A DNA stretch of 64,000 nucleotides from Hyphomicrobiales bacterium (GTDB lineage Bacteria; Pseudomonadota; Alphaproteobacteria; Rhizobiales; Rhizobiaceae), in the NCBI GenBank assembly GCA_900469345.1, contig UBWZ01000014.1, forward strand, positions 62,001 to 126,000, in the 5' to 3' direction. Below, in pieces: positions 1 through 64,000 of this stretch. How positions within the stretch are numbered: the first letter of the stretch is position 1; each line of letters opens with the position of its first letter. Made by a program: the position numbers and the translations under genes. Below the pieces are notes generated by a model, which was not told the DNA's origin, did no database searches, and saw only the letters and a list, made by a program, of their open reading frames with translations.

Positions 1-1
1 C

Positions 2-457
2 TCCGCGTGGACGCGATCCGTGGTGAGCAATTTTACAGATACGTCGCGCACGGTCTGCACGGTCGCGTTTAGCCATGGTCTTGGGGATGGCGCGGCCATT
101 ATGACGCTGCAGATGTCGACAAGCCTAGAGAAAGCAGACTTCGCACGCAATCTCGGAGAGCTCGCGTCGAGACTGATGCAGGCACCCGGCATTGTCGGCG
201 TTCATCTGCTCGAAGGCGACGCGAGCGCAGGCGGCACGCCGACCGCCGAGAAGGACCTGCGCGACCGTCCCGACGAGACCGCGGCCTGGATTCTTCTGAT
301 CGAAGGCACTGACGCCGAGAGGCTTGCGGCTCTGGAAAGCGACGGCCCGCTTTCCGATGCGCTCTCGATTGCGGGCGCCAACGCGGACCTGCGCCAAGGC
401 ATCTATTCGCTTCAATACAGCCTGGCACACAGCCAGGTCACGACCACCTCAAAGTAA
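2..457 (+). CDS. C-terminal part of an unrecognised protein, cut by the left window edge
   Basis: The frame is open from the first bases of the window to a TAA at 455-457, so the gene probably begins before the window. A GTG at 20 would give 145 residues but has no convincing ribosome binding site. The visible part is soluble and alternates hydrophobic strands with helices rich in Ala, Glu and Leu, which would suit a dimeric alpha/beta-barrel protein, but I do not recognise the family. It ends 13 bases before the FAH-family gene on the same strand, so it is probably the preceding gene of that operon. Confidence 0.5.
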   Translation, partial: SAWTRSVVSNFTDTSRTVCTVAFSHGLGDGAAIMTLQMSTSLEKADFARNLGELASRLMQAPGIVGVHLLEGDASAGGTPTAEKDLRDRPDETAAWILLIEGTDAERLAALESDGPLSDALSIAGANADLRQGIYSLQYSLAHSQVTTTSK

Positions 458-470
458 ACGGGAGAGAACC

Positions 471-1307
471 ATGAAGTTTGTGAGATTTGGCGAGAGCGGC
501 CAGGAAAAGCCGGGACTGGTGGACGAGCAGGGCAAGATCCGTGACCTGTCGAGCTTGGTAACCGACATCACCGGCGACGCCCTCGATGGTCGGCTCTCTT
601 CCAGCCTGAAAGGAGTGGACATCTCCGCCCTGCCCATGGCGCCTGACGGTGCTCGCCTTGGACCCTGCATCGCGCAGGTCGGCAACTTCATTGCAGTCGG
701 CCTCAACTATGCCGACCACGCAACCGAGACGAATGCTGAAATTCCCAAGGAACCCATTCTCTTTAACAAGGCACGTTCCTGCATCGTCGGCCCCTATGAC
801 AATGTCATCCTGCCGCCTGATTCGACGAAGTCCGACTGGGAGGTCGAGATCGCCTTCGTGATTTCGAAACGGGCATCCTATGTTTCCGAAAGCGAGGCGC
901 TTGATCATGTGGGCGGATACTTCATCTGCAACGACGTCTCCGAGCGGGAGTACCAGCTGGAACGCGAAGGCCAGTGGGTAAAGGGCAAGTGCTGCCCGAC
1001 ATTCGGACCGATCGGCCCCTGGGTCGTCACCCCGGATGAAGTCGGCGATCCGCAGGATCTGTCGCTCTGGCTGGACGTCAACGGCGAACGCCTGCAGAAC
1101 TCCACAACCCGCAACATGATCTTCCCGATCAAGACGCTGGTATCCTACATCAGCAAGTACATGATCCTCGAGCCGGGCGACATCATCACCACCGGCACGC
1201 CTCCGGGCGTCGGCCTGGGCATGGTTCCGCTTCGCTTCCTCAAGCGCGGCGACACGATGAAGCTTGGCGTCGAGAAGCTGGGCGTTCAGGAGCAGCGCGT
1301 GATATGA
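471..1307 (+). CDS. Fumarylacetoacetate hydrolase (FAH) family protein
   Basis: A 278-residue protein of the FAH family, whose members cleave or hydrolyse 2-oxo acids such as acylpyruvates, ureidoglycolate or 2,4-dioxo sugar acids using a divalent metal. Visible landmarks are GLNYADHA near residue 77, the metal-binding pair Glu124 and Glu126 (DWEVEIAF), Asp155 (CNDVSERE) and the TGTPPGVG loop near 242. The frame stays open further upstream, but the ATG at 471 follows GGGAGAG at a proper distance and begins with the family's usual MKxVRFG. It lies next to a LacI regulator and an ABC importer, so it is probably a late step in degrading the imported compound. The substrate cannot be read from sequence. 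Confidence 0.9.
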   Translation: MKFVRFGESGQEKPGLVDEQGKIRDLSSLVTDITGDALDGRLSSSLKGVDISALPMAPDGARLGPCIAQVGNFIAVGLNYADHATETNAEIPKEPILFNKARSCIVGPYDNVILPPDSTKSDWEVEIAFVISKRASYVSESEALDHVGGYFICNDVSEREYQLEREGQWVKGKCCPTFGPIGPWVVTPDEVGDPQDLSLWLDVNGERLQNSTTRNMIFPIKTLVSYISKYMILEPGDIITTGTPPGVGLGMVPLRFLKRGDTMKLGVEKLGVQEQRVI

Positions 1308-1319
1308 TGATCGCAGCCA

Positions 1320-1333
1320 TGTAAACGCTTGCA
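1320..1333. promoter_or_regulatory. LacI-type operator candidate upstream of the lacI-family gene
   Basis: The sequence TGTAAACGCTTGCA fits the LacI/GalR-family operator pattern TGnAAnCGnTTnCA with its central CG. It sits 71 bases before the start of the LacI-family gene, just after the FAH gene. A second, similar site lies at 3427-3440 before the importer operon. Binding by this regulator is inferred. Confidence 0.6.
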
Positions 1334-1404
1334 TCGGCCGGTTGCCGGGATTAGGGCGAAGAGCACCTCTTCCCGGCGACCCGTCGTCACAAACGGAAAA
1401 ACCT

Positions 1405-2493
1405 ATGACCTCAGCCCCGAAGCGTACGCGAACCTCCAAGACCGGAACGCCGACGGGGACCGAGATCGTTGCCAGGACGTCCGTCGGGCTGCGGGATGTC
1501 GCCAAGGCGGCGGGCGTATCGACTGCCACCGTCTCGCGCGCCATCAACAAGCCCGATATCGTTTCAGAGGAACTCAGACTGCGCATCGAAGCGGTCATCG
1601 AACACCTCGGGTGGGTACCGGATGCGGCCGCCCGCGCGCTGTCGACACGCAGATCCGGCGCCGTCGGCGCAGTCTTTCCAACACTCACCCATGGCGATTT
1701 CGCCCGAACCGCAACGATCCTCCAGCACGAACTTCTAGCGGAAGGCTTTACGCTGCTGCTCGCCTGCTCGGAATACGACCCGGAGCAAGAACTGCGACAG
1801 GTCAGGAAATTCGTGGAGCGCGGCGTGGACGGCATCGTGCTGGTCGGCAACGAGCATCTGCCGGAACTGGAAAAGCTGTTGAGCCGCCAGAAGGTCCCGT
1901 CCATTAACACCTTCGTCTATAACCAGGCAACGCATGGACGGTCGATCGGTCCGGATAATAGGAAGGCCCTGTTCGACGTGACCAACTACCTGATCTCGCT
2001 GGGACACCGGCGGATCGGCGTGATCTGGCAGTCTGTCGCAAACAATGACCGCGCAGCGGAGCGGCTGGCCGGCGTCAGCGATGCGCTGTCGGCGCATGGC
2101 CTGTCTGCCTGGCCCTACCAGATTGCCAAAGAGCTCTCCAGCATCGGTGAAGCGCGGACGCTTTTGCGGCGCATGATGAGTACGGATTCCCCACCCACAG
2201 CGATCATCTGCGGGAATTCCTACCATGCGGTCGGCGCGGAACTGGAGGCGCTTGCCATGGGCCTGTCGATCCCGGGCGACGTCTCCATTATCGGCTACGA
2301 CGACATCGAGATCATGTCGGAACTGCCGGTTCCGATCTCGACGGTTCGTGTTCCGAGCGACCAGATCGGCACCCGCGCTGCCAGCCACATCCTCGCAAGA
2401 ATTCTTGGACGCGAGGAGGATACCCAATTCGAATGCAAGCCGGAACTGGTCCTTCGCGCCTCGACCGCGCCGCCGCGCTCGCCCCAGGCCTGA
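1405..2493 (+). CDS. LacI-family transcriptional regulator
   Basis: A 362-residue repressor. The N-terminal helix-turn-helix spans about residues 27-50 (VGLRDVAKAAGVSTATVSRA), followed by the hinge helix (AARALSTRRSG) and a periplasmic-binding-protein-like effector domain (residues about 85-350, with IIGYDDIEIM near the end). The N-terminal tail is longer than usual by about 20 residues. The ATG at 1405 is chosen because it precedes the conserved domain without a doubtful extension; another in-frame ATG is at 1342. It probably controls the surrounding FAH, SDR, AroE-like and ABC genes, since matching operator-like sites occur at 1320 and 3427. The effector is unknown. Confidence 0.9.
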   Translation: MTSAPKRTRTSKTGTPTGTEIVARTSVGLRDVAKAAGVSTATVSRAINKPDIVSEELRLRIEAVIEHLGWVPDAAARALSTRRSGAVGAVFPTLTHGDFARTATILQHELLAEGFTLLLACSEYDPEQELRQVRKFVERGVDGIVLVGNEHLPELEKLLSRQKVPSINTFVYNQATHGRSIGPDNRKALFDVTNYLISLGHRRIGVIWQSVANNDRAAERLAGVSDALSAHGLSAWPYQIAKELSSIGEARTLLRRMMSTDSPPTAIICGNSYHAVGAELEALAMGLSIPGDVSIIGYDDIEIMSELPVPISTVRVPSDQIGTRAASHILARILGREEDTQFECKPELVLRASTAPPRSPQA

Positions 2494-2495
2494 CC

Positions 2496-3260
2496 TTACA
2501 CGCGATGCAGCTGCAACCCGCCGGCAATCTCGGTGACGGTTCCGGTTGCATAAGGGAAGTCGCCGCGTGCCAGAGCGCAGATCGCCGCCGCAACATCCTC
2601 CGGCATGCCCCAGCGCCCCATCGGGACACCCCCTCCCTCGATCAGCCTGTCGTATTTTTCGAGAGCGGGCGCCGTCATTCCCGTGCGGATGATGCCCGGC
2701 CTGACTTCATGCGTCACGATGCCGTCCGCTGCGAGGCGCGCCGCAAACAGCTTGGACATCATCGACACTGCGGCCTTCGACATGCAGTAGTCGGCGCGGT
2801 TTTCGCCAATGACCTCGCTGTTGATCGATCCCACGAAGATGATTGCGCGATAATCCTCAGCACGCCCGCAGGCCATCATGTGGCGTGCAAAGGCCTGCGT
2901 GAGGAAGAAGGTCGCGCGGACATTGACATCCATCACCCTGTCGAAGCTTTCGGCCGGGAGGTCCAGCATATCCGCGCGCGCAAGTGATGTGACCCCGGCG
3001 CAGTTTACAAGGGCGACAGGGCGGCGGATCGATGCGACGAGTGTCTGGTGATGTTCAAGGCGGGTCACATCCGCCTGAACATAGCGGATTTCCGGTGGAA
3101 GGCCTGCTTCCGCCTCGAGACTTGCGACCGTGACGTCGAAACCTTCGGACGCCAGCCGGATGGCAGTCGCAAAGCCGATCCCTGCAGCCCCTCCTGTCAC
3201 CAGAACGCCGCCCCGTCGCGTATCTTCCATGCTGTAACCCGATGACATTGCATACCTCAT
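2496..3260 (-). CDS. Short-chain dehydrogenase/reductase (SDR)
   Basis: A 254-residue classical SDR, an NAD(P)-dependent oxidoreductase. The cofactor loop TGGAAGIG is at 22-29, NCAG at 86-89, and the catalytic Ser145, Tyr158 and Lys162 lie in VGSINSE and YCMSK. The C-terminal half has the usual PG(I)IRT and EIAGG motifs. It converges with the LacI gene with a 2-base gap and is divergent from the AroE-like operon across a 235-base region that holds an operator candidate. Starts at 3248 or 3230 are possible. In context it probably oxidises an alcohol group of the imported substrate. Confidence 0.88.
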   Translation of the reverse strand: MRYAMSSGYSMEDTRRGGVLVTGGAAGIGFATAIRLASEGFDVTVASLEAEAGLPPEIRYVQADVTRLEHHQTLVASIRRPVALVNCAGVTSLARADMLDLPAESFDRVMDVNVRATFFLTQAFARHMMACGRAEDYRAIIFVGSINSEVIGENRADYCMSKAAVSMMSKLFAARLAADGIVTHEVRPGIIRTGMTAPALEKYDRLIEGGGVPMGRWGMPEDVAAAICALARGDFPYATGTVTEIAGGLQLHRV

Positions 3261-3426
3261 ATCTGTTTCAGTTGAATTCGCCGCAGCTTCCTGCCGGTCA
3301 TTGCGCGAGACATAGCGCTATCGTTGTAGAGAGCATTTAATAGCTATTTATCAATGCTTTCGAGTGCTCAGGGCTAATGTTTTCATGCATCGTCACGGTT
3401 CCAGACTTGACATAAGTTTTCATCAA

Positions 3427-3440
3427 TGTAAACGGATACA
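3427..3440. promoter_or_regulatory. LacI-type operator candidate in the divergent SDR/AroE-like promoter region
   Basis: TGTAAACGGATACA shares the left half ATGTAAACG and the terminal CAT with the site at 1320-1333 and keeps the central CG. It lies 56 bases before the AroE-like start and 167 bases before the SDR start, so it could control both directions. Its right half is less symmetric than the first site. Confidence 0.5.
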
Positions 3441-3495
3441 TATCGTTCAGCCGGGGCATCTCGGCAGGTGCGAGGCCGGGAGGAGGCAGAGCCCC

Positions 3496-4380
3496 ATGAC
3501 TATCGAAAGTCCAAACCGGACGGAGATCAATGGCGAGACCCGCGTGATCGCCATCATCGGCGACCCGATCGCGCTGGTGAAATCGCCGATCTATTACAAC
3601 CGCATGCTCGCTGCCGTGGGAACGAATGCCGTGCTTGTGCCGTGGCATGCGTCTTCGGAGACATTTGACACCGTGATGCGTGGCCTCCTGAATACCCGCA
3701 ATGTAGATGGCGTGGTGGTAACCTTTCCGTACAAGCAGCGGGCAGTGGCCTTTGCGACGACGCTCGAGCCAATGGCAGAGCTTCTAGGCGCCGTGAATGT
3801 GCTGCGCCGGGACGCAGACGGGTGCTGGACCGGGGCAATGTTCGATGGCCATGGCCTTGTCGAAGCTGCCCGGCAGCGCGGGATCGTCACGCGGAGCACT
3901 CGGGTGCAGCTAATTGGCGCCGGCGGCGCCGGGAGCGCGATCGCCTACGCACTGGCATCCGAAGGTGCTGCCAGCATCGCGATTGCCGACACGGATGCCG
4001 GCCGCCGCGATGCGCTGGTTGCCGGCGTGAAGGCCCGATATCCGGATTGCAGTGTGAAGCCAGGACATTCCGCGCTCAGGGACATCTCGCTTCTGATCAA
4101 TGCGACCCAGGTTGGCCTGCAGGACACTGATGGCCTGCCAATGCCGATCGACGGGATGACGGACCGCACGGCGGTCATCGACATCGTGCCTGGCCGCGAC
4201 ACAGAGCTTCTCCGCAGGGCCGCCGCTCTTGGATGCCTAACGGTCAGCGGATCCGCAATGGTGGAAGGACAGACGGGTATCGTCCTCCGCTTCTTGAACA
4301 AAATCGAGGCTTTTGAAGCGCCAGCTGACGGAAACGCGGCTGCGCGCCAGCCTTCTCAGGGAGAGTTTACGCATGAATGA
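3496..4380 (+). CDS. Shikimate/quinate dehydrogenase-like protein (AroE superfamily)
   Basis: A 294-residue AroE-fold enzyme. The N-terminal substrate domain has GDPIALVKSP (22-31), the catalytic Lys80 in VTFPYK and Asp117 in MFDGHG. The Rossmann domain has GAGGAGSA at 141-148. In biosynthetic AroE the first motif reads SKS; here the first Ser is Val, as in non-biosynthetic paralogues, so the substrate may differ from shikimate. The ATG at 3496 is preceded by GGGAGGAGG. The 3' end overlaps the permease start by 8 bases, which couples it to the transporter and argues for a catabolic role. No other aromatic-pathway biosynthetic gene is nearby. Confidence 0.85.
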   Translation: MTIESPNRTEINGETRVIAIIGDPIALVKSPIYYNRMLAAVGTNAVLVPWHASSETFDTVMRGLLNTRNVDGVVVTFPYKQRAVAFATTLEPMAELLGAVNVLRRDADGCWTGAMFDGHGLVEAARQRGIVTRSTRVQLIGAGGAGSAIAYALASEGAASIAIADTDAGRRDALVAGVKARYPDCSVKPGHSALRDISLLINATQVGLQDTDGLPMPIDGMTDRTAVIDIVPGRDTELLRRAAALGCLTVSGSAMVEGQTGIVLRFLNKIEAFEAPADGNAAARQPSQGEFTHE

Positions 4381-5164
4381 GAACGGTTCGGGTTCCAGGC
4401 TGTCAGGCTGGGTGGGTTCGGCACTGATGTCGTCCTCGGTCTTCATAGGCCTGATTATCCTGTGGTGGCTTGCCGTGGTGACATTCGATATTCCCAAGTA
4501 TCTGCTGCCCCCGCCGCAGGCCGTCATTCCGGAGCTTATCGCATCGCGGCAGAGCCTGTGGACGCATTCCCTGGTGACGATCCAGGAGATCGTGCTCGGC
4601 TTTGCGCTGTCCGTCGTGACGGCCATTCCGCTTGGCCTTTTGATCGCCTTGTCGCCGACGGCGAAACGGATGCTCTATCCGCTTCTGGTGTTCATCCAGC
4701 TCGTACCAAAGATCGCCATCGCGCCGCTGTTTGTCGTCTGGATCGGCTTTGGACCGACGTCGAAGGTGATGCTGACGCTGCTCCTGACCTTCTTCCCGCT
4801 TCTTTTGGCCAGCATCGCGGGATTTCAGATCCTCGACCAGCGCTACCTCTACCTGACGAAGTCGATGGGTGCGACAACCTGGCAGACGTTCCGATTTTTG
4901 CGCTTCCCTTCCGCCTTGCCGGTGATCTTCGGCGGCCTGAAGACCTCCGCCACCATTGCCGCGACGGCTGCGATCGTCGCCGAATTTGTCGGCGCGAACC
5001 AGGGGCTTGGCTACCTGCTGCTGCAGGCGACAGGGGTGATGGATACGACCCTCGTCTTCGCAATCCTGTTCGTCATGACGATCATCGGACTGGGTCTCAA
5101 CAGCATTGTCGAGGTCACCGAATACTTCATGACGCCATGGCGCAGAAATCAAAGCCGCGACTGA
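4373..5164 (+). CDS. ABC transporter permease, NMT1/THI5 (SsuC/TauC-like) class
   Basis: A 263-residue inner-membrane permease with about six transmembrane segments and the BPD-type EAA loop (YLTKSMGATTWQTFRFLRFP, near residues 163-182). Proteins of this size and pattern carry sulfonates, pyrimidines, thiamine precursors or aromatic acids. The ATG at 4373 lies inside the end of the AroE-like gene and has GGGAGAG upstream; an ATG at 4313 in the same frame would overlap far more and is rejected. The binding protein and ATPase follow directly, completing the importer. Confidence 0.92.
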   Translation: MNENGSGSRLSGWVGSALMSSSVFIGLIILWWLAVVTFDIPKYLLPPPQAVIPELIASRQSLWTHSLVTIQEIVLGFALSVVTAIPLGLLIALSPTAKRMLYPLLVFIQLVPKIAIAPLFVVWIGFGPTSKVMLTLLLTFFPLLLASIAGFQILDQRYLYLTKSMGATTWQTFRFLRFPSALPVIFGGLKTSATIAATAAIVAEFVGANQGLGYLLLQATGVMDTTLVFAILFVMTIIGLGLNSIVEVTEYFMTPWRRNQSRD

Positions 5165-5195
5165 CCAGTTTCATCAACTCAAGGAGGAGAAGAAG

Positions 5196-6224
5196 ATGAA
5201 TTCGAACAGACTTTCAAAGACGCTCAGATCCATCGCCCTGGCGGCGATGACCGGCACGGCCCTTCTGGGTTCGTCCATGGCTGCCGTGTCCCAGGAAACA
5301 CCACTGACGTTCTGGCTCAACTATCCAGCCGCCGGCTTCAACGCGGGTTACGAACTGGCCGTGAAGAACGGCTACTACAAGGCTGCAGGCCTAGATGTGA
5401 AAATCGAACCCGGCAACGGTTCGCAGATCACCGCCCAGCTGATTGCCAGCGGCAAGGCAGACATCGGCTTTGCGGATTCCGCACCGGTGATGAAGCTCAT
5501 TTCCGACGGCGCAAAGATCAAGATCCTGGCAACCATTCTGCAGGGCAACCCGAACCAGATCACTGCGCTGAAGGGCAAAGGGATCGCTTCGGTGAAGGAT
5601 CTCAAGGGCAAGTCGGTCGCAATCCCGAATGGTGGTTCTCAGGCTGCCATGTTCCCGCTGGTGCTGGCGGCAAACGGTCTGACTGCAAGTGACATCCAGC
5701 AGGTCAACATGCCCAAGGAGTCGATGGTTGCGGCTCTCCTGCAGGGCCGGGTCGATGCCATCCTCGGCTCTATCGACTTCTTCGCGATCCAGCTGAAGGA
5801 TCTCGGCGCCGAGACGACCGACTTCCCATTCATCGACAATGGCGCGCCCACCGTTTCGACATCGATCGTCGCTTCGGAAAGCTACCTTGCCAAGAACCCG
5901 GACCAGGCGAAGGCCTTCGTGGCTGCCAGCCTCAAGGGCTGGTACGCGGCCATCGACGACCCCAAGGCAGCTGTCGCCGCGATGAAGGAAATGTTCCCCG
6001 ACGCATCCGAAGAGCAGGCTCCTGCGCAGCTCGAAGCGACGAAGTACCTGATGTGCGTCAACCGTGCCAAGTTCGTCGGCAAGGCGACACCGGAACAATG
6101 GGCCGACACCGTGAGCATTCTTGGAAAAATCGGAATGCTGCCCGCCGGCAAGGAAGCCACGACCTACTACACCTATGACTACCTTCCGCCGGAATCCGAC
6201 CTTCGCCCCTGCCCCCTGACCTAA
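5196..6224 (+). CDS. ABC transporter substrate-binding protein, NMT1/THI5 family
   Basis: A 342-residue periplasmic solute-binding protein. Residues 1 to about 33 form a signal peptide (positive start, ALAAMTGTALLGSSMAA core, cleavage near VSQ-ETP). The mature part shows the family pattern: LNYPAAGFNAGYELAVKNGYY, GSQITAQLIASGKADIGFADS, and SVKDLKGKSVAIPNGGS. It is preceded by AAGGAGGAGAAG, a strong ribosome binding site. The ligand is unknown; the neighbouring SDR, AroE-like and FAH enzymes suggest a hydroxylated cyclic or aromatic acid, which is inference. Confidence 0.93.
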   Translation: MNSNRLSKTLRSIALAAMTGTALLGSSMAAVSQETPLTFWLNYPAAGFNAGYELAVKNGYYKAAGLDVKIEPGNGSQITAQLIASGKADIGFADSAPVMKLISDGAKIKILATILQGNPNQITALKGKGIASVKDLKGKSVAIPNGGSQAAMFPLVLAANGLTASDIQQVNMPKESMVAALLQGRVDAILGSIDFFAIQLKDLGAETTDFPFIDNGAPTVSTSIVASESYLAKNPDQAKAFVAASLKGWYAAIDDPKAAVAAMKEMFPDASEEQAPAQLEATKYLMCVNRAKFVGKATPEQWADTVSILGKIGMLPAGKEATTYYTYDYLPPESDLRPCPLT

Positions 6225-6227
6225 GAG

Positions 6228-7043
6228 ATGAAGCTGTCCGCCATGCAAGCATTACAGACAACAACCCCAAGCAGCGACCTCAGCGGTGTCAGGATCGAGA
6301 TCGAGGAAGTCGGGAAAAAGTTTGGCGCCTTCGAAGCGCTCCGACCGACGACGATCGACATCAAGCCCGGTGAATTCGTTTCCGTCGTGGGGCCCAGCGG
6401 TTGCGGGAAAAGCACGCTGATGCTGATGGTGGCCGGCCTCATGGATGCGTCGAACGGGAAGATCCGTGTCGACGGGAAACCCCTGTCCGGCGCGTTGACG
6501 GACGTCGGGATCGCCTTCCAGGACCACCTTCTGCTCGAGTTCCGAACAGCCATGGATAACGTCCTTCTGCAGGGCGTTATCCGGGGCCTGCCTCTGGCTC
6601 CGGTCCGGAAGCGTGCAGAGGAACTCTTCGAGCGGCTCGGCCTGACGAAGGCGGCGAACCGATATCCCAGCCAGCTTTCCGGCGGCATGCGCCAGCGCGT
6701 ATCACTGGCGCGAGCCCTTGTGTTGAAGCCATCCGTCCTTCTCATGGACGAGCCGTTCGGCGCGCTGGACGCGCTGACCCGTGTGCAGGTTCGCCACGAT
6801 CTCGAACAGCTCTGGATGGCTGAACGTCCGACCGTTCTCTTCATCACCCACAGCGTCGAAGAAGCGGTTGGTCTGGGCGACCGCGTTCTCGTCATGGCGC
6901 CATCGCCCGGTCATGTCGTGGACGAAATCCAGATCGACCTTCCCCGCCCACGCCCGGTATCGCTCGGAGAGGAGCCGGAACTGTCGGCGTTTTCCAAGCG
7001 CATCTACGATCACTTCGCGCGCCTCGGGGTTATTCATAGATAA
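6228..7043 (+). CDS. ABC transporter ATP-binding protein, SsuB/TauB-like
   Basis: A 271-residue ATPase that powers the adjacent permease. Walker [10 protein letters not shown] is near 54-62, the Q-loop reads AFQDHLLL, the signature is LSGGMRQR, Walker B is VLLMDEPFGALD, and the switch His is in ITHS. It starts 3 bases after the binding-protein stop; an alternative ATG is at 6243. It ends the operon, and a perfect inverted repeat lies 57 bases downstream. Confidence 0.93.
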   Translation: MKLSAMQALQTTTPSSDLSGVRIEIEEVGKKFGAFEALRPTTIDIKPGEFVSVVGPSGCGKSTLMLMVAGLMDASNGKIRVDGKPLSGALTDVGIAFQDHLLLEFRTAMDNVLLQGVIRGLPLAPVRKRAEELFERLGLTKAANRYPSQLSGGMRQRVSLARALVLKPSVLLMDEPFGALDALTRVQVRHDLEQLWMAERPTVLFITHSVEEAVGLGDRVLVMAPSPGHVVDEIQIDLPRPRPVSLGEEPELSAFSKRIYDHFARLGVIHR

Positions 7044-7099
7044 TTGCTATCGATTGGAGTGAGCACAGGACTTCATTCGCCTGACGATCCGGCATCTTA

Positions 7100-7128
7100 G
7101 TTTAAGCGGAAATAATTTCCGCTTAAAC
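7100..7128. repeat. Perfect inverted repeat (13-bp arms) after the importer operon
   Basis: Arms GTTTAAGCGGAAA and TTTCCGCTTAAAC are separated by TAA. It could fold as a hairpin ending the operon, though no T-run follows. The core AAGCGGAA...TTCCGCTT recurs in a second hairpin at 39127-39155, so it may be a dispersed repeat rather than a simple terminator. Confidence 0.7.
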
Positions 7129-7200
7129 GGTCCAGCTCACACAAGCTCGTCCTGAACAGCCCGAACCAACGACCCGGCGTTCCAGCTTTAAGAACAAGCT

Positions 7201-7460
7201 TTAGATCGTTGAAAAAGTGTCTGGCCATTCCTGCGCACCATGGAGAACGCGAAGAATACGGACCGCTGTTTCGCAAACTGCATATGCCACGACGTACGGC
7301 GTCCCATTGATAACCAGTTCACGAGTGCCGGCAATTCTGCCAACACGACCGTGCGATGACTGACAAACGCCGGAGCTAGAGGACTGCCTTCGGCAATTCT
7401 CGTCGCATGAATTGCTTTCGAACATTCGAGACCAATGCTCCCATCTACGGCAAAACCCTT
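7201..7460 (-). pseudogene. Remnant of a ParE/RelE-family toxin gene
   Basis: The C-terminal frame encodes GRIAGTRELVINGTPYVVAY and ILRVLHGAQEWPDTF, the typical end of ParE/RelE plasmid-stabilisation toxins. The preceding part, readable as SKAIHATRIAEGSPLA, lies in another frame, so a frameshift is present near 7362. The first third of the toxin and an antitoxin gene are not visible. This is a degraded toxin-antitoxin module, consistent with plasmid or island origin. Confidence 0.7.
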
Positions 7461-8167
7461 GTTAAAGGGCCGCTCCTATCCCCGCCCGCGCTTGGCACTA
7501 GCGCCGAGAATCGTGGCACCCTATTCGTGAAACAGTGAAGACGACAAGCATCGATGCGGCGCGCGAATCGGCGAAATTCTATAAGGCTCAGCGAACCGTG
7601 ATCCAACGTCATGGGATTTACGAACCCTATACAGGCCGCGGTACCGCAAAGGGGTTGGCGCACGCACTGCATAATCTTTGCGATAGTCTGGCGACGCATA
7701 TCCTCAAGCAGAACGGGTCACGAGAGCAGGCAGGTTATGCCATTCAAGGCACACCGGATGACTTTCAGCAACACACCCGTAGTTGCCGGCCGCATGACCA
7801 GGCGGCGCTCGCGCCGAAAATCGTTGATAAGGTTTGGGACGCGGCATAACTGATCGTTTGAATAGCTGATCCACATCACCCATGCAGATACGGAAACAAC
7901 GTACGCATCTGGATCGGCACCGCCGGTTGTCCACATTAAGTGGGCATGATCCCTTTGAAAGTGCGACACCGTGATCAACTTTCGCTCTTTATAATTATCC
8001 TTCGGAGATCTTACTTTCCTGAGAGGCGCCTAGTTACAAAACGCAACCACACAATACCCGAACCAATCTTTGCAATGCTGCGTGGCCTCGCTTCACTGAT
8101 ATGACCTTAGCCTACGCGCTGCGCTTACGTACAAATCCACTGGTAGTTCTCTCCCCACAGAGCACGT
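7461..8167. other. Intergenic stretch without a recognisable gene
   Basis: Short overlapping open frames occur on both strands (for example 7535-7849 plus and 7718-7978 minus), but none resembles a known family and they overlap each other. It lies between a toxin remnant and a broken BKACE gene and is probably debris of earlier insertions. Confidence 0.5.
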
Positions 8168-9047
8168 CTAGAGGAGTGGCGGCAAGTGGAGAAGTTCTCG
8201 GCTTCTTTCGGGCTTGCAATCGCGCCACCGAGCTCGCTGACAATGCGGACTGCCTTTTCCACCATTTCGGCATTATCGCGTGCAAGGCGACCGCGCTCGA
8301 TATAGACTGCGTCTTCTAGCCCAATCCTCACATGGCCTCCAAGCAGGAAGGATTGCGCCAGCATCGAGAAGGCATGGCGGCAAACACCGAAGGCAGCCCA
8401 CTCGCAACCGGGGGGCAGCAGCGACTTCATGTGGACGAGCGTTTCGGGCGTCGATGCCGCGCCATATTTCACGCCGGTCACGATCTGGAACATCGCCGGC
8501 GAGGCCAGCGTCCCTTCATCGATCAGATCGCGGGCGAGGTGAATATCGCCGCTGTCGAAGACCTCCAGCTCCGGCCGGGCGCCGGCCGTCCGGATCACCT
8601 CTGCCATGATCCGGACGTTTCGCGGTGTATTGATCACCACGGCAGTGCCGGAAAACATCGTGTTGTGATCGAGAGTGGCGATTTCCGGCTTCAGCGCGGC
8701 GATATGCTCGACACGCTTTTCCGGCGGCATGATGGTCGAAGCGGGCGCGGCGATACCCGGATGCTCGTCGGTCGGCACATAGCGGCCGCCGGGCCCTGTC
8801 GTCAGGTTGATGATGATATCGCTCCCGCTTGCCCTTATCCGCTCGATCACCTCGCGATAGTATTCAAGCTCCATGCTCTGCTTCCCGGTCGCCGGATCGC
8901 GCACGTGAACATGGGCGATCGCCGCCCCGGACTTTCCGGCGGCGATGCAGGCATCGGCGATTGCTCCGGCGTGACCGGCAGGCCCGGATGCTGTTCGCGT
9001 GTTGTCAGGTTGCCGGTCACGGCGCAGGTCAGGACGGTGGGTCTCAT
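8168..9047 (-). pseudogene. BKACE-family (beta-keto acid cleavage enzyme) gene with two frameshifts
   Basis: BKACE enzymes condense a beta-keto acid with acetyl-CoA using a metal. The start MRPTVLTCAVTGNLTTREQ reads from 9047, then the frame changes near 8960, where one base appears missing, and continues as IADACIAAGKSGAAIAHVHV with the metal-binding His-x-His. The main frame holds TGPGGRYVP and the rest of the barrel. Near 8200 the frame changes again: the present frame ends in an unrelated tail, whereas a one-base shift gives ELLHLPPLL and a stop at 8168-8170. Either the gene is dead or the sequence has two errors. Confidence 0.82.
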
Positions 9048-9068
9048 AATCGTAGGTCTTCCAGGCGT

Positions 9069-9932
9069 TTACTGAAGTTTGAGCAGCGAGGCGGCATTGT
9101 CGCCCACCAGCTTGCGGATGTCCGGCGCGGCGAAACCGAGGTCCAGCAGCGTCTGGACGACGGCCCGAAAACCGGCGAGCGGACGCGGGCTGCCCAGCAG
9201 TCCGAGATCCGACGACAGGACCGTGCGATCGACACCGGCCACCTCGATCAGGTGCGCCAGGTCCTGCGGCGTGAACTTCAGCGACTTGCCCTCGACGAAC
9301 ATGCCGATGGAGTGCTCCATGTGGGCGCCGAGGCCGACGAGTTGACGTATGTCCGTGTCGGTACAGCCGATCACATAGGTCGGGTGATTGACGAGCAGCT
9401 TCTTCACGCCTCGCCGGCCCGCCTCTTCGAAGAGAATGTGAAGCTCCTCCGCAGAAAGATGACCGCCCGCAAGAATGATGTCCGCGTCGGCAACGATATC
9501 GAGCACCTGCTTGGCATTGTCCGTCAGGGCGCCGTTTGCATCGAGCACGCTGAGCGGCTCGGCGGGCAACATCTTGCGTGTCGTCTTCGGAAATGTCTTG
9601 GTCTGCTTGCCGGCATCGGCCAGATGGTTGGCGGCCGACAGCGTCGGCATCCAGACGATCGCCGCGCCGAGCCCGACCGCGTGATCGACGGCATGCGGAT
9701 TGATGCCACCGGAAGCGTTGTTCAGCGCGATGCCAGAAAAAAGCTCGATCCTATCTTCCGGATGGAGCGACTGAAGCATGATCGCGTGCGGCATGCCTAC
9801 ATAGTAATGATCCTTGAACAGTAGTGCCCGAAAACCTGCCTCCACAGCGTCACGCATCGCTTCGCGATGATCGAGGATACGCGGCATGGCCGCCGGCCCG
9901 CTATGACAATGCAGATCGACGGCCCCCTTCAA
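9069..9932 (-). CDS. DUF6282-family amidohydrolase-like protein
   Basis: About 287 residues in a TIM-barrel metal-hydrolase pattern: DLHCHSGPAAMPR at the start, a second metal region LLFKDHYYVG, NHPTY and SSDLGLLGSPRP near the end. This matches the DUF6282 family, usually found beside HpcH aldolases and BKACE enzymes in catabolic clusters; no reaction is established. The start is unclear. A TTG at 9932 is annotated, but the frame stays open upstream and encodes LPRHDGAFELEEPARAQEVD, which looks like genuine N-terminus with no start codon in frame. An ATG at 10017 lies one base out of frame. Confidence 0.75.
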   Translation of the reverse strand: MKGAVDLHCHSGPAAMPRILDHREAMRDAVEAGFRALLFKDHYYVGMPHAIMLQSLHPEDRIELFSGIALNNASGGINPHAVDHAVGLGAAIVWMPTLSAANHLADAGKQTKTFPKTTRKMLPAEPLSVLDANGALTDNAKQVLDIVADADIILAGGHLSAEELHILFEEAGRRGVKKLLVNHPTYVIGCTDTDIRQLVGLGAHMEHSIGMFVEGKSLKFTPQDLAHLIEVAGVDRTVLSSDLGLLGSPRPLAGFRAVVQTLLDLGFAAPDIRKLVGDNAASLLKLQ

Positions 9933-10050
9933 GAGCGCGTCGACTTCCTGGGCGCGTGCCGGCTCTTCGAGTTCGAATGCGCCGTCGTGGCGCGGCAGAA
10001 ATGATTCTATTATTCATCGGATTGACCTCGATTCTAGAAATTTCCGGGCT

Positions 10051-10959
10051 TCATGACCGGACGGGCAGCGGATAATCGTCCGCGTTTAGCACCCAGCCGG
10101 GCTTGGCGGAAAAATCGGCGCGCGGCGGGCAGAAGATGTCGACGAGCTGATTGATACCAGCGCCGATCGCCTGCGATGTATGGATGACCCTTGGCGGGAT
10201 CACGGCGACCGACGGCGAGGCGCAGGTCTCGTGATCGTCTTCTCGCCAATGCGCCCTGTCGGTGGTCCAGGGCCATCTCAGGTGATGGATATATTCGCCC
10301 GACAGCGCCAGACTGCACTGCTCGAAATCGTCGTGGTCATGCGGCGAAAGCAGCGACGGATCGCGCGGCCCATGCTTCGGCTCGAGGAAATTGACCATGA
10401 AGGTCGAACCGCGGAAGATCCGGCCGAACCGGCCGGGCTGCGGCGGGACATCGAGGCTGTAGCTGCGGATGCGGTAGCCGTCCGGCGGCGCCGGCCAGGC
10501 GGCCAGCGCCGGGACGTCCGGATTGGGCTCGGCGTAGAGCGCGGCATTCGATGCCTGTTCCAAAAGATCGGTAGCAGCATTGGTAAACAGCCGCACCACG
10601 CGACCGCCCTTGGGCAGCCTTATGCTGCTGTCACCCGGCGGAATGAAGGTTAGCGAGTAGCCATCGATCGTCTGCGTCTCGCCACCGGCTTCAACGATTG
10701 CCGGCGTTGCTTGATCAGGGATCAACAGGGCATATTCGTCAGGCTGGTTCCCACGTTCGAAGACCGTTTCCGCAACGATCTGGGTGTAAACGAGTACGAA
10801 GGTCTGGCCGCGGACGATCCAGGCCTGTTCGGTCCGGTCGTTCTGCTGTGGCGCCTGCTCATAGAACCGGGCATAGGTTGCCGGAAATCCCGGGCCGGCC
10901 GCCGGCTTCGAGGGCGTTGCTTGGGCTAGGCCCGCGCGCGGATCGCTCGCGTCATACAT
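10051..10959 (-). CDS. Cupin-fold protein of unknown function
   Basis: A 302-residue protein with two cupin-like halves. The second shows a metal-type motif SPHDHDDFEQCSLALSGEY followed by PPRVIHTSQAIG, which supplies His and Glu ligands; the first half (about 60-130) lacks a clear His set. It is an acidic, soluble protein with no signal peptide. The neighbours are DUF6282, HpcH/HpaI aldolase and BKACE, so it may be an isomerase or dioxygenase-like enzyme in the same pathway. The exact activity is unknown. Confidence 0.75.
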   Translation of the reverse strand: MYDASDPRAGLAQATPSKPAAGPGFPATYARFYEQAPQQNDRTEQAWIVRGQTFVLVYTQIVAETVFERGNQPDEYALLIPDQATPAIVEAGGETQTIDGYSLTFIPPGDSSIRLPKGGRVVRLFTNAATDLLEQASNAALYAEPNPDVPALAAWPAPPDGYRIRSYSLDVPPQPGRFGRIFRGSTFMVNFLEPKHGPRDPSLLSPHDHDDFEQCSLALSGEYIHHLRWPWTTDRAHWREDDHETCASPSVAVIPPRVIHTSQAIGAGINQLVDIFCPPRADFSAKPGWVLNADDYPLPVRS

Positions 10960-11111
10960 GACAGCGTTTCCTTGTCTTGCTTTGATTCTTGTCTCTTGCT
11001 TCGATTTCAGGTCTGGCGGGCCAGCGGCCCGAACATGTCCGGGGAAACCGGTTCCCGAACATGCTCTCGTTGTTTTGACGCAAGCCGGTTCCGGGCTTTG
11101 CCGAAATTGCT

Positions 11112-11882
11112 CTAGCTGCGGAAAGCCTGAAGCATCTGCATGCCGGCCTTGCGGATGAACCCCTGATCGGACGAGAGAATGAAGGCTGTCGCGCCCATGG
11201 CGGCAAAACTATCGCCTTCCTCACGCGCGCCGGTCATCACCATCACCGGCTTGCCGACCGCCTTGGCTGCCGTGGTGACCCTTTCAACCGCAGACGTCAA
11301 TTCGGCAGACGAGGAGCTCTTGGCATTGAGTGCCAGCGTCAAGTCGCCGCGACCGACAAAAAAGCCATCGATACCATCGACGGCGACGATTGCATCGATC
11401 TCTTCCAGTGCGGAAGGATCCTCGATCATGGCGATCGTTGTGACCCTGCGGTCGCTTCGGTTGATATAAGGCCAGAGGACGTCGCCGCCGTAGCGGCCGG
11501 ACCGTCCCGAGGGAGAATAACCGCGTGTCCCATTCCGGTAGCGCGATGCTGCGGCGACCGACTTCGCCTTGGCGACATTCGCCACATGCGGAACAAGAAT
11601 GCCGTCCGCGCCGCAATCCAGCGCGCTCAGGATCGTCGCCTCCGAAGAGACGCGCACCAGCGCTGCGGTTGCCGCCGCTCTTGCCGCCAGCACGGCGACA
11701 TCGATCGTGGCCCGATCGAATGGCGCATGCTCCTCGTCGATGACGACGAAGTCGAAGCCGATATCGCCGAGGATTTCCACTGAATGGGAGGTCGGCGTCT
11801 TGATGAAGCTTCCGAGCAGGCGCTCGCCAGCCAGCAGGCGCTGGCGAAAGGTCAAGCGGCTCGGTTCGATAATGTCACTCAT
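11112..11882 (-). CDS. HpcH/HpaI-family aldolase
   Basis: A 256-residue class II pyruvate-type aldolase that would cleave a 4-hydroxy-2-oxo acid to pyruvate and an aldehyde. Visible landmarks are GSFIKTPTSHSVEILGDIGF, VVIDEEHAPFD, the GADGILVPHV strand, MIEDPSALEEI with the metal-binding Glu, and VGRGDLTLAL with the Asp. Its start overlaps the end of the MFS gene by 8 bases, so the two were co-transcribed. It appears intact although several neighbours are broken. Confidence 0.9.
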   Translation of the reverse strand: MSDIIEPSRLTFRQRLLAGERLLGSFIKTPTSHSVEILGDIGFDFVVIDEEHAPFDRATIDVAVLAARAAATAALVRVSSEATILSALDCGADGILVPHVANVAKAKSVAAASRYRNGTRGYSPSGRSGRYGGDVLWPYINRSDRRVTTIAMIEDPSALEEIDAIVAVDGIDGFFVGRGDLTLALNAKSSSSAELTSAVERVTTAAKAVGKPVMVMTGAREEGDSFAAMGATAFILSSDQGFIRKAGMQMLQAFRS

Positions 11883-12839
11883 GATCCAGTCTCACGATTC
11901 CATGAACATTGGTGCGGCTATCGGTGTCGGGCGTACCGCGACGCATTGATGCCCAGCGCAAAGCTGCGATGATGAACAGAAGGCCAGCGCAGGCGGCGGG
12001 GACAATCATCGCGCCGACGGCCGTTCCGGTCATCTGTGCGACGGACGGCATCAGGTTCTGGGCGATGAAGCCGCCGACAAGGCCGATCGTGTTGATCACC
12101 GCTATGCTGGTCGCGCTCCGTGCGCCTTGGAAGAGCCTCGAGGGAAAGTACCAGAAGCACGGAAACAAGATCGAGATACATGGCGCGCCGATGGCGAGCG
12201 CCACAAAACGGAGAAGATTGGTGTTGAGCTGAGTTGCGGCCACGAAGGACAGAACGCCGATCAGGGTGATGATCAGTGCTGCCTTGACGATTTTCCTTTC
12301 CGTCTGCAGCCGCCGCGGCAGGATGAGCAGCAGCGCCGCGGCGATTGCCCAGAGCACGGCGTTCAGCAGGCCATTCTGTGTCCCGGTGACACCAAATCCT
12401 TTGATCACCGTCGGAAGCCAATAGATCACGCCGAACAACGAGATGTTGATGAGGATGTAGACGAGCGACATGACCAGCACGGTCGGATCGATCAACGCCC
12501 GCAGCGGGTTGGCATGATGGCTGGGGGCGAGAAGGCGAGTAGGATTGTCAGCAAACCCCAGGTCAGGGCAATTCGTGCAAACCATAGCCGGGCGCCGAAA
12601 CGAAACGCGGCAAGCGCGCTCGGCACCTCGACCAGGACATAGCTCAGGAAGAACAGCGACGATCCCAAAGCGAAGCCAGCTTCCGACAGATGCAGTTCGT
12701 CAAGCATCTGCAACTTGGCAAAGCCGACATTGGAGCGATCGATGATCGCGCAAAGATAAAGTCCGATCACCATCGGCATGATCCGCCAGGATAGGCGACT
12801 TATGACGTCGGTCTCGTCGATTGATTTTGTTATTGGCAT
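11875..12839 (-). pseudogene. MFS transporter (tartrate/phthalate-type) with an internal deletion
   Basis: The first 106 or so residues (from 12839) give helices 1 to about 3 with IDRSNVGFAKLQML, typical of the anion:cation symporter group. Near 12520 the frame runs into unrelated residues and a stop. A second frame from about 12525 continues at HHANPLRALIDP, the central loop, and then the C-terminal six helices to 11875. Together they make about 325 residues where the family has about 430, so roughly 100 residues (helices 4-6 and part of the loop) are gone and the frame is shifted. It cannot make a working carrier. Confidence 0.85.
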
Positions 12840-12945
12840 TGTGCCCTCCCTTGCACGTGACCGTGCATCTCCGAAAACCGTTGTTGCAAATTCCTTTCCC
12901 GCGCGTCATGACTATTCCCTGACGTTCCGCCTGGTGGAATTTAAT

Positions 12946-13703
12946 ATGAGCGATCAGCCGGTTGAATCGGTGCTTCGAGCCTTCGAGATCCTTCGCGAGC
13001 TGAATCGCAGCCGGGTGACCTCGGTCAAGGATCTGCTTGCGGCGACCGGCTTGCCGAAAGCGACCCTGGTGCGTCTGCTGAAGACTCTCGGCTGGGCCGG
13101 CTATGTGACGAACGACCGGCGGCAAGGCGGCTATCAGGTCACGTCGAACGTCAAGGCCTTGAGCTGCGGCTACCATCGCGACCCGCTCGTGGTCGAGGCC
13201 GCCCGCCCCTGGTCGATTGAATTCACGCGGAAATATCAATGGCCGATCGCCGTTGCCACGCTGGAAGAGCGGACGGTCGCCGTGCGGTTCAGCACGATTA
13301 TTGACAGCCCGAATTCGCCTTTCCACGGGACGATCAACCTTCGTCTCGACCTTCTGACGCGGGCGCTCGGGCGCGCCTATCTGGCATTTTGTCCGGCGGC
13401 GGAAAGGGACATGCTTCTGGATCTTCTTGGCGTCGGGGATGCTGTCCGCCGCCAGGATGCGCTCGACATGCTGGGCCGCATTCGCAAGGCGGGATTTTCG
13501 AGCCACGCTCATCGAATACCATCGCCATGCCGGTCATGCTGGGCGAGAAGGTGCTGGCAACGGTTGGCGTCACCTATTTCAAGTCGGCCTATTCGGTGGA
13601 GCAGGCGGTCGCGAAATTCCGCGAACCGCTTCACGACCTATCACAGCGGATCGCCAGTGGCTGCGGCCAGCTGCACGACGACTTTCATTCGGAACAGCAA
13701 TAG
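12946..13703 (+). pseudogene. IclR-family regulator with a frameshift
   Basis: The start MSDQPVESVLRAFEILREL and the winged-helix region (VTSVKDLLAATGLPKATLVR) are normal for IclR repressors. The effector domain continues to GRIRKAGF near 13500, where the frame breaks. The conserved end (SSNTIAMPVMLGEKVLATVG ... QLHDDFHSEQQ) is in another frame and stops at 13703. A few residues are also missing at the junction. It is divergent from the MFS pseudogene, whose operon it presumably once controlled. Confidence 0.85.
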
Positions 13704-13747
13704 GCGCCCCGGGACGATAGTTCCTGGGCACCCTTAGCGTTTGAATG

Positions 13748-13917
13748 TCAGCTCGCCCGGCGCATCCGCTGCCCGACTTGGTGCAGTTCGGAGGCGCCGA
13801 CGCGGAAGCTGCGGATCAGGTTGAGCAGTTCGTCGGTGTCGGTCGCCAGCACTTCGGCCCATGCGGTGGTTTCTTCCGCTATTGCCGCATTGTGCTGGGT
13901 GGCCGCATCTCTTGCTA
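13748..13917 (-). pseudogene. C-terminal fragment of a methyl-accepting chemotaxis protein
   Basis: Reading the minus strand gives ATQHNAAIAEETTAWAEVLA followed by about 30 residues and a stop at 13748. This is the tail of a chemoreceptor signalling domain (usual form QNAAMVEETTAA). The rest of the receptor is missing, so this is a leftover from a rearrangement. Confidence 0.75.
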
Positions 13918-14013
13918 ATGTTACGAAATGCGTAACCGGATCAGGAAGCTCGTAGGGAACATAGAACGTCCGCTGAGGTTCTCCGATCTTGAGGAGATCA
14001 CCAGGAGACAGTC

Positions 14014-15312
14014 ATGGACGACGCGGTTGCATTCAACAGACGCAATCTTCTGAAGCTTGGAGCCGCCGGAGCGACGGGAATGGTGCTGTCCACAGCGAAA
14101 GCGAGAGCCGAAACCTATCCCGCGCCGACCAAGGTCGACACGGGCATTGTCGAAGACGGGAAGGTCACGTTCCCGGAATGGCGCGGCCCCGATGAAACAC
14201 CGAGCGGCAACCCATCTGCCCCGTTGCCACCCGAGGAACGCGTAGGGTTCGCAGTCGTGGCTCTCGGTCGCCTTAGCCTGGAGGAAATACTCCCTGCGTT
14301 CGCAAAGACGAAAAAGTCGAAGCTCGTGGCTCTGGTATCCGGAACGCCGGAAAAGCTCTCCGCCGTCGCCAAGCAATACGGCATCAGCCCGAACGCCTGC
14401 TACGACTACGAGGGTTTCGATGCCATCAAGGACAATCCCGACATCAAAGCCGTCTATGTCGTGCTGCCGAACAGCATGCACCGCGAATATGTGGAACGGG
14501 CGGCGAAGGCTGGCAAGCACATCCTTTGTGAGAAGCCCATGTCTGTCAGCTCCGCCGATGGACGTGAGATGGTGAAAGTCTGCGACGAACATAACGTCAA
14601 GCTGATGATCGCCTACAGAATTCAGTACGAGGCCAACAACCTTTTTCTGGCGGAAAAGGTCCGAAGCCAAGCCTACGGCCGCCTTGTCGGCATGTCGGCC
14701 ATCAACGTCCAGACCGTTGCCGCGAACGGCGCCGAGCAGTGGCGGCACAAGAAAGCGCTGGCAGGCGGTGGATCGCTTCCCGATATCGGTCTTTACTGCC
14801 TGAACACCGCACGGTTCCTAACGGGCGAAGAACCAGTCGAGGTAATGGCAACTCAGTACAGCCCGCCGGACGATCCCCGATACGCCGAAGTCGAGGAAAC
14901 CGTTTCGTTCACCTTGCGCTTTCCCTCGAACTTCATCGCCAACTGCCTGACGAGCTACGGCGCGCGTGACGACAAGCATCAGCGCCTGAACTTCGAAAAG
15001 GCGACGGTCGATATGGCGAACGCCTATAAATACGAAGGCCAGAGCCTGACCGTGACAGAACTGGACGGCGTCAGGTCCGTGCAGAAGAAGGTCGAAATCG
15101 CGCCGAACAACCAGTTTGCCGCCGAGATCGACCACATGGCGACGTGCATCATCGAGAACCGCAAGCCCCGAACCCCCGGCGAAGAAGGCGTGCAGGATCA
15201 CGTGCTGATGGAAGCGATCTACCAGTCCGCTCGCACTGGTGCTCCCGTGCGCCTTCAATCGCCGCCTCGCCTGGATGCCTTCCGAGGTCCGCCCGCTTCT
15301 GTCGAACTCTGA
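14014..15312 (+). CDS. Tat-exported Gfo/Idh/MocA-family oxidoreductase
   Basis: A 432-residue protein. Residues 1 to about 32 are a twin-arginine signal (NRRNLLKLGAAGATG, cleavage after ARA), so it acts in the periplasm with a prebound NADP-type cofactor, as known for glucose-fructose oxidoreductase. The NAD(P) fold begins at VGFAVVALGRLS near 77, and the family's EKP motif is in LCEKPMSVSSADG. The long Pro-rich linker before the Rossmann fold also fits glucose-fructose oxidoreductase relatives. A good ribosome binding site (AGGAGA) precedes the ATG. A GFA-family gene follows by 34 bases. Confidence 0.9.
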   Translation: MDDAVAFNRRNLLKLGAAGATGMVLSTAKARAETYPAPTKVDTGIVEDGKVTFPEWRGPDETPSGNPSAPLPPEERVGFAVVALGRLSLEEILPAFAKTKKSKLVALVSGTPEKLSAVAKQYGISPNACYDYEGFDAIKDNPDIKAVYVVLPNSMHREYVERAAKAGKHILCEKPMSVSSADGREMVKVCDEHNVKLMIAYRIQYEANNLFLAEKVRSQAYGRLVGMSAINVQTVAANGAEQWRHKKALAGGGSLPDIGLYCLNTARFLTGEEPVEVMATQYSPPDDPRYAEVEETVSFTLRFPSNFIANCLTSYGARDDKHQRLNFEKATVDMANAYKYEGQSLTVTELDGVRSVQKKVEIAPNNQFAAEIDHMATCIIENRKPRTPGEEGVQDHVLMEAIYQSARTGAPVRLQSPPRLDAFRGPPASVEL

Positions 15313-15346
15313 TGGTCACGGACAGAAGTTTACGGGAGAAACGAAC

Positions 15347-15721
15347 ATGGTCTTACGAATGGGTGGTTGCCGTTGCGGCAATGTCAAGTTCTCGGTCGGA
15401 GGGGCACCGAGCAGGATAGGAATCTGCCACTGCACCGACTGCAGGCAGGAAAGCGGATCGGCGTTCACCTACTTCGGTGTCTGGCCCGCCGGGCAGTTCA
15501 AGAGCTATGGCCAAACGAAAGAACACGAGGGTCGGCAGTTCTGCCCCAAATGCGGCTCCCGCCTGTTCGCTCTCGATGATACCGAAGCGGAAATAAAGCT
15601 CGGGAGTCTCGAGGATGCGCCGACGGGTCTTGTTCCCACCTACGAGCTCTGGATTAAGCGAAGAGAGCCGTGGTTTCGGCCACTAGACGGCGCGGAGCAG
15701 TTCGACGAAGACAGGGCGTGA
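15347..15721 (+). CDS. GFA-family (glutathione-dependent formaldehyde-activating-like) zinc protein
   Basis: A 124-residue protein with the GFA zinc-ligand pattern: GGCRCGNVKF, CHCTDCRQESG and CPKCGSRLF. Members bind zinc, and some act on glutathione adducts; most are uncharacterised. The ATG at 15347 follows GGGAGAAACGAAC and is preferred to upstream in-frame codons inside the previous gene. Confidence 0.9.
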   Translation: MVLRMGGCRCGNVKFSVGGAPSRIGICHCTDCRQESGSAFTYFGVWPAGQFKSYGQTKEHEGRQFCPKCGSRLFALDDTEAEIKLGSLEDAPTGLVPTYELWIKRREPWFRPLDGAEQFDEDRA

Positions 15722-15916
15722 TTTCTGCCACGCGTGATGATGACTCCGCGTGCAGTCTGCCTTAGGAAAGCAACTCGGCAAGCTATTGCGTTAGGCCATT
15801 CACGGAAATGGCTTGCTGAGGACCTGCATGCCCTTTCGGACTGCCTTCTATCCACCCCTCTGTGACTCGACGTCCCGCCTCGAAAGGCTACGACCCGGCG
15901 GCTTCATTCCCGAATG

Positions 15917-16804
15917 TCAGGAATTCAGCTCGATACGATCTTCTGTTTCAGCATCAAACAGGTTGATGCTGAGCGGATCGACATCGAAGGCCACCGGGTC
16001 GCCCCGTCGGCCCTGGAACCGTGGCTCTGCCCGGGTCCCGACCGAATGATCCCCGACCCTTAACGTCACCATCGTATCCGGGCCGGTCAGTTCGACCACA
16101 TTAATCACGCCCTTCATCGGCGCGTTGTCAGCACCGGACACTTTCAGCTCCTCGGGCCGAACGCCCAGCATACAGTCTCTGGCACGCGAAGCTTCCCTGG
16201 ACACATGTGCCGGACCGCTGACGACTTCGCTCTCGAAGCGTGATCCGTCGGTGGCGCTCATAGATAGTCCGGGGATAGGCAAGCTGCTGGACATAGCCGC
16301 CCTTCATCACGGCGACCTTGGTCGCCAGCGTCATCGCCTCAATCTGATCGTGCGTGGCGTAGATGATGGTTGTGCCAAGCCGCTCATGCAGCCGCTTGAT
16401 CTCGGTCCGCATTTCAACGCGAAGCTTTGCGTCCAGATTGGACAGCGGTTCGTCAAACAGGAACAGATCGGGACTGCGCGCGATGGCGCCCCATGGCGAC
16501 ACGTTGCCTCTGCCCGCCGGAAAGATTGGCCGGAAGGCGCTGAAGCAGATGGTCGATCTGCAGCATTTCCGCCGCCTTTCGAACCTCTGCCTTACGTTGC
16601 TGCTCAGGAACGCCGCGCATCTCCAGGCCGAACCCAATGTTCCGTTCGACGGTCATCGTCGGATAGAGGCCCTAGGACTGAAACACCATCGCGATATTCC
16701 GGTCCTTCGGCGGAAGCGCCGCCACCGAGCGATCCGCAATCGAGATATCGCCCGTGGAGGGCTCGTCGAGGCCTGCGATGATGTTGAGAAGGGTCGTTGC
16801 GTGC
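15917..16804 (-). pseudogene. Sugar ABC transporter ATPase (UgpC/MalK-like), multiply broken
   Basis: Pieces of a MalK-type ATPase occur in changing frames: TTLLNIIAGLDEPSTGDIS, DRNIAMVFQS followed by a TAG at 16672-16674, then [34 protein letters not shown], a frameshift near 16490, [20 protein letters not shown], another shift near 16270, and the C-terminal TOBE region [12 protein letters not shown] to the stop. The Walker A segment is absent. The gene is clearly dead; an intact homologue lies at 27362-28432. Confidence 0.88.
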
Positions 16805-17240
16805 TAGGGGCAGAGTAATGCGCACCATCGCGCCCAGCCGCGTCGATCCGTCGATGCGGGCAGCGTTTTCCAGCTCTTATGTGCCGCATCAGAGAGGCCT
16901 TCAGCATCCAGACAAACAACGGAAATAGGAAACTCGTGTAGGCAAGCGCCAGACCGAAACGGCTGTCGATTAGGCCTACGGTCCGCATCATCACGAACAG
17001 CGGAATGATGATCATGAGGGCCGGAAACATCCGCACCAGCGGCTGTAGCCTTGGCTATAAGGCGAAAGTAACGGGAAGCGCTGTGGCATGCGTCGCTGAT
17101 ACCAGTCTGTCCAACAGTAAATTGCGCACTGACAACCCAAAGACCTCTCAGCACCTCTTCGTCGAACCGTGGCCGCGGTTGCGAGCCTGTGGCTGCGTGC
17201 AAGAAGGCGCGCTCCAGGCAAGAAGTGAACCTCGTCGAAT
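16805..17240 (-). pseudogene. Remnant of a sugar ABC permease fused by deletion to the ATPase remnant
   Basis: MIIIPLFVMMRTVGLIDSRF and LAYTSFLFPLFVWMLKASL are transmembrane parts of a MalG-type permease; the EAA region ENAARIDGSTRLGAMVRITL follows in a shifted frame. At about 16805 the permease stops abruptly and the ATPase begins in the middle of its Walker A helix, so one deletion removed the permease end and the ATPase start. Upstream of 17037 only faint traces remain. Confidence 0.8.
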
Positions 17241-17246
17241 ATGCGT

Positions 17247-18443
17247 TCAATCGAAAAAGCCCTGATCCTCCGCCGAGAGATACGCTCTCGCACGCTCTTC
17301 GATAAAGGTGACGCCCATGCCGGGCCGGTCGGGAACCTCGACCATTCCGTCGATCACGATCGGCTTAGGCAGGCCTTCGACGATGTCAGACCACCAGGCG
17401 GGATCGGCCGTCGTGTACTCGAAGGCAATGAAATTGGCAGGCAGCGTCGCCGAGACCTGGATCAACGCAGCGAGGCCGAAAAGCCCGTTTGCCGTGCCAT
17501 GCGGCGCCATCATGATGCCGTGCAGATCCGCATATTCGGCAATCCATTTCAGCTCGGCGATGCCGCCGACATCGGCGGGATCGGGACCGACCACATGCAC
17601 CGCATGGCTCTCGATCAACTCCTTGAAATTCTGCCGGAGATAAATCTGCTCGCCCGTATGGATGGGGGTGGTGGAACATCGGGTCAGCTCGCGGTAGACA
17701 CCGGCGTTGACCCAGGGCGTGTAGTCTCCGGAAAGCAGGTCTTCCAGCCAGAGCAGGTTGAAGGGTTCGAGCATGCGGCACAGCCGGATCGCATCCGGCA
17801 GCATCCATCCAGGCCCGCAATCCAGCGCAAGGCCGACCTGATCGCCGGCGACCTCCTTCATGGCCGCCACGCAATCCACGAAGTGCCGCAGGCCCTTTTC
17901 GGTGATCGGCCCGCGGTCCAGCGCTCCATGGAAGGGGCTTGCACTCGGCTCCCCGTAATAGAAATTCGTCACCTCCCGCTTCATCGCGGAATGAAACCCG
18001 ATCGGCTGCTTGATGATGGTAAAACCCTCCGACAGCGCCATCATCTTGGCGATATCCTCCGCATAATCCTGCGGCTCATGGCCGGTAAAGGGAAACCGCA
18101 TCGAACCGTTGTAGACGCGCACGCGATCGCGCACCTTGCCCCCCAGTAGCCGATGCACCGGCACGCCCGCCGCCTTGCCGGCCAGATCCCAGAGAGCCAT
18201 CTCGATGACGCTGACGGCGCTCCCCCAGGGCTTGAAGCCGCCGCGCTGGCGGATCTTCAGCATGACACGCTCCACAAGCGTCGGATCCTCGCCGATCAGC
18301 GCATTGCGAAAGGCAAGGATATGCGGCTTCAGATAGGGTTTCCAGGTTTCCGCCTGGGAAAAGCCGGAAATCCCCTCGTCCGATAGAATCTGCACGACCG
18401 GGCTCTTGCCGATCACGGCACATCTGACGTCAACGATCTTCAT
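17247..18443 (-). CDS. Enolase-superfamily sugar-acid dehydratase (mandelate racemase-like group)
   Basis: A 398-residue protein with an enolase-like N-terminal cap and a TIM barrel. Likely metal ligands are Asp208 (LALDCGPG), Glu234 (LWLEDLL) and Glu265 (HTGEQIYLR), with a catalytic His315 in APHGTAN. Such enzymes remove water from aldonic acids after proton abstraction. The second ligand region differs from the usual DANG, so the exact sugar acid is unknown. It follows the IclR gene on the same strand by 21 bases and is followed by transporter wreckage. It differs from the dehydratase at 21046 and probably acts on a related acid. Confidence 0.88.
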   Translation of the reverse strand: MKIVDVRCAVIGKSPVVQILSDEGISGFSQAETWKPYLKPHILAFRNALIGEDPTLVERVMLKIRQRGGFKPWGSAVSVIEMALWDLAGKAAGVPVHRLLGGKVRDRVRVYNGSMRFPFTGHEPQDYAEDIAKMMALSEGFTIIKQPIGFHSAMKREVTNFYYGEPSASPFHGALDRGPITEKGLRHFVDCVAAMKEVAGDQVGLALDCGPGWMLPDAIRLCRMLEPFNLLWLEDLLSGDYTPWVNAGVYRELTRCSTTPIHTGEQIYLRQNFKELIESHAVHVVGPDPADVGGIAELKWIAEYADLHGIMMAPHGTANGLFGLAALIQVSATLPANFIAFEYTTADPAWWSDIVEGLPKPIVIDGMVEVPDRPGMGVTFIEERARAYLSAEDQGFFD

Positions 18444-18464
18444 GGCTGTTCCTCAGCGGCTGGG

Positions 18465-19247
18465 TCAAACGGGAATGGCGGCGCTGATGGCCTTGGCGGT
18501 TGCGAGCGCCGCAAGTCGGATCTCCTCCATCCGGCCGGGAGCCGTGCCGGCCAGAAAGGGCACGCTCAGCGCTGCGATCATCTTGCCCGTCTGGGTGAAG
18601 ATGGGCGTGGCATAGGCCTGGATGCTGGGCGCGTTCTCGCCCTTGTCCTGCGCCCAGCCGAGGCGACGGATGCGGGCAAGCTCGCTGCGCAGCCGCTTGG
18701 GATCAGTCAGCGTCTTCGGGGTAAAACCTTTCAGCGGACGCGACATCTGGTAGGCGAGATCCTCTTCGGAAAGATGCGCGAGCAGCAGCTTGCTGGCCGC
18801 CCCCGCATGGATCGGCATTCTCTGGCCGGGCGCTACCGTCAGCGCATATTCGCGTCGGCCCTGTGCCGTCGCCAGCACCAGCACGCCGTCCTGGTCGAGA
18901 ATGCTGAGCTTCACGCCCTCGCCCAGATCCCCCGCAAGCTTGTCGAGGAACGGCTGACTGATCGCCGCCAGATCGTAGTCCGTGGCGCGCACACCCACAT
19001 GGGCAGCCAGCGCAAGCAGCCTGCGGCCCAGGTGATATGCGCCGTTCTCGTCGCGGTAGACGACCTGATGCTGCTGGAGCGAGTTGACGATGCGGTAGAT
19101 CGTGGTCCGGGGAAGCTTGAGCGCGCTCGTCAGATCGCTGATCGTCAGCCCCTTGTCCGTCTTCTCGATCTCCCCGAGCACGTCCATCAAGCGGTCGATC
19201 ACGGGAATGGTATGCTTGCTCACGCCTTCGTCAACGATTTCGCTCAT
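18465..19247 (-). CDS. IclR-family transcriptional regulator
   Basis: A 260-residue regulator. The winged helix (LTISDLTSALKLPRTTIYRI) is near residues 30-50 and the GAF-like effector domain contains LSILDQDGVLVLATAQG, PIHAGAASKLLLAHL and the end SIQAYATPIF. The ATG at 19247 has AGGAAGG upstream; an in-frame start at 19307 would add 20 residues that do not look protein-like and would cover the operator motifs. It is divergent from the VOC-to-dehydratase operon. Paired TTCATATCTGAA-like motifs at its promoter recur before the UxuA/ABC operon, which suggests that it controls the whole locus. Confidence 0.92.
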   Translation of the reverse strand: MSEIVDEGVSKHTIPVIDRLMDVLGEIEKTDKGLTISDLTSALKLPRTTIYRIVNSLQQHQVVYRDENGAYHLGRRLLALAAHVGVRATDYDLAAISQPFLDKLAGDLGEGVKLSILDQDGVLVLATAQGRREYALTVAPGQRMPIHAGAASKLLLAHLSEEDLAYQMSRPLKGFTPKTLTDPKRLRSELARIRRLGWAQDKGENAPSIQAYATPIFTQTGKMIAALSVPFLAGTAPGRMEEIRLAALATAKAISAAIPV

Positions 19248-19288
19248 CCCCAACCTTCCTGTTGACAATCCCTGCTTCGGTATTAGCA

Positions 19289-19321
19289 TACATATCTGAA
19301 CTGTCAAAGTTCATATCTGAA
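19289..19321. promoter_or_regulatory. Paired IclR operator candidate in the divergent promoter
   Basis: Two copies, TACATATCTGAA (19289-19300) and TTCATATCTGAA (19310-19321), have starts exactly 21 bases apart, two turns of the helix, in the same orientation. The second copy is nearly self-complementary at its ends. The pair begins 42 bases upstream of the IclR start. The same arrangement occurs at 22270-22302. Confidence 0.65.
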
Positions 19322-19469
19322 TAATTTATGGAGGGAGTTGTTTGGATATCGCTCGGAGGAGCACTCGTGACCCTTGTCTGTGCCCGGCTGCCGGCCCATC
19401 CGGCAGCTGCGCGCGTGGCGTACCACCCATGCCTCCCGATCTGTCTGGCACACCGAGAGGAGTTCCCAA

Positions 19470-19901
19470 ATGCTGACCGTTTCCTCGATTGCCCATGTCG
19501 CAATCCGCGTCAAAGACATCGACCGCACACTTGCCTTCTACATCGGTAAGCTCGGCTTTAGCGAGTTGATGCGGCTCGACCGCGATGGACGGCTCTGGCT
19601 CGTCTATCTGCGCATCACCGACGATCAATACCTGGAGATTTTCCCCGAGTCAGAGGGCGAGAACGTTCCAGGTCCGGAAGCGCTTGGCTACAACCACATG
19701 TGCCTCGCCGTGCCGGATATCGAACAGACGGTGCGCGAACTGGAAGTCGCGGGCATCGCTCTGATCCGGCCGAAGATCAAGGCGCTGGACGGCAACTGGC
19801 AGACCTGGATCGCCGATCCGGACGGCCACCGCATCGAACTCATGCAGATGGCGCCGGACGGCATGCAGGCCCAGGCGATCGCACGCCGGAACGGACACTG
19901 A
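19470..19901 (+). CDS. VOC (glyoxalase/bleomycin-resistance fold) protein
   Basis: A 143-residue metal-dependent VOC protein. It has the two-repeat pattern [20 protein letters not shown] and [18 protein letters not shown], with likely metal ligands His9, Glu (LEIF), His (YNHM) and Glu (RIELMQM). It ends with [13 protein letters not shown]. The ATG at 19470 is preceded by GAGAGGAG. The next gene starts 2 bases after its stop, so it is the first gene of this operon. It could be an isomerase or a glyoxalase-type detoxifier. Confidence 0.9.
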
Positions 19902-19903
19902 TC

Positions 19904-21031
19904 ATGGCGCGGATCACCTATCTGACGACCATCGACTTCGGGCCGGGTGAGCTCAAGCAATTGCAAAACGCGATTGCCGAGCTGAAGCTTGCCCGACCGC
20001 TGCTGATCTCCGACCGTGGGCTTGCCGCCTCGGGCCTGGCGGAACGGGTCCGCGCGATGCTTCCGGAAGGGACTGCTACCTTTCTCGACACGCCCTCCAA
20101 TCCGACCGAGCAAGCGGTGCAGGATGCCCTTGCCCTTTACCTTGCGCACGACTGCGACGGCATTGTCGCGCTGGGCGGCGGCTCGCCCATCGATCTCGCC
20201 AAGGGCGTGGCGCTGCTGGCTACCCATGATGGCCCGCTGGAAACCCATGCCGCGATCTATGGCGGCGTCGACCGCATCACCGCCGCCGTCGCACCCGTCA
20301 TTGCCGTTCCCACCACGGCCGGGACCGGGGCAGAGGTCGGCCGCGCCGCCCTGCTGACGCTTCAGGATGGCCGCAAGCTGGGCTTCATAAGCCCCCACCT
20401 CATACCGCGGCGCGCCATCTGCGATCCGCTTCTGACGCTCGGACTGCCCCCAGGGCTTACCGCCGCAACCGGGCTTGATGGCCTGTCCCACTGCATCGAA
20501 ACCCTTCTTTCGCCCCGCTTCAACCCACCCGCCGAAGCGATTGCACTCGACGGAGCGGGACGCATCTGGCGCAACCTGCTTAGGAGCTTTGAGACCCCCG
20601 ATGATATCGAGGCGCGCACCGAAGTGATGATGGGCGCGCTGCAAGGCGGCCTTGCCTTCCAGAAGGGACTGGGCGCTGTGCATTCGCTGAGCCATGCGCT
20701 GGGTGGCCTGAAAGAGCCGCGCCTGCACCACGGAACGCTGAACGCCATCCTGATGCCCATCGTCCTGCGCTTCAACACGCCGGCCTCGGTCGACAAGTTT
20801 GCGCGGCTGCGCGCCGCCATGGGGCTTGCGCCGGACGCCGATCTTTCAGGAGAGCTGGACAAGCTGAACCGACGGCTCGGCATTCCGGCCGGCCTCGCAG
20901 CCCTTGGCGTCACCCCCGACTGCTTCGATTACGTGATCGAGCGGGCGCTCGCCGACCATAGCCACGCCACCAATCCCGTTCCGCCGTCCGGGCAGGAGTA
21001 TCGCGCGATGCTCCAGGAAGCCCTGGCCTGA
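19904..21031 (+). CDS. Iron-containing (type III) alcohol dehydrogenase
   Basis: A 375-residue group III alcohol dehydrogenase. [11 protein letters not shown] and [10 protein letters not shown] form the NAD(P) site; the iron ligands are expected in [23 protein letters not shown] and [12 protein letters not shown]. It probably oxidises or reduces a hydroxy or aldehyde group of the sugar substrate or of its cleavage product. It starts 2 bases after the VOC gene and is followed at 14 bases by a dehydratase. Confidence 0.93.
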
Positions 21032-21045
21032 AGGAAAGACTGTCC

Positions 21046-22245
21046 ATGAAAATCACTGCCCTCAAAACCTTCGTCGCCAATGTCCAGCGCACCAACTTCG
21101 TCTTCGTGAAACTCTATACGGATGACGGAATAGACGGGGTCGGCGAAGCCACGCTGGAATGGAAGACCAAGACGATTGTTGCGGCGCTGGAGGAGCTCGA
21201 GCGCGTCCTCATCGGTCGCGATCCCTTCGCGGTTGACGCCATCATCGAACAACTGCACCGGGATAGCTACTGGCGCACCGGCGCGGTCTTTCGCACCGCC
21301 CTGGGCGGCATCGAGGCTGCCCTGCTCGACATCAAGGGCAAGGCGCTTGGCGTACCGGTCTATGAGCTTCTCGGCGGCAAGTTCCGTGACCGCGTGGAAT
21401 GCTACGCCAATCACTGGTTCTTCGGCGCAACGACGCCCGAGCAATATGCAGCCCAGGCGAAGGCGGCGGTCGCCATGGGTTACCGGGCGCTGAAATGGGA
21501 CCCCTTCGATACCGCGGATCTGGAGATGGATCGCCGGCAGCGGCGCCAGACCATCGAGATCGTGGAGGCCGTCCGCGATGCCGTGGGGCCGGATATCAAC
21601 CTCATGCTCGACGTACACGGCAGGCTGAACGTGCCGACCGCGATTGCCATGTGCCGGGCGCTCGCCCCTTACGACCTGACCTGGATCGAGGAGCCGACAC
21701 CGCCTGAAAGCATCGACGCGCTCGCCGAAGTCCGGGCGGCAAGCCCCGTGCCGATCGCCGCCGGCGAGCGCTGGTACGAGCCGGGCAAGTTTCTCGAGGC
21801 CCTGTCCAAGAAGTCGGTCGATGTGCTGCAGCCGGACGTCTCCCACGCCGGCGGGCTTTCGGAAACCAAGCGGATCGCCCACCTCGCCCACATGCACCTC
21901 ATTCCGGTCGCACCCCACAACCCCGTCGGCCCGGTGATGAACGCGATGACGCTGCATGCGGCGGTCGCCATGCCGAACTTCTCGGTCTTCGAGACCGTGT
22001 CGATCGACGTTCCCTGGCGCCGGGAGCTGGTGCGGGAAACCCTGCAGTTCGAAAACGGCGCAATCCTGGCGCCGACGGCACCGGGTCTTGGGGTGGAGCT
22101 GAACGAGGAAGCCTGCGCCCGCTTCCCCTATGAAGCGACCAATGTGCCGCTCTTTGATGGATCGATGAACACCAGCGGCGTCGCGACCGGCGAGCAGACA
22201 CTCTCGGGCGACGGCAATGACAGCAGTCCCGGCCAAGACCGTTGA
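21046..22245 (+). CDS. Enolase-superfamily dehydratase, D-galactonate dehydratase-like
   Basis: A 399-residue sugar-acid dehydratase. Barrel residues match the galactonate dehydratase pattern: Asp189 and His191 (MLDVHGR), Glu215 (WIEEP), Glu241 (AAGERWY) and His291 (APHNPVGP), plus Lys150 in ALKWDPF. It would convert an aldonic acid to the 2-keto-3-deoxy acid. The substrate could be galactonate or another acid with the same configuration at C2 and C3. The last 25 residues are hydrophilic and probably disordered. It closes the first transcription unit; a new promoter region follows. Confidence 0.93.
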   Translation: MKITALKTFVANVQRTNFVFVKLYTDDGIDGVGEATLEWKTKTIVAALEELERVLIGRDPFAVDAIIEQLHRDSYWRTGAVFRTALGGIEAALLDIKGKALGVPVYELLGGKFRDRVECYANHWFFGATTPEQYAAQAKAAVAMGYRALKWDPFDTADLEMDRRQRRQTIEIVEAVRDAVGPDINLMLDVHGRLNVPTAIAMCRALAPYDLTWIEEPTPPESIDALAEVRAASPVPIAAGERWYEPGKFLEALSKKSVDVLQPDVSHAGGLSETKRIAHLAHMHLIPVAPHNPVGPVMNAMTLHAAVAMPNFSVFETVSIDVPWRRELVRETLQFENGAILAPTAPGLGVELNEEACARFPYEATNVPLFDGSMNTSGVATGEQTLSGDGNDSSPGQDR

Positions 22246-22269
22246 CAGAAGCCGGCCCAGGCAACATAG

Positions 22270-22311
22270 TTATATTTAGAACAGATAGTATTCATATTTG
22301 AACTATCTGTT
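22270..22311. promoter_or_regulatory. Paired IclR operator candidate before the UxuA/ABC operon
   Basis: TTATATTTAGAA (22270-22281) and TTCATATTTGAA (22291-22302) have starts 21 bases apart, the same spacing and near-identical sequence as the pair at 19289-19321. A perfect inverted repeat AACAGATAG (22280-22288) and CTATCTGTT (22303-22311) encloses the second copy. The site ends 23 bases before the GTG start of the next gene. Confidence 0.65.
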
Positions 22312-22334
22312 TGCGGCGAACGGAGGATTGCTGC

Positions 22335-23465
22335 GTGAGGATTGGACTGTCCCTTTACGGCCCGCTGCTGAGCGAGGCAGGCGCACGCTTCGCCAGCCAG
22401 CTGGGCGTTGAGGACATCGTCGTTCACCTGACCGATTACACGCGCAACGCAGATGCTTCCGCCTATGCAGCCGGCGGCGTCGGCCCCATTAACGGCGAGT
22501 GCATCGATGCGCCGCTCTGGAGCTTCGAGCACATGGCATCCCTCGTTGAGATGTTCGGGCGCCACGGCCTGCGGATCGCGGCGCTGGAAAACATCTCGCC
22601 CAATTTCTGGTCCGACATCCTGCTCGACGGTCCGAAAAAGCAGGTGCAGATGCGCGATTTGCAGCAGCTGGTGCGCGACATGGGGCGCGCCGGCATCCCT
22701 GTGCTCGGCTATAACTTCTCGATCGCCGGCGTCTGGGGATGGCAACGCAAGAAGATTGCCCGCGGCGGCGCTGTGACCGCGGCCTTCGCCATGGACGAGA
22801 TAGAGGCGCAGACCCCGGTGCCCGACGGCATGGTCGGCAACATGCGCTATCGTCTCGCGGTAACGGGCGCCCAGCCGCAAACGGTTGACGACGCCACCTT
22901 GTGGTCGCGGCTCGAATGGTTCTTGCAGGAATTGGTGCCCGTTGCCGAGGAAGCCGGCGTTCGGCTGGCAGCGCATCCGGACGACCCGCCGGTCGAGCGC
23001 CTGCGGGGAACAGCGCGCCTCGTCAACGAACACGCCAAATACGACCGGCTACTCTCGATCGTCGACAGCCCTTCCAATGCACTCGAGTTTTGCATCGGGT
23101 CGCTGGCTGAAATGCCCGATGGAGACATCTATGAGACGACCCGCCGCTTCGCCCGAGCCAAGACCATTGCTTATGTGCATTTCCGCAACGTCCGCGGAAC
23201 GGTGCCGAACTACATCGAAACCTTCGTGGATGATGGCGACGTGGACATGGGCAGGATCCTGCGCATCCTCAAGGAGGAGGGTTACGACGGGGTTCTGGTG
23301 CCGGACCATGTGCCGGAGCTTGACTGCTTAGAACCCTGGCACGCCGGTCATGCCTATACGGTCGGCTACATGAAAGGCCTTCTTGCCCAGGAGAACCGCG
23401 CCAACGCGCGGGCCCCGCTTCATCAAGACGTTGAGGCACGAGCATCGAAGGTGTCCGCACGATAG
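22335..23465 (+). CDS. uxuA: Mannonate dehydratase-like protein (UxuA family)
   Basis: A 376-residue TIM-barrel enzyme related to D-mannonate dehydratase, which forms 2-keto-3-deoxygluconate. Family landmarks are IVVHLTDY, NISPNFW, GYNFSIAGVWGW, LAAHPDDPP, SIVDSPSNALEFCIGS, YVHFRNVRG and VPDHVPEL. Its length is slightly below the usual 390. The GTG at 22335 is chosen because GGAGG lies 8 bases upstream and the protein then starts MRIGLSLYG; a TTG at 22311 would sit inside the operator. The presence of two enolase-type dehydratases as well suggests several epimeric acids converge here, or that one dehydratase has another role. Confidence 0.88.
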   Translation: MRIGLSLYGPLLSEAGARFASQLGVEDIVVHLTDYTRNADASAYAAGGVGPINGECIDAPLWSFEHMASLVEMFGRHGLRIAALENISPNFWSDILLDGPKKQVQMRDLQQLVRDMGRAGIPVLGYNFSIAGVWGWQRKKIARGGAVTAAFAMDEIEAQTPVPDGMVGNMRYRLAVTGAQPQTVDDATLWSRLEWFLQELVPVAEEAGVRLAAHPDDPPVERLRGTARLVNEHAKYDRLLSIVDSPSNALEFCIGSLAEMPDGDIYETTRRFARAKTIAYVHFRNVRGTVPNYIETFVDDGDVDMGRILRILKEEGYDGVLVPDHVPELDCLEPWHAGHAYTVGYMKGLLAQENRANARAPLHQDVEARASKVSAR

Positions 23466-23519
23466 ATCGGAACTGGCCGCAAGGCCTGGGAAATGCAGCA
23501 AGAACTCTGGGAGGAGATC

Positions 23520-24731
23520 ATGAAAACGATGACGATTAAATTGGCAATGGCCGCGACGGCATCCTTTCTCGCCATGTCGGCAAGTGCATGGGCGGGCCAG
23601 GTGGTCTGGTGGACGCCGAATTTCAACGAGGCCCGGGCCCGCCAGCTGGTAGAGACATTCCAGGCGGCCAATCCGGGTGTGACGGTCAAGCTGGAGACGA
23701 CCACGACGGACGGCCTTCCCCAGCGCATCCTGACGGCGCTGCAATCAGGCGCTGCTCCCGACGTGATCGACGTGCAGCACGCCTGGGTGAACGGATACGC
23801 CCAGAACAAGCTGGTCGTTCCGCTGGACGAGGCGGTGACAGAACGCGAGGACTACATCCCCGCCGCCCTCCAGTACAACACCTGGAACGGCAAGCTCTGG
23901 GGCGCACCCTACCGGATCGAGACCCACGCGATCATCATCAACCGCGGAGACTTCAAGGCGGTCGGCCTTGACCCGGACAAGCCGCCGCAGACCTGGGAAG
24001 CCTTTGCCGACGCGGCCAAGAAGCTGACAGTCAACGGCAAGTCCGGTTTCGCCATCACCGGCGGCGGCGAAGTCGGTAACACCATCTTCCGTTCGCTCCC
24101 CTTCATGTGGATGCTGGGCGGCGGGATCATCTCCGACGACGGCAAGAAGGTGCTGGTGGACAGCCCGGAATCGGAGAAGGCCGTCACCTTCTATACGGAC
24201 TTCTTCAAGAACCACCTCTCGCCGTCCTCGACCCTTGAAAATGACGGCACCGCCAACCGCCGTCTGTTCATCGCCGAGAAGGTTTCGATGTACCAATCGG
24301 GCCAGTTCGACATCCAGTCGATCCGCAAGGAAAACCCGAAGATCGACATCGGCGTCATTCCCGTTCCGCATCCGGAAGGGGCAAAGACAGCCGTAATCCT
24401 GGGTGGCTGGAGCCTAGTGGTTCCAAGCTCTGCCAAGAACCCGGATGAGGCGAAGAAGCTCGTTGCCTTCCTGTCCAAATCGGAAAACCAGGCAATTCTG
24501 ACCGATACCTTCCCGGCCCGGATCTCGGCCATGAACGCCGAGCGGTTCAACGATCCGATCCTCAAGGTCTTCAAGGACATGCTTCCGTTTGGGCGGCCGG
24601 TACCGGCCCACCCGAACTGGGTGCAGATCTCCCAGGCCTATTTCGACGGAATTCAGCGCATCCTGCTCGGCGACGAGAGCGTGAAGGATGCCATGGATGG
24701 CGCCGCCTCTGAAATCGAAGGGCTCCTCTAA
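23520..24731 (+). CDS. ABC sugar transporter substrate-binding protein (MalE/UgpB-like)
   Basis: A 403-residue periplasmic protein of solute-binding family 1. A signal peptide occupies residues 1 to about 26 (MKTMTIKLAMAATASFLAMS, cleavage after WAG or ASA). The mature protein shows WWTPNFNEARARQLVETFQA, QSGAAPDVIDVQHAW, and NGKLWGAPYRIET. The ATG at 23520 follows GGGAGGAG; a start at 23493 is possible but weaker. A strong hairpin follows the stop, before the permease gene, as often seen when the binding protein is made in excess. Confidence 0.94.
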   Translation: MKTMTIKLAMAATASFLAMSASAWAGQVVWWTPNFNEARARQLVETFQAANPGVTVKLETTTTDGLPQRILTALQSGAAPDVIDVQHAWVNGYAQNKLVVPLDEAVTEREDYIPAALQYNTWNGKLWGAPYRIETHAIIINRGDFKAVGLDPDKPPQTWEAFADAAKKLTVNGKSGFAITGGGEVGNTIFRSLPFMWMLGGGIISDDGKKVLVDSPESEKAVTFYTDFFKNHLSPSSTLENDGTANRRLFIAEKVSMYQSGQFDIQSIRKENPKIDIGVIPVPHPEGAKTAVILGGWSLVVPSSAKNPDEAKKLVAFLSKSENQAILTDTFPARISAMNAERFNDPILKVFKDMLPFGRPVPAHPNWVQISQAYFDGIQRILLGDESVKDAMDGAASEIEGLL

Positions 24732-24739
24732 GCCTGCAC

Positions 24740-24772
24740 GACCGGAGGGTGGCTTTCTGCTGCCCTCCGGTC
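24740..24772 (+). repeat. Intercistronic stem-loop between binding-protein and permease genes
   Basis: Perfect 10-bp arms GACCGGAGGG and CCCTCCGGTC surround a 13-base loop. Such GC-rich stems after a binding-protein gene are known in other ABC operons to protect the upstream mRNA or to weaken downstream expression. No T-run follows, so complete termination is unlikely. Confidence 0.7.
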
Positions 24773-24795
24773 ACTGGTGATGGAGGATGATACCG

Positions 24796-25656
24796 ATGCA
24801 AAAACAATCGACAGGCTACCTCTTCATTCTGCCGGCACTGATGGTGCTCGGCATGCTGATTGCCTATCCGGTCGCCTACACCGGCCTCTTGAGCGTCACG
24901 GACAATGCCGGCAACTTCGTCGGCCTGGAAAATTTCCGCCGCGTCCTTGCGGCCCGTGCCACGCCCATCGCCTTCTGGAACACGCTCTGGTGGGTGCTCG
25001 GCTCGATCATCTTCCAGGTCCTGTTCGGGGTCATGGCGGCCATCCTGCTGAACCAGAATTTCCGTGGTCGGGCGATCGTTCGCTCGGTAACGCTGGTGCC
25101 CTGGGTGGTGCCCGGCATCGTAGCGGCCACCACCTGGGCCTGGATGCTGCACACCGAATTCGGCATTATCAACTACATGCTGACGGCGCCCGGGCTGATC
25201 GACAAGCCGATCGGCTGGCTGACCAATGGCAACACGGTCATGCCAGTGATGATCGCCATCAACATCTGGAAGATGTTCCCCTTTGTCGCCATCATGGTTC
25301 TGGCCGGCCTGCAGTCCATTCCCAACGACCTCTATGAGGCCGCTCGGATCGACGGCGCCAGCTTCTGGGAGGAAGTCTGGTACGTGATGCTGCCGCAGGT
25401 CCGCTCCGTGATCGTGGCCATCACCCTGCTTCTGGTCATCTGGGCGCTGAACCATATCACCATCATCTACGCCATTACCCGTGGCGGCCCCGCCAACAAG
25501 ACGCTGATCACGCCGATCCAGATCTTCCGCACCGCCTTCGACGGCATGCAGTTCGGTCAGGCGGCCGCCCTTTCGGTGATGTTCTTCGGCGTCGCGATCG
25601 TGATCGTCTTTATCTACATCCGAACCCTGGCCTCCAACCCGGAGGAAGCGCGATGA
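24796..25656 (+). CDS. ABC sugar transporter permease (MalF-like)
   Basis: A 286-residue inner-membrane protein with six transmembrane segments and the EAA loop LYEAARIDGASFWEEVWYVM. The start at 24796 (MQKQSTGYLFILPALMV) is chosen because GGAGG lies 9 bases upstream, whereas the ATG at 24787 directly abuts it. It overlaps the second permease by 4 bases, showing translational coupling. Confidence 0.94.
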   Translation: MQKQSTGYLFILPALMVLGMLIAYPVAYTGLLSVTDNAGNFVGLENFRRVLAARATPIAFWNTLWWVLGSIIFQVLFGVMAAILLNQNFRGRAIVRSVTLVPWVVPGIVAATTWAWMLHTEFGIINYMLTAPGLIDKPIGWLTNGNTVMPVMIAINIWKMFPFVAIMVLAGLQSIPNDLYEAARIDGASFWEEVWYVMLPQVRSVIVAITLLLVIWALNHITIIYAITRGGPANKTLITPIQIFRTAFDGMQFGQAAALSVMFFGVAIVIVFIYIRTLASNPEEAR

Positions 25657-26504
25657 GCGGCAAGACCTCTAAATTGACCCGTCCCGGCCTGCCCGGCTGG
25701 CTGATCCTCGTCGGCTCCGCGCTTCTGGTGCTGGTGTGCCTCTTCCCCTTCTGGTGGATGGTCGTCTCGTCGGTCAAGACACTGCGCGAACTCTACACCG
25801 TACCGCCGATCTGGTGGCCCGATACCCCGACCTTCCAGAACTACAGCAACGTGCTGTTCCAATCGAACATCCCCCGTTACTTCCTCAACAGCGTCATCGT
25901 ATCGGCAGGCTCGACCGGGCTCGCCCTGATCCTGGCGATCTTTGCCTCCTACGGCTTTGCCCGCTTCAAGTTCAAGGGCAAGCCGCTCCTGCAGTCGATG
26001 GTGCTCGTGGCCCAGCTCCTGCCGACCGCGGCTATCATCGTTCCGCTGTTCATCACCCTGCGTTTTCTCGGCCTGGTCAACACCTACTGGGGCCTGATCC
26101 TCGTCTACATGATCATCACCCTTCCGCTCTCGGTCTGGATGCTGACAAGCTATTTCAAGAACATCCCCGTCGAGCTGGAAGAAGCAGCGATCATCGATGG
26201 CGCGAGCCGTCTCGAATGCCTCTTCCGCATCACCCTGCCGCTGTCGCTGCCGGGCATCGCCTCGGTGATGGTCTATGCCTTCGTGACCACCTGGAACGAG
26301 TTCATCTTTGCACTGTGCTTCGCAACCGACTCCTCGGTGAAGACGCTGCCCATCGGCCTTGCGGAATTCTCGACCGAGTTCAACACCGATTGGGGCGCCG
26401 TCATGGCGGCATCCGTCGTCATGACGCTCCCGATCGCCATCCTGTTTCTATCCATGCAGCGCCTGTTCGTTGGCGGCCTCACGGCCGGCGCGACCAAGGG
26501 CTGA
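25653..26504 (+). CDS. ABC sugar transporter permease (MalG-like)
   Basis: A 283-residue partner permease with six transmembrane helices. The EAA loop is ELEEAAIIDGASRLECLFRI, followed by TLPLSLPGIASVMVYAF and WNEFIFALCF. Together with the previous gene it forms the membrane channel. The 4-base ATGA overlap and the same gene order as other carbohydrate importers support one transcription unit. Confidence 0.94.
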   Translation: MSGKTSKLTRPGLPGWLILVGSALLVLVCLFPFWWMVVSSVKTLRELYTVPPIWWPDTPTFQNYSNVLFQSNIPRYFLNSVIVSAGSTGLALILAIFASYGFARFKFKGKPLLQSMVLVAQLLPTAAIIVPLFITLRFLGLVNTYWGLILVYMIITLPLSVWMLTSYFKNIPVELEEAAIIDGASRLECLFRITLPLSLPGIASVMVYAFVTTWNEFIFALCFATDSSVKTLPIGLAEFSTEFNTDWGAVMAASVVMTLPIAILFLSMQRLFVGGLTAGATKG

Positions 26505-26520
26505 GGCTGAAAGGAAGTCT

Positions 26521-27336
26521 ATGACCACCCAGTCCCCCATCCCCCAACTCGGCCTCGGGACCTTCGGGCGCACCGGCGAGGAAGGCATCGAGGCTATTCT
26601 TACCGCCCTCGAACTCGGCTACCGCCACATCGACACCGCCCAGAGCTACGGCACGGAAGCCAATGTGGGAGAGGCCGTTCGCCGCTCCGGCCTGCCGCGC
26701 GCCGACCTGTTCATCACCACGAAGGTGGCCGACACCCATCTCGCGCGCCAGGATTTTGCAGCAAGCGTCGAAACCAGCCTGGAGACGCTGGGCCTCGACC
26801 AAGTGGACCTCCTGCTCATCCACTGGCCGTCGCAAAACGACCTTGTGCCCTTCGAAGACTACATGCAGGAACTCGTGGCAGCGCAACAGCGCGGCCTGAC
26901 ACGGCTGATCGGGGTGTCGAACTTTCCGATCGCCCTGCTCGAAAAGGCCATGGCCCTTCTCGGACCCGATGGGCTCGTGACCAACCAGGTCGAGATCCAT
27001 CCCTACCATCAGTCGCCACGGCTGGTCGATTATTGCCACAGCAAGGGGTTAAGCCTCACCGCCTACCAACCGCTCTACAAGGGTGCCGTCAACGACGACG
27101 CCCTGCTGCAGGAGATCGCCGCGGCCCATGGCGTCACCGCATCAGCCATCGCGCTCGCCTTCCTGATGGCCGAGGGCCATGCCGTCATCCCAGCTTCCGG
27201 AAGCAGGCAGAACCTGGAGCGCAACTTCGCGGCCTTGCAGGTTCAGCTGTCGGATGCGGACATCCTGCGCATCCGCGCGCTTGACCGCGGCGCGCGCCAC
27301 ATCAACCCCGCCAAATCTCCCCGTTGGGACGATTGA
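26521..27336 (+). CDS. Aldo-keto reductase
   Basis: A 271-residue NADPH-type aldo-keto reductase with the catalytic tetrad Asp38, Tyr43 ([11 protein letters not shown]), Lys68 (ITTK) and His101 (LIHWP). The cofactor region [15 protein letters not shown] near the C-terminus is typical. It resembles 2,5-diketogluconate reductases in length. Its place between the permease and ATPase genes of the importer indicates that it acts on the imported sugar or an early intermediate. The ATG at 26521 follows AAAGGAAG. Confidence 0.93.
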
Positions 27337-27361
27337 ACCGCTTCAGCGACAGGAGACACTC

Positions 27362-28432
27362 TTGGCCCCGCTCACAATCAACGACGTTCGCAAGTCCTAC
27401 GGCGCACTGGAAGTCCTGCACGGCGTCAACATCGATATCACCGACGGTGAATTCGTGGTGCTGGTCGGACCCTCCGGCTGCGGAAAATCCACGCTGCTGC
27501 GCATGCTGGCAGGGCTGGAAGACATCTCCGCCGGCGAGGTGTCCATCGGCGGACGCGTCGTCAACGCGCTTCAGCCGAAGGAGCGGGACATCGCCATGGT
27601 GTTCCAGAGCTATGCTCTCTATCCCCACATGACCGTCAAGCAGAACATGGGCTTCTCGCTCAAGCTCGCCCGGGCACCGAAGCAGGACGTGCGCGATCGG
27701 GTCCTCGATGTGGCAAAGACCCTCAACCTTGAGGATTACCTGCAGCGCTATCCCCGCCAGCTTTCCGGCGGCCAGCGCCAGCGCGTTGCCATGGGCCGCG
27801 CCATGGTGCGCAACCCCGAAGTCTTCCTATTCGACGAGCCGCTCTCCAATCTGGACGCAAAGCTTCGCGTCAAGATGCGCTCGGAGATCAAGCAGAACCA
27901 CCATCGTCTCAAGACCACGACCGTCTACGTGACCCATGACCAGGTCGAGGCCATGACCATGGCAGACAAGATCGTCGTGATGAACGCCGGCCGGGTGGAG
28001 CAGGTGGGGTCGCCGCTGGAACTCTACGACCGCCCTGCAAATATCTTCGTCGCCGGCTTCATCGGCTCGCCCGCCATGAACCTCATCGCCGGCAGGATTG
28101 TCGATGGTCACTTCCTCGGCAGCGATGGAACCTGCATGGCCGTGCCTGCACCGGCGGCCCGCCTTGAGGGGCAGGAGGTGAAGCTCGGCATTCGGCCCGA
28201 ACATCTGGTCATCGATCCGCAGGGACATCCCGCCGAAGTCCTAACCGTCGAGCCGACCGGGTCGGAGACCCTGGTCCTTATGCAGCTTGCCGGGCACGAG
28301 ATCGTCGGCGTCTTTCGCGAACGCATTACCCTTGCGCCGGGCAAGCCCCTGTCGCTCTCGCTGATGCCCGATCACATCCACCTCTTCGATACGCAGACGG
28401 GCCTGCGCATCCCCCTGTCTCCGGAGAACTGA
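27362..28432 (+). CDS. ABC sugar transporter ATP-binding protein (MalK/UgpC-like)
   Basis: A 356-residue ATPase. Walker [10 protein letters not shown] is at 36-44, the Q-loop is VFQSYALYP, the signature LSGGQRQR, Walker [13 protein letters not shown] and the switch His is in VTHDQ; the C-terminal TOBE/regulatory domain contains [12 protein letters not shown] at 27362 is the likely start, with AGGAGA 6 bases upstream; no ATG fits the family N-terminus. It is an intact counterpart of the broken ATPase at 15917-16804. Confidence 0.93.
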
Positions 28433-28434
28433 TC

Positions 28435-29187
28435 ATGGCGATCTATCCGGATCTGCAGGGCAGGACAGTTTTGGTGACGGGCGGGGCAAGCGGCATCGGC
28501 GCTTGCCTCGTGCGCGCCTTTGCCGAGCAGGGATCCCGCGTCGGCTTTCTCGACCGCGACGTGGCAGCCGGCGAGGCGCTGATGCAGGCGCTCACCGACG
28601 AGGGGCGCCAGGTGCTCTACGTGCCCGTCGATCTGCGTCACATCAAGGCCCTGCGGGCGGGCGTCGAGACGGTGCGGCAGGCTTTCGGCAGGATCACCGT
28701 GCTCGTCAACAATGCCGCCCATGACGAGCGCCATGCCGCCGAGGAGGTGACAGAGCAATATTTCGACGAGCGCATGGACACCAATTTCAAGCACCAGTTC
28801 TTCGCCTCGCAGGCCGTGCTTCCCGACATGAAGGTCGGCGGCGGCGCGATCATCTGCATGAGCTCCATCACCTGGATGGCCGGTTTCGGCGGCATGCCGC
28901 TCTACACGGCCGCTAAATCTGCGGTGATCGGCCTGGTCCGCTCCCTGGCGCGCGATTTCGGACCCTTCGAGATTCGCGTCAATGCCATCACGCCAGGCTG
29001 GATTATGACCAAGCGCCAGCTGGAGCTCTGGCTGACGCCGGAGGCCGATGCGATGCGGGCCGAGCGGCAGGCGCTCAAGCGTCGGCTGCAGCCGGAGGAT
29101 GTCGCCAAGCTGGCGCTCTTCCTCGCATCCGGCGATGCGAGCGGCATCACCAGTCAGAACTACGTCGTCGACGGCGGATGGGTCTGA
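28435..29187 (+). CDS. Short-chain dehydrogenase/reductase, sugar-type
   Basis: A 250-residue classical SDR with TGGASGIG at 15-22, NNAA at 92-95, and the catalytic Ser144, Tyr157 and Lys161 (SSITW and YTAAK). The end NYVVDGGWV is typical. It probably oxidises the imported aldose or polyol with NAD(P). The ATG lies 2 bases after the ATPase stop, so translation is coupled. The NNAA in place of NNAG is a small variation seen in some sugar dehydrogenases. Confidence 0.92.
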   Translation: MAIYPDLQGRTVLVTGGASGIGACLVRAFAEQGSRVGFLDRDVAAGEALMQALTDEGRQVLYVPVDLRHIKALRAGVETVRQAFGRITVLVNNAAHDERHAAEEVTEQYFDERMDTNFKHQFFASQAVLPDMKVGGGAIICMSSITWMAGFGGMPLYTAAKSAVIGLVRSLARDFGPFEIRVNAITPGWIMTKRQLELWLTPEADAMRAERQALKRRLQPEDVAKLALFLASGDASGITSQNYVVDGGWV

Positions 29188-29231
29188 CCCACCCGCTGAC
29201 CTGCCCATTCTCCACATCGAGGTTAAGTGCA

Positions 29232-29984
29232 ATGCAGTCCCCTTCAGACATCAAAGACATCACCCGTCCGCCCCGCGCGCTTTGCGACGCTCTTGCCAGG
29301 ATCGGCACCGCCACCGCCAGCAGCGAACTCAGCCTCATGGGCATCCGCGACCCGCAGATCCGCGGCCCGCAGCCGTTAAATCATGGACGATCGGTGGCAG
29401 GGCCGGCTCTGACGTTGCAGTGCATGCCGAAGCGCGAAGACCTTTATGGCGCCAACGAATACGACAACCCGGAAGTCCAGCTGCATCGGCATGTCCTTTA
29501 CCCCGCCCAGGCGGGCGACATGGTTGTCGTCGACGCACGGGGCGATATGGCAAGCGGCATTTTCGGAGAAATGATGCTGACCTTCCTTGCCGGTCGCGGC
29601 GGCTCCGGCATCGTGGTGGATGGCTGCATCCGAGATTCCGCCAAGGCGAAGGAACTCGACCTCGGTATCTGGGTGCGCGGCGTCACCCCCAATTACCACG
29701 CCCAGACCAATCTGATCCCGTTTGCGGTCAACGTACCGGTCGCCTGTGGCGGTGTTCTGGTCATGCCCGGCGACATCATTGTCGCCGACGACGACGGCGT
29801 CATCGTGGTGCCCGTGGCGCTGGCCCCCGAGGTCATCGAGCGTTCCAGTGAGCACGCCGAATGGGAAGAATTCGCCCGCATCCGGCTGTCAGAGGGTGGC
29901 GACCTGCGCAAATACTATCCGCTCACGGAGGGCGTCCGGGAGGAATACCTCGCCTGGCGGGGCGCACAGGCATCCCGCCTTTGA
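29232..29984 (+). CDS. RraA-family protein, probable aldolase or oxaloacetate decarboxylase
   Basis: A 250-residue RraA-fold protein. The phosphate- and metal-binding loop reads GEMMLTFLAGRGGSGIVVDG followed by CIRDS, where the Arg and Asp are the catalytic residues known from HMG/CHA aldolases. In catabolic operons these are usually pyruvate aldolases acting on 4-hydroxy-2-oxo acids, rather than RNase regulators; the enzyme role is inferred from context. It would release pyruvate or oxaloacetate at the end of the pathway. The start at 29232 is preceded by AGGTTAAG, a modest ribosome binding site. Confidence 0.88.
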   Translation: MQSPSDIKDITRPPRALCDALARIGTATASSELSLMGIRDPQIRGPQPLNHGRSVAGPALTLQCMPKREDLYGANEYDNPEVQLHRHVLYPAQAGDMVVVDARGDMASGIFGEMMLTFLAGRGGSGIVVDGCIRDSAKAKELDLGIWVRGVTPNYHAQTNLIPFAVNVPVACGGVLVMPGDIIVADDDGVIVVPVALAPEVIERSSEHAEWEEFARIRLSEGGDLRKYYPLTEGVREEYLAWRGAQASRL

Positions 29985-30047
29985 TCCCTGCCGTTTCCAA
30001 TTGCCGGGAGGAACGTCACGGCCCCCCGGCCCATTGAAGGAAGACTT

Positions 30048-30539
30048 ATGCCAGCACCGCAAACTGTCGAAGGCCTCATTTCCGAGGAAAGCGATCTTGC
30101 GCTTGCAAGGTTTGACTACGGGACGGCGTGGGAACTGGGGAGCGAAATGCGCGGCATCGCGGCCGAGGCAAACCTCCCGGTCGCAATCGAGATCACCCAT
30201 CATGGCGCCGTGGTGTTTTCCACGCTTCTGCCGGGAGCCACGCCCGACAACATCGTCTGGGCCCGGCGCAAACGCTTGGTGGTGGAGCACTTCCAGCACA
30301 GCTCGCTTTATATGCGGCTGCTCTGCGAGAAGAACGGCGTCGACTTTCACAGCCGGTATTCTCTTTCGCAGGCGGACTATGCCGCGAGCGGCGGCGGCGT
30401 CCCCATCCAGGTGGCGGGCGTCGGCCTCGTCGGCGTCGTAGCAGTCAGTGGCCTACCTGATATCGAGGATCACGACCTGGTCACGTCGGTACTGAAACAG
30501 CTCGGCAAAAGCAGCGGAAGTCAGGAACAGCGAGAATAG
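30048..30539 (+). CDS. HbpS-like / UPF0303 (heme-degrading domain) protein
   Basis: A 163-residue protein of the GlcG/HbpS-like fold in the UPF0303 subgroup, recognised from RFDYGTAWELGSEMRGIA, PVAIEITHHGAVVFSTLLPG, WARRKRLVVEHFQHSS and GLPDIEDHDLV. The family is common at the ends of sugar operons; a role as a small-molecule-binding or isomerising accessory protein is suspected but unproven. It follows RraA by 63 bases, has AAGGAAGAC before the ATG and closes the operon. Confidence 0.85.
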   Translation: MPAPQTVEGLISEESDLALARFDYGTAWELGSEMRGIAAEANLPVAIEITHHGAVVFSTLLPGATPDNIVWARRKRLVVEHFQHSSLYMRLLCEKNGVDFHSRYSLSQADYAASGGGVPIQVAGVGLVGVVAVSGLPDIEDHDLVTSVLKQLGKSSGSQEQRE

Positions 30540-31002
30540 TCAGGATGCGCGCATTAAATCGCCGAGAGCAGACCTGCAGAGCAATGATTTGGATGCGATG
30601 GGCGCCAAGAGGATAAAGGCGTTCAGACGACCTCCTTTTGGAAATGTCGTATTCCGGGCCGTGAGGCGAGTAGCGGCTTTGGTTGCTTAAAACGCATAGG
30701 GTACATCCGCAGCACAACCGGCGGTGAGCGCCTCGAAGGCTTGGCCGATCACGTTCCCGATCGTTGCCAACATCAAGGTACCGAACCTATTGCTGATGCC
30801 TAACAGCGCCATCGATGGTTCAAGCACGCGCTCGACGAGATAGGGGGCAGCAGACACATTTTAAAATGTGTTCTCATTTTTAGAAACAGATACGGCATGG
30901 CTACAGTTCGACTTGGAGCTCTTGATGAGCTGTGAACCTTTGATGCACGTCACTAACAGGAATCTTCCGGGTAATATACAATGATAGCTCTGGTACCTAG
31001 AG
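30540..31002. other. Intergenic region with an unidentified reading fragment
   Basis: No complete gene is visible. On the minus strand about 52 codons from roughly 30848 to a stop at 30687 read LVERVLEPSMALLGISNRFG and on to DVPYAF; this looks protein-like but I cannot name it. An 18-base palindrome (30854-30871) lies just before it. Confidence 0.4.
30854..30871. repeat. 18-bp perfect palindrome
   Basis: ACACATTTTAAAATGTGT is self-complementary over its full length. It lies in an intergenic region between the HbpS-like gene and the DUF1330 gene and could be an operator or the trace of an excised element. No adjacent intact gene is obviously controlled by it. Confidence 0.6.
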
Positions 31003-31371
31003 TCAGAGGTCCTTTGAAATGTGGAGAGGCTGCAGAACAATATCAGCGAGAGCAGACTTTCCGACTTGAAACGCGACCTGATACTCGGGGTCCTCCACCA
31101 TTTCTCTAAAAGCCGTGCGTCTCGGATACTGCACAAGCAATACGGCTTCCCACCCTTGTAGGCCGCCAGTCGTCAGCACATCAAGACCGTCACCGCGGAA
31201 GAGAACCTTCGCACCGAAGCGGGCAAGGATCGGTTCTGCCATTCGCAAGTATTCGAGATGCCGTTCGGCGCCACCATCGGGCACGAAACGGAGAAGGTTC
31301 AACATGACGACAGGGCCGTCGTCCTCCTCGGCGAGGAATTTGGCGAAGACGTCGGGGGAAAATGCAACCAT
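31003..31371 (-). CDS. DUF1330-family protein
   Basis: A 122-residue protein of the DUF1330 ferredoxin-like fold, seen from VVMLNLLRFVPDGG, a middle strand FGAKVLFRGDG, and WEAVLLVQYPRRTAFREMVE ending in a dimer-type strand. The function is unknown; the fold resembles small mono-oxygenases. It starts with an ATG after GAAAGGA and lies 46 bases downstream of the WYL regulator gene on the same strand, so both are probably one unit. Confidence 0.85.
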   Translation of the reverse strand: MVAFSPDVFAKFLAEEDDGPVVMLNLLRFVPDGGAERHLEYLRMAEPILARFGAKVLFRGDGLDVLTTGGLQGWEAVLLVQYPRRTAFREMVEDPEYQVAFQVGKSALADIVLQPLHISKDL

Positions 31372-31417
31372 TTGAGCATCCTTTCATCTCAGCGCTTTTG
31401 ACGCGCTAGTATGAAGT

Positions 31418-32137
31418 TTAACCTTGTGCTCTGTCAGAAACTGTCAGGAGCGAGCGCCAGTCTCGATCCTGCTCCCGCCACCGCTTGAAGAGCGCCGACC
31501 GCCGTTCGGGGTAACGCTCATCGAGCACTGTCGCAGCTCGAACGCGATCGACGCGGAAATGGCGGAACGCCAACCTGTTCTCGCACCAGGCGGCCAGAAC
31601 GCGGACATCGTCGAAATAGACGATTGTGATCGGCCAGACGATTCGCTCCGACATAGCCCCGCTAGCGTCTTCGTAGATGATCACAACTTTGCGCCGCCGG
31701 CGGATCCCTTCCCGAAGCGGTGCGGCCTGGGCTGGATCCGAGCGTTCGGAGACAGAGGCGGCGGCAACCAGAGTTGGCGTGTCGTCGCCCGTGGTCGGAT
31801 GGTCGTTCCGGCTTGACATTATCTTCGCCAGCGCGCTTGCGCTGCTCCGGGCGAACGCCGGGTCAGCCCTTTGCTGCACCCAACCCAGACCAAGGATCAG
31901 AGCATCCACTTCTTCAGGGGAGAAGGCAAAGTTCGGAAGAAAAAAGCCTTCTTTCAAAAGGAACCCGACGCCCGCCTGCCCGTCAAGCGGCGCTCCGAGC
32001 ACGCGCAGCGTCTCGACGTCCCGGTAGACGCTCCTCTCGGAGACACCGAGTTCCTGAGCCAGTTCCAGGGCCGTTACAGGTCGTCTTCGGGCACGCAGTA
32101 CACCAAGCATTTCGAAGAGACGGCTTACCCTCGACAT
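31418..32137 (-). CDS. WYL-domain transcriptional regulator (YafY-like)
   Basis: A 239-residue DNA-binding protein. The N-terminal HTH_11 region is VTALELAQELGVSERSVYRD (about 21-40), followed by GVGFLLKEGFFLPNF and a WYL-type effector domain (about 140-230) with VVIIYEDASG and LAAWCENRLAFRHFRVDRV. Family members sense small molecules or nucleic-acid ligands. It is followed by the DUF1330 gene and so probably regulates it. Confidence 0.9.
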   Translation of the reverse strand: MSRVSRLFEMLGVLRARRRPVTALELAQELGVSERSVYRDVETLRVLGAPLDGQAGVGFLLKEGFFLPNFAFSPEEVDALILGLGWVQQRADPAFARSSASALAKIMSSRNDHPTTGDDTPTLVAAASVSERSDPAQAAPLREGIRRRRKVVIIYEDASGAMSERIVWPITIVYFDDVRVLAAWCENRLAFRHFRVDRVRAATVLDERYPERRSALFKRWREQDRDWRSLLTVSDRAQG

Positions 32138-32223
32138 CCACTAGATTTCCTGTGAGACCGCATTAGTTTTCTCGACTTCTTCAGGATTGAAACGTCCGGA
32201 TAGGTTATCACCCGAAAGTCGGA

Positions 32224-32646
32224 CTAGTCTCTGATCCGGTCATATTCTTCTTGCGCGCGAACAAGCTCCGGGCCGTAGGCCATCGACCAAGCGTAAAGCG
32301 CTTCGAACGGCTGCTGAAGAGATCGGCCGAGGGAGGTGATGGTGTATTCGACGCCGACCGGTGTCGTCGTCGTGAGCACCTTGCGGCATATCAATCCATT
32401 ACGCTCCAGGCGCTTCAATGCGTCGGCCAGCGCCTTGTGCGTGATCCCGTCGAGGCGCCGCATGATCTCGTTGAAACGTGACGGCCTGCTACACAGAACG
32501 GTCAGGATCAGGACCGACCATTTGTTGGCGATCTGCTCAAGCACGGGCCGCGCTTTCTCAACGTCAAGCAGCGCTTCGGGGGAGACGGCCTTGTGGCTTC
32601 GAGACGTGCAAGTTTTGGAAATCGGAGCTTCTTTCACTACCGACAT
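32224..32646 (-). CDS. HxlR-family transcriptional regulator
   Basis: A 140-residue winged-helix protein. The HxlR core ANKWSVLILTVLCSRPSRFN and ITHKALADALKRLERNGLI is at about 41-90. HxlR proteins often sense aldehydes or quinones. It is divergent from the SDR at 32742 across 95 bases that include the AT-rich stretch CTATACATATAG, a likely place for its operator and the two promoters. Confidence 0.92.
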   Translation of the reverse strand: MSVVKEAPISKTCTSRSHKAVSPEALLDVEKARPVLEQIANKWSVLILTVLCSRPSRFNEIMRRLDGITHKALADALKRLERNGLICRKVLTTTTPVGVEYTITSLGRSLQQPFEALYAWSMAYGPELVRAQEEYDRIRD

Positions 32647-32741
32647 GGATATACTCCTTGATATTTTCTATACATATAGTGCGTAATTGACGGTAGGTAT
32701 ATAAATTATATCTTGGACCCATCATTGTTGATGGAGTTAAC

Positions 32742-33470
32742 ATGAGCAGGTTAGCAAATAAGATTTCCCTGGTGATTGGTGGCGTCGGTGGCATCGGCGG
32801 AGCCATCTCTCAAAGGTTTGCAAGCGAAGGTTCGCAGGTCTACGCAACGAGTCGTAAGGGCGCCAAGGGCCAAGTAAAGTCAATCGGCGTGGGAAGTATC
32901 CAGACGATTCAGGCGGATGCCAGTCAAGAAGTCGATCTTCACCTTGTCTTTGAGCACATCCGTTCCGAACAAGGACGCATTGACGTGCTCGTTGTAAATG
33001 CGGGCATCTCCGAATACGCACCGCTTGAAGACATCTCCGAAGATCATTTCGACAAGACATTTGGGTTGAATGTTCGATCCCTCGTGTTTGCAACGCAGGG
33101 TGCCATTGAGCTCATGCAGCCCGGCGGAACGATTGTGCTGATTGGATCCATCGCTGGCGAAATAGGAACCAAGGGCTATGGTGTATATGGCGCGACCAAG
33201 GCTGCAGTCCGCTCGTTCACACGGACATGGGCTAACGAACTTGCACCGAACGGCATTCGCGTAAATGTTGTCAGCCCCGGGCCCACCGACACGGCGATGA
33301 TGGCTGCCACCTCGCAAGAAGTTCGAGATTCGCTTGCCAACATGATTCCTCTCAGACGCATGGGTAAACCTGAAGAAGTGGCGGCAGCAGCACTTTTCCT
33401 AGCTAGCGAAGAGAGCAGTTTTACCACCGGTTCAGAAATCGCCGTAGACGGGGGTATGGCGCAGGTATGA
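32742..33470 (+). CDS. Short-chain dehydrogenase/reductase
   Basis: A 242-residue SDR. The cofactor loop is GGVGGIGG (about 13-20) instead of the usual TGG; the NAG motif is in VLVVNAGISE, and the active site has Ser in LIGSIAG and Tyr/Lys in YGVYGATKAAV. The end EIAVDGGMAQV is classical. It is divergent from the HxlR gene, which probably represses it. The substrate is unknown. Confidence 0.92.
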   Translation: MSRLANKISLVIGGVGGIGGAISQRFASEGSQVYATSRKGAKGQVKSIGVGSIQTIQADASQEVDLHLVFEHIRSEQGRIDVLVVNAGISEYAPLEDISEDHFDKTFGLNVRSLVFATQGAIELMQPGGTIVLIGSIAGEIGTKGYGVYGATKAAVRSFTRTWANELAPNGIRVNVVSPGPTDTAMMAATSQEVRDSLANMIPLRRMGKPEEVAAAALFLASEESSFTTGSEIAVDGGMAQV

Positions 33471-33719
33471 TCCAGTCGGAGCAGGCCGGTCGGGTTTACA
33501 CTTACTAATCTAAGCCGCCAGTTCATCAGGGTCCGTTGGGAAAGCCTGCTCCAATCAGGACGCATAGCGCACTTCGCGATAAGGCATTGCGGGCAATCGA
33601 AGTGAACGTCCCGGAGCTGATCGCTCTTCTTGCCCCGCTTTCATCTGCTATTTTTTAACAACACTTACGGATCCTATCGCCTGGCCTCGCAACCGTTGCA
33701 ATTTTCACTCGAAGGGGAA

Positions 33720-33745
33720 CGCTGGTGGCAGCCATGCCACCAGCG
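33720..33745. repeat. Inverted repeat (11-bp arms), hairpin
   Basis: CGCTGGTGGCA and TGCCACCAGCG are perfectly complementary with a GCCA loop. It lies far (250 bases) from the preceding SDR stop, so it is not a clear terminator for that gene. Confidence 0.6.
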
Positions 33746-33760
33746 CAAATCAAGTGCAAG

Positions 33761-33790
33761 GTTTTGACGGGATGTGAACCTGCGACCCAC
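33761..33790 (+). repeat. T-arm-like dispersed repeat, copy A
   Basis: GTTTTGACGGGATGTGAACC followed by TGCGACCCAC. It matches copy B (35401) at most positions and shares TTGA...GGAT.TGAACC with the other copies. On the opposite strand it resembles a tRNA T-loop (GGTTC.A.TCC). Confidence 0.5.
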
Positions 33791-34158
33791 TATTGCAATA
33801 CAGATCACAAGTTGAGACTGCATCGCCGGGAACGTCGGTATGTCTCTGAGAAAAAGCGCGGCAGGTTCGACACTGAGAGAGTTACTTGAAAGATTCCTGT
33901 TTTGACGCCCGACGAATACTGTTTTTCACAATACGGTTGCGCATGAACGACAGAGACGCGCTTTCAAACATCGTATCGCTGCAGCTAGAGACGCATTCGA
34001 TCAGCCGGCAAGCGCTTTTCCGGAACGAACCCCTACATCTAACGCCGGCACTCAACAGCACGCTTAACGCCACGCCAACCATGCCGGTAATATTAGAAGC
34101 GACGTAAAGAAATCTTATAAAGCCACCCTGTAGGCTTTGACGTATGGCAGGCTGAGCA

Positions 34159-35373
34159 ATGCAGATCGATTTACAAACCCTTTGGTACTTAACCGTCGGA
34201 ACGCTACTGGTGTCAGCGTCGCTTCTCCTTTGGGAAAGGCAGGCTCATCCAGGTCGCGCACGCGTGCTCGGTATTCTGGCCGCGGCACTCTTGGTGTTCG
34301 TTCTCGGCTGCATGCTTGCAATGAACCGCAGCCACTTTCCGGTCGCGCTCGGCATGGGGGCGATCAACATCTTAATGATGTTGGGCTACCTCCTGGTCCT
34401 TAACGCCAGCGCCGGCCTCGACGGTCACCGGTATTTTTGGTCGTCCGTCGCAGCGCTAAGCTTCCTAGCCATCGCTTGGGCGATCGCTGGCACGCACTTC
34501 CCGGCCGCCTTCTGGAACCATGTCTCGTCCATCCCCATCGCGCTGACCTGCGGCCTGACAGCATGGATACTTCTACGCAGCCGCACGGCCCAGCAATTGC
34601 GCTCACGTCCGATCGCAGTATTGATCTCGGCCTTCCATGCCGTGTTCTATCTTGGACGGGCGTTTATTACCCCTGTTCTCGTTCAGCGGTACGGGCAAGA
34701 TATTATCTCAATCGTTGGAAAGGCGACGATGTACGAGGCCGTCTTGTACTCGGTAGCGATGCCGATGTCGTTTATGATGATTATTCGAGAGGAGGAAAAG
34801 CTCCACCTGCTCCGCATGTCACAAACCGATCAGTTGACCGGGCTTGCAAACCGTCACGCCTTTTTTGAGCAGGCATCTCGTATCCTGCGGGAGTGGGATG
34901 GTGAACCCGTCTCTCTGCTCGCCTTTGACCTCGATCATTTCAAGGCGATTAACGACCGTCACGGACATCCAACCGGAGATATGGTTCTGCAGCTGTTCGC
35001 CGGAACCGCCCGCGAAGAAGCGGGCCCCGACGCGCTTATTGCCCGGTTGGGTGGTGAGGAATTCGCTGCGCTTCTGCCACGGTGCGACCATTCCCAGGCG
35101 CTCAGTCGCGGCTCGGCGATCGCAAGCCGGTTTGCCGAAGCAGCCGCTCGGGCGGAGGGCTTGGAAACCCAGGCCACCGTCAGTATCGGCCTTGCGGCGC
35201 CGGACTGCCACGACCTCGCCGAGATGCTTGCGAGCGCCGATGGCGCGCTGTATCGCGCGAAAGCCCTTGGGCGAAATCGCATTGAGACCGCTCGGCCGAA
35301 CGAATTGTTGCAGCACCCCTCAGCCGATCACTTGCATCAGCAGTTGCGGGTAGTGACGACGCGGGCGTCCTGA
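34159..35373 (+). CDS. Membrane-bound diguanylate cyclase (GGDEF domain)
   Basis: A 404-residue protein. Residues 1 to about 210 contain six or so transmembrane helices (for example LWYLTVGTLLVSASLLLW and VLGILAAALLVFVLGCML). The GGDEF domain follows: DQLTGLANRHAFFEQ, FDLDHFKAINDRHGH and the active-site RLGGEEF, so it should make cyclic di-GMP. No RxxD inhibitory site is seen five residues before GGEEF. It stands alone, with intergenic DNA on both sides. Confidence 0.92.
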   Translation: MQIDLQTLWYLTVGTLLVSASLLLWERQAHPGRARVLGILAAALLVFVLGCMLAMNRSHFPVALGMGAINILMMLGYLLVLNASAGLDGHRYFWSSVAALSFLAIAWAIAGTHFPAAFWNHVSSIPIALTCGLTAWILLRSRTAQQLRSRPIAVLISAFHAVFYLGRAFITPVLVQRYGQDIISIVGKATMYEAVLYSVAMPMSFMMIIREEEKLHLLRMSQTDQLTGLANRHAFFEQASRILREWDGEPVSLLAFDLDHFKAINDRHGHPTGDMVLQLFAGTAREEAGPDALIARLGGEEFAALLPRCDHSQALSRGSAIASRFAEAAARAEGLETQATVSIGLAAPDCHDLAEMLASADGALYRAKALGRNRIETARPNELLQHPSADHLHQQLRVVTTRAS

Positions 35374-35602
35374 TCTTGATATAGCGCTTTGGACGAGAGC
35401 GTTTTGAACGGATTTGAACCCACTACCCATGCTTTCCAAAAACATGTAAGACGTTGAAATCTTTAAGCCGGCGACATAGTCACAATTGTGAACTATCCAA
35501 AATGTCGAGCTCATCCCTCATAGACATCACCCGTCCGACCATCAGGACATATCCGTTGAAATCGATCGCTTGTCGCCGATCCTTTCGGACGAGGATCAGT
35601 TT
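35374..35602. other. Intergenic stretch before the IS remnant
   Basis: No gene seen. It includes repeat copy B at 35401-35430 and borders the transposase remnant at 35603. Confidence 0.5.
35401..35430 (+). repeat. T-arm-like dispersed repeat, copy B
   Basis: GTTTTGAACGGATTTGAACC followed by CACTACCCAT. It is the closest relative of copy A (33761). It lies 27 bases after the diguanylate cyclase stop. Confidence 0.5.
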
Positions 35603-35745
35603 TAGGTCCTGTTGACAAAGTATGGCAGCCATATCTTTGCTGCCAGGGCGAGGAATGCCGAAAAGGATTGTCGTGTCTTGTCGTATCGGGTCGCGACGCG
35701 CCGGAACTGCTTGAGACAGTTGCCTGCGAGCGCGTCATCGGATTA
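35603..35745 (-). mobile_element. Remnant of an IS5-like transposase gene, C-terminal end
   Basis: The minus strand reads NCLKQFRRVATRYDKTRQSF, then about 20 residues and a stop at 35603-35605. This is the C-terminal signature of IS5-group (IS427-like) transposases (F/LKQFRR.ATRYDK). The rest of the element and its terminal repeats are not recognisable. It directly precedes an SDR gene that lacks its N-terminus, so insertion or excision here probably caused that loss. Confidence 0.75.
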
Positions 35746-35827
35746 CAACGTCGCGTGTAAGCTCGCATTAGGATTGGCTATCGAACTGCTGTTTTCATGT
35801 CGCGGCGATTTCTGATTCACGCTCCGC

Positions 35828-36361
35828 ATGAGCCGATATGATATGACTGACTCGAATGGCGCGTGTGGCAAGCTGGACGTCTTGATCAGCAATGCTGAGA
35901 TCGCGCCGGTCTCTCCGCTGGACGACCTGCGCGTCGAGGACTGGAAGGCGATGATCGACGTCAACGTCAAGGGCGTTCTCTGCGGCATTGTAGCGGCACT
36001 TCCTCTCTTCCGCCGGCAAGGCTTCGGCCATTTCGTCCATACGCTGTCGACGGCCGGACTGAAGATCGTGCCGACGATGGCCGTCTATGCTGGGACGAAG
36101 AACGCGGTACGAGCGATCTCGGAGGGGCTGCGTCAGGAGGCCGGCGAAAATCTTCGTGTCACGACAATCTCGCCCGGCGATGTCGCAACCGGGCTGTCGT
36201 CGTCGACGACCGACGAAACCCTGCGCAAAGGCATGCAGGCCGGCATGGACACGATAGCGATCCCGTCCCGTGCGATCGCCGATGCTATCGCCTTTGCCAT
36301 CGGTCAGCCATCAAATGTCGATGTTGGCGAGATCGTCGTGCGACCGACCGCCCAAGCCTGA
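35828..36361 (+). pseudogene. N-terminally truncated short-chain dehydrogenase
   Basis: The visible 177 residues begin at about the third strand of an SDR (CGKLDVLISNAEIAPVSPLD) and continue with FVHTLSTAGLKI, the catalytic YAGTKNAV and ISPGDVATG. The cofactor-binding Gly-rich loop and about 70 residues are missing, and NAG has become NAE. The IS5-like remnant lies just upstream. The protein, if made, could not bind NAD(P) normally. Confidence 0.8.
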
Positions 36362-36375
36362 CGGCATGCCGGCCG

Positions 36376-37548
36376 TTACCGGATTGGGCGAAAGAACGAC
36401 CTGATCTCTTCGGCCAGCAGTTGCGGCTGTTCGAGCGCCGCAAAGTGTCCGCCGGCGGACATTTCGGACCACCGCGTGACCGTTGCGACCCGCTCAACCC
36501 ACGAGCGGGGAGGAACGGGCAACTCCTTGGGGAAATGCGCCATCCCGACGGGCGGCGTCAACCGTTCTCCGGGTGCAAACGCCAGCGGATCCAGACGGTT
36601 CTCCTTGTAGAGACGCAACGACGCATTCAGGTTGTTGCCGAACCAGTAAAGCGAAATGTCGGTCAGGATCGTGTCGAGCGACAGAATACTTTCAAGGTCA
36701 CCGTTGCAGTCGCTCCAGGCCTGAAATTTTTCAATGATCCAGGCTGCAAGGCCTGTCGGCGAGTCAGAAAGAGAATAGGCCAGCGTTTGAGGTTTCGTGG
36801 ATTGGAGTGCGGAATATGCACCCTCCGCGGCCGCCCAGTTAGCCGCCGTCTGACGAAATCGTGCCTCCTCAGCGGTCATCTCCTCATGCGGCAGAAGGGT
36901 CGGTTGTAGTCCCGCCGAAACATAGTTGAGGTGCGCCCCGATCACATGGGCTGGAAAGAGCCTAGCAAGCCACAGCGAAACGCCCGAGCCTATATCGCCG
37001 CCTTGCGCGCCGTAGCGTTCGTACCCAAGAGATGTCATCAATTGCTGCCACATCCCAGCAATGGCTCTCGATCCGGTTCCGGTCATCCTCGGCGCTGAGG
37101 AAAAGCCGAAGCCTGGCAAGGACGGCACCACTACACTGAATGCATCTTCGGGATCACCGCCATGGGCGCCGGGATCGGTCAGCAGCGGTATGATCCGCTC
37201 GAATTCGGTAAAGGACCCTGGCCAGCCATGGGTGAGAACCAAAGGCATCGGTGCCGGCCCGACACCAATTTCGTGGATGAAGTGGATATCGAGGCCATCA
37301 ATATCCGCCAGGAACTGCGGCAAATTGTTGAGGCGCGTTTCTTGTCTGCGCCAGTCGAAACGCGTCCGCCAGTGCTCGATGGCTTTTGCGGTAAAGGCAA
37401 GGCTCGCCCCGTCGTCCCAGGATGTCTCGTCAAGCGAGATGGGAAGCCTTGCCGCGACAAGCCTCGTCCTCAGATCATCTAGAACGTTATCAGCTATCGT
37501 GATTTTGAACGGTTGTACCACTACAGATTTTCCGAAAAGAACGCCCAC
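36376..37548 (-). CDS. Epoxide hydrolase (EHN-type alpha/beta hydrolase)
   Basis: A 390-residue hydrolase with the N-terminal EHN domain (VVVQPFKITIADNVLDDLRT) and an alpha/beta fold. The oxyanion HGWPGS is near residue 108, the nucleophilic Asp is in GGDIGSG, and the final His in AGGHFAALEQPQLLAEEI. It would open an epoxide ring with water. A GTG at 37548 is used; other GTG codons follow within 40 bases. Two SnoaL-like genes lie directly upstream on the same strand, so these three may form a unit. Confidence 0.9.
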   Translation of the reverse strand: MGVLFGKSVVVQPFKITIADNVLDDLRTRLVAARLPISLDETSWDDGASLAFTAKAIEHWRTRFDWRRQETRLNNLPQFLADIDGLDIHFIHEIGVGPAPMPLVLTHGWPGSFTEFERIIPLLTDPGAHGGDPEDAFSVVVPSLPGFGFSSAPRMTGTGSRAIAGMWQQLMTSLGYERYGAQGGDIGSGVSLWLARLFPAHVIGAHLNYVSAGLQPTLLPHEEMTAEEARFRQTAANWAAAEGAYSALQSTKPQTLAYSLSDSPTGLAAWIIEKFQAWSDCNGDLESILSLDTILTDISLYWFGNNLNASLRLYKENRLDPLAFAPGERLTPPVGMAHFPKELPVPPRSWVERVATVTRWSEMSAGGHFAALEQPQLLAEEIRSFFRPIR

Positions 37549-37560
37549 AACCTTATACTA

Positions 37561-38004
37561 TCATTTGCCCTCAGCGCCCAACTGACGCAGGAAACTGCGA
37601 TAATCGGTACGCACGAACTCCTCGATCAGCTTGCCTTCGTCGTTGAAGCGGAAGATGTTCATGAGGTCCCAGATCACGCGCTTACCATTGGCCGGAAGGG
37701 GCCTAGCCGGGGACATGGTGAAGTCTCGCACGAACGTCCCTTCAATCCAGGTCTGACAGGCAATGAGGCCGCCCTCGGCTATGATGATGCCTCTTTCTAT
37801 AACGCGATCGTCAAACGCATCCCTAATCGACGCGAAATAGGCGTTCAGTCCTGCGAAATTCGTCTCGAACCCGTCGGGCCCATGAAACCGAAAGTTCGCC
37901 GTGTCAAAATATTCGGCCAGTTCAGCATCGGATGCACCGGCCACTTCGAGCTCCCCGGCCTTGACCAGTCGAGCGATGAGTTCATTTTTTGAAAGCGGGG
38001 GCAT
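37561..38004 (-). CDS. SnoaL/NTF2-like protein
   Basis: A small alpha/beta cone protein of about 147 residues (ELIARLVKAGELEVAGASDA, then TANFRFHGPDGFETNF and VIWDLMNIFRFNDEGKLIEE). The family includes polyketide cyclases and ketosteroid isomerase-like enzymes. The start at 38004 (MPPLSKNEL) has GGAAGAT upstream; a longer form from 38079 would overlap the next gene and is less likely. It lies 12 bases before the epoxide hydrolase start. Confidence 0.85.
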   Translation of the reverse strand: MPPLSKNELIARLVKAGELEVAGASDAELAEYFDTANFRFHGPDGFETNFAGLNAYFASIRDAFDDRVIERGIIIAEGGLIACQTWIEGTFVRDFTMSPARPLPANGKRVIWDLMNIFRFNDEGKLIEEFVRTDYRSFLRQLGAEGK

Positions 38005-38068
38005 GTGCTGCCTATCTTCCAAGGGGTCAGATCTCTGAATATGCGTGAGTACTTCTGATGTTGGCTGC

Positions 38069-38440
38069 TCAGCCGACATCGAAGCGGACGACTTTCCCGT
38101 CCTTCATTCGAAAAATGTGTTCGACTGTCTTGTCCTTGAGCTCATGTTCCTGGTCGCCTTCAAGAGGCCGTCCATCGAGATCGTAAATGCGCTGCTCCAC
38201 TTCAACGACGACGTCGCCAGAATGGGATTGAGAATAGTCCTTCGGCGTTACAACTGGTCGAAGCATTGCGAACTGTCGAGTCCAGTACGCCTTCACTGCC
38301 TCGTGCCCGTGCTCGTGACCGCCCTCCATTGCGTTTGCCCATTCCACGTTCTCATCCAGAGACTCGAGTACCCCGTCAATGTCCTGGGCGTTGAAGCTGA
38401 CATAGAGTTGCGCGACGGTCTGGATGTGATTTTGGAACAT
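38069..38440 (-). CDS. SnoaL-like (ketosteroid isomerase-related) protein
   Basis: A 123-residue NTF2-fold protein: IQTVAQLYVSFNAQDIDGVL, NVEWANAMEGGHEHGHEAV, VEQRIYDLDGRP and IFRMKDGKVVRFDVG. Such proteins bind small hydrophobic molecules. It is the first gene of the minus-strand unit with the second SnoaL and the epoxide hydrolase, and is divergent from the MarR gene at 38523. Confidence 0.88.
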   Translation of the reverse strand: MFQNHIQTVAQLYVSFNAQDIDGVLESLDENVEWANAMEGGHEHGHEAVKAYWTRQFAMLRPVVTPKDYSQSHSGDVVVEVEQRIYDLDGRPLEGDQEHELKDKTVEHIFRMKDGKVVRFDVG

Positions 38441-38522
38441 TTCATGCTCCCAGAGTTATGTGCAAAAATAGCGTTTGAAGTTCTGAACAGCTCGACGACG
38501 TTATGCATATGTGCGTATATAA

Positions 38523-39008
38523 ATGGTGTCAAGCAGCGGAGCGAGTGAGCTATTGGACGAAGAGGTACTGAAGACACCGGGCCATCTTATCAGTATTGCT
38601 GCACGAGCTTTTACACGCCTCAGCGAAGAACGCGTGGGACCGCTAGGTTTCGGGGTCGGACATGCACCGGTTCTGGTTGCCTTGGAAAATGGCCTCGCTA
38701 GCACGCAACGCGACCTTGCTAGGTTTGCAAAGATCGGCCAGCCGCCGATGGCACAAATGCTTGCGCGGATGGAGCGAGATGGTTTGATTTCGAGGACGCC
38801 TGATCCGCACGACGGACGCAGCAGCCGCATTGTTCTAACGCAGGCTGCGAGGGAAAGATTACCGCAAGCCTTCGCTACGCTGTTCCAGGGGAATAGAGAA
38901 GCCATGGCGGGTTTCTCGGAAGAGGAACAACGAAAGCTCGTCGAACTTCTTTGTCGACTTATTGCGAACCTAGATCAGATTTCCGAGGCCACAGACGGGA
39001 CAGACTGA
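38523..39008 (+). CDS. MarR-family transcriptional regulator
   Basis: A 161-residue winged-helix protein. The HTH region TQRDLARFAKIGQPPMAQML and the wing ISRTPDPHDGRSSRIVLTQA are clear, with a C-terminal dimer helix. It is divergent from the SnoaL/epoxide hydrolase unit across 82 AT-rich bases (TATGCATATGTGCGTATATA), which could hold its operator. It probably represses that unit. Confidence 0.92.
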   Translation: MVSSSGASELLDEEVLKTPGHLISIAARAFTRLSEERVGPLGFGVGHAPVLVALENGLASTQRDLARFAKIGQPPMAQMLARMERDGLISRTPDPHDGRSSRIVLTQAARERLPQAFATLFQGNREAMAGFSEEEQRKLVELLCRLIANLDQISEATDGTD

Positions 39009-39126
39009 TTTGAGCATAGACGTTTAATGTAGGGCTCCAGCGGTCTCGGAACCACGCCAATGGCTGCTTTCGACAGTCCCGTCGATACAAGCAGAACTAC
39101 TTCTATCGGCCCCGAACCGAATATTT

Positions 39127-39155
39127 CTCCAAGCGGAAGCCATTTCCGCTTGGAG
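39127..39155. repeat. Inverted repeat (12-bp arms), second AAGCGGAA hairpin
   Basis: CTCCAAGCGGAA and TTCCGCTTGGAG are perfectly complementary around GCCAT. The central AAGCGGAA/TTCCGCTT is identical to that at 7100-7128 while the outer arm bases differ in a compensated way. It lies 119 bases after the MarR stop. Confidence 0.7.
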
Positions 39156-39219
39156 GGCGTAAATTCGTCGTAGGCACGACCCGCAGCAGGCTCGAGCAAG
39201 ATGCCGTACCAGCGTCTTC

Positions 39220-39249
39220 GCCTTGAGCAAACTCGAACCGTTGGCCCGT
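39220..39249 (+). repeat. T-arm-like dispersed repeat, copy C
   Basis: GCCTTGAGCAAACTCGAACC followed by GTTGGCCCGT. Upstream AGCGTCTTC is shared with copy D (42802), and in part with copy E. Confidence 0.45.
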
Positions 39250-39415
39250 TGAAAGTTCTACGGTTAAGTTGCAAAACTCAGGAACTTAATGAAGATCGCT
39301 CCTGATCGACGCGGCCAATCCAAGGTGGGATTACGATGCACCGAATTACAAGCGGTGCGCAGTGAGAAACACGCCTTATGCCGAGTGTACGCCAGCGTTG
39401 GAAAATAGGCTGGCG

Positions 39416-40062
39416 TCAAAGCAGCAAAGGCGCCTCGGATGCAGCCTTCTTTTTCGCCCACAACTCGCTGGTCCGCTCCATCGTCACCAACTCAGGCGGA
39501 AATGTCCGTTTCTGGAATGCCAGCGCATCATCGAAGGCACCGTGCAGCCATTGTTCGTACTCATCGGGCTGTAACAGGACAGGCATCCGGTTGTGCACAG
39601 GCTGGATCGCCTCGTTGGCGTCCGTCATGACGCCGGAGTAAACCGGACCCCCCACTCGTCACTGATCCGCCACAGCCCTGCCTAAGCGAAGACCGGCTGG
39701 TCCTTCAGGGCAAACCAGGTGCGGGTCATTCTGCCCTTCTCCCCCTCGGCTTCAGCAAAACCCGTCACAGGGATCAGGCAACGCCACTGCGGTTTGCGCG
39801 CCAAGCCGATCCACATGCCTTTTGACAGGTCAGCGATGTTATTGACCTGCTTTGGCTTGGCTTCCGGCTTCATGCCTTTGAGACGCAGGGGAAAGCCCCA
39901 GACCATCGAGCGAAGCTCGCGAACGCCTTCATTCTCCGTTACCACCATCCCGGGCGTGCCCGGATAGACTTCCTCGGGGGCGTTCGATTGCATCGGGTTC
40001 GGCACACGAAAGTGCGCGGCCACTTCCGCGGCGGAAGGACGGACGGTGTACAAGTTGCACAT
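39416..40062 (-). pseudogene. SRAP (HMCES/YedK) gene inactivated by a stop codon and a frameshift
   Basis: SRAP proteins protect abasic sites in single-stranded DNA through Cys2. The gene starts MCNLYTVRPSAAEVA and runs normally to DQPVFA, where a TAG replaces the expected Trp codon (near 39682). A few codons later a run of six G shifts the frame, after which the conserved end PVYSGVMTDANEAIQPVHNR and MPVLL continues to 39416. Two separate lesions make this a true pseudogene. Confidence 0.85.
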
Positions 40063-40091
40063 ATGGCAGACCTTTCAACACGAAACCTTGG

Positions 40092-40619
40092 CTACATAAG
40101 CATGTTGTCCCGACGGGGCGAAGCCTTGGAGGGGGAAACGCCACTTTGCCAGCGGTCGCGGCTATGCAGGATTTCGAAATCATCGGAAGACGGCGGATCG
40201 CGAAACTGGAAGGTAATCACATCTTCGATCGGACCGTGAAGCCAGCGGTCGTATTCTTGCCGCTCGAGCAAAACGGGCATGCGGTCGTTGAAGGGCCTGA
40301 TCTTCTCGTTTGCGGTCATGGTCATGCCGGCGAACACCGGGCCGAAGTCTGGAGTGTTCTTGCAGAACCCCGCCCAGGCCATCAAAGGCTGCCGGTTTTT
40401 TGAAAACCATGATCGGGTTTTCTCGCCTTTGACACCGTTGGGGTTTGCAAAATGCGTGAGCGGGATAAGGCAGCGGTATTTTGGATCAACGACGATCCGG
40501 TCCCAGAGCGGATTGGTAAGCTCCGCAACGAGGCCGATGCGGCTCGGTGGCTCGCCTTCACGCCGCATGTCGCGTGTCTGTCGCGGAAAACCCCATGGGA
40601 CCGACTTCAACAGCCGCAA
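40092..40619 (-). pseudogene. Second SRAP-family gene, N-terminally truncated
   Basis: The reading frame has the middle and end of an SRAP protein: SVPWGFPRQTRDMRREGEPP, RCLIPLTHFANPNGVKGEKT, TMTANEKIRPFNDRMPVLLE. The N-terminal region with the essential Cys2 is absent: upstream the frame stays open only to a stop about 50 bases away and does not encode MCxRF. The present start is not reliable. It lies 29 bases upstream of the first SRAP pseudogene on the same strand. Confidence 0.75.
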
Positions 40620-41289
40620 TCCGTCCTTCTCAAGGACGATCAGTCCCAGAGTGCTATTTAGGCTCAGCTAAAGCGCTGTCGGCCAAATGGTGAGGCGAAT
40701 CAGGCCTCTAAGCGGGTTTTAGCTAAGTCACTCCGCCGATTCATTTTTTACAATTTTCCTAGATTCTTGCGATCCGAAACGGAGGTTACGAAACCATCCA
40801 TGCTGCAACGTGCAAATTATGCAGATAATAGCCTCAAACTCGGTGCGGTGGCGATCGGCGGCTGGTCGGTCCAGTCCGAACGGAATTCCACGAGATCGTG
40901 CCACAGCGGGTTACACCGGCTCGCCCACCTTGGGAGCGAGCCTGAAAAAGGGATGAAGAGCATCGGAGCTTTCAGCATAGCGCCGGCCGCAAAGGCCGGG
41001 AAAGCGGGAATTCTCGATGCGCTTTGGCCGGAAAACGGGTAGCCGCAGGAGCCTTAGCATAGCGCCGCAACGCGGAAGGCGGGACCGACTACCCCCGGCC
41101 AAAACGCTCCGCAGGTCTTTTGCCTAGACAGCGTCGCTCATAGCAACCCATCCCAGTTCCGCCGATAGCCATGGATCCACCAATAGATCCTGGCGGGTCA
41201 GCCAATGGCTCCAGCGATTACGCGATTGATGAGCCTGCCAAGGCGGACAATTGACGATCGGGTACCAGCATATGCCAACGACGTTGTCC
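40620..41289. other. 670-base intergenic region without a recognisable gene
   Basis: Short frames such as 40767-41042 plus do not look like proteins. A short direct repeat AGCATAGCGCCG occurs near 40975 and 41056. Nothing else is identified. Confidence 0.55.
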
Positions 41290-42105
41290 TCACATCATCC
41301 CTTCCTGCGCGGCTTGGTAAACCGTCCTAACGCGAGGTTGGAAACCGAGGCTCCGCGCGAGCGATGCATCAACATGGAGATGCCAGGGATTTTGCATTGC
41401 CTCGGCCGAGGGTTCCATCTGGTGGCCCACAAGTCCTACCAATTCATAGACCGTCGTCGGCGCATCATCGGAGATGTTGACGATCCGTCCATCGAAGCTG
41501 CCTGCCAAGGCCATTCCAATCGCCGTCGCAATATCGCGATGGTGTATCGTGCTCATTCGAGAGGCGGGATGGAAGCCGAAGGTGTCCAGATGCTTCGGCA
41601 GCATCTCCAGGTGTCCATCGCCGTCGCCATAAACGAACGGGAATCGTAATATCGACCAGTTCAAGCCACTCTCGCGCAGCAGCTTTTCGGCTGCGACCTT
41701 GCTGGCGGGATAGGCTTGTTGCGGCTCGACATTATCGGTTTCCCGGCCTGGCTGGGTCGAACTCTTGCTGTAAACATTCGACGTGCTCGCCATGATGAAG
41801 CGAGCGTCAGGAGCATCAGCTTCCACTGCGCCGATCAGATTGCGGGTGCCCTCCAGATTACTCCTCCAGATCAAGTCGGTATCCGCGCTGCGAAAGACAG
41901 CGGCAAGGTGCACAATCGCCGAAACACCCCGAACAGCCTCCGACAGTGTCGAAAGATCGAGAATATCGCCAGTCACGGCCGTTGCGCCCGGGGGGCAGGT
42001 TTTGCCTGCCCGCAGGAGCAGCCGGCAATCAAGACCTGCTTCCACCAACCGCGGAACAAGCCGCTCGCCGACAAGACCTGTCGCACCAGTTATCAGAATT
42101 GTCAT
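41290..42105 (-). CDS. NAD-dependent epimerase/dehydratase-like protein
   Basis: A 271-residue extended SDR: TILITGATGLVGERLVPRLV at the start, VTGDILD, IVHLAAVF, ASTSNVYSKS, and the active-site pair in YPASKVAAEKLL. The ATG at 42105 follows the MarR gene's stop by 4 bases; the in-frame extension to 42201 would overlap that gene and lacks family residues. It is probably co-transcribed with and controlled by the MarR gene. Confidence 0.9.
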   Translation of the reverse strand: MTILITGATGLVGERLVPRLVEAGLDCRLLLRAGKTCPPGATAVTGDILDLSTLSEAVRGVSAIVHLAAVFRSADTDLIWRSNLEGTRNLIGAVEADAPDARFIMASTSNVYSKSSTQPGRETDNVEPQQAYPASKVAAEKLLRESGLNWSILRFPFVYGDGDGHLEMLPKHLDTFGFHPASRMSTIHHRDIATAIGMALAGSFDGRIVNISDDAPTTVYELVGLVGHQMEPSAEAMQNPWHLHVDASLARSLGFQPRVRTVYQAAQEGMM

Positions 42106-42109
42106 GAGC

Positions 42110-42547
42110 TCATGCCTTTCGTGAGAGGGTCTGTAGCCGCTCGGTCGCCAACCGAAGAACGCGGATCGTCGTGGCCAGATCGATCTCGGCGATGCCGTCA
42201 AAAGCAGCTTGGTGAATAAACGAGAGGTCAGGGAGATCTCGCCACAGGGTCTCGCCCGAACTCGTGAGCGTCAGAAGACGCTGGCGCTGGTCTTCTCCGT
42301 CCGAGGACTGCTGGACCAGACCTTTACGAACGAGCGTGGCGATGATCCCGCTTAAAGTCGCCCGTTCCAGCTCAAGCGCACGCCCGAGATCGCGTTGCAC
42401 CGTCGGCCCGGAATTTGTGAGATGCCAGAGAACGTACCACTGCGTCGAACCCAGATCGTATGGTCGAAGCGTCGCGTCCATCAGCGCCCGTCCAGCAAAG
42501 TAGCAGCGCTTTGTCCATGCTCCCACAGTTGGATGCTCGTCGTGCAT
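42110..42547 (-). CDS. MarR-family transcriptional regulator
   Basis: A 145-residue MarR protein: GSTQWYVLWHLTNSGPTVQR, DLGRALELERATLSGIIATL (recognition helix) and the wing RKGLVQQSSDGEDQRQRLLT. It is the first gene of a two-gene unit with the epimerase. A perfect 19-bp inverted repeat begins 19 bases before its start codon, a textbook position for autorepression. Confidence 0.93.
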   Translation of the reverse strand: MHDEHPTVGAWTKRCYFAGRALMDATLRPYDLGSTQWYVLWHLTNSGPTVQRDLGRALELERATLSGIIATLVRKGLVQQSSDGEDQRQRLLTLTSSGETLWRDLPDLSFIHQAAFDGIAEIDLATTIRVLRLATERLQTLSRKA

Positions 42548-42566
42548 GCCGCGAAAATCCTTTCAG

Positions 42567-42607
42567 TTTGTTCGCTACCTTGCAAATATTGCAAGGTAGC
42601 GAACAAA
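42567..42607. promoter_or_regulatory. MarR operator candidate: perfect 19-bp inverted repeat
   Basis: TTTGTTCGCTACCTTGCAA and TTGCAAGGTAGCGAACAAA flank the 3 bases ATA. MarR dimers bind such palindromes. The length (41 bases) would suit two dimers or a dimer with strong flanking symmetry. It lies just upstream of the MarR start at 42547. Confidence 0.75.
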
Positions 42608-42914
42608 TGTCAAGGACGTGTCTACGCTGCAATTGTTCGCTCATGCAATCGAGTAACGATGGCTTGACGTTCGGTCGTAGGACGCGCCCCAAGTCCGCCA
42701 CTTAGCGTCCTCCTGAGCTTGCGAACAGCCTCGCGCTGCCCCGAGTGATGATCTGGAGCTAGAGGTTGTGGTCTCAAGCAAAAGGCCTTAGCAGCGTCTT
42801 CGCCTTGAAAGTAGTCGGACCGTCGGCTGCGCCCTTGGGTAGGCGATATTCTCATCACACATCGACCAAGCGCCGTTCCCAATTCCTTTGTGAAAATTCG
42901 CGCGGCCCTTGAAA
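42608..42914. other. Intergenic region between two divergent-looking units
   Basis: No gene is supported here. It holds repeat copy D at 42802-42831. The reductase gene on the minus strand ends at 42915. Confidence 0.5.
42802..42831 (+). repeat. T-arm-like dispersed repeat, copy D
   Basis: GCCTTGAAAGTAGTCGGACC followed by GTCGGCTGCG, with AGCGTCTTC just upstream as in copy C. It is the most diverged copy in the central part. Confidence 0.4.
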
Positions 42915-43895
42915 TTACTCAAGGACTTCGAGCAATTTCAATTGGATAAGACTTTCAACACTGGCGACGATTGCTTCTTCACTTGTGCGTGGCTTCCACC
43001 CGAGCCTCTGCCTCGCCTTGTCACTGCTGGAGCGTCTATGGCTCGCGCTAGGTGAGGAAGAGGCGCCGCGACTAGGAACTCTGGCGGCAAATTCTGGAAA
43101 GCGCTCGCGCAATATGGTGGCAACCGCCAACAGAGACACTGGCTCGCCGCTCACGGCAATGAAGCGCTCGCCCGCCGCGGACGAATCAATCATGGCCCGC
43201 AGATGCAGGTCGGCCACGTCGCGCACATCGACAACACCGAACCACATATCCGGCAACTCAGGTGGGAAGGCTCCGTCCAGCAGTCCTTTGATGATCTGAA
43301 TTGATGTCGAAAGCTGATGGCCTAGCACGGGTCCGAATATTCCGGTCGGGTTGACGACACTCAGCTCGGGTGTTCCACTGTCCTTCACGAAATCCCATGC
43401 AGCACGCTCCGCGATGGCTTTCGACAGGATGTATGGCTGGTTTGGCCCATCGATCGGCGTCCAGTCTTCCTCAGTAAAGACATGGCTCGGTGCTTCCGGG
43501 CCGTACCCAACGGCGGCAAAGGAGGATGTGAGGACAACGCGCCTCGCGCCGGCACGACTGGCTGCGCGAAGAACACGCAACGTTCCGTCACGCGCCGGCA
43601 CAATCAGGTCATTCGGATCGTCCGGCTGGGCTGACGGAAACGGAGATGCAGTGTGCAGAACATAGTCGCAGCCCGCGACAGCGTCGCTCCAACCTTCGTC
43701 ATTCCCCAGATCAGCTTCATAAAATGCGACCTCGTGCTTCGGATCGACACCAGCTGCCGCGAGCATGGCGCGGACTTCTCCTACTTTGTCGAGACTGCGC
43801 AGCGTCGTGCGAACCTCATGCCCCGCGGCGAGCGCCGCTACGATGCAATGGCTGCCAAGGAACCCTGAACCACCCGTTATAAGAATCTTGCTCAT
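42915..43895 (-). CDS. NAD(P)-dependent reductase of the dihydroflavonol/cinnamoyl-CoA reductase type
   Basis: A 326-residue extended SDR: KILITGGSGFLGSHCIVAAL, the NADP-type RSLDKV after strand 2, YVLHTASPFP, VVLTSSFAAVGYG, and YILSKAIAERAAW with catalytic Tyr and Lys. It probably reduces aldehydes or ketones. The start at 43895 (MSKILITG) fits the family; 43907 is possible. It is divergent from the HxlR gene at 43984, its likely regulator. The C-terminal part has an unusual Ser-rich run (SRGASSSPSASHRRSSSD). Confidence 0.9.
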   Translation of the reverse strand: MSKILITGGSGFLGSHCIVAALAAGHEVRTTLRSLDKVGEVRAMLAAAGVDPKHEVAFYEADLGNDEGWSDAVAGCDYVLHTASPFPSAQPDDPNDLIVPARDGTLRVLRAASRAGARRVVLTSSFAAVGYGPEAPSHVFTEEDWTPIDGPNQPYILSKAIAERAAWDFVKDSGTPELSVVNPTGIFGPVLGHQLSTSIQIIKGLLDGAFPPELPDMWFGVVDVRDVADLHLRAMIDSSAAGERFIAVSGEPVSLLAVATILRERFPEFAARVPSRGASSSPSASHRRSSSDKARQRLGWKPRTSEEAIVASVESLIQLKLLEVLE

Positions 43896-43983
43896 ATGAT
43901 TTTCCATACCTTCACTTGTCCTTGCGACCAGTCATTGCGAAGCATATGAAAATTGGCAAGTAGGATGAATTTTCAGAGGTAGT

Positions 43984-44364
43984 ATGAAAAACCAAACCAT
44001 AGAGCCGCGGATATATGGCGAAGATTGCGATGGCTGCACGGGACCTGAGCCGATCGACGTGATGCGCTTCCATCGGGCGATCCGGGCGATCACCGGTAAG
44101 TGGAAGATCGAGATCGTCTGTAGCCTGGTTGCTAGGCCGATGCGTTTCGGCGAACTGCGCCGAGCGCTGCCGGGTATCACTCAGCATATGCTGACCGAGC
44201 AGCTTCGCGACCTCGAGCGCAACGGCATCGTCATTCGCACCGCTTACGCGGAGATACCGCCACGGGTCGAGTATGCACTTTCGAGGGCCGGTATCGACCT
44301 CATGCCGACCTTTGCGACCTTGCGGGACTGGGCCTTGCGATATGAGAACCAGTTGGCGGGCTAG
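43984..44364 (+). CDS. HxlR-family transcriptional regulator
   Basis: A 126-residue HxlR protein: ITGKWKIEIVCSLVARPMRF and PGITQHMLTEQLRDLERNGI. It has Cys15 and Cys18 (EDCDGC) near the N-terminus, which could sense electrophiles, as known for some family members. It is divergent from the reductase at 42915 with 88 bases between them. Confidence 0.92.
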   Translation: MKNQTIEPRIYGEDCDGCTGPEPIDVMRFHRAIRAITGKWKIEIVCSLVARPMRFGELRRALPGITQHMLTEQLRDLERNGIVIRTAYAEIPPRVEYALSRAGIDLMPTFATLRDWALRYENQLAG

Positions 44365-44377
44365 CTCCGTAGATGTG

Positions 44378-45283
44378 TCACCCGCGTCTGCTGAGGGCGT
44401 CGCGCGGAAAGCCGGCAGCGAGGTGGTCGATGAGCGCCCGGACGGCAGGTGACAGGCCGCGTCTCGTCGTAAACACCAGATGCACGATGCCCTGTAGCCC
44501 ACCCCAAGCTGGCAACACGCGCACAAGCTTTCCAGCCTCCAGCGCCTCGCGACAGACATGATCGGGCAGCAGCGCAATACCCAGGCCATTGATTGCAGCA
44601 TCGCGCACGGTTGCCATGTCCTCGCATCCCATGCGCGGCTGGACGCGAACGATATGCTTGTGCGCATCCTCCGCTTCCAGGTGCCATTCGAGATCGTCCG
44701 ACGCATGGTCAGTTGCCAATGTTGGGAAGGTGTTCAGATGCTCGATGTTGGCCACCTGACTGGCAAGTTGAGGGCTGGCAACCAGAATGCGGATCGAGGC
44801 TCCCAGCGACCGCATGGTCAGGGCTGCATCCGAGGTAAGGCTGGCGCGGACGCGAAGCGCGAGATCAATGCGTTCTTCGATCAGGTCGACCGCCCGGTCG
44901 GTTGCCACCAGCTGAAGCCGCACTTTCGGAAAGCGTAACAAGAAGGATGATATCAGTGCCGAAATGGGCGCGACCATCCCCGTTGGGCAACTGAAGCGGA
45001 TGCGGCCGTGGGGTTCGGTCTGCGCCTGCGCGACCAGCGCTTCCGCCTGTTCAGCTTCCGCAAGTATTGCTCGGCATCGCTGGTAAAATGCCTGGCCAGT
45101 GTCGGTCACCCGAAAACGGCGGCTCGACCGTTCGATCAATCGCAAGCCTAGCCGCTCCTCGAGGCCAGCAATCCTTCGGCTGAGTTTGGACTTCGGCTCC
45201 CGCAGCGCCCGCCCTGCGGCGGCAAAACCGCCATGCGCGACGACCTCGGCGAAATAGGCGTAATCGTTCAGATCAATCCGCAT
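44378..45283 (-). CDS. LysR-family transcriptional regulator
   Basis: A 301-residue LysR protein. The HTH (YFAEVVAHGGFAAAGRALRE, SKLSRRIAGLEERLG) is at about 10-50 and the substrate-binding domain follows, with GRIRFSCPTGMVAPI. AGGAGG precedes the ATG. It is divergent from the SDR at 45397 across 113 bases, the usual arrangement for activating that gene. It converges with the HxlR gene with a 13-base gap. Confidence 0.93.
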   Translation of the reverse strand: MRIDLNDYAYFAEVVAHGGFAAAGRALREPKSKLSRRIAGLEERLGLRLIERSSRRFRVTDTGQAFYQRCRAILAEAEQAEALVAQAQTEPHGRIRFSCPTGMVAPISALISSFLLRFPKVRLQLVATDRAVDLIEERIDLALRVRASLTSDAALTMRSLGASIRILVASPQLASQVANIEHLNTFPTLATDHASDDLEWHLEAEDAHKHIVRVQPRMGCEDMATVRDAAINGLGIALLPDHVCREALEAGKLVRVLPAWGGLQGIVHLVFTTRRGLSPAVRALIDHLAAGFPRDALSRRG

Positions 45284-45396
45284 CCAGCGTTCCTCCTATG
45301 GAACGGTAAGTGTCAAATTCGCTAACTACAAGCCTCATCGTTCATCTTCCATATTCGAAGGCAACGGCACTTCGCCGGTTTTGAAGGAGAAAGACG

Positions 45397-46149
45397 ATGA
45401 CGAACAGGTTCAACAACAAGGTCGTGGTGGTGACGGGTGGATCCAGCGGTATCGGCCTCGCCGCGGCGAAAGCTTTTGCAGCAGAGGGTGCTTCGGTGTT
45501 TATCACCGGCCGCCGGCAGGAGGTATTGGATGCCGCCGTGAAGCAGATCGGCGGCCGCGTGACGGCAGTGCGGGGCGATATGGCTGATCTCGCCGACATC
45601 GACAGGCTTTACGACGCCGTCCAACAGAAGCACGCACAGATCGATGTGCTGTTCGTCAATGCCGGCGGCGGCGAAATGGTCGCGCTCGGTGCGATCACCG
45701 AGGAACATTATCAGCGAACATTCGACACGAACGTGAAGGGCGTCCTGTTCACGGTGCAGAAAGCGCTGCCCCTGTTGAAGGACGGTGCCTCTGTGATCCT
45801 GACGAGTTCTACCACCAGCATTTCCGGCACGCCGGCCTTTAGCGTCTATTCGGCGACCAAGGCCGCGGTGCGCAACTTCGCCCGCAACTGGATGCTCGAC
45901 CTGAAGGATCGCCACATCCGCGTCAACGCGATCAGCCCTGGCGTCACGGACACCGCCGGCCTGGACGAATTGTTCGGTGGTGGCACGCAGGCCCAGGGCA
46001 CAAGGAATTATCTGGCGAGTCTGATCCCCGCAGGCCGCCTCGGTCGCCCCGAAGAGATCGCCAATGTCGTGTTGTTCCTGGCTTCCGATGAGGCGAGCTT
46101 CATCAACGGCATCGAACTCTTCGTCGACGGCGGTCAGGCCCAAATCTAA
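45397..46149 (+). CDS. Short-chain dehydrogenase/reductase
   Basis: A 250-residue classical SDR: VVVTGGSSGIGLAAAKAFA, FVNAGGGEM, the Ser in ILTSSTTSISG and Tyr/Lys in YSATKAAV, and ELFVDGGQAQI at the end. AAGGAGAAAG precedes the ATG. It is probably under the divergent LysR gene, and a SnoaL-like gene follows by 71 bases. Confidence 0.93.
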   Translation: MTNRFNNKVVVVTGGSSGIGLAAAKAFAAEGASVFITGRRQEVLDAAVKQIGGRVTAVRGDMADLADIDRLYDAVQQKHAQIDVLFVNAGGGEMVALGAITEEHYQRTFDTNVKGVLFTVQKALPLLKDGASVILTSSTTSISGTPAFSVYSATKAAVRNFARNWMLDLKDRHIRVNAISPGVTDTAGLDELFGGGTQAQGTRNYLASLIPAGRLGRPEEIANVVLFLASDEASFINGIELFVDGGQAQI

Positions 46150-46220
46150 AGTCCCATATGTCGCCAGAAACCTCGGCATAATACCGTGCCGAGGTCGGCG
46201 GCCTTTCAAGGAAAGATGTC

Positions 46221-46637
46221 ATGATACAGTCTAACGAATCCGCAGAGCGTATCCGCGAGTTGCTTGATCGGAACCTCCAGGAGGTCTTCGGCGAAGGTGA
46301 CAACGACCGCCGGCATGCCGCGATCGGCGAACTCTGGGCAAAGGACGGCGTCCTATACGTTCCTCCCGGTGCAATCATCGGCCACGATGCGATTGACAAG
46401 TTCGCTGGCGACCTAAGAGCCACGCATCCGCACTATGTCTACACACCGCATGGCAAGCCGCAGGTGCTCCATAATGCAGGACGGCTGGCTTGGGGTTCGG
46501 GGCCGCGCGGTGAGCCGCCCGAATATACGGGCTGGGACGTGATCACCGTCCGCGATGGCAAGATCACGGCACTTTACGTCTTCCTCGACGAGGCCTCGGA
46601 TGAGTTTCGCCGGGCCAGCGGCAAAACTGCGAGCTGA
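46221..46637 (+). CDS. SnoaL-like domain protein
   Basis: A 138-residue NTF2-fold protein: IRELLDRNLQEVFGEGDNDR, LWAKDGVLYVPPGAIIG, and WDVITVRDGKITALYVFLDE. It is probably a small binding or isomerase protein co-transcribed with the SDR. GAAAGATGTC precedes the ATG. Confidence 0.88.
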   Translation: MIQSNESAERIRELLDRNLQEVFGEGDNDRRHAAIGELWAKDGVLYVPPGAIIGHDAIDKFAGDLRATHPHYVYTPHGKPQVLHNAGRLAWGSGPRGEPPEYTGWDVITVRDGKITALYVFLDEASDEFRRASGKTAS

Positions 46638-47033
46638 GTTGCTCTCCTGAGCCGGCGGGCCTGCCGGGCGTAGACGGCTGAGCGACCGCGATACTGGTAC
46701 TGACGGGGTCGGCCCAACCGGCCTCTCATCGACGCCCGGCCTTCCGCATGCAGAAGAAAACGCACCCTAAGGTGACGCGAGCAAAATCCCTCGCTAGCGT
46801 CTTCCGCCTTGATAGGATCTGAACCGGCAACCCTCCGTCCGGAGGAGATTTTCAGTTAGAATTCTGCGTTCTCATTTTTGGCTTATCCTGGGTACTCAAG
46901 GCCAAACATATCGCACGAGTGGAGGCCCGGTTTCGGCGAGTTTCGTCCCTCTCCTCGGCAAATGCATCGCCACGGCCCGCCGTCAACCTGACCCCCATCG
47001 CGGTTAGTCAGCCTTGACCGGCCTGCCGTGAGG
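46638..47033. other. 396-base intergenic region without a gene
   Basis: No protein-like frame is seen. Repeat copy E lies at 46806-46835. Several short GC-rich inverted repeats occur near 46655-46740 but none forms a clear terminator. Confidence 0.55.
46806..46835 (+). repeat. T-arm-like dispersed repeat, copy E
   Basis: GCCTTGATAGGATCTGAACC followed by GGCAACCCTC. Upstream it carries TAGCGTCTTCC, as in copies C and D. The centre GGATCTGAACC is close to copies A, B and F. Confidence 0.5.
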
Positions 47034-47948
47034 TCACGCAGCCGCCTCGGCCGTCCCCATCGATACATCCTCACCAACGGCATCGACCAGGAAATCCAGA
47101 ACAGCGCGGACACGCAGCGGAAGATTGCGGCGCGAGGCATAGACAATGGTGATCGGCAACCGTACAGGCGGAAAGGCGGGCATCACTTTGACCAAGCGCC
47201 CCGCAGTGATGTCATCGCCAGCAAGAATATGTGACAGCACCGCCAGTCCACCTCCGGAGATCGCCGCGCGATGCACCGCCGCGGTATTGTTGAAGATCAT
47301 CCTCGGGGCGACCTTGACCCTTTGAATGTCGGCGCCATTCAAAAAACTCCAGGACCGCCCCTCGCCTCCACGATTGTAGCAGATGCAATCGTGGTCAGGG
47401 ATTTCAAGCAGATGGTTGGGCATACCCCGCCTCTGGATATAACTGGGTGCGGCAACAAGGAAGGCTGTCGTCCAGCCGATCCGGCGACAGATCAGACTGC
47501 TGTCGGACACCTCGCCAAGGCGGACTTCGAGATCGATCCCCTCGCCGACCAGGTCCGAAGCCTGTTCGCGAAAGACGATATCGACTGACAGGTCGGGACA
47601 GCTCGCCAAGAAGGCAGGAAGCCGATCGCTGATGTAAAGACCGAGTGCCGCCGGCAGACTAATCCTGACTTTGCCGGAAGCCATGACGCCTTCAGGCGAC
47701 GCGGCCTCGCCGAGTGCTTCCACCGCATCGATAACCTTCTGTGCCATAGAAATCATCTGCTCACCCTCGACCGTCAGGGAAAGGGCGTTGGTGGAGCGGT
47801 GAAACAGCCGCGTACTGTAGTGCTCCTCAAGCGATGAGACCTGTCGCGACACCGCCGGCTGGGTCAGACCGAGATCCAGCGCCGCCGCAGAGAATGACCC
47901 TGTCTCGGCTACGCGCAAGAATGTCCTCAGCGCTGAAACGACGTCCAT
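47034..47948 (-). CDS. LysR-family transcriptional regulator
   Basis: A 304-residue LysR protein: MDVVSALRTFLRVAETGSFS, LDLGLTQPAVSRQVSSLEEH, followed by the effector domain (KVRISLPAALGLYISDRLPA). The start at 47948 follows GAGGGGGGAGCAGG; the longer form from 47969 would include the ribosome binding site. It is divergent from the carboxymuconolactone-decarboxylase-like operon, but that promoter also carries Rrf2-type sites, so control may be shared. Confidence 0.92.
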   Translation of the reverse strand: MDVVSALRTFLRVAETGSFSAAALDLGLTQPAVSRQVSSLEEHYSTRLFHRSTNALSLTVEGEQMISMAQKVIDAVEALGEAASPEGVMASGKVRISLPAALGLYISDRLPAFLASCPDLSVDIVFREQASDLVGEGIDLEVRLGEVSDSSLICRRIGWTTAFLVAAPSYIQRRGMPNHLLEIPDHDCICYNRGGEGRSWSFLNGADIQRVKVAPRMIFNNTAAVHRAAISGGGLAVLSHILAGDDITAGRLVKVMPAFPPVRLPITIVYASRRNLPLRVRAVLDFLVDAVGEDVSMGTAEAAA

Positions 47949-48025
47949 CCTGCTCCCCCCTCTGCCCATACCATTTGGAATAAGCGTTATGCCGAAAGCT
48001 TAGGCCGGTTTTGGTTGCCTGTCCA

Positions 48026-48075
48026 GTTATTAAGGATATTAGATGTCCATAAGGATATGTTGAGTCCTTAATAAC
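48026..48075. promoter_or_regulatory. Rrf2-type operator candidates before the CMD-like operon
   Basis: GGATAT-TAG-ATGTCC (48034-48048) matches the site at the Rrf2 gene promoter (GGATAT-ATG-ATATCC). A second, weaker copy GGATAT-GTTG-AGTCC lies at 48053-48067. The whole block is bounded by GTTATTAAGGA (48026-48036) and TCCTTAATAAC (48065-48075), a perfect 11-bp inverted repeat. It ends 10 bases before the CMD-like start codon. Confidence 0.65.
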
Positions 48076-48085
48076 GGAGAAAGCC

Positions 48086-48565
48086 ATGACACAGCGCCTC
48101 AACTACGCAGCCCAGTCCCCCGAATTTTTCAAGAAGATATCTGAGCTCAGCATGTCGCTGAAAGACAGTGTCATCGAGCAGCCGATCCGCGATCTCGTCA
48201 ATATCCGTGCCTCGCAGATCAATGGATGCGCCTTCTGCCTCGACATGCATGTGAAGGAAGCCAAGATCCACGGCGAGAGCGAACTTCGCCTCTATCATGT
48301 TTCGATCTGGCGAGAATCCAACCTGTTCGTTCCCCGTGAACGCGCAGCCCTTGCCTGGACGGAAGCCGTTACCGAACTGCCCGAAGGCGGCATTCCGGAC
48401 GAGCTTTACGAGCGTGTCCGCGGCCAGCTTTCGGAGAAGGAAGTCTCCGACCTCACCTTCTCGATCATGACCATCAATGCCTGGAACCGTGTCAGCATCG
48501 CCTTCAAGTCCGTGCCCGGCTCGGCAGACAAACTCTACGGTCTCGACAAGGCCGGCCTCAACTGA
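48086..48565 (+). CDS. Carboxymuconolactone decarboxylase/AhpD-family protein
   Basis: A 159-residue helical protein with the AhpD-type redox motif Cys48-x2-Cys51-x3-His55 (GCAFCLDMH). Such proteins are peroxidase-type or thiol-redox enzymes, often induced by oxidants. GGAGAAAGCC precedes the ATG. It is the first gene of a run with the NmrA-like, cupin and MscS genes, 67 bases or so between neighbours, all on the plus strand. Confidence 0.92.
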   Translation: MTQRLNYAAQSPEFFKKISELSMSLKDSVIEQPIRDLVNIRASQINGCAFCLDMHVKEAKIHGESELRLYHVSIWRESNLFVPRERAALAWTEAVTELPEGGIPDELYERVRGQLSEKEVSDLTFSIMTINAWNRVSIAFKSVPGSADKLYGLDKAGLN

Positions 48566-48632
48566 GGTCCGAAAGACACCCGCATTTCACCCACAACCAC
48601 ACGATGTCAGCACGGCTGACGGAGGAACGAGC

Positions 48633-49385
48633 ATGAAAATCGTCATCATCGGCGGAACCGGCCTGATCGGTTCGAAGACCACTGAACGCCTTCGGGCAAA
48701 AGGCCTTGAGGTGATCGCCGCGTCTCCCAATACCGGCGTGAACACCATTACCGGCGAGGGGCTGGCCGAGGCGCTTGCAGGAACGGACGTGGTTCTAGAT
48801 CTCGCCAATTCCCCATCCTTCGAGGACAAGGCGGTGATGGAGTTCTTCGAGACCTCCGGTCGCAATCTGCTCGCTGCCGAAAAGGCGGCTGGCGTTAAGC
48901 ACCACATCGCGCTCTCCGTCGTCGGAACGGACAAGCTCCAGGAAAGCGGATACTTCCGCGCCAAGCTGGCGCAGGAGAAGCTGATCCGCGAGGCCGGCAT
49001 TCCCTACACGATCGTTCACTCAACCCAGTTCATGGAGTTTCTCGGCGGCATCGCGCAGTCCGCCCTGGTTGAAGGCAAGGTGCATCTGTCGCCGGCCTTC
49101 GTGCAACCCATCGCCTCCGACGATGTCGCGGATGCGATGGCTGACGTGGCGCTTGAACCCCCGGTCAACGGTTTGATCGAGATCGCTGGACCGGAGCGTT
49201 TCCGGCTCAATGAGCTGGTCGCCCGCTATATGGAAGCGACGGGAGACACCCGACAGGTCGTTGCCGATCCGCAAGCCAAATACTTCGGCGCCCGCCTGGA
49301 AGACCGCACGCTCGTTTCCGACAACAATCCGCAGCTCGGCAAGATCGGTTTCGAACAGTGGTTTGCCACCGCTCCTCGCAAGTGA
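48633..49385 (+). CDS. NmrA-like NAD(P)-binding protein
   Basis: A 250-residue atypical SDR: MKIVIIGGTGLIGSKTTERL, VVLDLANSPSF, HHIALSVVGTDKL, IVHSTQFMEFLGGIA. The usual Tyr-x3-Lys active site is replaced by YFRAKLAQEKLI, typical of NmrA/quinone-reductase-type sensors and reductases. GGAGGAACGAGC precedes the ATG at 48633. It is the second gene of the probable Rrf2-controlled operon. Confidence 0.9.
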   Translation: MKIVIIGGTGLIGSKTTERLRAKGLEVIAASPNTGVNTITGEGLAEALAGTDVVLDLANSPSFEDKAVMEFFETSGRNLLAAEKAAGVKHHIALSVVGTDKLQESGYFRAKLAQEKLIREAGIPYTIVHSTQFMEFLGGIAQSALVEGKVHLSPAFVQPIASDDVADAMADVALEPPVNGLIEIAGPERFRLNELVARYMEATGDTRQVVADPQAKYFGARLEDRTLVSDNNPQLGKIGFEQWFATAPRK

Positions 49386-49418
49386 AATCCCACTCCGCAT
49401 CTATGAAGGAAGAACATC

Positions 49419-49841
49419 ATGATCAGAAAAACAGTTGCAGGAATGGCGATTGCACTCCTTGCCTCGGGAGCCGCCATCGCGCATGACGCCTCCGGCGGCT
49501 CGGCATCCAAGGTCACCCTTGTCTATGAACACGAGCTGCCGAATGTGCCGGGCAAGAGCCTCAAGGGCGTTCTGGTCGAATATGGTCCGGGTGGTTATTC
49601 CGACGCGCATACGCACCCGGACAGCGCCTTCATCTACGCAACCGTGCTGGAAGGATCGATCCTCAGCCAGGTCAATGACGGTCCGGTCACGGAATACAAG
49701 GCGGGAGAACACTTCTCCGAACTGCCGGGCGACCGCCACGGTGTCAGCAAGAACGGCAGCGACACGAAGCCCGCCAAGCTTTTTGCCGTCTTCGTGGTCG
49801 ATACCAATCAAAAGGAACTGACCTACCCGATCAAGAAGTAA
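49419..49841 (+). CDS. Exported cupin-domain protein
   Basis: A 140-residue protein with an N-terminal signal (KTVAGMAIALLASGAAIAHD, cleavage near residue 22) and one cupin barrel. The metal-type motif is GGYSDAHTHPDSAFIYATVL, and the second half has LPGDRHGVSKN. It should be periplasmic and metal-binding. GAAGGAAGAAC precedes the ATG. Confidence 0.9.
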   Translation: MIRKTVAGMAIALLASGAAIAHDASGGSASKVTLVYEHELPNVPGKSLKGVLVEYGPGGYSDAHTHPDSAFIYATVLEGSILSQVNDGPVTEYKAGEHFSELPGDRHGVSKNGSDTKPAKLFAVFVVDTNQKELTYPIKK

Positions 49842-49913
49842 GGATCTCGGCAAGGACTGGATACCGTCGCCGCATCCGGTCCCCTTTGCCCTTTAAGTCT
49901 GGAGTGACCTGCC

Positions 49914-50939
49914 ATGGCCGTTGACCTTTCCGCACTGGCATTCGCAATCGTCGATATCGTGGGTGTGACCGGCATCCTTGTCTGGCATGTTCAGGGCAAG
50001 GATCGACCAACGGCGCGCCTCATCGTCCAGATCCTGTTTTTTGCAGCAATGACCGCGACGTTCCTGTCGCAGGGTATCCTTCCGTTTCGCGTGACGACGG
50101 GAGAGCTTGAACGCCTGACCGCCTATCTCGGGAAATCCGCGCGCGTTCTCTGGTGGGTCCACCTCGCCTGGGCAACGATCGGCTTCGTACGCCTCTACAT
50201 TGCGCTCGACCGCCGGCCGCAGGAGGCACGACTGATCCAGGATCTGATCGTCGCCGGCGTTTATCTGGGCGTAGCGCTTTCCATCATCGGCTTCGTGTTC
50301 GGCGCACCGATCGGCACGCTCGTCGCCACCTCCGGCGTGGTCGCCATCATCCTTGGGCTTGCCCTCCAGAACACCTTAGGCGACCTGTTCTCTGGCGTGG
50401 CCCTCACACTGGGTCGCCCGTTCTCGATCGGCGACTGGATCCAGCTAGGCGACGGCACAGAGGGACGCGTCATCCAGAACAACTGGCGCTCGACGCAAAT
50501 CCTGACGCCGGCACATAACGTTGTTGTTCTCCCCAACAGCGCGCTCGCCAAACTCAGTCTCACCAACCTGACACGACCGGATGAATCGCACCTCGTCATG
50601 TTGGCCATCCGCATTGCGGCCGACCGACAGCCATCCGCCATCGAAGCAATTCTGTTGTCTGCACTGGAGGATTGCCGGTTCATTGTTCAGGAGCCGAAGC
50701 CAATCGTGGCATTCAAGGGGATCGATGCGATCGCGGTCGACGTCGAATTGCTGTTCCGCGTGACCAGCCCTGCTAACCGAGTGCCGGCGCGCAATGAGAT
50801 CATCGACGTCGTCAGCCATCACTGCGCGACCCATGGTCTTGGCTTTGCAATGCCGGCGCACGCCTATCTTGTCGTCGCTAGTCAGGGTGACAAGACGGAG
50901 GAACCCGGATCGGTTCGCGCTCTACCCCGCGCGCTTTAG
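49914..50939 (+). CDS. MscS-family mechanosensitive channel-like protein
   Basis: A 341-residue inner-membrane protein. About four transmembrane segments precede the MscS pore helix and beta domain: VATSGVVAIILGLALQNTLG, DLFSGVALTLGRPFSIGDWI, and a middle domain with NNWRSTQILTPAHNVVVLPN. The C-terminal alpha/beta part is complete. It would release solutes on osmotic down-shock or conduct ions. GGAGTGACCTGCC precedes the ATG. The end overlaps the convergent Rrf2 gene by 18 bases. Confidence 0.92.
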   Translation: MAVDLSALAFAIVDIVGVTGILVWHVQGKDRPTARLIVQILFFAAMTATFLSQGILPFRVTTGELERLTAYLGKSARVLWWVHLAWATIGFVRLYIALDRRPQEARLIQDLIVAGVYLGVALSIIGFVFGAPIGTLVATSGVVAIILGLALQNTLGDLFSGVALTLGRPFSIGDWIQLGDGTEGRVIQNNWRSTQILTPAHNVVVLPNSALAKLSLTNLTRPDESHLVMLAIRIAADRQPSAIEAILLSALEDCRFIVQEPKPIVAFKGIDAIAVDVELLFRVTSPANRVPARNEIIDVVSHHCATHGLGFAMPAHAYLVVASQGDKTEEPGSVRALPRAL

Positions 50940-51410
50940 CACCCAATCGAACGTTCCCGCCCAGATGCCCGGATCGATTTCCTGCTCCAGCGTTTTCCCA
51001 AGGTCGGCAAACGTGACCTTGCGAAGCGCAGTGCGCCAGGCTTCGTCGGCCTCCCACATGATCCGCGCAATCGCACACGAACCGCTCTCACAATAGTCCT
51101 TGGGTCGGCAGGGATTGTTGGCACGGATGTTCTGGCAGACGAAGGTCCGGCCTTTCCCCTCCACAGCTTCGACGACATCGAGGAAATTCAGCTCTGCCGG
51201 CGCCCTTGCCAGACGATAGCCGCCCGAAGGGCCAAGTGTCGTATGGACGAGTCCGGCCTGCGACAGGCTCTGCAGTGCCTTTGAAAGATATTCCTTTGGA
51301 AGCCCATGCAGATCTGCCAGCGCCTTGGTCGACAGATAGCGCCCGTCAGGCAGGCCCGCGAGAATCGCGCAACAGTGGAGTGCCCATTCGACTTGGCTTT
51401 TGAGGATCAT
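50922..51410 (-). CDS. Rrf2-family regulator with a cysteine cluster
   Basis: A 162-residue winged-helix protein: LSTKALADLHGLPKEYLSKA (recognition helix), LVHTTLGPSGGYRLAR (wing). Four cysteines at about 92, 101, 107 and 112 could hold an iron-sulfur cluster, as in NsrR, IscR or RsrR. Its promoter has a GGATAT-ATG-ATATCC palindrome (51438-51452), and the same motif precedes the CMD-like operon, so it probably represses both and reacts to oxidants or nitric oxide. The sensing role is inferred. Confidence 0.92.
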   Translation of the reverse strand: MILKSQVEWALHCCAILAGLPDGRYLSTKALADLHGLPKEYLSKALQSLSQAGLVHTTLGPSGGYRLARAPAELNFLDVVEAVEGKGRTFVCQNIRANNPCRPKDYCESGSCAIARIMWEADEAWRTALRKVTFADLGKTLEQEIDPGIWAGTFDWVLKRAG

Positions 51411-51434
51411 GCGATGGGGACCTTGGATTGCAAT

Positions 51435-51455
51435 TAAGGATATATGATATCCCTA
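51435..51455. promoter_or_regulatory. Rrf2-type operator candidate at the regulator's own promoter
   Basis: GGATAT (51438-51443), ATG, ATATCC (51447-51452) is a perfect 6-3-6 palindrome within TTAAGGATATATGATATCCC. It starts about 25 bases upstream of the Rrf2 start codon at 51410. The CMD-like operon has a near match at 48034-48048. Confidence 0.65.
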
Positions 51456-51487
51456 TTTTGAATCGCTGTAAATACAGGCGATTGCTG

Positions 51488-51522
51488 GATGGACATTTGG
51501 CCTGGCATGCCAAATGTCCATC
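51488..51522. repeat. Inverted repeat (14-bp arms), strong hairpin
   Basis: GATGGACATTTGGC and GCCAAATGTCCATC are perfectly complementary around a 7-base loop. It lies between the SDR stop (51693) and the Rrf2 promoter. It could act as a terminator for minus-strand transcription or as a regulator-binding site; no T-run is obvious. Confidence 0.65.
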
Positions 51523-51654
51523 ATACGGCTATCGATCGATTTCGGTCCGATGCATCGCACCGATCCGTGTCGGAACGGTACTCGAATTTATTGGTGAGAT
51601 GGTGCGGCAGAATTGATTGATGGCATCTTCGAATAGCTGACAATCTTTCGGAGA

Positions 51655-51682
51655 TACGGCCATCCCCAGGGGAATGGCCGTA
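51655..51682 (-). terminator. Stem-loop after the SDR gene
   Basis: TACGGCCAT and ATGGCCGTA pair, with three more G-C pairs possible inside (CCC/GGG). It lies 10 bases past the SDR stop at 51693 on the minus strand. Only a weak T-rich tract follows, so rho-independent termination is probable but not certain. Confidence 0.5.
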
Positions 51683-51692
51683 AGTTGCCTGC

Positions 51693-52670
51693 TCAGCCCG
51701 GACGACCACCCAGCGACAAGCCGGTCAACTGCTCCGAAACCAGCCAGAGCCGTTCCGCCGCCTGTGGATCCATGGCCCAAGGCGCCACACCTTTGGTGCC
51801 GTCCGTCTCCGCTTGCGGCAGGGCGACCTCGCAATCTTCGCAATACACACCGCCGATACCGTCGAGTTCGGGCCGCGTTGCTGCCCAGACGCTCGTTGCT
51901 GCCCCTTGTTCCGGCGTCTTGAGATCGCGCGATGGATCGACCCGGCGATTGCCATTCTCGTCATAGACATCGAAAGAATTGATCTCGTCTTCGCTGAGAT
52001 GGCGGGCGAGATCGGTCAGGATTACGCCCGGATGCAATGAAAATGCCCGTACGCCAAGCGCTGCTCCACGCCGATCAAGTCCAAGCGCGAACAAAGCATT
52101 CGCCGTCTTCGCCTGCCCATAGGCCTGCCACTTGTCATAGGGGCGCGTCTTGAAATCAATGTCGTCGAAATCGATCGGCCCGATCTGATGGCCGCGCGAT
52201 GACACAGAGATCACCCGCGCGTTGCTTGCCTTGACCAGCACGGGCCATAGACCCGCAACCAGCCGGAAATGGCCGAGATGATTGGTGGCAAACTGGCTCT
52301 CGTGCCCAGCCTCATCACGGGCAAACGGCGTTGCCATGATGCCAGCGCTGTTGACCAGGATTGATATCGGCATGCCCGCCGCAACGATCCTGCCAGCAAA
52401 TGCGGCAACCGATGCTGGATCCGCAAGATCCATCGCTTCGATAACAACATTGTCGATACCGGCAAGCGTGCGTTCAGCCTTTTCGCGATTGCGGGCCGGT
52501 ACGATGACACGAGCGCCGGCACTTGCGAGCGCCCGCGTTGTCTCAACGCCGAGACCGGAATAGCCGCCGGTGACAATTGCCGTCTTGCCGGAAAGATAGA
52601 TGCCCACGGTGACCTCGCGCGCCGTGCTGGCCGCACTGAAACGAGATCCAATAGGTTTCTGTTCGGACAT
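51693..52670 (-). CDS. Short-chain dehydrogenase (retinol dehydrogenase/WW-oxidoreductase-like)
   Basis: A 325-residue long SDR: TAIVTGGYSGLGVETTRALA, the conserved ARN after strand 2, LVNSAGIMATPF, SSRGHQIGPIDFDDIDF and catalytic YGQAKTAN. The C-terminal extension with CEDCEVA and AERLWLVSEQLTG is typical of this subgroup. It is divergent from the AraC gene by about 90 bases, its likely regulator. Confidence 0.92.
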   Translation of the reverse strand: MSEQKPIGSRFSAASTAREVTVGIYLSGKTAIVTGGYSGLGVETTRALASAGARVIVPARNREKAERTLAGIDNVVIEAMDLADPASVAAFAGRIVAAGMPISILVNSAGIMATPFARDEAGHESQFATNHLGHFRLVAGLWPVLVKASNARVISVSSRGHQIGPIDFDDIDFKTRPYDKWQAYGQAKTANALFALGLDRRGAALGVRAFSLHPGVILTDLARHLSEDEINSFDVYDENGNRRVDPSRDLKTPEQGAATSVWAATRPELDGIGGVYCEDCEVALPQAETDGTKGVAPWAMDPQAAERLWLVSEQLTGLSLGGRPG

Positions 52671-52761
52671 GTTGTAACTCCTTCATTTGTGGCTCTGGTG
52701 TCCGCCCCTTATATCGGTTAGGTTTTCGGAGCCCCCAGCCTGTAGGATCCGGATTTCTGTC

Positions 52762-53703
52762 GTGATCGTCCAAAATATTCATGATCCTCTATCCGATGTG
52801 CTTAGCGCCATCGATGCGCGGGCGCTGTTTTCTGTGCGTTTCGCGGCAGGCGGCTCGTGGTCCGTTGCTTTTCCTCCACCGGGCTACCTCAAGTTCAATG
52901 CGGTCCGCGAAGGCGGTGCCTGGCTGATCTCGGAGGGAGAGGCGCCGTTGCGCATTGAAGCCGGCGATTGTCTGGTGGTCAGCGGCAAGGCGTTTATGCT
53001 TTGCAGCGATCCCAACGTGAAGCCGATAGCGGCGGCAGAGGTGTTCGCCGGGGGCAGTCTCGATGTCTCAGTGGGCGATGGTCGGGATTTCGTTCTGCTC
53101 GGCGGCAGCGTCAACCTCGACACCGTCGACGGATCACTCCTCACCGACGCCCTCCCGCCTGTCGTCGTGATCGACCGCGAAGAGGCCGGACCGATAGGCT
53201 GGCTGCTCGAACAGTTGGACTTGGAGTGGAACAGCGCAGCACCTGGTGCTCGCATTGCCTGCAACGACCTGCTGCGGCTGGTGTTTATCCATGTTCTGCG
53301 TGCCTATATGGCGCGCCAGACATCTCAGCATCCCGGCTGGCTCGCCGGACTTGCCGATGCCCGTCTGGCTCCGGCACTGCGGGCCATCCACGCCGATCCG
53401 TCGCACCGCTGGACGGTTGAGGCACTCGCGTCTCTTGCTGGCCAGTCCCGCTCCGGATTTGCCGAGAAATTTCGCGCCACTGTCGGAGCATCGCCGATCG
53501 ACTATATCGCGGGCTGGCGGATGCGGCTTGCAGCCGCTCGCCTGCGGCGTGGCAACGAGCCGCTGCCACGGATTGCTCAGTCGCTCGGCTATGCGTCCGA
53601 TAGCGCTTTTGCCGCCAGCTTCCGCCGCGCCCTTGGCCAATCACCTGCGCGTTACCGTGCCCTGTATCGCGACAAAAAGCAGGGTGAGGTTGTCAGATCG
53701 TGA
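52762..53703 (+). CDS. AraC-family transcriptional regulator
   Basis: A 313-residue protein: an N-terminal cupin-type effector domain (ARALFSVRFAAGGSWSVAFP to VVIDREEAGPIGW) and two C-terminal helix-turn-helix units (WTVEALASLAGQSRSGFAEK and PLPRIAQSLGYASDSAFAAS). The GTG at 52762 is chosen to begin near the usual DPLSDVL start; an upstream TTG at 52687 is unlikely. It is divergent from the SDR gene, which it probably activates. Confidence 0.9.
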   Translation: MIVQNIHDPLSDVLSAIDARALFSVRFAAGGSWSVAFPPPGYLKFNAVREGGAWLISEGEAPLRIEAGDCLVVSGKAFMLCSDPNVKPIAAAEVFAGGSLDVSVGDGRDFVLLGGSVNLDTVDGSLLTDALPPVVVIDREEAGPIGWLLEQLDLEWNSAAPGARIACNDLLRLVFIHVLRAYMARQTSQHPGWLAGLADARLAPALRAIHADPSHRWTVEALASLAGQSRSGFAEKFRATVGASPIDYIAGWRMRLAAARLRRGNEPLPRIAQSLGYASDSAFAASFRRALGQSPARYRALYRDKKQGEVVRS

Positions 53704-53809
53704 CTGCTGTCCTGCCAATTGGCCGATCGAGTGCGCCGGGAAATACAACGGCTAAACAAGTCGCCATTATCTGTAACCGCCTCCGGTCCGCCCCCGGCAG
53801 CATCATATC

Positions 53810-53839
53810 GCCTTGAAAGGATTCGAACCAATATCCACC
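53810..53839 (+). repeat. T-arm-like dispersed repeat, copy F
   Basis: GCCTTGAAAGGATTCGAACC followed by AATATCCACC. Its centre AGGATTCGAACC is exactly the reverse complement of a canonical tRNA T-loop with flanking bases. It lies between convergent AraC and RidA genes. Confidence 0.5.
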
Positions 53840-53909
53840 GCTCCGATACACTAAGCTGCTGTAATTTTTATACTCAGCGTGGAAAGGTCGGTCGCGACAC
53901 ATGGGTCCA

Positions 53910-54299
53910 TCATCGTTTTACGGCAACACATTTCACCTCAGCGAGGAGTCCTTGGTGCGCGAGCTCAGAGACACCTATCCGGGTCCATGCATAGGTTCCC
54001 TTCGGGAAAACCTCGTTTTTGACAGTCCGGAACACGTCCATGTGCTTGGACATTTCGACATGATAGCTTGTCATTTCCACAATGTCATCGAACGTGCAAT
54101 GAGCGGCTTCGAGGACAACCCGTAAATTGTCCCACATAGCTCTGAATTGCTCTAAAGGATCGTGAATGATGTTGAGATCCTTGGTCCGCCCAACTTGGCC
54201 GACGACGTAGATTGTGTCTCCGACTTTAACCGCGGGAGCATAGCCTGCTCGGCTGACGATCTCCTGCATCTCGTCGGGTATAATGATCTCTCGATCCAT
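53910..54299 (-). CDS. RidA/YjgF-family protein
   Basis: A 129-residue RidA-fold protein: YAPAVKVGDTIYVVGQVGRT, PLEQFRAMWDNLRVVLEAAH, and TRIGVSELAHQGLLAEVKCV, where the Arg is expected to bind the imine or enamine substrate. Family members hydrolyse reactive enamines or act as small hydrolases. The start at 54299 (MDREIIIP) is preferred to 54335 because the extra residues are not conserved-like. It stands alone between convergent AraC and an intergenic region. Confidence 0.88.
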   Translation of the reverse strand: MDREIIIPDEMQEIVSRAGYAPAVKVGDTIYVVGQVGRTKDLNIIHDPLEQFRAMWDNLRVVLEAAHCTFDDIVEMTSYHVEMSKHMDVFRTVKNEVFPKGTYAWTRIGVSELAHQGLLAEVKCVAVKR

Positions 54300-54542
54300 A
54301 ATGGTCCTCACAATCTTTGCTGGTTGCTGCGGCACTGATACAATCGTCGCGAATTTTCAAGCGCCGCTGGATGAAAAAGTACAAGCGGTCAGCGATGTCG
54401 GACAGTCCTTCACTTCGCTCACCGGCACGGCTCTTGCCCGGGCGCAGTTACGTGTCTCAAAATAGCTGGGTCACGTCCCCCGGATGTGGCCCAGCTAGCA
54501 AGTTCATCAAGACAAGCGACTTTTGCAGAATGCATGCCGCCG

Positions 54543-55301
54543 CTACTTGGCAGCTTTGGCTGCTTCCTCGATAACCTTTGCGACCGCAGCCGCCTGCGAG
54601 ATGTAGATAGCGTGGCTGCCCTCTACCTCTGTCACCGTTGAACCGGCACGCTTGTACATCCAGCGCTCAAGGTCCGGATTAATCGTCATGTCGTCTTTCG
54701 CAACAATGCCGTAGCAAGGCTTGTCGTGCCAGGCGGCAACAGGCACCAGCGCACCAGTGGCAGCAACGGCAACAGGCATCTGAGAGTGGGCCATGAACTC
54801 GCCCAGATCCTTGGGCAGATCCGCCCCGAAATCAGCTGCGAACTTTGCCGGGTCGATAAGCAGGAAGCCATCCTTTGTCGGCTTGATATCATTGGTGGGT
54901 GACGGCATCGATTGGAGCAGTTGTGCGGTGCTTTCGCCCTTTTCGGGCTGCAGTGCCGCAACATAGACAAGTGCCTTGACCTTGGGATCATTACCTGCTG
55001 CCGTGATGATCGTGCCCCCATAGCTGTGGCCGACGAGAACGACGTCCCCGTCCTGTTGATCAAGCACGCTCTTCGTGGCTGCAACGTCCTGATCCAGGCT
55101 TGTCAGTGGCTGCTGGACGATGCTGACATGATAGCCGTCGCGGGTCAGGATGTCATAAACGCCGCGCCAGCCCGAACCATCTACGAGCGCGCCATGGACA
55201 AGCACGATGTTGCGCGCCTCCGCTAAGGCTGGGGCTGTTAGGACAGCAGAAGACAAAAGCGCGGCAATGAGGCCAACGGCCGCTTTACTGAAGTTGGACA
55301 T
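54543..55301 (-). CDS. Exported alpha/beta hydrolase
   Basis: A 252-residue hydrolase with a signal peptide (KAAVGLIAALLSSAVLTAPA, cleavage after ALA near residue 27). The oxyanion motif is IVLVHGALVDGSGW, the nucleophile is Ser in VLVGHSYGG, and the His is in VEGSHAIYISQ. It resembles periplasmic esterases of the salicylate-esterase-like group. AAGGAACTACCGACC precedes the ATG at 55301; a longer form from 55394 is unlikely. The natural substrate is unknown. Confidence 0.9.
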   Translation of the reverse strand: MSNFSKAAVGLIAALLSSAVLTAPALAEARNIVLVHGALVDGSGWRGVYDILTRDGYHVSIVQQPLTSLDQDVAATKSVLDQQDGDVVLVGHSYGGTIITAAGNDPKVKALVYVAALQPEKGESTAQLLQSMPSPTNDIKPTKDGFLLIDPAKFAADFGADLPKDLGEFMAHSQMPVAVAATGALVPVAAWHDKPCYGIVAKDDMTINPDLERWMYKRAGSTVTEVEGSHAIYISQAAAVAKVIEEAAKAAK

Positions 55302-55406
55302 GGTCGGTAGTTCCTTGAGTTTTGTGCGTGGAATTGCGGAGGCTTTGAAAGCGCTGAATGACATGTCTCTCCTGGTCCAGGGAGCGATGGACATGATCGC
55401 TTGCGC

Positions 55407-56141
55407 TTACTGCTTGACGACAATTGGCGCCTTGATCGGCACGCGTTCATAGAGGTCGATAATGTCCTGGTTGAGCAGGCGCACACAGCCGGACGAAACG
55501 GCCTTGCCAATCGAGCGCCATTCCGGATTGCCGTGCAAACGATAGAGTGTATCTTGGCCGCCGGAGTAGATGTAGAGCGCACGCGCCCCCAGCGGGTTTT
55601 TCAGGCCCGGCTCCATGCCGCCATTCTCGATCGAATATTTGGCCAATTCCGGCTGGCGGGCGACCATCTCGTTCGGCGGCTTCCAACGCGGCCATTTCTG
55701 ACGCCACTGAATGATGCCGTTACCCTGCCAGGCAAAGCCATCGCGCCCGATCCCGACACCATAGCGCATCGCGGTCCCGCCCGGCTGGACGAGATAGAGG
55801 AAGCGGGAGGGGGTGTCGACGACGATCGTGCCGGGCGCCTCGCCAGTCGGGTCGAGGACCTGCTGGCGATAGTAGCGCGGATCGATCTGCTTGTAGGGAA
55901 CCGCCGGGATCAGAAAGCCGCCATCCTCGGTAGGACCATACATGACAGCCAGTTCGGCATCTGTCGGCGCAGGAGCGATGTGGACAGGGCCGATCGGATC
56001 CTGGAGAGGCGTCGACTGTCGCCCCACCATCCGGCTCTTGCCGGCGGTGGAGACGCACCCTGCCAGGGCCGAGACCGCAGCCATCACCGAAAGCGACAGG
56101 AGGCTGCGGCGGGATAACGAGGTATCAAAGCTCACGCTCAT
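55407..56141 (-). CDS. L,D-transpeptidase lipoprotein (YkuD domain)
   Basis: A 244-residue protein. The signal has a twin Arg (SLSRRSLLSLSVMAAVSALA) and a lipobox LAGC at about residue 28, so it is probably a lipoprotein. The YkuD catalytic motif is LHGNPEWRSIGKAVSSGCVR, containing His and the nucleophilic Cys, which cross-link or anchor peptidoglycan. The ATG at 56141 overlaps the VOC gene stop by 4 bases. Length is normal for the family. Confidence 0.92.
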   Translation of the reverse strand: MSVSFDTSLSRRSLLSLSVMAAVSALAGCVSTAGKSRMVGRQSTPLQDPIGPVHIAPAPTDAELAVMYGPTEDGGFLIPAVPYKQIDPRYYRQQVLDPTGEAPGTIVVDTPSRFLYLVQPGGTAMRYGVGIGRDGFAWQGNGIIQWRQKWPRWKPPNEMVARQPELAKYSIENGGMEPGLKNPLGARALYIYSGGQDTLYRLHGNPEWRSIGKAVSSGCVRLLNQDIIDLYERVPIKAPIVVKQ

Positions 56142-56668
56142 TCCTCGTCCTGCCATCTGCGCAGATCCGTCTGGTCATGATAGGCCATGCGATCAGGCGT
56201 GGTGATAAACTCAATCATCGTGCCCCACGGCGCTCGGCAATAGCAGACCTTGTTTGCAGGACCTTTTTCGGTTGCGTAGGGAATAGCTCGTGGTGCCGTA
56301 AGGGCTGTTCCGCCAGCCTTCTCAAAGCGCTCTACCGATGCGTCGATGTCGTCGGTATAGACACCAAAATGCGTGATGCCGAAGTCGCTCGGTGTAACCG
56401 GTTGCGCTTGTTTGGGGCCGTGCATTTCAAAGAGCTCGATGTCAGGCCCGGTTCCGATCTTGACCATCGCCTGCGCACGCACAACCGTTCCCGGGTAAGC
56501 ACCAGTGGCCCGCTCGAACTCGGGTCCCTGCCTGGCCGGATCCTGCGGCCCGAACGATTGGTAGATCACCTGGCCGCCAAAGGCTTCCACCAGGAACGAT
56601 TTTGCCGCTTCGATGTCAGGCACCGTGATGCCGATGTGATTGACGCCGCGAATGACAGGTGCGGTCAT
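56138..56668 (-). CDS. VOC (glyoxalase-fold) protein
   Basis: A 176-residue VOC protein: GVNHIGITVPDIEAAKSFLV, DIELFEMHGPKQ, ITHFGVYTDDIDASVERFEK and PWGTMIEFITTPD, with His and Glu ligands in the two repeats. It could be a glyoxalase-type or ring-cleavage enzyme. It is coupled to the L,D-transpeptidase gene by a 4-base overlap, though no functional link is obvious. Confidence 0.9.
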   Translation of the reverse strand: MTAPVIRGVNHIGITVPDIEAAKSFLVEAFGGQVIYQSFGPQDPARQGPEFERATGAYPGTVVRAQAMVKIGTGPDIELFEMHGPKQAQPVTPSDFGITHFGVYTDDIDASVERFEKAGGTALTAPRAIPYATEKGPANKVCYCRAPWGTMIEFITTPDRMAYHDQTDLRRWQDEE

Positions 56669-56733
56669 GACAATTTTCCTTTCTTGTTAAATCGATGAAC
56701 GCGATCGAGCTCAATTTGCCCGGTTCGCAGAGT

Positions 56734-57582
56734 TCACTTGGCCTTGAGGAAATCGATGAGAGCAGCGGCCACTTCATCCGGGCGCTCGTCCGCCACATAG
56801 TGACTGCAGCGGGCAATCGAGCCGCCAGTTACATCTGTGGCGAACTCCTTGAGCATCGCGACCATATGAGCACCGAAACGCTGCTCGCCGCCGAGACCTA
56901 AAACCGGAATCCGGAGCGGTTGCTTTTTGTATTCAAGCGCGGCCGCATGGTCGCCGGTCAGTGTGCGGTACCATTCCATGCCACCGCGCGTGCGACCAGG
57001 AAGTGCCATTGCTTTCGCATAGATGTCGATATCTTCAGGATTAAAGGTGCTGTGATCGTAAAACCGCTCCGCCATGAAGGCCGAAACATAGTCATGTTCG
57101 CGGCCATAAATCAGGCGTTCCGGCAGATCCCGATTAGCATGGAACGCGAAGTGCCAGATCTTTGCCGTCGTCGCCTCCCACTCACTCCAGCCAGGAAGCG
57201 GAACATCGAGGACGGCAAGGTGAGTAACCGCATCTCGATAGATAGCGGCCTGCGGAAGCGCCACCATTCCGCCGATGTCATGGCCGCATACGGCATAGCG
57301 TTGATGCCCAAGGGCAATCATGACCTCGTGCGCGTCGCGCGCCATCGTCGCCTTATCGTAGCCGTCAAGCGGGCATTCGGAAAAGCCTGCGCCGCGTAGA
57401 TCAATCGCCACCACGCTGAACTGCTCCGCCAGCAGCGGCATCACATGGTGCCATTCCCACCATGTTTCCGGCCAACCGTGAAGCAGAAGGATCGGGGGGC
57501 CGGAGCCGCCCGTGACGGCATTGATCTTGATGCCGTTCACCGGCACCAATTGCTGGGTAAACCCTTTCAATGTTGGGATCAT
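56734..57582 (-). CDS. Alpha/beta hydrolase, epoxide hydrolase/haloalkane dehalogenase-like
   Basis: A 282-residue hydrolase: ILLLHGWPETWWEWHHVMPL, the nucleophile Asp in VCGHDIGGMVA, and the final His in ARCSHYVADERPDEVA. Asp as nucleophile and the HGWPE motif fit epoxide hydrolases or haloacetate dehalogenases. It lies 65 bases upstream of the VOC gene and 47 downstream of the SDR gene on the same strand. Confidence 0.9.
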   Translation of the reverse strand: MIPTLKGFTQQLVPVNGIKINAVTGGSGPPILLLHGWPETWWEWHHVMPLLAEQFSVVAIDLRGAGFSECPLDGYDKATMARDAHEVMIALGHQRYAVCGHDIGGMVALPQAAIYRDAVTHLAVLDVPLPGWSEWEATTAKIWHFAFHANRDLPERLIYGREHDYVSAFMAERFYDHSTFNPEDIDIYAKAMALPGRTRGGMEWYRTLTGDHAAALEYKKQPLRIPVLGLGGEQRFGAHMVAMLKEFATDVTGGSIARCSHYVADERPDEVAAALIDFLKAK

Positions 57583-57629
57583 GATGACTTTCCAATCGAT
57601 GTGACGTTCAAGCAGAGCTAGCGATCAGA

Positions 57630-58454
57630 TCAGGGCTGATCGAAATCGGTGGCAATCGAGATGTCGCGCCAGGTGTCGATATCGCGGCGAAACGAAGCCA
57701 GCTTTCGCTCAGCGATTGAATGCGCGACGGGCCCAAGCGGCAGATGAAGCGGGGCATTATCGGCGTCGACCGCCTGCAGGATCACTGCAACCGCCTTGTC
57801 GGGATCCCCTGCTTGATTGCCGTTGTTGGTTTCCCGATAGTGCCTGCGCGAACTCGCGGCGTATTCCGGCATCTCGTTGACCGCTATCGTGATCGAACGG
57901 CCGAGGAAATCGGTGCGAAACGGGCCAGGCTCGACGATCAGCACACGGATGCCGAACGGCTTCAGCTCACCGGCGAGCGCCTCGGAAACCCCTTCAACCG
58001 CAAACTTGGCGGCATTGTAGTATGCTGCGCCGCCGCTGCCCGCGATCCCTGCGCCGGACGACATATTGACGATCATTCCGCCCGAACGTCGCAAGGTCGG
58101 CAGCGCTGCTCTGGTGGTTTCGATGAGACCGAAAACGTTCACCTCGAACATCGGTCGATATTCTTCGGGTTTGCCTTCCTCAAGCGCCCCAAACAATCCG
58201 TAGCCGGCATTGTTCACAAGCACGTCAAAGCCGCCGAATGTCTCGACCGCCTTTGCGACTGCGGCTTTGGCTGCCGCCACATCCGTCACGTCGAGCGGCA
58301 AAGTGATCATGCGGTCGCCGAAAGGCTCAGCCATTTCTTCGATCGAGTTGACGTTGCGGGCAGTCGCGACAACCTGATCGCCCCGCTGTGCCGCAGCGAT
58401 CGCCAGCCGTTGTCCGAAGCCGCTCGAGCAGCCTGTGATGAACCATGTTTTCAT
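57630..58454 (-). CDS. Short-chain dehydrogenase/reductase
   Basis: A 274-residue SDR: TWFITGCSSGFGQRLAIAAA, VLVNNAGYGLFGA, MSSGAGIAGSGGAAYYNAAK with catalytic Ser, Tyr and Lys, then RVLIVEPGPFRTDFLG. It is the first gene of the minus-strand run SDR, hydrolase, VOC, L,D-transpeptidase. It is divergent from the LysR gene at 58563 across 108 bases, its likely regulator. Confidence 0.92.
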   Translation of the reverse strand: MKTWFITGCSSGFGQRLAIAAAQRGDQVVATARNVNSIEEMAEPFGDRMITLPLDVTDVAAAKAAVAKAVETFGGFDVLVNNAGYGLFGALEEGKPEEYRPMFEVNVFGLIETTRAALPTLRRSGGMIVNMSSGAGIAGSGGAAYYNAAKFAVEGVSEALAGELKPFGIRVLIVEPGPFRTDFLGRSITIAVNEMPEYAASSRRHYRETNNGNQAGDPDKAVAVILQAVDADNAPLHLPLGPVAHSIAERKLASFRRDIDTWRDISIATDFDQP

Positions 58455-58562
58455 GACGTTTCTCCGCGTGTATTCAGAAGATGACTTGAATCTAGATGTT
58501 TATATTTGTACTTGAAGTGACAGTTTTGTATTTTCATTGTTCACTTTCGTAAGGGCATGGCC

Positions 58563-59426
58563 ATGGAGTGGAGTGACGTAAAAATCTTCCTTGCGATTGC
58601 GCGGTCCGGCACGCTCGGCGGCGCTGCGCGTGCTCTTCATACAAGCCATCCGACCGTCGGCAGGCGGCTTCGTGCCCTTGAGGATGCCATCGGCCATACG
58701 CTCTTCCAGCGGACCGCGGACGGTCTCGTGCTGACCGAGGAGGGCCATGGGATCATCGCCCTGGCAGAGCAGATGGAAGAAGGCGCGCTTGCAATGGAGC
58801 GCCGACTCGCCGGGCAGGAGCAAAATCTCAAAGGCAATCTGCGCATCTCATCGGCAGACTGGTTCGGGGCTTATGTCCTGCCTCCCATCGTGGCGGATTT
58901 CTCGAAAGCCTACCCCAATGTAGACGTCGAGATCCTGACCGGCACTCGCCTGTTCAACCTCGCCCAGAGGGAGGCCGACGTTGCCTTTCGCATCGTTCCG
59001 TTCGACACTGCCGATGTTATTCAACGGCGGCTCTTTAGGCTCGAATACGGCGTCTACATCGCCGAGGAGTCGCCCGACCCTAAATTCGGCGACGGGACTG
59101 GTTTCCGTCTGATCACCCACGACACTTCGACAGGGCAATTCCCCGACATAGCCTGGCTCTCCGAGAGTTTTCCGAACGCGCGACCCGTGCTGCGATCAAA
59201 CAACCGAAACGTCCAGGGGCGAATGTGCAGGCAGGGTGTTGGGATCGCAGTCCTGCCCCGCGCAGTGGGCAACCAAATCCCGGGTATCCGCAGACTTGAA
59301 CTACCCAAGCTCCCGCCCGCGCGAGACATCTGGATGGGATATCATCGGGACCTGCGACGTCTTCAGCGTCTTCGGGCGTTTATCTCGACCGTCTCGGACC
59401 ACATCACAAATGCCCCTGCATGGTAA
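58563..59426 (+). CDS. LysR-family transcriptional regulator
   Basis: A 287-residue LysR protein: MEWSDVKIFLAIARSGTLGG, ARALHTSHPTVGRRLRALED (recognition helix) and a shorter effector domain. The ATG at 58563 has AAGGG 7 bases upstream; an ATG at 58557 is too close to it. It is divergent from the SDR gene. The TSHPTVGRRL signature is the subgroup typical next to SDR genes. Confidence 0.92.
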   Translation: MEWSDVKIFLAIARSGTLGGAARALHTSHPTVGRRLRALEDAIGHTLFQRTADGLVLTEEGHGIIALAEQMEEGALAMERRLAGQEQNLKGNLRISSADWFGAYVLPPIVADFSKAYPNVDVEILTGTRLFNLAQREADVAFRIVPFDTADVIQRRLFRLEYGVYIAEESPDPKFGDGTGFRLITHDTSTGQFPDIAWLSESFPNARPVLRSNNRNVQGRMCRQGVGIAVLPRAVGNQIPGIRRLELPKLPPARDIWMGYHRDLRRLQRLRAFISTVSDHITNAPAW

Positions 59427-59493
59427 GCCGCGCGAAGAAGATCGATTTTCCCCGCCGATCCACGGCCGCGGTAGGACAGCCGCGACAGACAAT

Positions 59494-59790
59494 TTACTTG
59501 CTGGCCGCAATCTCTCTGTGCCGCTCCACCACAGCGCCCACGATCATTGTCATCAGCCCTTCGACGAAGTGGCGACTGAGGCCAACCTCATTGGCGATAC
59601 TCATCACTCGATCCAATTGGCGTCGCTCTCGCTCATTATCGATCGCCGGCAAAGCCTGTTCGGCTTTCAGGTGACCGACATGCTCGGTACAGCGAAAGCG
59701 TTCGGCCAGAATATAGAGGAGAGCTGAATCCAAATTGTCGATGGTCCTCCGGTAGGAAGCGAGTTGCTGTGCCACATCATCTGTCATCAT
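59494..59790 (-). CDS. Chorismate mutase, AroQ type
   Basis: A 98-residue all-helical protein: YRRTIDNLDSALLYILAERF, CTEHVGHLKAEQALPAID and ERERRQLDRVMSIANEVGL, which includes the conserved Arg and Lys of AroQ mutases (chorismate to prephenate). Near-identical small proteins also act as salicylate-type isochorismate lyases, so the reaction is not fixed by sequence. The ATG at 59790 has GGAAG upstream; a TTG at 59805 is possible. It stands alone after LysR on the opposite strand. Confidence 0.85.
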   Translation of the reverse strand: MMTDDVAQQLASYRRTIDNLDSALLYILAERFRCTEHVGHLKAEQALPAIDNERERRQLDRVMSIANEVGLSRHFVEGLMTMIVGAVVERHREIAASK

Positions 59791-59831
59791 TTGAATATCT
59801 TCCAAGTCGTTTCATAGGCGCGAGGTAGAGC

Positions 59832-60416
59832 TTATGAGATGGGATGCATACTGCGACGCGACAGGGCGATCGTCAGCCAAATTGCCGAAACCAGGAAGTA
59901 GAATGCTCCGACGCCAGCGTAGCCCGCAACCGTGGCGATAGAAGGCTCCTGAGGCATTTGCGCCTGAAAGATGAAGAGAGCACCGGCCACAGAGGATTGG
60001 CCTCCGCTCAAAATCATCGCCCACTGACCTCCACTCGTTTTTCGGCGCCGCACAGCAGTTCCAAGCTGCAACAGCCCTGAGAAGATAGCCCATAGACCGA
60101 AGGCGCCGAGAACCCAGTTCATGTTCATTGTCAACGCCAGGATCACGGCTATCGTCATAACCGAGCTCGCTGCGACGTTGATCGCTTGGCTCCGGTTGGC
60201 GGCAAGACCACCGCTCCTTGCGGCATCGATAACGTTCGCGATTGCATCCCAAGCGGGATAGATGATCAGCAGTGCGGCAGCCACCGCAAAGGAATGCCGT
60301 CCGGCAGTCAACGCAGCCGCGACCCACAGCACTGAGAAGGCCGCTCTGGTAAAGTAATACTGCTTGAGCCACTGGTCGTTGCCGCGCGGGGCACGGGAGG
60401 TCTGGTTGTTCGACAT
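59832..60416 (-). CDS. DUF308-like (HdeD-type) membrane protein
   Basis: A 194-residue membrane protein with about six helices: AAFSVLWVAAALTAGRHSFA, VAAALLIIYPAWDAIANVID, SVMTIAVILALTMNMNWVLG, FGLWAIFSGLLQLGTAV and two more. The arrangement resembles DUF308/HdeD proteins linked to acid stress. The function here is unknown. It lies 51 bases downstream of a small hypothetical gene on the same strand. Confidence 0.8.
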   Translation of the reverse strand: MSNNQTSRAPRGNDQWLKQYYFTRAAFSVLWVAAALTAGRHSFAVAAALLIIYPAWDAIANVIDAARSGGLAANRSQAINVAASSVMTIAVILALTMNMNWVLGAFGLWAIFSGLLQLGTAVRRRKTSGGQWAMILSGGQSSVAGALFIFQAQMPQEPSIATVAGYAGVGAFYFLVSAIWLTIALSRRSMHPIS

Positions 60417-60467
60417 TGTTTTCTTCCACTTTGTGAACTGGTTGATTGATGGTTCGCGCTAGCGTCG

Positions 60468-60797
60468 TCAGATGAAGACGACATGTTTGCCGAAGAGGGT
60501 GTTCTCGTCCCATTCAGTACGGCCGATCCGATCGCTTTCGCCGGAGAGTTTCCCAGCTGGCTTCTCTGAGAGCTCGACGTTCTGTGCGCCGTCCTGCCAC
60601 GGCGTCACTAAATCAGTGCCGTGATCGCTCTCCAAGCGCATGCGCCTCTCGAATGCCTCGTTGATCTCCCCCTGCCGCTTTGCGACCCATCGGCCGTCGG
60701 GGTCAGAGAGGATCGAGTTGGTTTGGCCGATCTCAACCGGTGGCGAAGAAGCGATCGCTGAGATGGCCATTACTTTTTGAACTGGGCGTCTGCTCAT
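60468..60797 (-). CDS. Hypothetical protein
   Basis: A 109-residue hydrophilic protein that I do not recognise (SPPVEIGQTNSILSDPDGRW, RRMRLESDHGTDLVTPWQDG). It has no membrane segment or clear motif. Codon use and position between DUF308-like and molybdopterin oxidoreductase genes, all on the minus strand, suggest it is real, but its start is uncertain. Confidence 0.55.
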   Translation of the reverse strand: MSRRPVQKVMAISAIASSPPVEIGQTNSILSDPDGRWVAKRQGEINEAFERRMRLESDHGTDLVTPWQDGAQNVELSEKPAGKLSGESDRIGRTEWDENTLFGKHVVFI

Positions 60798-60831
60798 GAG
60801 CTTTGATCCTGTGGTTTGCTGTTTGACTGCC

Positions 60832-61608
60832 TCAGATGCCGGCGTACCATTCGTACCCGCGGTCTTCCCAATAGCCGCCGTTCCCGCCCCACAGGCCGGA
60901 GAAACTATCCACCAGTTCGATACGCATGATGTATTTCGCCTGTTTGTAGCCGAGCTGTCGCTCTACCCTGAGACGCAACGGCGCGCCGTGGCCGACGCTC
61001 AGGTCCTGGCCGTTCATCTGGTAGGCTAGGATGGTTTGCGGGTGAAACGCATCGACAAGATCGATGCTCTCGTAGTAACGGCCGCTTCCATCGAGTGTCT
61101 TTTCGAGTTCGTCGGCACAATGCAGCACGACATAACGCGCCGTCGGCTTCAGCCCAGTCAGCTGCAGCAGACTGGCGAGAGGAACGCCAGTCCATTTGCC
61201 GATGGCGCTCCATCCCTCGACACAGTCATGGCGGGTGATCTGCGTGCGCGCCGGGAGCGCCTTTAGATCTGCGAGCGAAAACTCTCGCGGCCGCTCAACA
61301 AGGCCGTCAATTTTTAATCGCCAAGCGGAAAAATTACCTTCAGCCAATTCAACATATTCGTCGCCGTCGGGAGCACTCGTTCCATTTACGCGAAACGACG
61401 GAGAAATATCCTTTTCATCAAACTCACGCGCCAGGGCATCACGCCCCTGAAGCAGTCTCTGCGCCTTCATCGTTAGGTCCTCGGCCGAACGGAGAACATT
61501 GGCGACGTTCGCGTTTTGGTCGAGCAGGTCACATCCGGAAAGGGTCAAGGCGCTAGCGCCAAGAGTGCCACCAATCAAAAAGCGGCGTCGAGTAAAGAGC
61601 TTGCTCAT
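60832..61608 (-). CDS. Molybdopterin-dependent oxidoreductase (sulfite oxidase/MsrP-like)
   Basis: A 258-residue protein with a twin-arginine signal (TRRRFLIGGTLGASALTLSG), so it works in the periplasm. The molybdopterin domain has DGLVERPREFSLADL, the Mo-ligand Cys in TRHDCVEGWSAIGKWTGVPL, and the C-terminal GHGAPLRLRVERQLGYKQAK. LSGC may also be a lipobox. Its start overlaps the cytochrome b561 stop by 4 bases, indicating that the two form an electron-transfer pair. The physiological substrate is unknown. Confidence 0.92.
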   Translation of the reverse strand: MSKLFTRRRFLIGGTLGASALTLSGCDLLDQNANVANVLRSAEDLTMKAQRLLQGRDALAREFDEKDISPSFRVNGTSAPDGDEYVELAEGNFSAWRLKIDGLVERPREFSLADLKALPARTQITRHDCVEGWSAIGKWTGVPLASLLQLTGLKPTARYVVLHCADELEKTLDGSGRYYESIDLVDAFHPQTILAYQMNGQDLSVGHGAPLRLRVERQLGYKQAKYIMRIELVDSFSGLWGGNGGYWEDRGYEWYAGI

Positions 61609-62459
61609 GATTTCGGGCCTTTTTCCTGGATCGCATAGCGTCCGGTGATCATCGAGCGGATATTGTTCCAGGGCCCGGAAAGGATCACCATTGCCACATG
61701 CACGATAACGAAGATCACAAGCGCCGACGCAGTGATGAAATGGATCGTGCGCGCGGACTGGCGTCCGCCGAAAATATCAACAAGGGACGGCAGAGCGGCA
61801 TCGACGCCCGGCGACATGGTCAGGCCGGTCAAAACCATCAGAGGCAGCAGGACGACAATGACGGCCAGATAGGTGAGCTTTTGAAGCGCATTGTAATGCC
61901 TGGCCTCCTCCCCTTCGGGGAAGCGGAGACGAGCGTGGTCGAGAACCTCGCGGCCCAGATGGCGAGGCGAGAGTTCGTGCAGCTTCGGCGCCAGGTCTCG
62001 CCTGAAGTGTCCGCTCAGCAGGCTGAATCCCAGGTAGAGAATTCCATTGATCACAAACAGCCAGGCAAAGAAGAAATGCCAGCGACGTCCAGCCGCGAGA
62101 TCCTGGAACGAGGGAATTGTCGCCCAGGACGGGAAAGCTCGCGCAGTCGGCTCCCCATCAACATTGGAAACACCCAAGACGCCGGTTGTAGGGATTTGTA
62201 GCCCTGCGACACGCAAGAAGCCGCTTGGCAAGCCTGCATCGTCGTCGGAGCCAATTGTCAGGACGGCGGGGTCGCCGTTCGCGCCATAATGACCCCAATA
62301 AAGCTCCGGGTGGGCATTGAAGATCTGCAGCCCGCTCAAAAGAAGGAAGCTCAGGCAAAGCACGTTTAGCCAGTGCGTGAGCCGGGTTACAACGGAGTGG
62401 CGGCGGATGAAGATCGTCCGAGGATATTGAACATTGTCATTGGAAGCGTTTGCGCTCAT
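61605..62459 (-). CDS. Cytochrome b561-type membrane subunit
   Basis: About 284 residues with four transmembrane helices and heme-ligand histidines: RRHSVVTRLTHWLNVLCLSF (His in helix 1), RRWHFFFAWLFVINGILYLG, and ARTIHFITASALVIFVIVHV (two His). It should carry electrons between the quinone pool and the molybdopterin partner. The start is uncertain: 62459 (MSANASND) is used, and 62483 or 62471 are also possible. The 4-base overlap with the next gene shows coupling. Confidence 0.9.
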   Translation of the reverse strand: MSANASNDNVQYPRTIFIRRHSVVTRLTHWLNVLCLSFLLLSGLQIFNAHPELYWGHYGANGDPAVLTIGSDDDAGLPSGFLRVAGLQIPTTGVLGVSNVDGEPTARAFPSWATIPSFQDLAAGRRWHFFFAWLFVINGILYLGFSLLSGHFRRDLAPKLHELSPRHLGREVLDHARLRFPEGEEARHYNALQKLTYLAVIVVLLPLMVLTGLTMSPGVDAALPSLVDIFGGRQSARTIHFITASALVIFVIVHVAMVILSGPWNNIRSMITGRYAIQEKGPKS

Positions 62460-62566
62460 CTCAGCGTCTTTCATCTGTGGCATTTACGGCTGCAGATCGA
62501 ACAACCTCGATCTGTAGTCACCGGCCGAAGCAGTATGGCGGCTGCTCCGGCCAGTGACGGCGTGGC

Positions 62567-63193
62567 TTACATGGGTGGAACCACGCCGTTCTTGCCGACG
62601 ACCACCTGGTGGGCGATCGGGCCTGTTGCAGCCTTTTCGGCGGTGATAAAGACAACGGCGCCGGGAACGAGATCATCCTTGGTGGCTCCAGCGATGGTCA
62701 CGACAGGTGTCCCATCCGGAATGGCGATCCTCTTTTCCTTCCCATGATAGGTGACCGTGACGGTCCGGCCATCGACGCCCTTAACGGCATCCGCGACCGT
62801 CGCATTGGTCATGCTGCTGTCGGGCTTCAGATCCCAGCCGTAGCTGCCTTCGCCAAGGCCTTTCATTGCCGGCGGGAAAATGACGACCTCAAGCGCTCCA
62901 TCGCCCCCGTCGGCCTTTGGCAAGGATGCGATTCCCACGAAATCGCCCGGCTTTATGTCGGTGACCTTGGCATCCGCGACGCCCGCCACCTTCCAGTCGT
63001 CGGCAAGCGCCACATCGATTGTCTCGCCTTCGCGCGTCTTCACTTTGAGCGTTGAACCCTGGTAGTCGACGATGCTGCCGCGGACATGGATCGGCGCGGC
63101 TTTCTTATCTTCGGCAGATGCGGGTGTCGAAAGGACTGTTACCGAAAGGAGGCTGGTCAGCCCGAGGGCCAGAGCGGGGAATACATTTTTCAC
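62567..63193 (-). CDS. Periplasmic DUF5666-like protein
   Basis: A 208-residue exported protein with a signal peptide (FPALALGLTSLLSVTVLSTP, cleavage after ASA near 27). The mature part has two OB-like repeats: VRGSIVDYQGSTLKVKTREG with KPGDFVGIASLP, and VTVTYHGKEKRIAIPDGTPV with LVPGAVVFITA. No enzyme motif is seen. It heads the operon with cytochrome b561 and the molybdopterin oxidoreductase, directly downstream of a TetR-type site, so it may help the same periplasmic process. Confidence 0.85.
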   Translation of the reverse strand: MKNVFPALALGLTSLLSVTVLSTPASAEDKKAAPIHVRGSIVDYQGSTLKVKTREGETIDVALADDWKVAGVADAKVTDIKPGDFVGIASLPKADGGDGALEVVIFPPAMKGLGEGSYGWDLKPDSSMTNATVADAVKGVDGRTVTVTYHGKEKRIAIPDGTPVVTIAGATKDDLVPGAVVFITAEKAATGPIAHQVVVGKNGVVPPM

Positions 63194-63201
63194 TTTGATC
63201 T

Positions 63202-63217
63202 TCCTACTAGTTGGTAG
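63202..63217. promoter_or_regulatory. TetR operator candidate before the redox operon
   Basis: On the minus strand CTACCAACTAGTAGGA (with an internal CTAC...GTAG symmetry), 9 bases before the DUF5666-like start at 63193. It matches the site at 63861-63876 in 13 of 16 positions. Confidence 0.65.
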
Positions 63218-63260
63218 TTTCGTTGGACGCGATTGGCCTGAGCAGGCTAGCTACGCAGGA

Positions 63261-63851
63261 TTAGTGAGAGACATTCGGCGTAAGGCGGTTGAGAGCAGGT
63301 GCAAGTATCGTCGAAAAGACCTCCGGTTTCCCGTAGGCTCTCGCCGAGAGCATCGCCCCGTACACCGTCGCCAGAAATGCTTCGGCTTCAACGTGCGGTT
63401 CGCTCGTGAGATTGAGCGCTCCATTTTTGCTTCCACGCTCCATCACCGTCGTCAGCCACGATGAAATAAAGCGAAAGAAATTCGTCACCTCGGTTGCGAC
63501 TTCCGGCGGAAGAGATGGCAGTTCACTGGCGAGCAGGGCGCACACGCAGTAGGGCCTGCTCGCATCCTCGATGCATTTGGTCCAATGGTTTGCGTAAACC
63601 TTGAGGATGTCCAGAGCGTTTGGAACATTCTGTTCGAGCGCCGCCACGTTCGCCTGACCGTCTTCCCGGTAACGCTTGACCAGCTCACGCACCAGATCAA
63701 CCTTGCTGGGAAAGTGATGGTGGATGCTAGCCTTGCGTATGCCGACCACTTCCGAGATATCTGCATAGCTGAACCCGTTGTAACCCCCACTCATGATGAG
63801 GTTGCGCGCAGAGGCCAGGATTTCGTCGGAAGTGTTCGAAAGATTGCTCAT
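63261..63851 (-). CDS. TetR-family transcriptional regulator
   Basis: A 196-residue TetR protein: ILASARNLIMSGGYNGFSYA, DISEVVGIRKASIHHHFPSK (HTH) and a C-terminal ligand domain (about 60-190, with KCIEDASRPYCVCALLASEL). It lies upstream of the redox operon on the same strand. CTACC..CTAGTAGG motifs occur 9-10 bases before both its own start and the DUF5666-like start, so it probably represses both. The inducer is unknown. Confidence 0.93.
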   Translation of the reverse strand: MSNLSNTSDEILASARNLIMSGGYNGFSYADISEVVGIRKASIHHHFPSKVDLVRELVKRYREDGQANVAALEQNVPNALDILKVYANHWTKCIEDASRPYCVCALLASELPSLPPEVATEVTNFFRFISSWLTTVMERGSKNGALNLTSEPHVEAEAFLATVYGAMLSARAYGKPEVFSTILAPALNRLTPNVSH

Positions 63852-63860
63852 GGCGTCTGT

Positions 63861-63876
63861 CTACCTTCTAGTAGGC
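63861..63876. promoter_or_regulatory. TetR operator candidate before the tetR-family gene
   Basis: CTACCTTCTAGTAGGC contains the CTAC/GTAG inverted pair and matches the site at 63202-63217 in 13 of 16 positions. It lies 9 bases before the regulator start at 63851. Confidence 0.65.
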
Positions 63877-63908
63877 AGATCGTCAATAGCAAATAGTTCG
63901 TTTTCTTG

Positions 63909-64000
63909 CTAGCCGTCTGTGGAGACGGTAAGAGCTTTCCACGATGTGAGTTCCTTCTGCAACCGCTCGATCCGCGCCGTCACGTGGCTGAGGGCATCGC
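63909..64000 (-). CDS. Partial gene at the right edge, possible MerR-family C-terminus
   Basis: The minus-strand frame is open from the window end to a TAG at 63909-63911. It reads DALSHVTARIERLQKELTSW followed by a short tail. A heptad-like helix of this kind ends many MerR-family regulators, but too little is visible to be sure. Confidence 0.35.
   Translation of the reverse strand, partial: DALSHVTARIERLQKELTSWKALTVSTDG

Follow-up and report, generated by a model that had tools for sequence, protein, structure and literature searches.

Does the IclR-family regulator encoded in a predicted sugar-acid locus act through the similar motifs that lie at two promoters of that locus, and which transcripts would it then control? 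A preliminary description of the locus, which is contained in the 64-kb window (the whole stretch of DNA that was analyzed), had pointed to a paired 12-base motif at the divergent promoter between iclR and a VOC-family gene and again before a uxuA/ABC transporter operon, and it had proposed a likely IclR operator together with a two-operon regulon that includes an autoregulated iclR. IclR-family regulators have about 250 residues, with an N-terminal IclR helix-turn-helix (HTH) domain and a C-terminal IclR effector domain, bind their operators as a dimer or a tetramer, and usually control the gene that encodes them as well as one or two neighboring operons. Members of the PcaU and PobR type help the polymerase when the inducer is present. 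The sections of the comparative study by Suvorova and Gelfand (2021, PMC8222616) that are used here describe tandem palindromic sites 18-22 nt apart for 94 of 181 orthologous groups, a spacing that fits binding of a tetramer, and cite a TtgV structure paper for tetramer binding in the family. The same sections describe three-box sites in 32 orthologous groups, including PcaU, PobR, and HmgR, and propose that such sites permit two dimer modes.

Results

Gene content of the locus

The regulator is 260 aa long and carries both the N-terminal HTH domain and the C-terminal effector domain of the family, each above its gathering score. The genes around it are as follows.

17247 to 18443, minus strand: second enolase-superfamily dehydratase, 21 bp behind iclR (Pfam PF13378, 147.6 bits)
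18465 to 19247, minus strand: iclR, IclR-family regulator of 260 aa (Pfam PF01614, IclR_C, 125.7 bits; PF09339, HTH_IclR, 37.4 bits; ATG start checked)
19470 to 19901, plus strand: VOC/glyoxalase-family protein, gene 1 of the divergent operon (Pfam PF00903, 60.4 bits)
19904 to 21031, plus strand: iron-containing alcohol dehydrogenase, Fe-ADH (NCBIfam 4-hydroxybutyrate dehydrogenase model, 568.4 bits, cut-off 500)
21046 to 22245, plus strand: enolase-superfamily dehydratase, galactonate dehydratase-like (NCBIfam, 313.5 bits, cut-off 311)
22335 to 23465, plus strand: UxuA-family (mannonate dehydratase-like) protein, GTG start (Pfam PF03786, 180.1 bits)
23520 to 30539, plus strand: remaining genes of operon 2 (open reading frames and Pfam)

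On the basis of Pfam matches, operon 2 encodes an ABC sugar transporter, made up of a binding protein, two permeases, and a MalK-like ATPase, and further an aldo/keto reductase, an SDR, and RraA-like and HbpS-like proteins. The UxuA-family protein scored below the cut-offs of both NCBIfam mannonate dehydratase models (141 versus 191 bits and 109.4 versus 199.55 bits). The gene set probably breaks down a sugar acid. The second dehydratase gene (17247-18443), which adjoins iclR in 15 of the 15 orthologue loci described below, is probably co-transcribed with the regulator gene. A second IclR-like gene lies near 12.9-13.7 kb; the HTH domain stands alone in its frame, and the gene continues in another frame.

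Architecture of the two proposed operators

The two motif pairs were found at exactly the positions first given for them, in identical orientation and with a 21-base spacing in both: TACATATCTGAA at 19289-19300 with TTCATATCTGAA at 19310-19321, and TTATATTTAGAA at 22270-22281 with TTCATATTTGAA at 22291-22302. The claim of a common core was generous for TTATATTTAGAA, because this 12-mer and TTCATATCTGAA disagree at 6 of their 12 positions and it is absent from the list of 12-mers with up to 3 mismatches. Taken as a composite unit, the signal is far above chance. The picture of two equal 12-mers had to be given up, since the 5' half of the upstream 12-mer, which overlaps or adjoins the -10 region at each operator, is weakly conserved at the iclR promoter in relatives. 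When relatives were compared, the conserved unit was seen to consist of three alternating half-sites, roughly TGAAC-N7-GTTCA-N4-TGRAY, often accompanied by a weaker fourth outer half-site. The unit thus comprises three to four half-sites, and it spans 19297-19322 and 22278-22303.

19288 to 19292: weak outer box of operator 1, ATACA
19297 to 19322, plus strand: operator 1, with box A TGAAC (19297-19301), box B GTTCA (19309-19313), and box C TGAAT (19318-19322)
22269 to 22273: outer box of operator 2, GTTAT
22278 to 22303, plus strand: operator 2, with box A AGAAC (22278-22282), box B ATTCA (22290-22294), and box C TGAAC (22299-22303)

The palindrome centers are 21 nt apart at both operators. 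Aligned sites were divided into type 1, the iclR/VOC sites, and type 2, mostly the uxuA/ABC sites but including the single shared sites of loci L110, L117, and L118 and the sites before rraA in loci L106-L109. Boxes A, B, and C are recognizable in 22 type-1 and 24 type-2 sites, which were chosen as having no more than 2 mismatches to the three-box pattern; some columns within the boxes show no variation across the 22 and across the 24 aligned sites, and the A-B spacer and the bases past box C vary. The upstream palindrome at operator 1 is weak in most relatives, its outer half being ATACA in 5 of 22 sites and otherwise mixed. A separate 9-bp inverted repeat around boxes B and C of operator 2 (22280-22288/22303-22311) was also considered and discarded, as it is not kept in L002 (by eye).

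Conservation of the proposed operators in related loci

A contig search that used the IclR protein as query found 15 loci (L002-L016) with 64-100% identity, from two Rhizobiales, Rhizobium, Pseudorhizobium, Phyllobacterium, Mesorhizobium, Chelativorans, Pelagibacterium, Arsenicitalea, four Devosia, and two Aureimonas. Conservation in relatives had been set beforehand as a test of the motif, and it was borne out at both operators. A three-box pattern shaped on the L002-L016 sequences, with up to 2 mismatches allowed, matched operator 1 with 0 mismatches in the iclR-VOC gap of all 15 loci; operator 2 was matched with at most 1 mismatch before uxuA or the ABC operon in all 14 loci that span it (L007 ends too early). 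In L009, L010, L012, L014, and L015, where uxuA has no match at this place, operator 2 precedes the gene for the ABC binding protein. The L002 locus nearly matches that of the window (94.7% over 7.6 kb). The iclR gene of L015 may be broken, because it reads in two frames; both sites are kept. The genes for the ABC binding protein and permeases have the same order in relatives where they were reached, the later genes vary, and the Fe-ADH gene is missing or broken in some relatives.

Promoters and the predicted mode of regulation

Three predicted promoters could be placed relative to the boxes.

19262 to 19289, plus strand: VOC operon promoter, TTGACA-16 nt-TAGCAT, ending 7 bases before box A (consensus scan)
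19280 to 19307, minus strand: proposed iclR promoter, TTGACA-16-TAATAC, with its -35 element between boxes A and B (read by eye)
22242 to 22270, plus strand: uxuA/ABC operon promoter, TTGACA-17 nt-CATAGT, ending 7 bases before box A (consensus scan)

The TTGACA of the uxuA/ABC promoter overlaps the stop codon of the preceding gene. In the region 18400-23600, three sigma-70-like sites were found versus 0.9 expected, two of them at the operators and the third within iclR; the proposed iclR promoter is not listed in the consensus scan, whose rule wants T at the final -10 position. The distance from TTGAC down to box A at operator 1 is 35 nt in 15 of 16 sequences (the window included) and 37 nt in the remaining one; at operator 2 it is 36-37 nt in the 10 relatives for which TTGAC was recorded at a real site. 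Because the predicted iclR promoter overlaps operator 1, this operator would cover both directions, and two operators would then serve three transcripts: iclR with the second dehydratase gene, the VOC/Fe-ADH/dehydratase genes, and the uxuA/ABC operon. Of the two-operon regulon first proposed, the two operators stand, but as judged from predicted operon borders and start sites they would serve three transcripts. Autoregulation of iclR is supported by the presence of a site between iclR and its divergent neighbor and by the predicted location of the iclR -35 element between boxes A and B.

Both sites are very probably the operators of the IclR protein itself, bound so as to block the three transcripts, that of iclR among them; we infer both the binding and the repression from the sequence. 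An IclR tetramer, arranged as a dimer of dimers, would occupy one face of the DNA, with its dimers two helical turns apart. Placed on each site directly downstream of the -10 element, it would block RNA polymerase, at operator 1 shutting down the VOC operon and iclR together and at operator 2 the uxuA/ABC operon, and a sugar-acid intermediate would probably release it. It is position that favors repression by polymerase blocking, because the sites lie downstream of the -10 element. That IclR instead binds both sites as an activator or in a dual role, aiding the polymerase when the inducer is present, would suit a protein whose top match among solved relatives is a Pca-regulon regulator (8eju, E 6.8e-20) and a family that includes repressors, activators, and dual regulators in the sections of PMC8222616 used here. 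We consider such a role unlikely, as the sites begin 7 bases past the predicted -10 element and, given the predicted start sites, should reach into the leader, which is a blocking position, and as the full TTGACA -35 element at both promoters leaves no obvious need for an activator.

Co-occurrence of the motif with the IclR gene

Across genomes of many genera, presence of the motif follows that of the IclR gene, as judged from pattern matches in two genome samples. In the order sample of 297 genomes, a pattern match with at most 1 mismatch was present in 20, comprising 8 of the 10 genomes with an IclR orthologue (E <= 1e-60) versus 12 of the 287 without it (Fisher 4e-9); in the family sample of 346 genomes, the motif was present in 7 of 8 with the IclR gene versus 21 of 338 without it (Fisher 8e-8), where the two samples overlap in the genome of the window and some relatives and both Fisher values ignore relatedness. 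All 0-mismatch matches of the family sample (G000, G373, G515, G554, and G602) lie 50-70 bp from the iclR match; those of the order sample do so in G000 and G222 and not in G115, a genome without the gene. G374 has an IclR orthologue and no motif match in the family sample, and G183, whose IclR gene is at a contig end, has no match at 1 mismatch in the order sample. For G510 the match falls on a contig other than that of the orthologue, next to a different IclR gene (L090), where the motif stands at another divergent IclR-UxuA pair that was confirmed by Pfam. Two of the 12 order-sample genomes that have the motif and lack the orthologue (G175 and G219) carry the distant IclR-UxuA pair of L117/L118.

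The sites persist through rearrangement of the locus: L110 has a single site common to iclR and uxuA, and L106-L109 have two sites within one gap, before an rraA homologue. Two sites are also present in L105 (1 and 0 mismatches) and in L112 (2 and 0 mismatches), and L111 has a weak site alone (profile score 23.4). L117 and L118 carry four boxes, GTTCA-N4-AGAAC-N7-GTTCA-N4-TGAAC, beside a 38-40% identical IclR and a UxuA homologue. No unit was found near iclR in L115 and L116 (IclR identity 46%), where the altered palindrome TCCCAAATATGAAC stands alone; L115 has a 2-mismatch match before its second dehydratase gene, and L109 has a further 2-mismatch match between two sets of transporter genes. 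The matches in L039, L047, L050, L064, and perhaps L085 are non-cognate and by eye resemble one conserved coding sequence. Matches beside an IclR gene also fall within long open frames (77 to 648 aa), and for this reason the longest open frame is uninformative on whether a match is coding or intergenic.

A further one of the 12 order-sample genomes with the motif and without the orthologue, G287, has a similar tandem palindrome next to a gene of the MarR family at an unrelated locus (L041), from which it follows that the motif by itself does not name a protein family. It could be supposed from this case that another regulator, of the MarR or GntR type or the product of the second IclR-like gene at 12.9-13.7 kb, binds the sites and that IclR is a mere neighbor. 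We regard this as quite improbable: the motif is rare and follows the IclR gene through genomes and rearrangements, the second IclR-like gene yields an HTH domain alone in its frame before continuing in another, and the 4.8 kb of L002 beyond the second dehydratase gene nowhere resembles the part of the window that holds this second gene. Conservation at both promoters and co-occurrence with the IclR gene thus support the view, put forward from the outset, that the sites are a likely IclR operator.

Rarity of the composite unit

Single 12-mers with up to 3 mismatches occur at chance level in the 64-kb window (29 found versus 27.8 expected). A profile was built from 34 distinct sites of relatives, with the window and its near-twin L002 left out, and gave operator 1 a score of 36.7 and operator 2 a score of 32.1. 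Overlapping reverse readings of the two operators scored 21.8 and 15.7, and each of the next independent places in the window scored 3.5; in 100 second-order Markov windows, the top score averaged 5.7, with a maximum of 20.2. When the 4.9-Mb genome was searched with a composite pattern that had been derived jointly from the window and relatives, the sole matches with 0-1 mismatch were operators 1 (0) and 2 (1), 3 kb apart, and the sole 2-mismatch match was operator 1 on the other strand. Eleven matches had 3 mismatches, one of them operator 2 on the other strand, and the 14 matches with up to 3 mismatches compare with 3 for a backward-pattern control. The whole-genome search and the comparison of the relatives-only profile with the Markov windows rule out a chance origin. 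The idea that the similarity amounts to conserved promoter elements plus chance A+T-rich palindromes, with no operator, can appeal to the part of each upstream 12-mer that overlaps or adjoins the -10 element and to the chance level of single 12-mers in the window, but it is scarcely credible given that the promoter lies upstream of boxes A, B, and C and that these boxes contain columns without variation among the type-1 sites and among the type-2 sites.

Differences between the two types of site

The type-1 and type-2 sets hold related genera, and the counts that follow are to be read with this in mind. In type 1, the exact sequences TGAAC for box A and GTTCA for box B each occur in 21 of 22 sites, and box C is TGAAC in 2 of 22, TGGAT in 9, TGAAT in 5 (the window among them), TGGAC in 4, and others in 2. 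In type 2, box A is TGAAC in 0 of 24, AGAAC in 14, AGAAT in 7, and others in 3; box B is GTTCA in 19 of 24 and box C matches TGAAC in 22 of 24. When the window and L002 are left out, the exact boxes number 19/20 (A), 19/20 (B), and 2/20 (C) for type 1 and 0/22 (A), 19/22 (B), and 20/22 (C) for type 2. On the basis of these counts, the best-kept dyad is A-B at type 1 and B-C at type 2. The contrast fits the alternative-dimer proposal in the consulted sections of PMC8222616, and other limits set by the leader or the promoter could also cause it. We put forward only tentatively, and with more doubt than conviction, that a single regulator binds the same kind of three-box operator in either of two dimer registers, according to the promoter.

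Discussion

The design of the locus is ordinary for the IclR family, since three-box and tandem sites are already known from the sections of PMC8222616 used here. As in the three-box sites described there, the half-sites alternate, the outer ones lie about two helical turns apart, and the sites are found near the IclR gene and one or two adjacent operons. Unlike the three-box consensuses given there, the present sites have N4 and N7 between 5-base boxes, that is, GTT-8-AAC, whereas the published forms are GTT-11-AAC and TGRAACA-N1-2-TGTTYCA. The operators are best described as a spacing variant of the three-box site, because their N4/N7 spacing departs from these published consensuses. When compared by eye, they likewise fail the pair consensuses GKTYCRYW3-4RYGRAMC and TGRAACAN1-2TGTTYCA of the same source. 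Their GTT-8-AAC arrangement is within the variety of the single examples in its Table 1, such as the IphR site GTCTCATCAGAC with an extra half-site. The likeness to tandem IclR sites lies in the two palindromes with centers 21 nt apart, which are clearest in L117/L118 and at the uxuA promoter, there with GTTA for GTTCA; the iclR promoter departs from such sites in that its upstream palindrome has a degenerate outer half.

The IclR protein of the locus matches TtgV (2XRN, 2XRO) over residues 14-246 (E 3.6e-19); unlike the regulator of the present locus, TtgV controls efflux pumps. We know of no DNA complex of the present IclR protein. The sites stand in the iclR/VOC gap and ahead of uxuA or the ABC genes, positions that would fit the layout of control usual for the family. 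No publication on this regulator was found in a search of an open-access library.

The analysis assigns a predicted operator and a small regulon to an IclR regulator of Rhizobium-like bacteria, Devosia, Aureimonas, and relatives. Two dehydratases, several oxidoreductases, a UxuA-like protein, and an ABC transporter are thereby grouped as one catabolic unit, and a search for its substrate becomes feasible. The consistent difference between the promoters provides a simple system for testing two-way dimerization of IclR on DNA. If the two registers are real, one protein could give the two promoters a different strength or order of induction, and the locus would then lend itself naturally to testing the alternative dimers proposed for the IclR family.

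Sequence left of the second dehydratase gene

The window and its near-twin, locus L002, are 94.7% identical over 7.6 kb, and this similarity ends at window position 17246, where the second dehydratase gene stops, which suggests that a rearrangement or insertion has its border there. The following features lie at or beyond this border.

15917-17293, minus strand, remnants of a second ABC sugar transporter, following the second dehydratase gene
12778-13737, plus strand, a further IclR-like gene
11875-12839, minus strand, an MFS-like gene adjoining the IclR-like gene

When the ATPase part of the second transporter was matched against the intact ATPase, two pieces in different frames were obtained (16242-16797), and on this basis the transporter looks broken. 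The HTH domain alone was found in frame in the IclR-like gene and the remainder seems to run on in another frame, so this gene may be a pseudogene. Its MFS-like neighbor looks split, too.

Operator-like motifs and the uxuA leader

The motif of the proposed IclR operators is also present in L090 (684-2543), where a second, distant IclR gene is divergent from a UxuA homologue; distant IclR proteins beside UxuA homologues are likewise encoded in L117 and L118. At L041 1490-1540, the region separating a MarR-family gene from an alpha/beta-hydrolase gene contains a similar tandem palindrome, centered on TGAAC-N7-GTTCA; this genome has no orthologue of the IclR protein of the window. In the uxuA leader of the window (22280-22311), a 9-bp stem can form around the palindrome of half-sites B and C; its arms are changed in L002.

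Variation among related loci

The iclR orthologue of L015 (6001-6779 of the turned locus) may be frameshifted, because its match consists of two overlapping pieces in different frames, yet both operators are kept. In L003, the VOC operon contains a fragmentary Fe-ADH gene (7442-7867, with the locus turned to put iclR on the minus strand), and no Fe-ADH match was found between the VOC and dehydratase genes of L005, L008, L011, L012, and L014. Judged from these sequences, the Fe-ADH gene seems to be dispensable.
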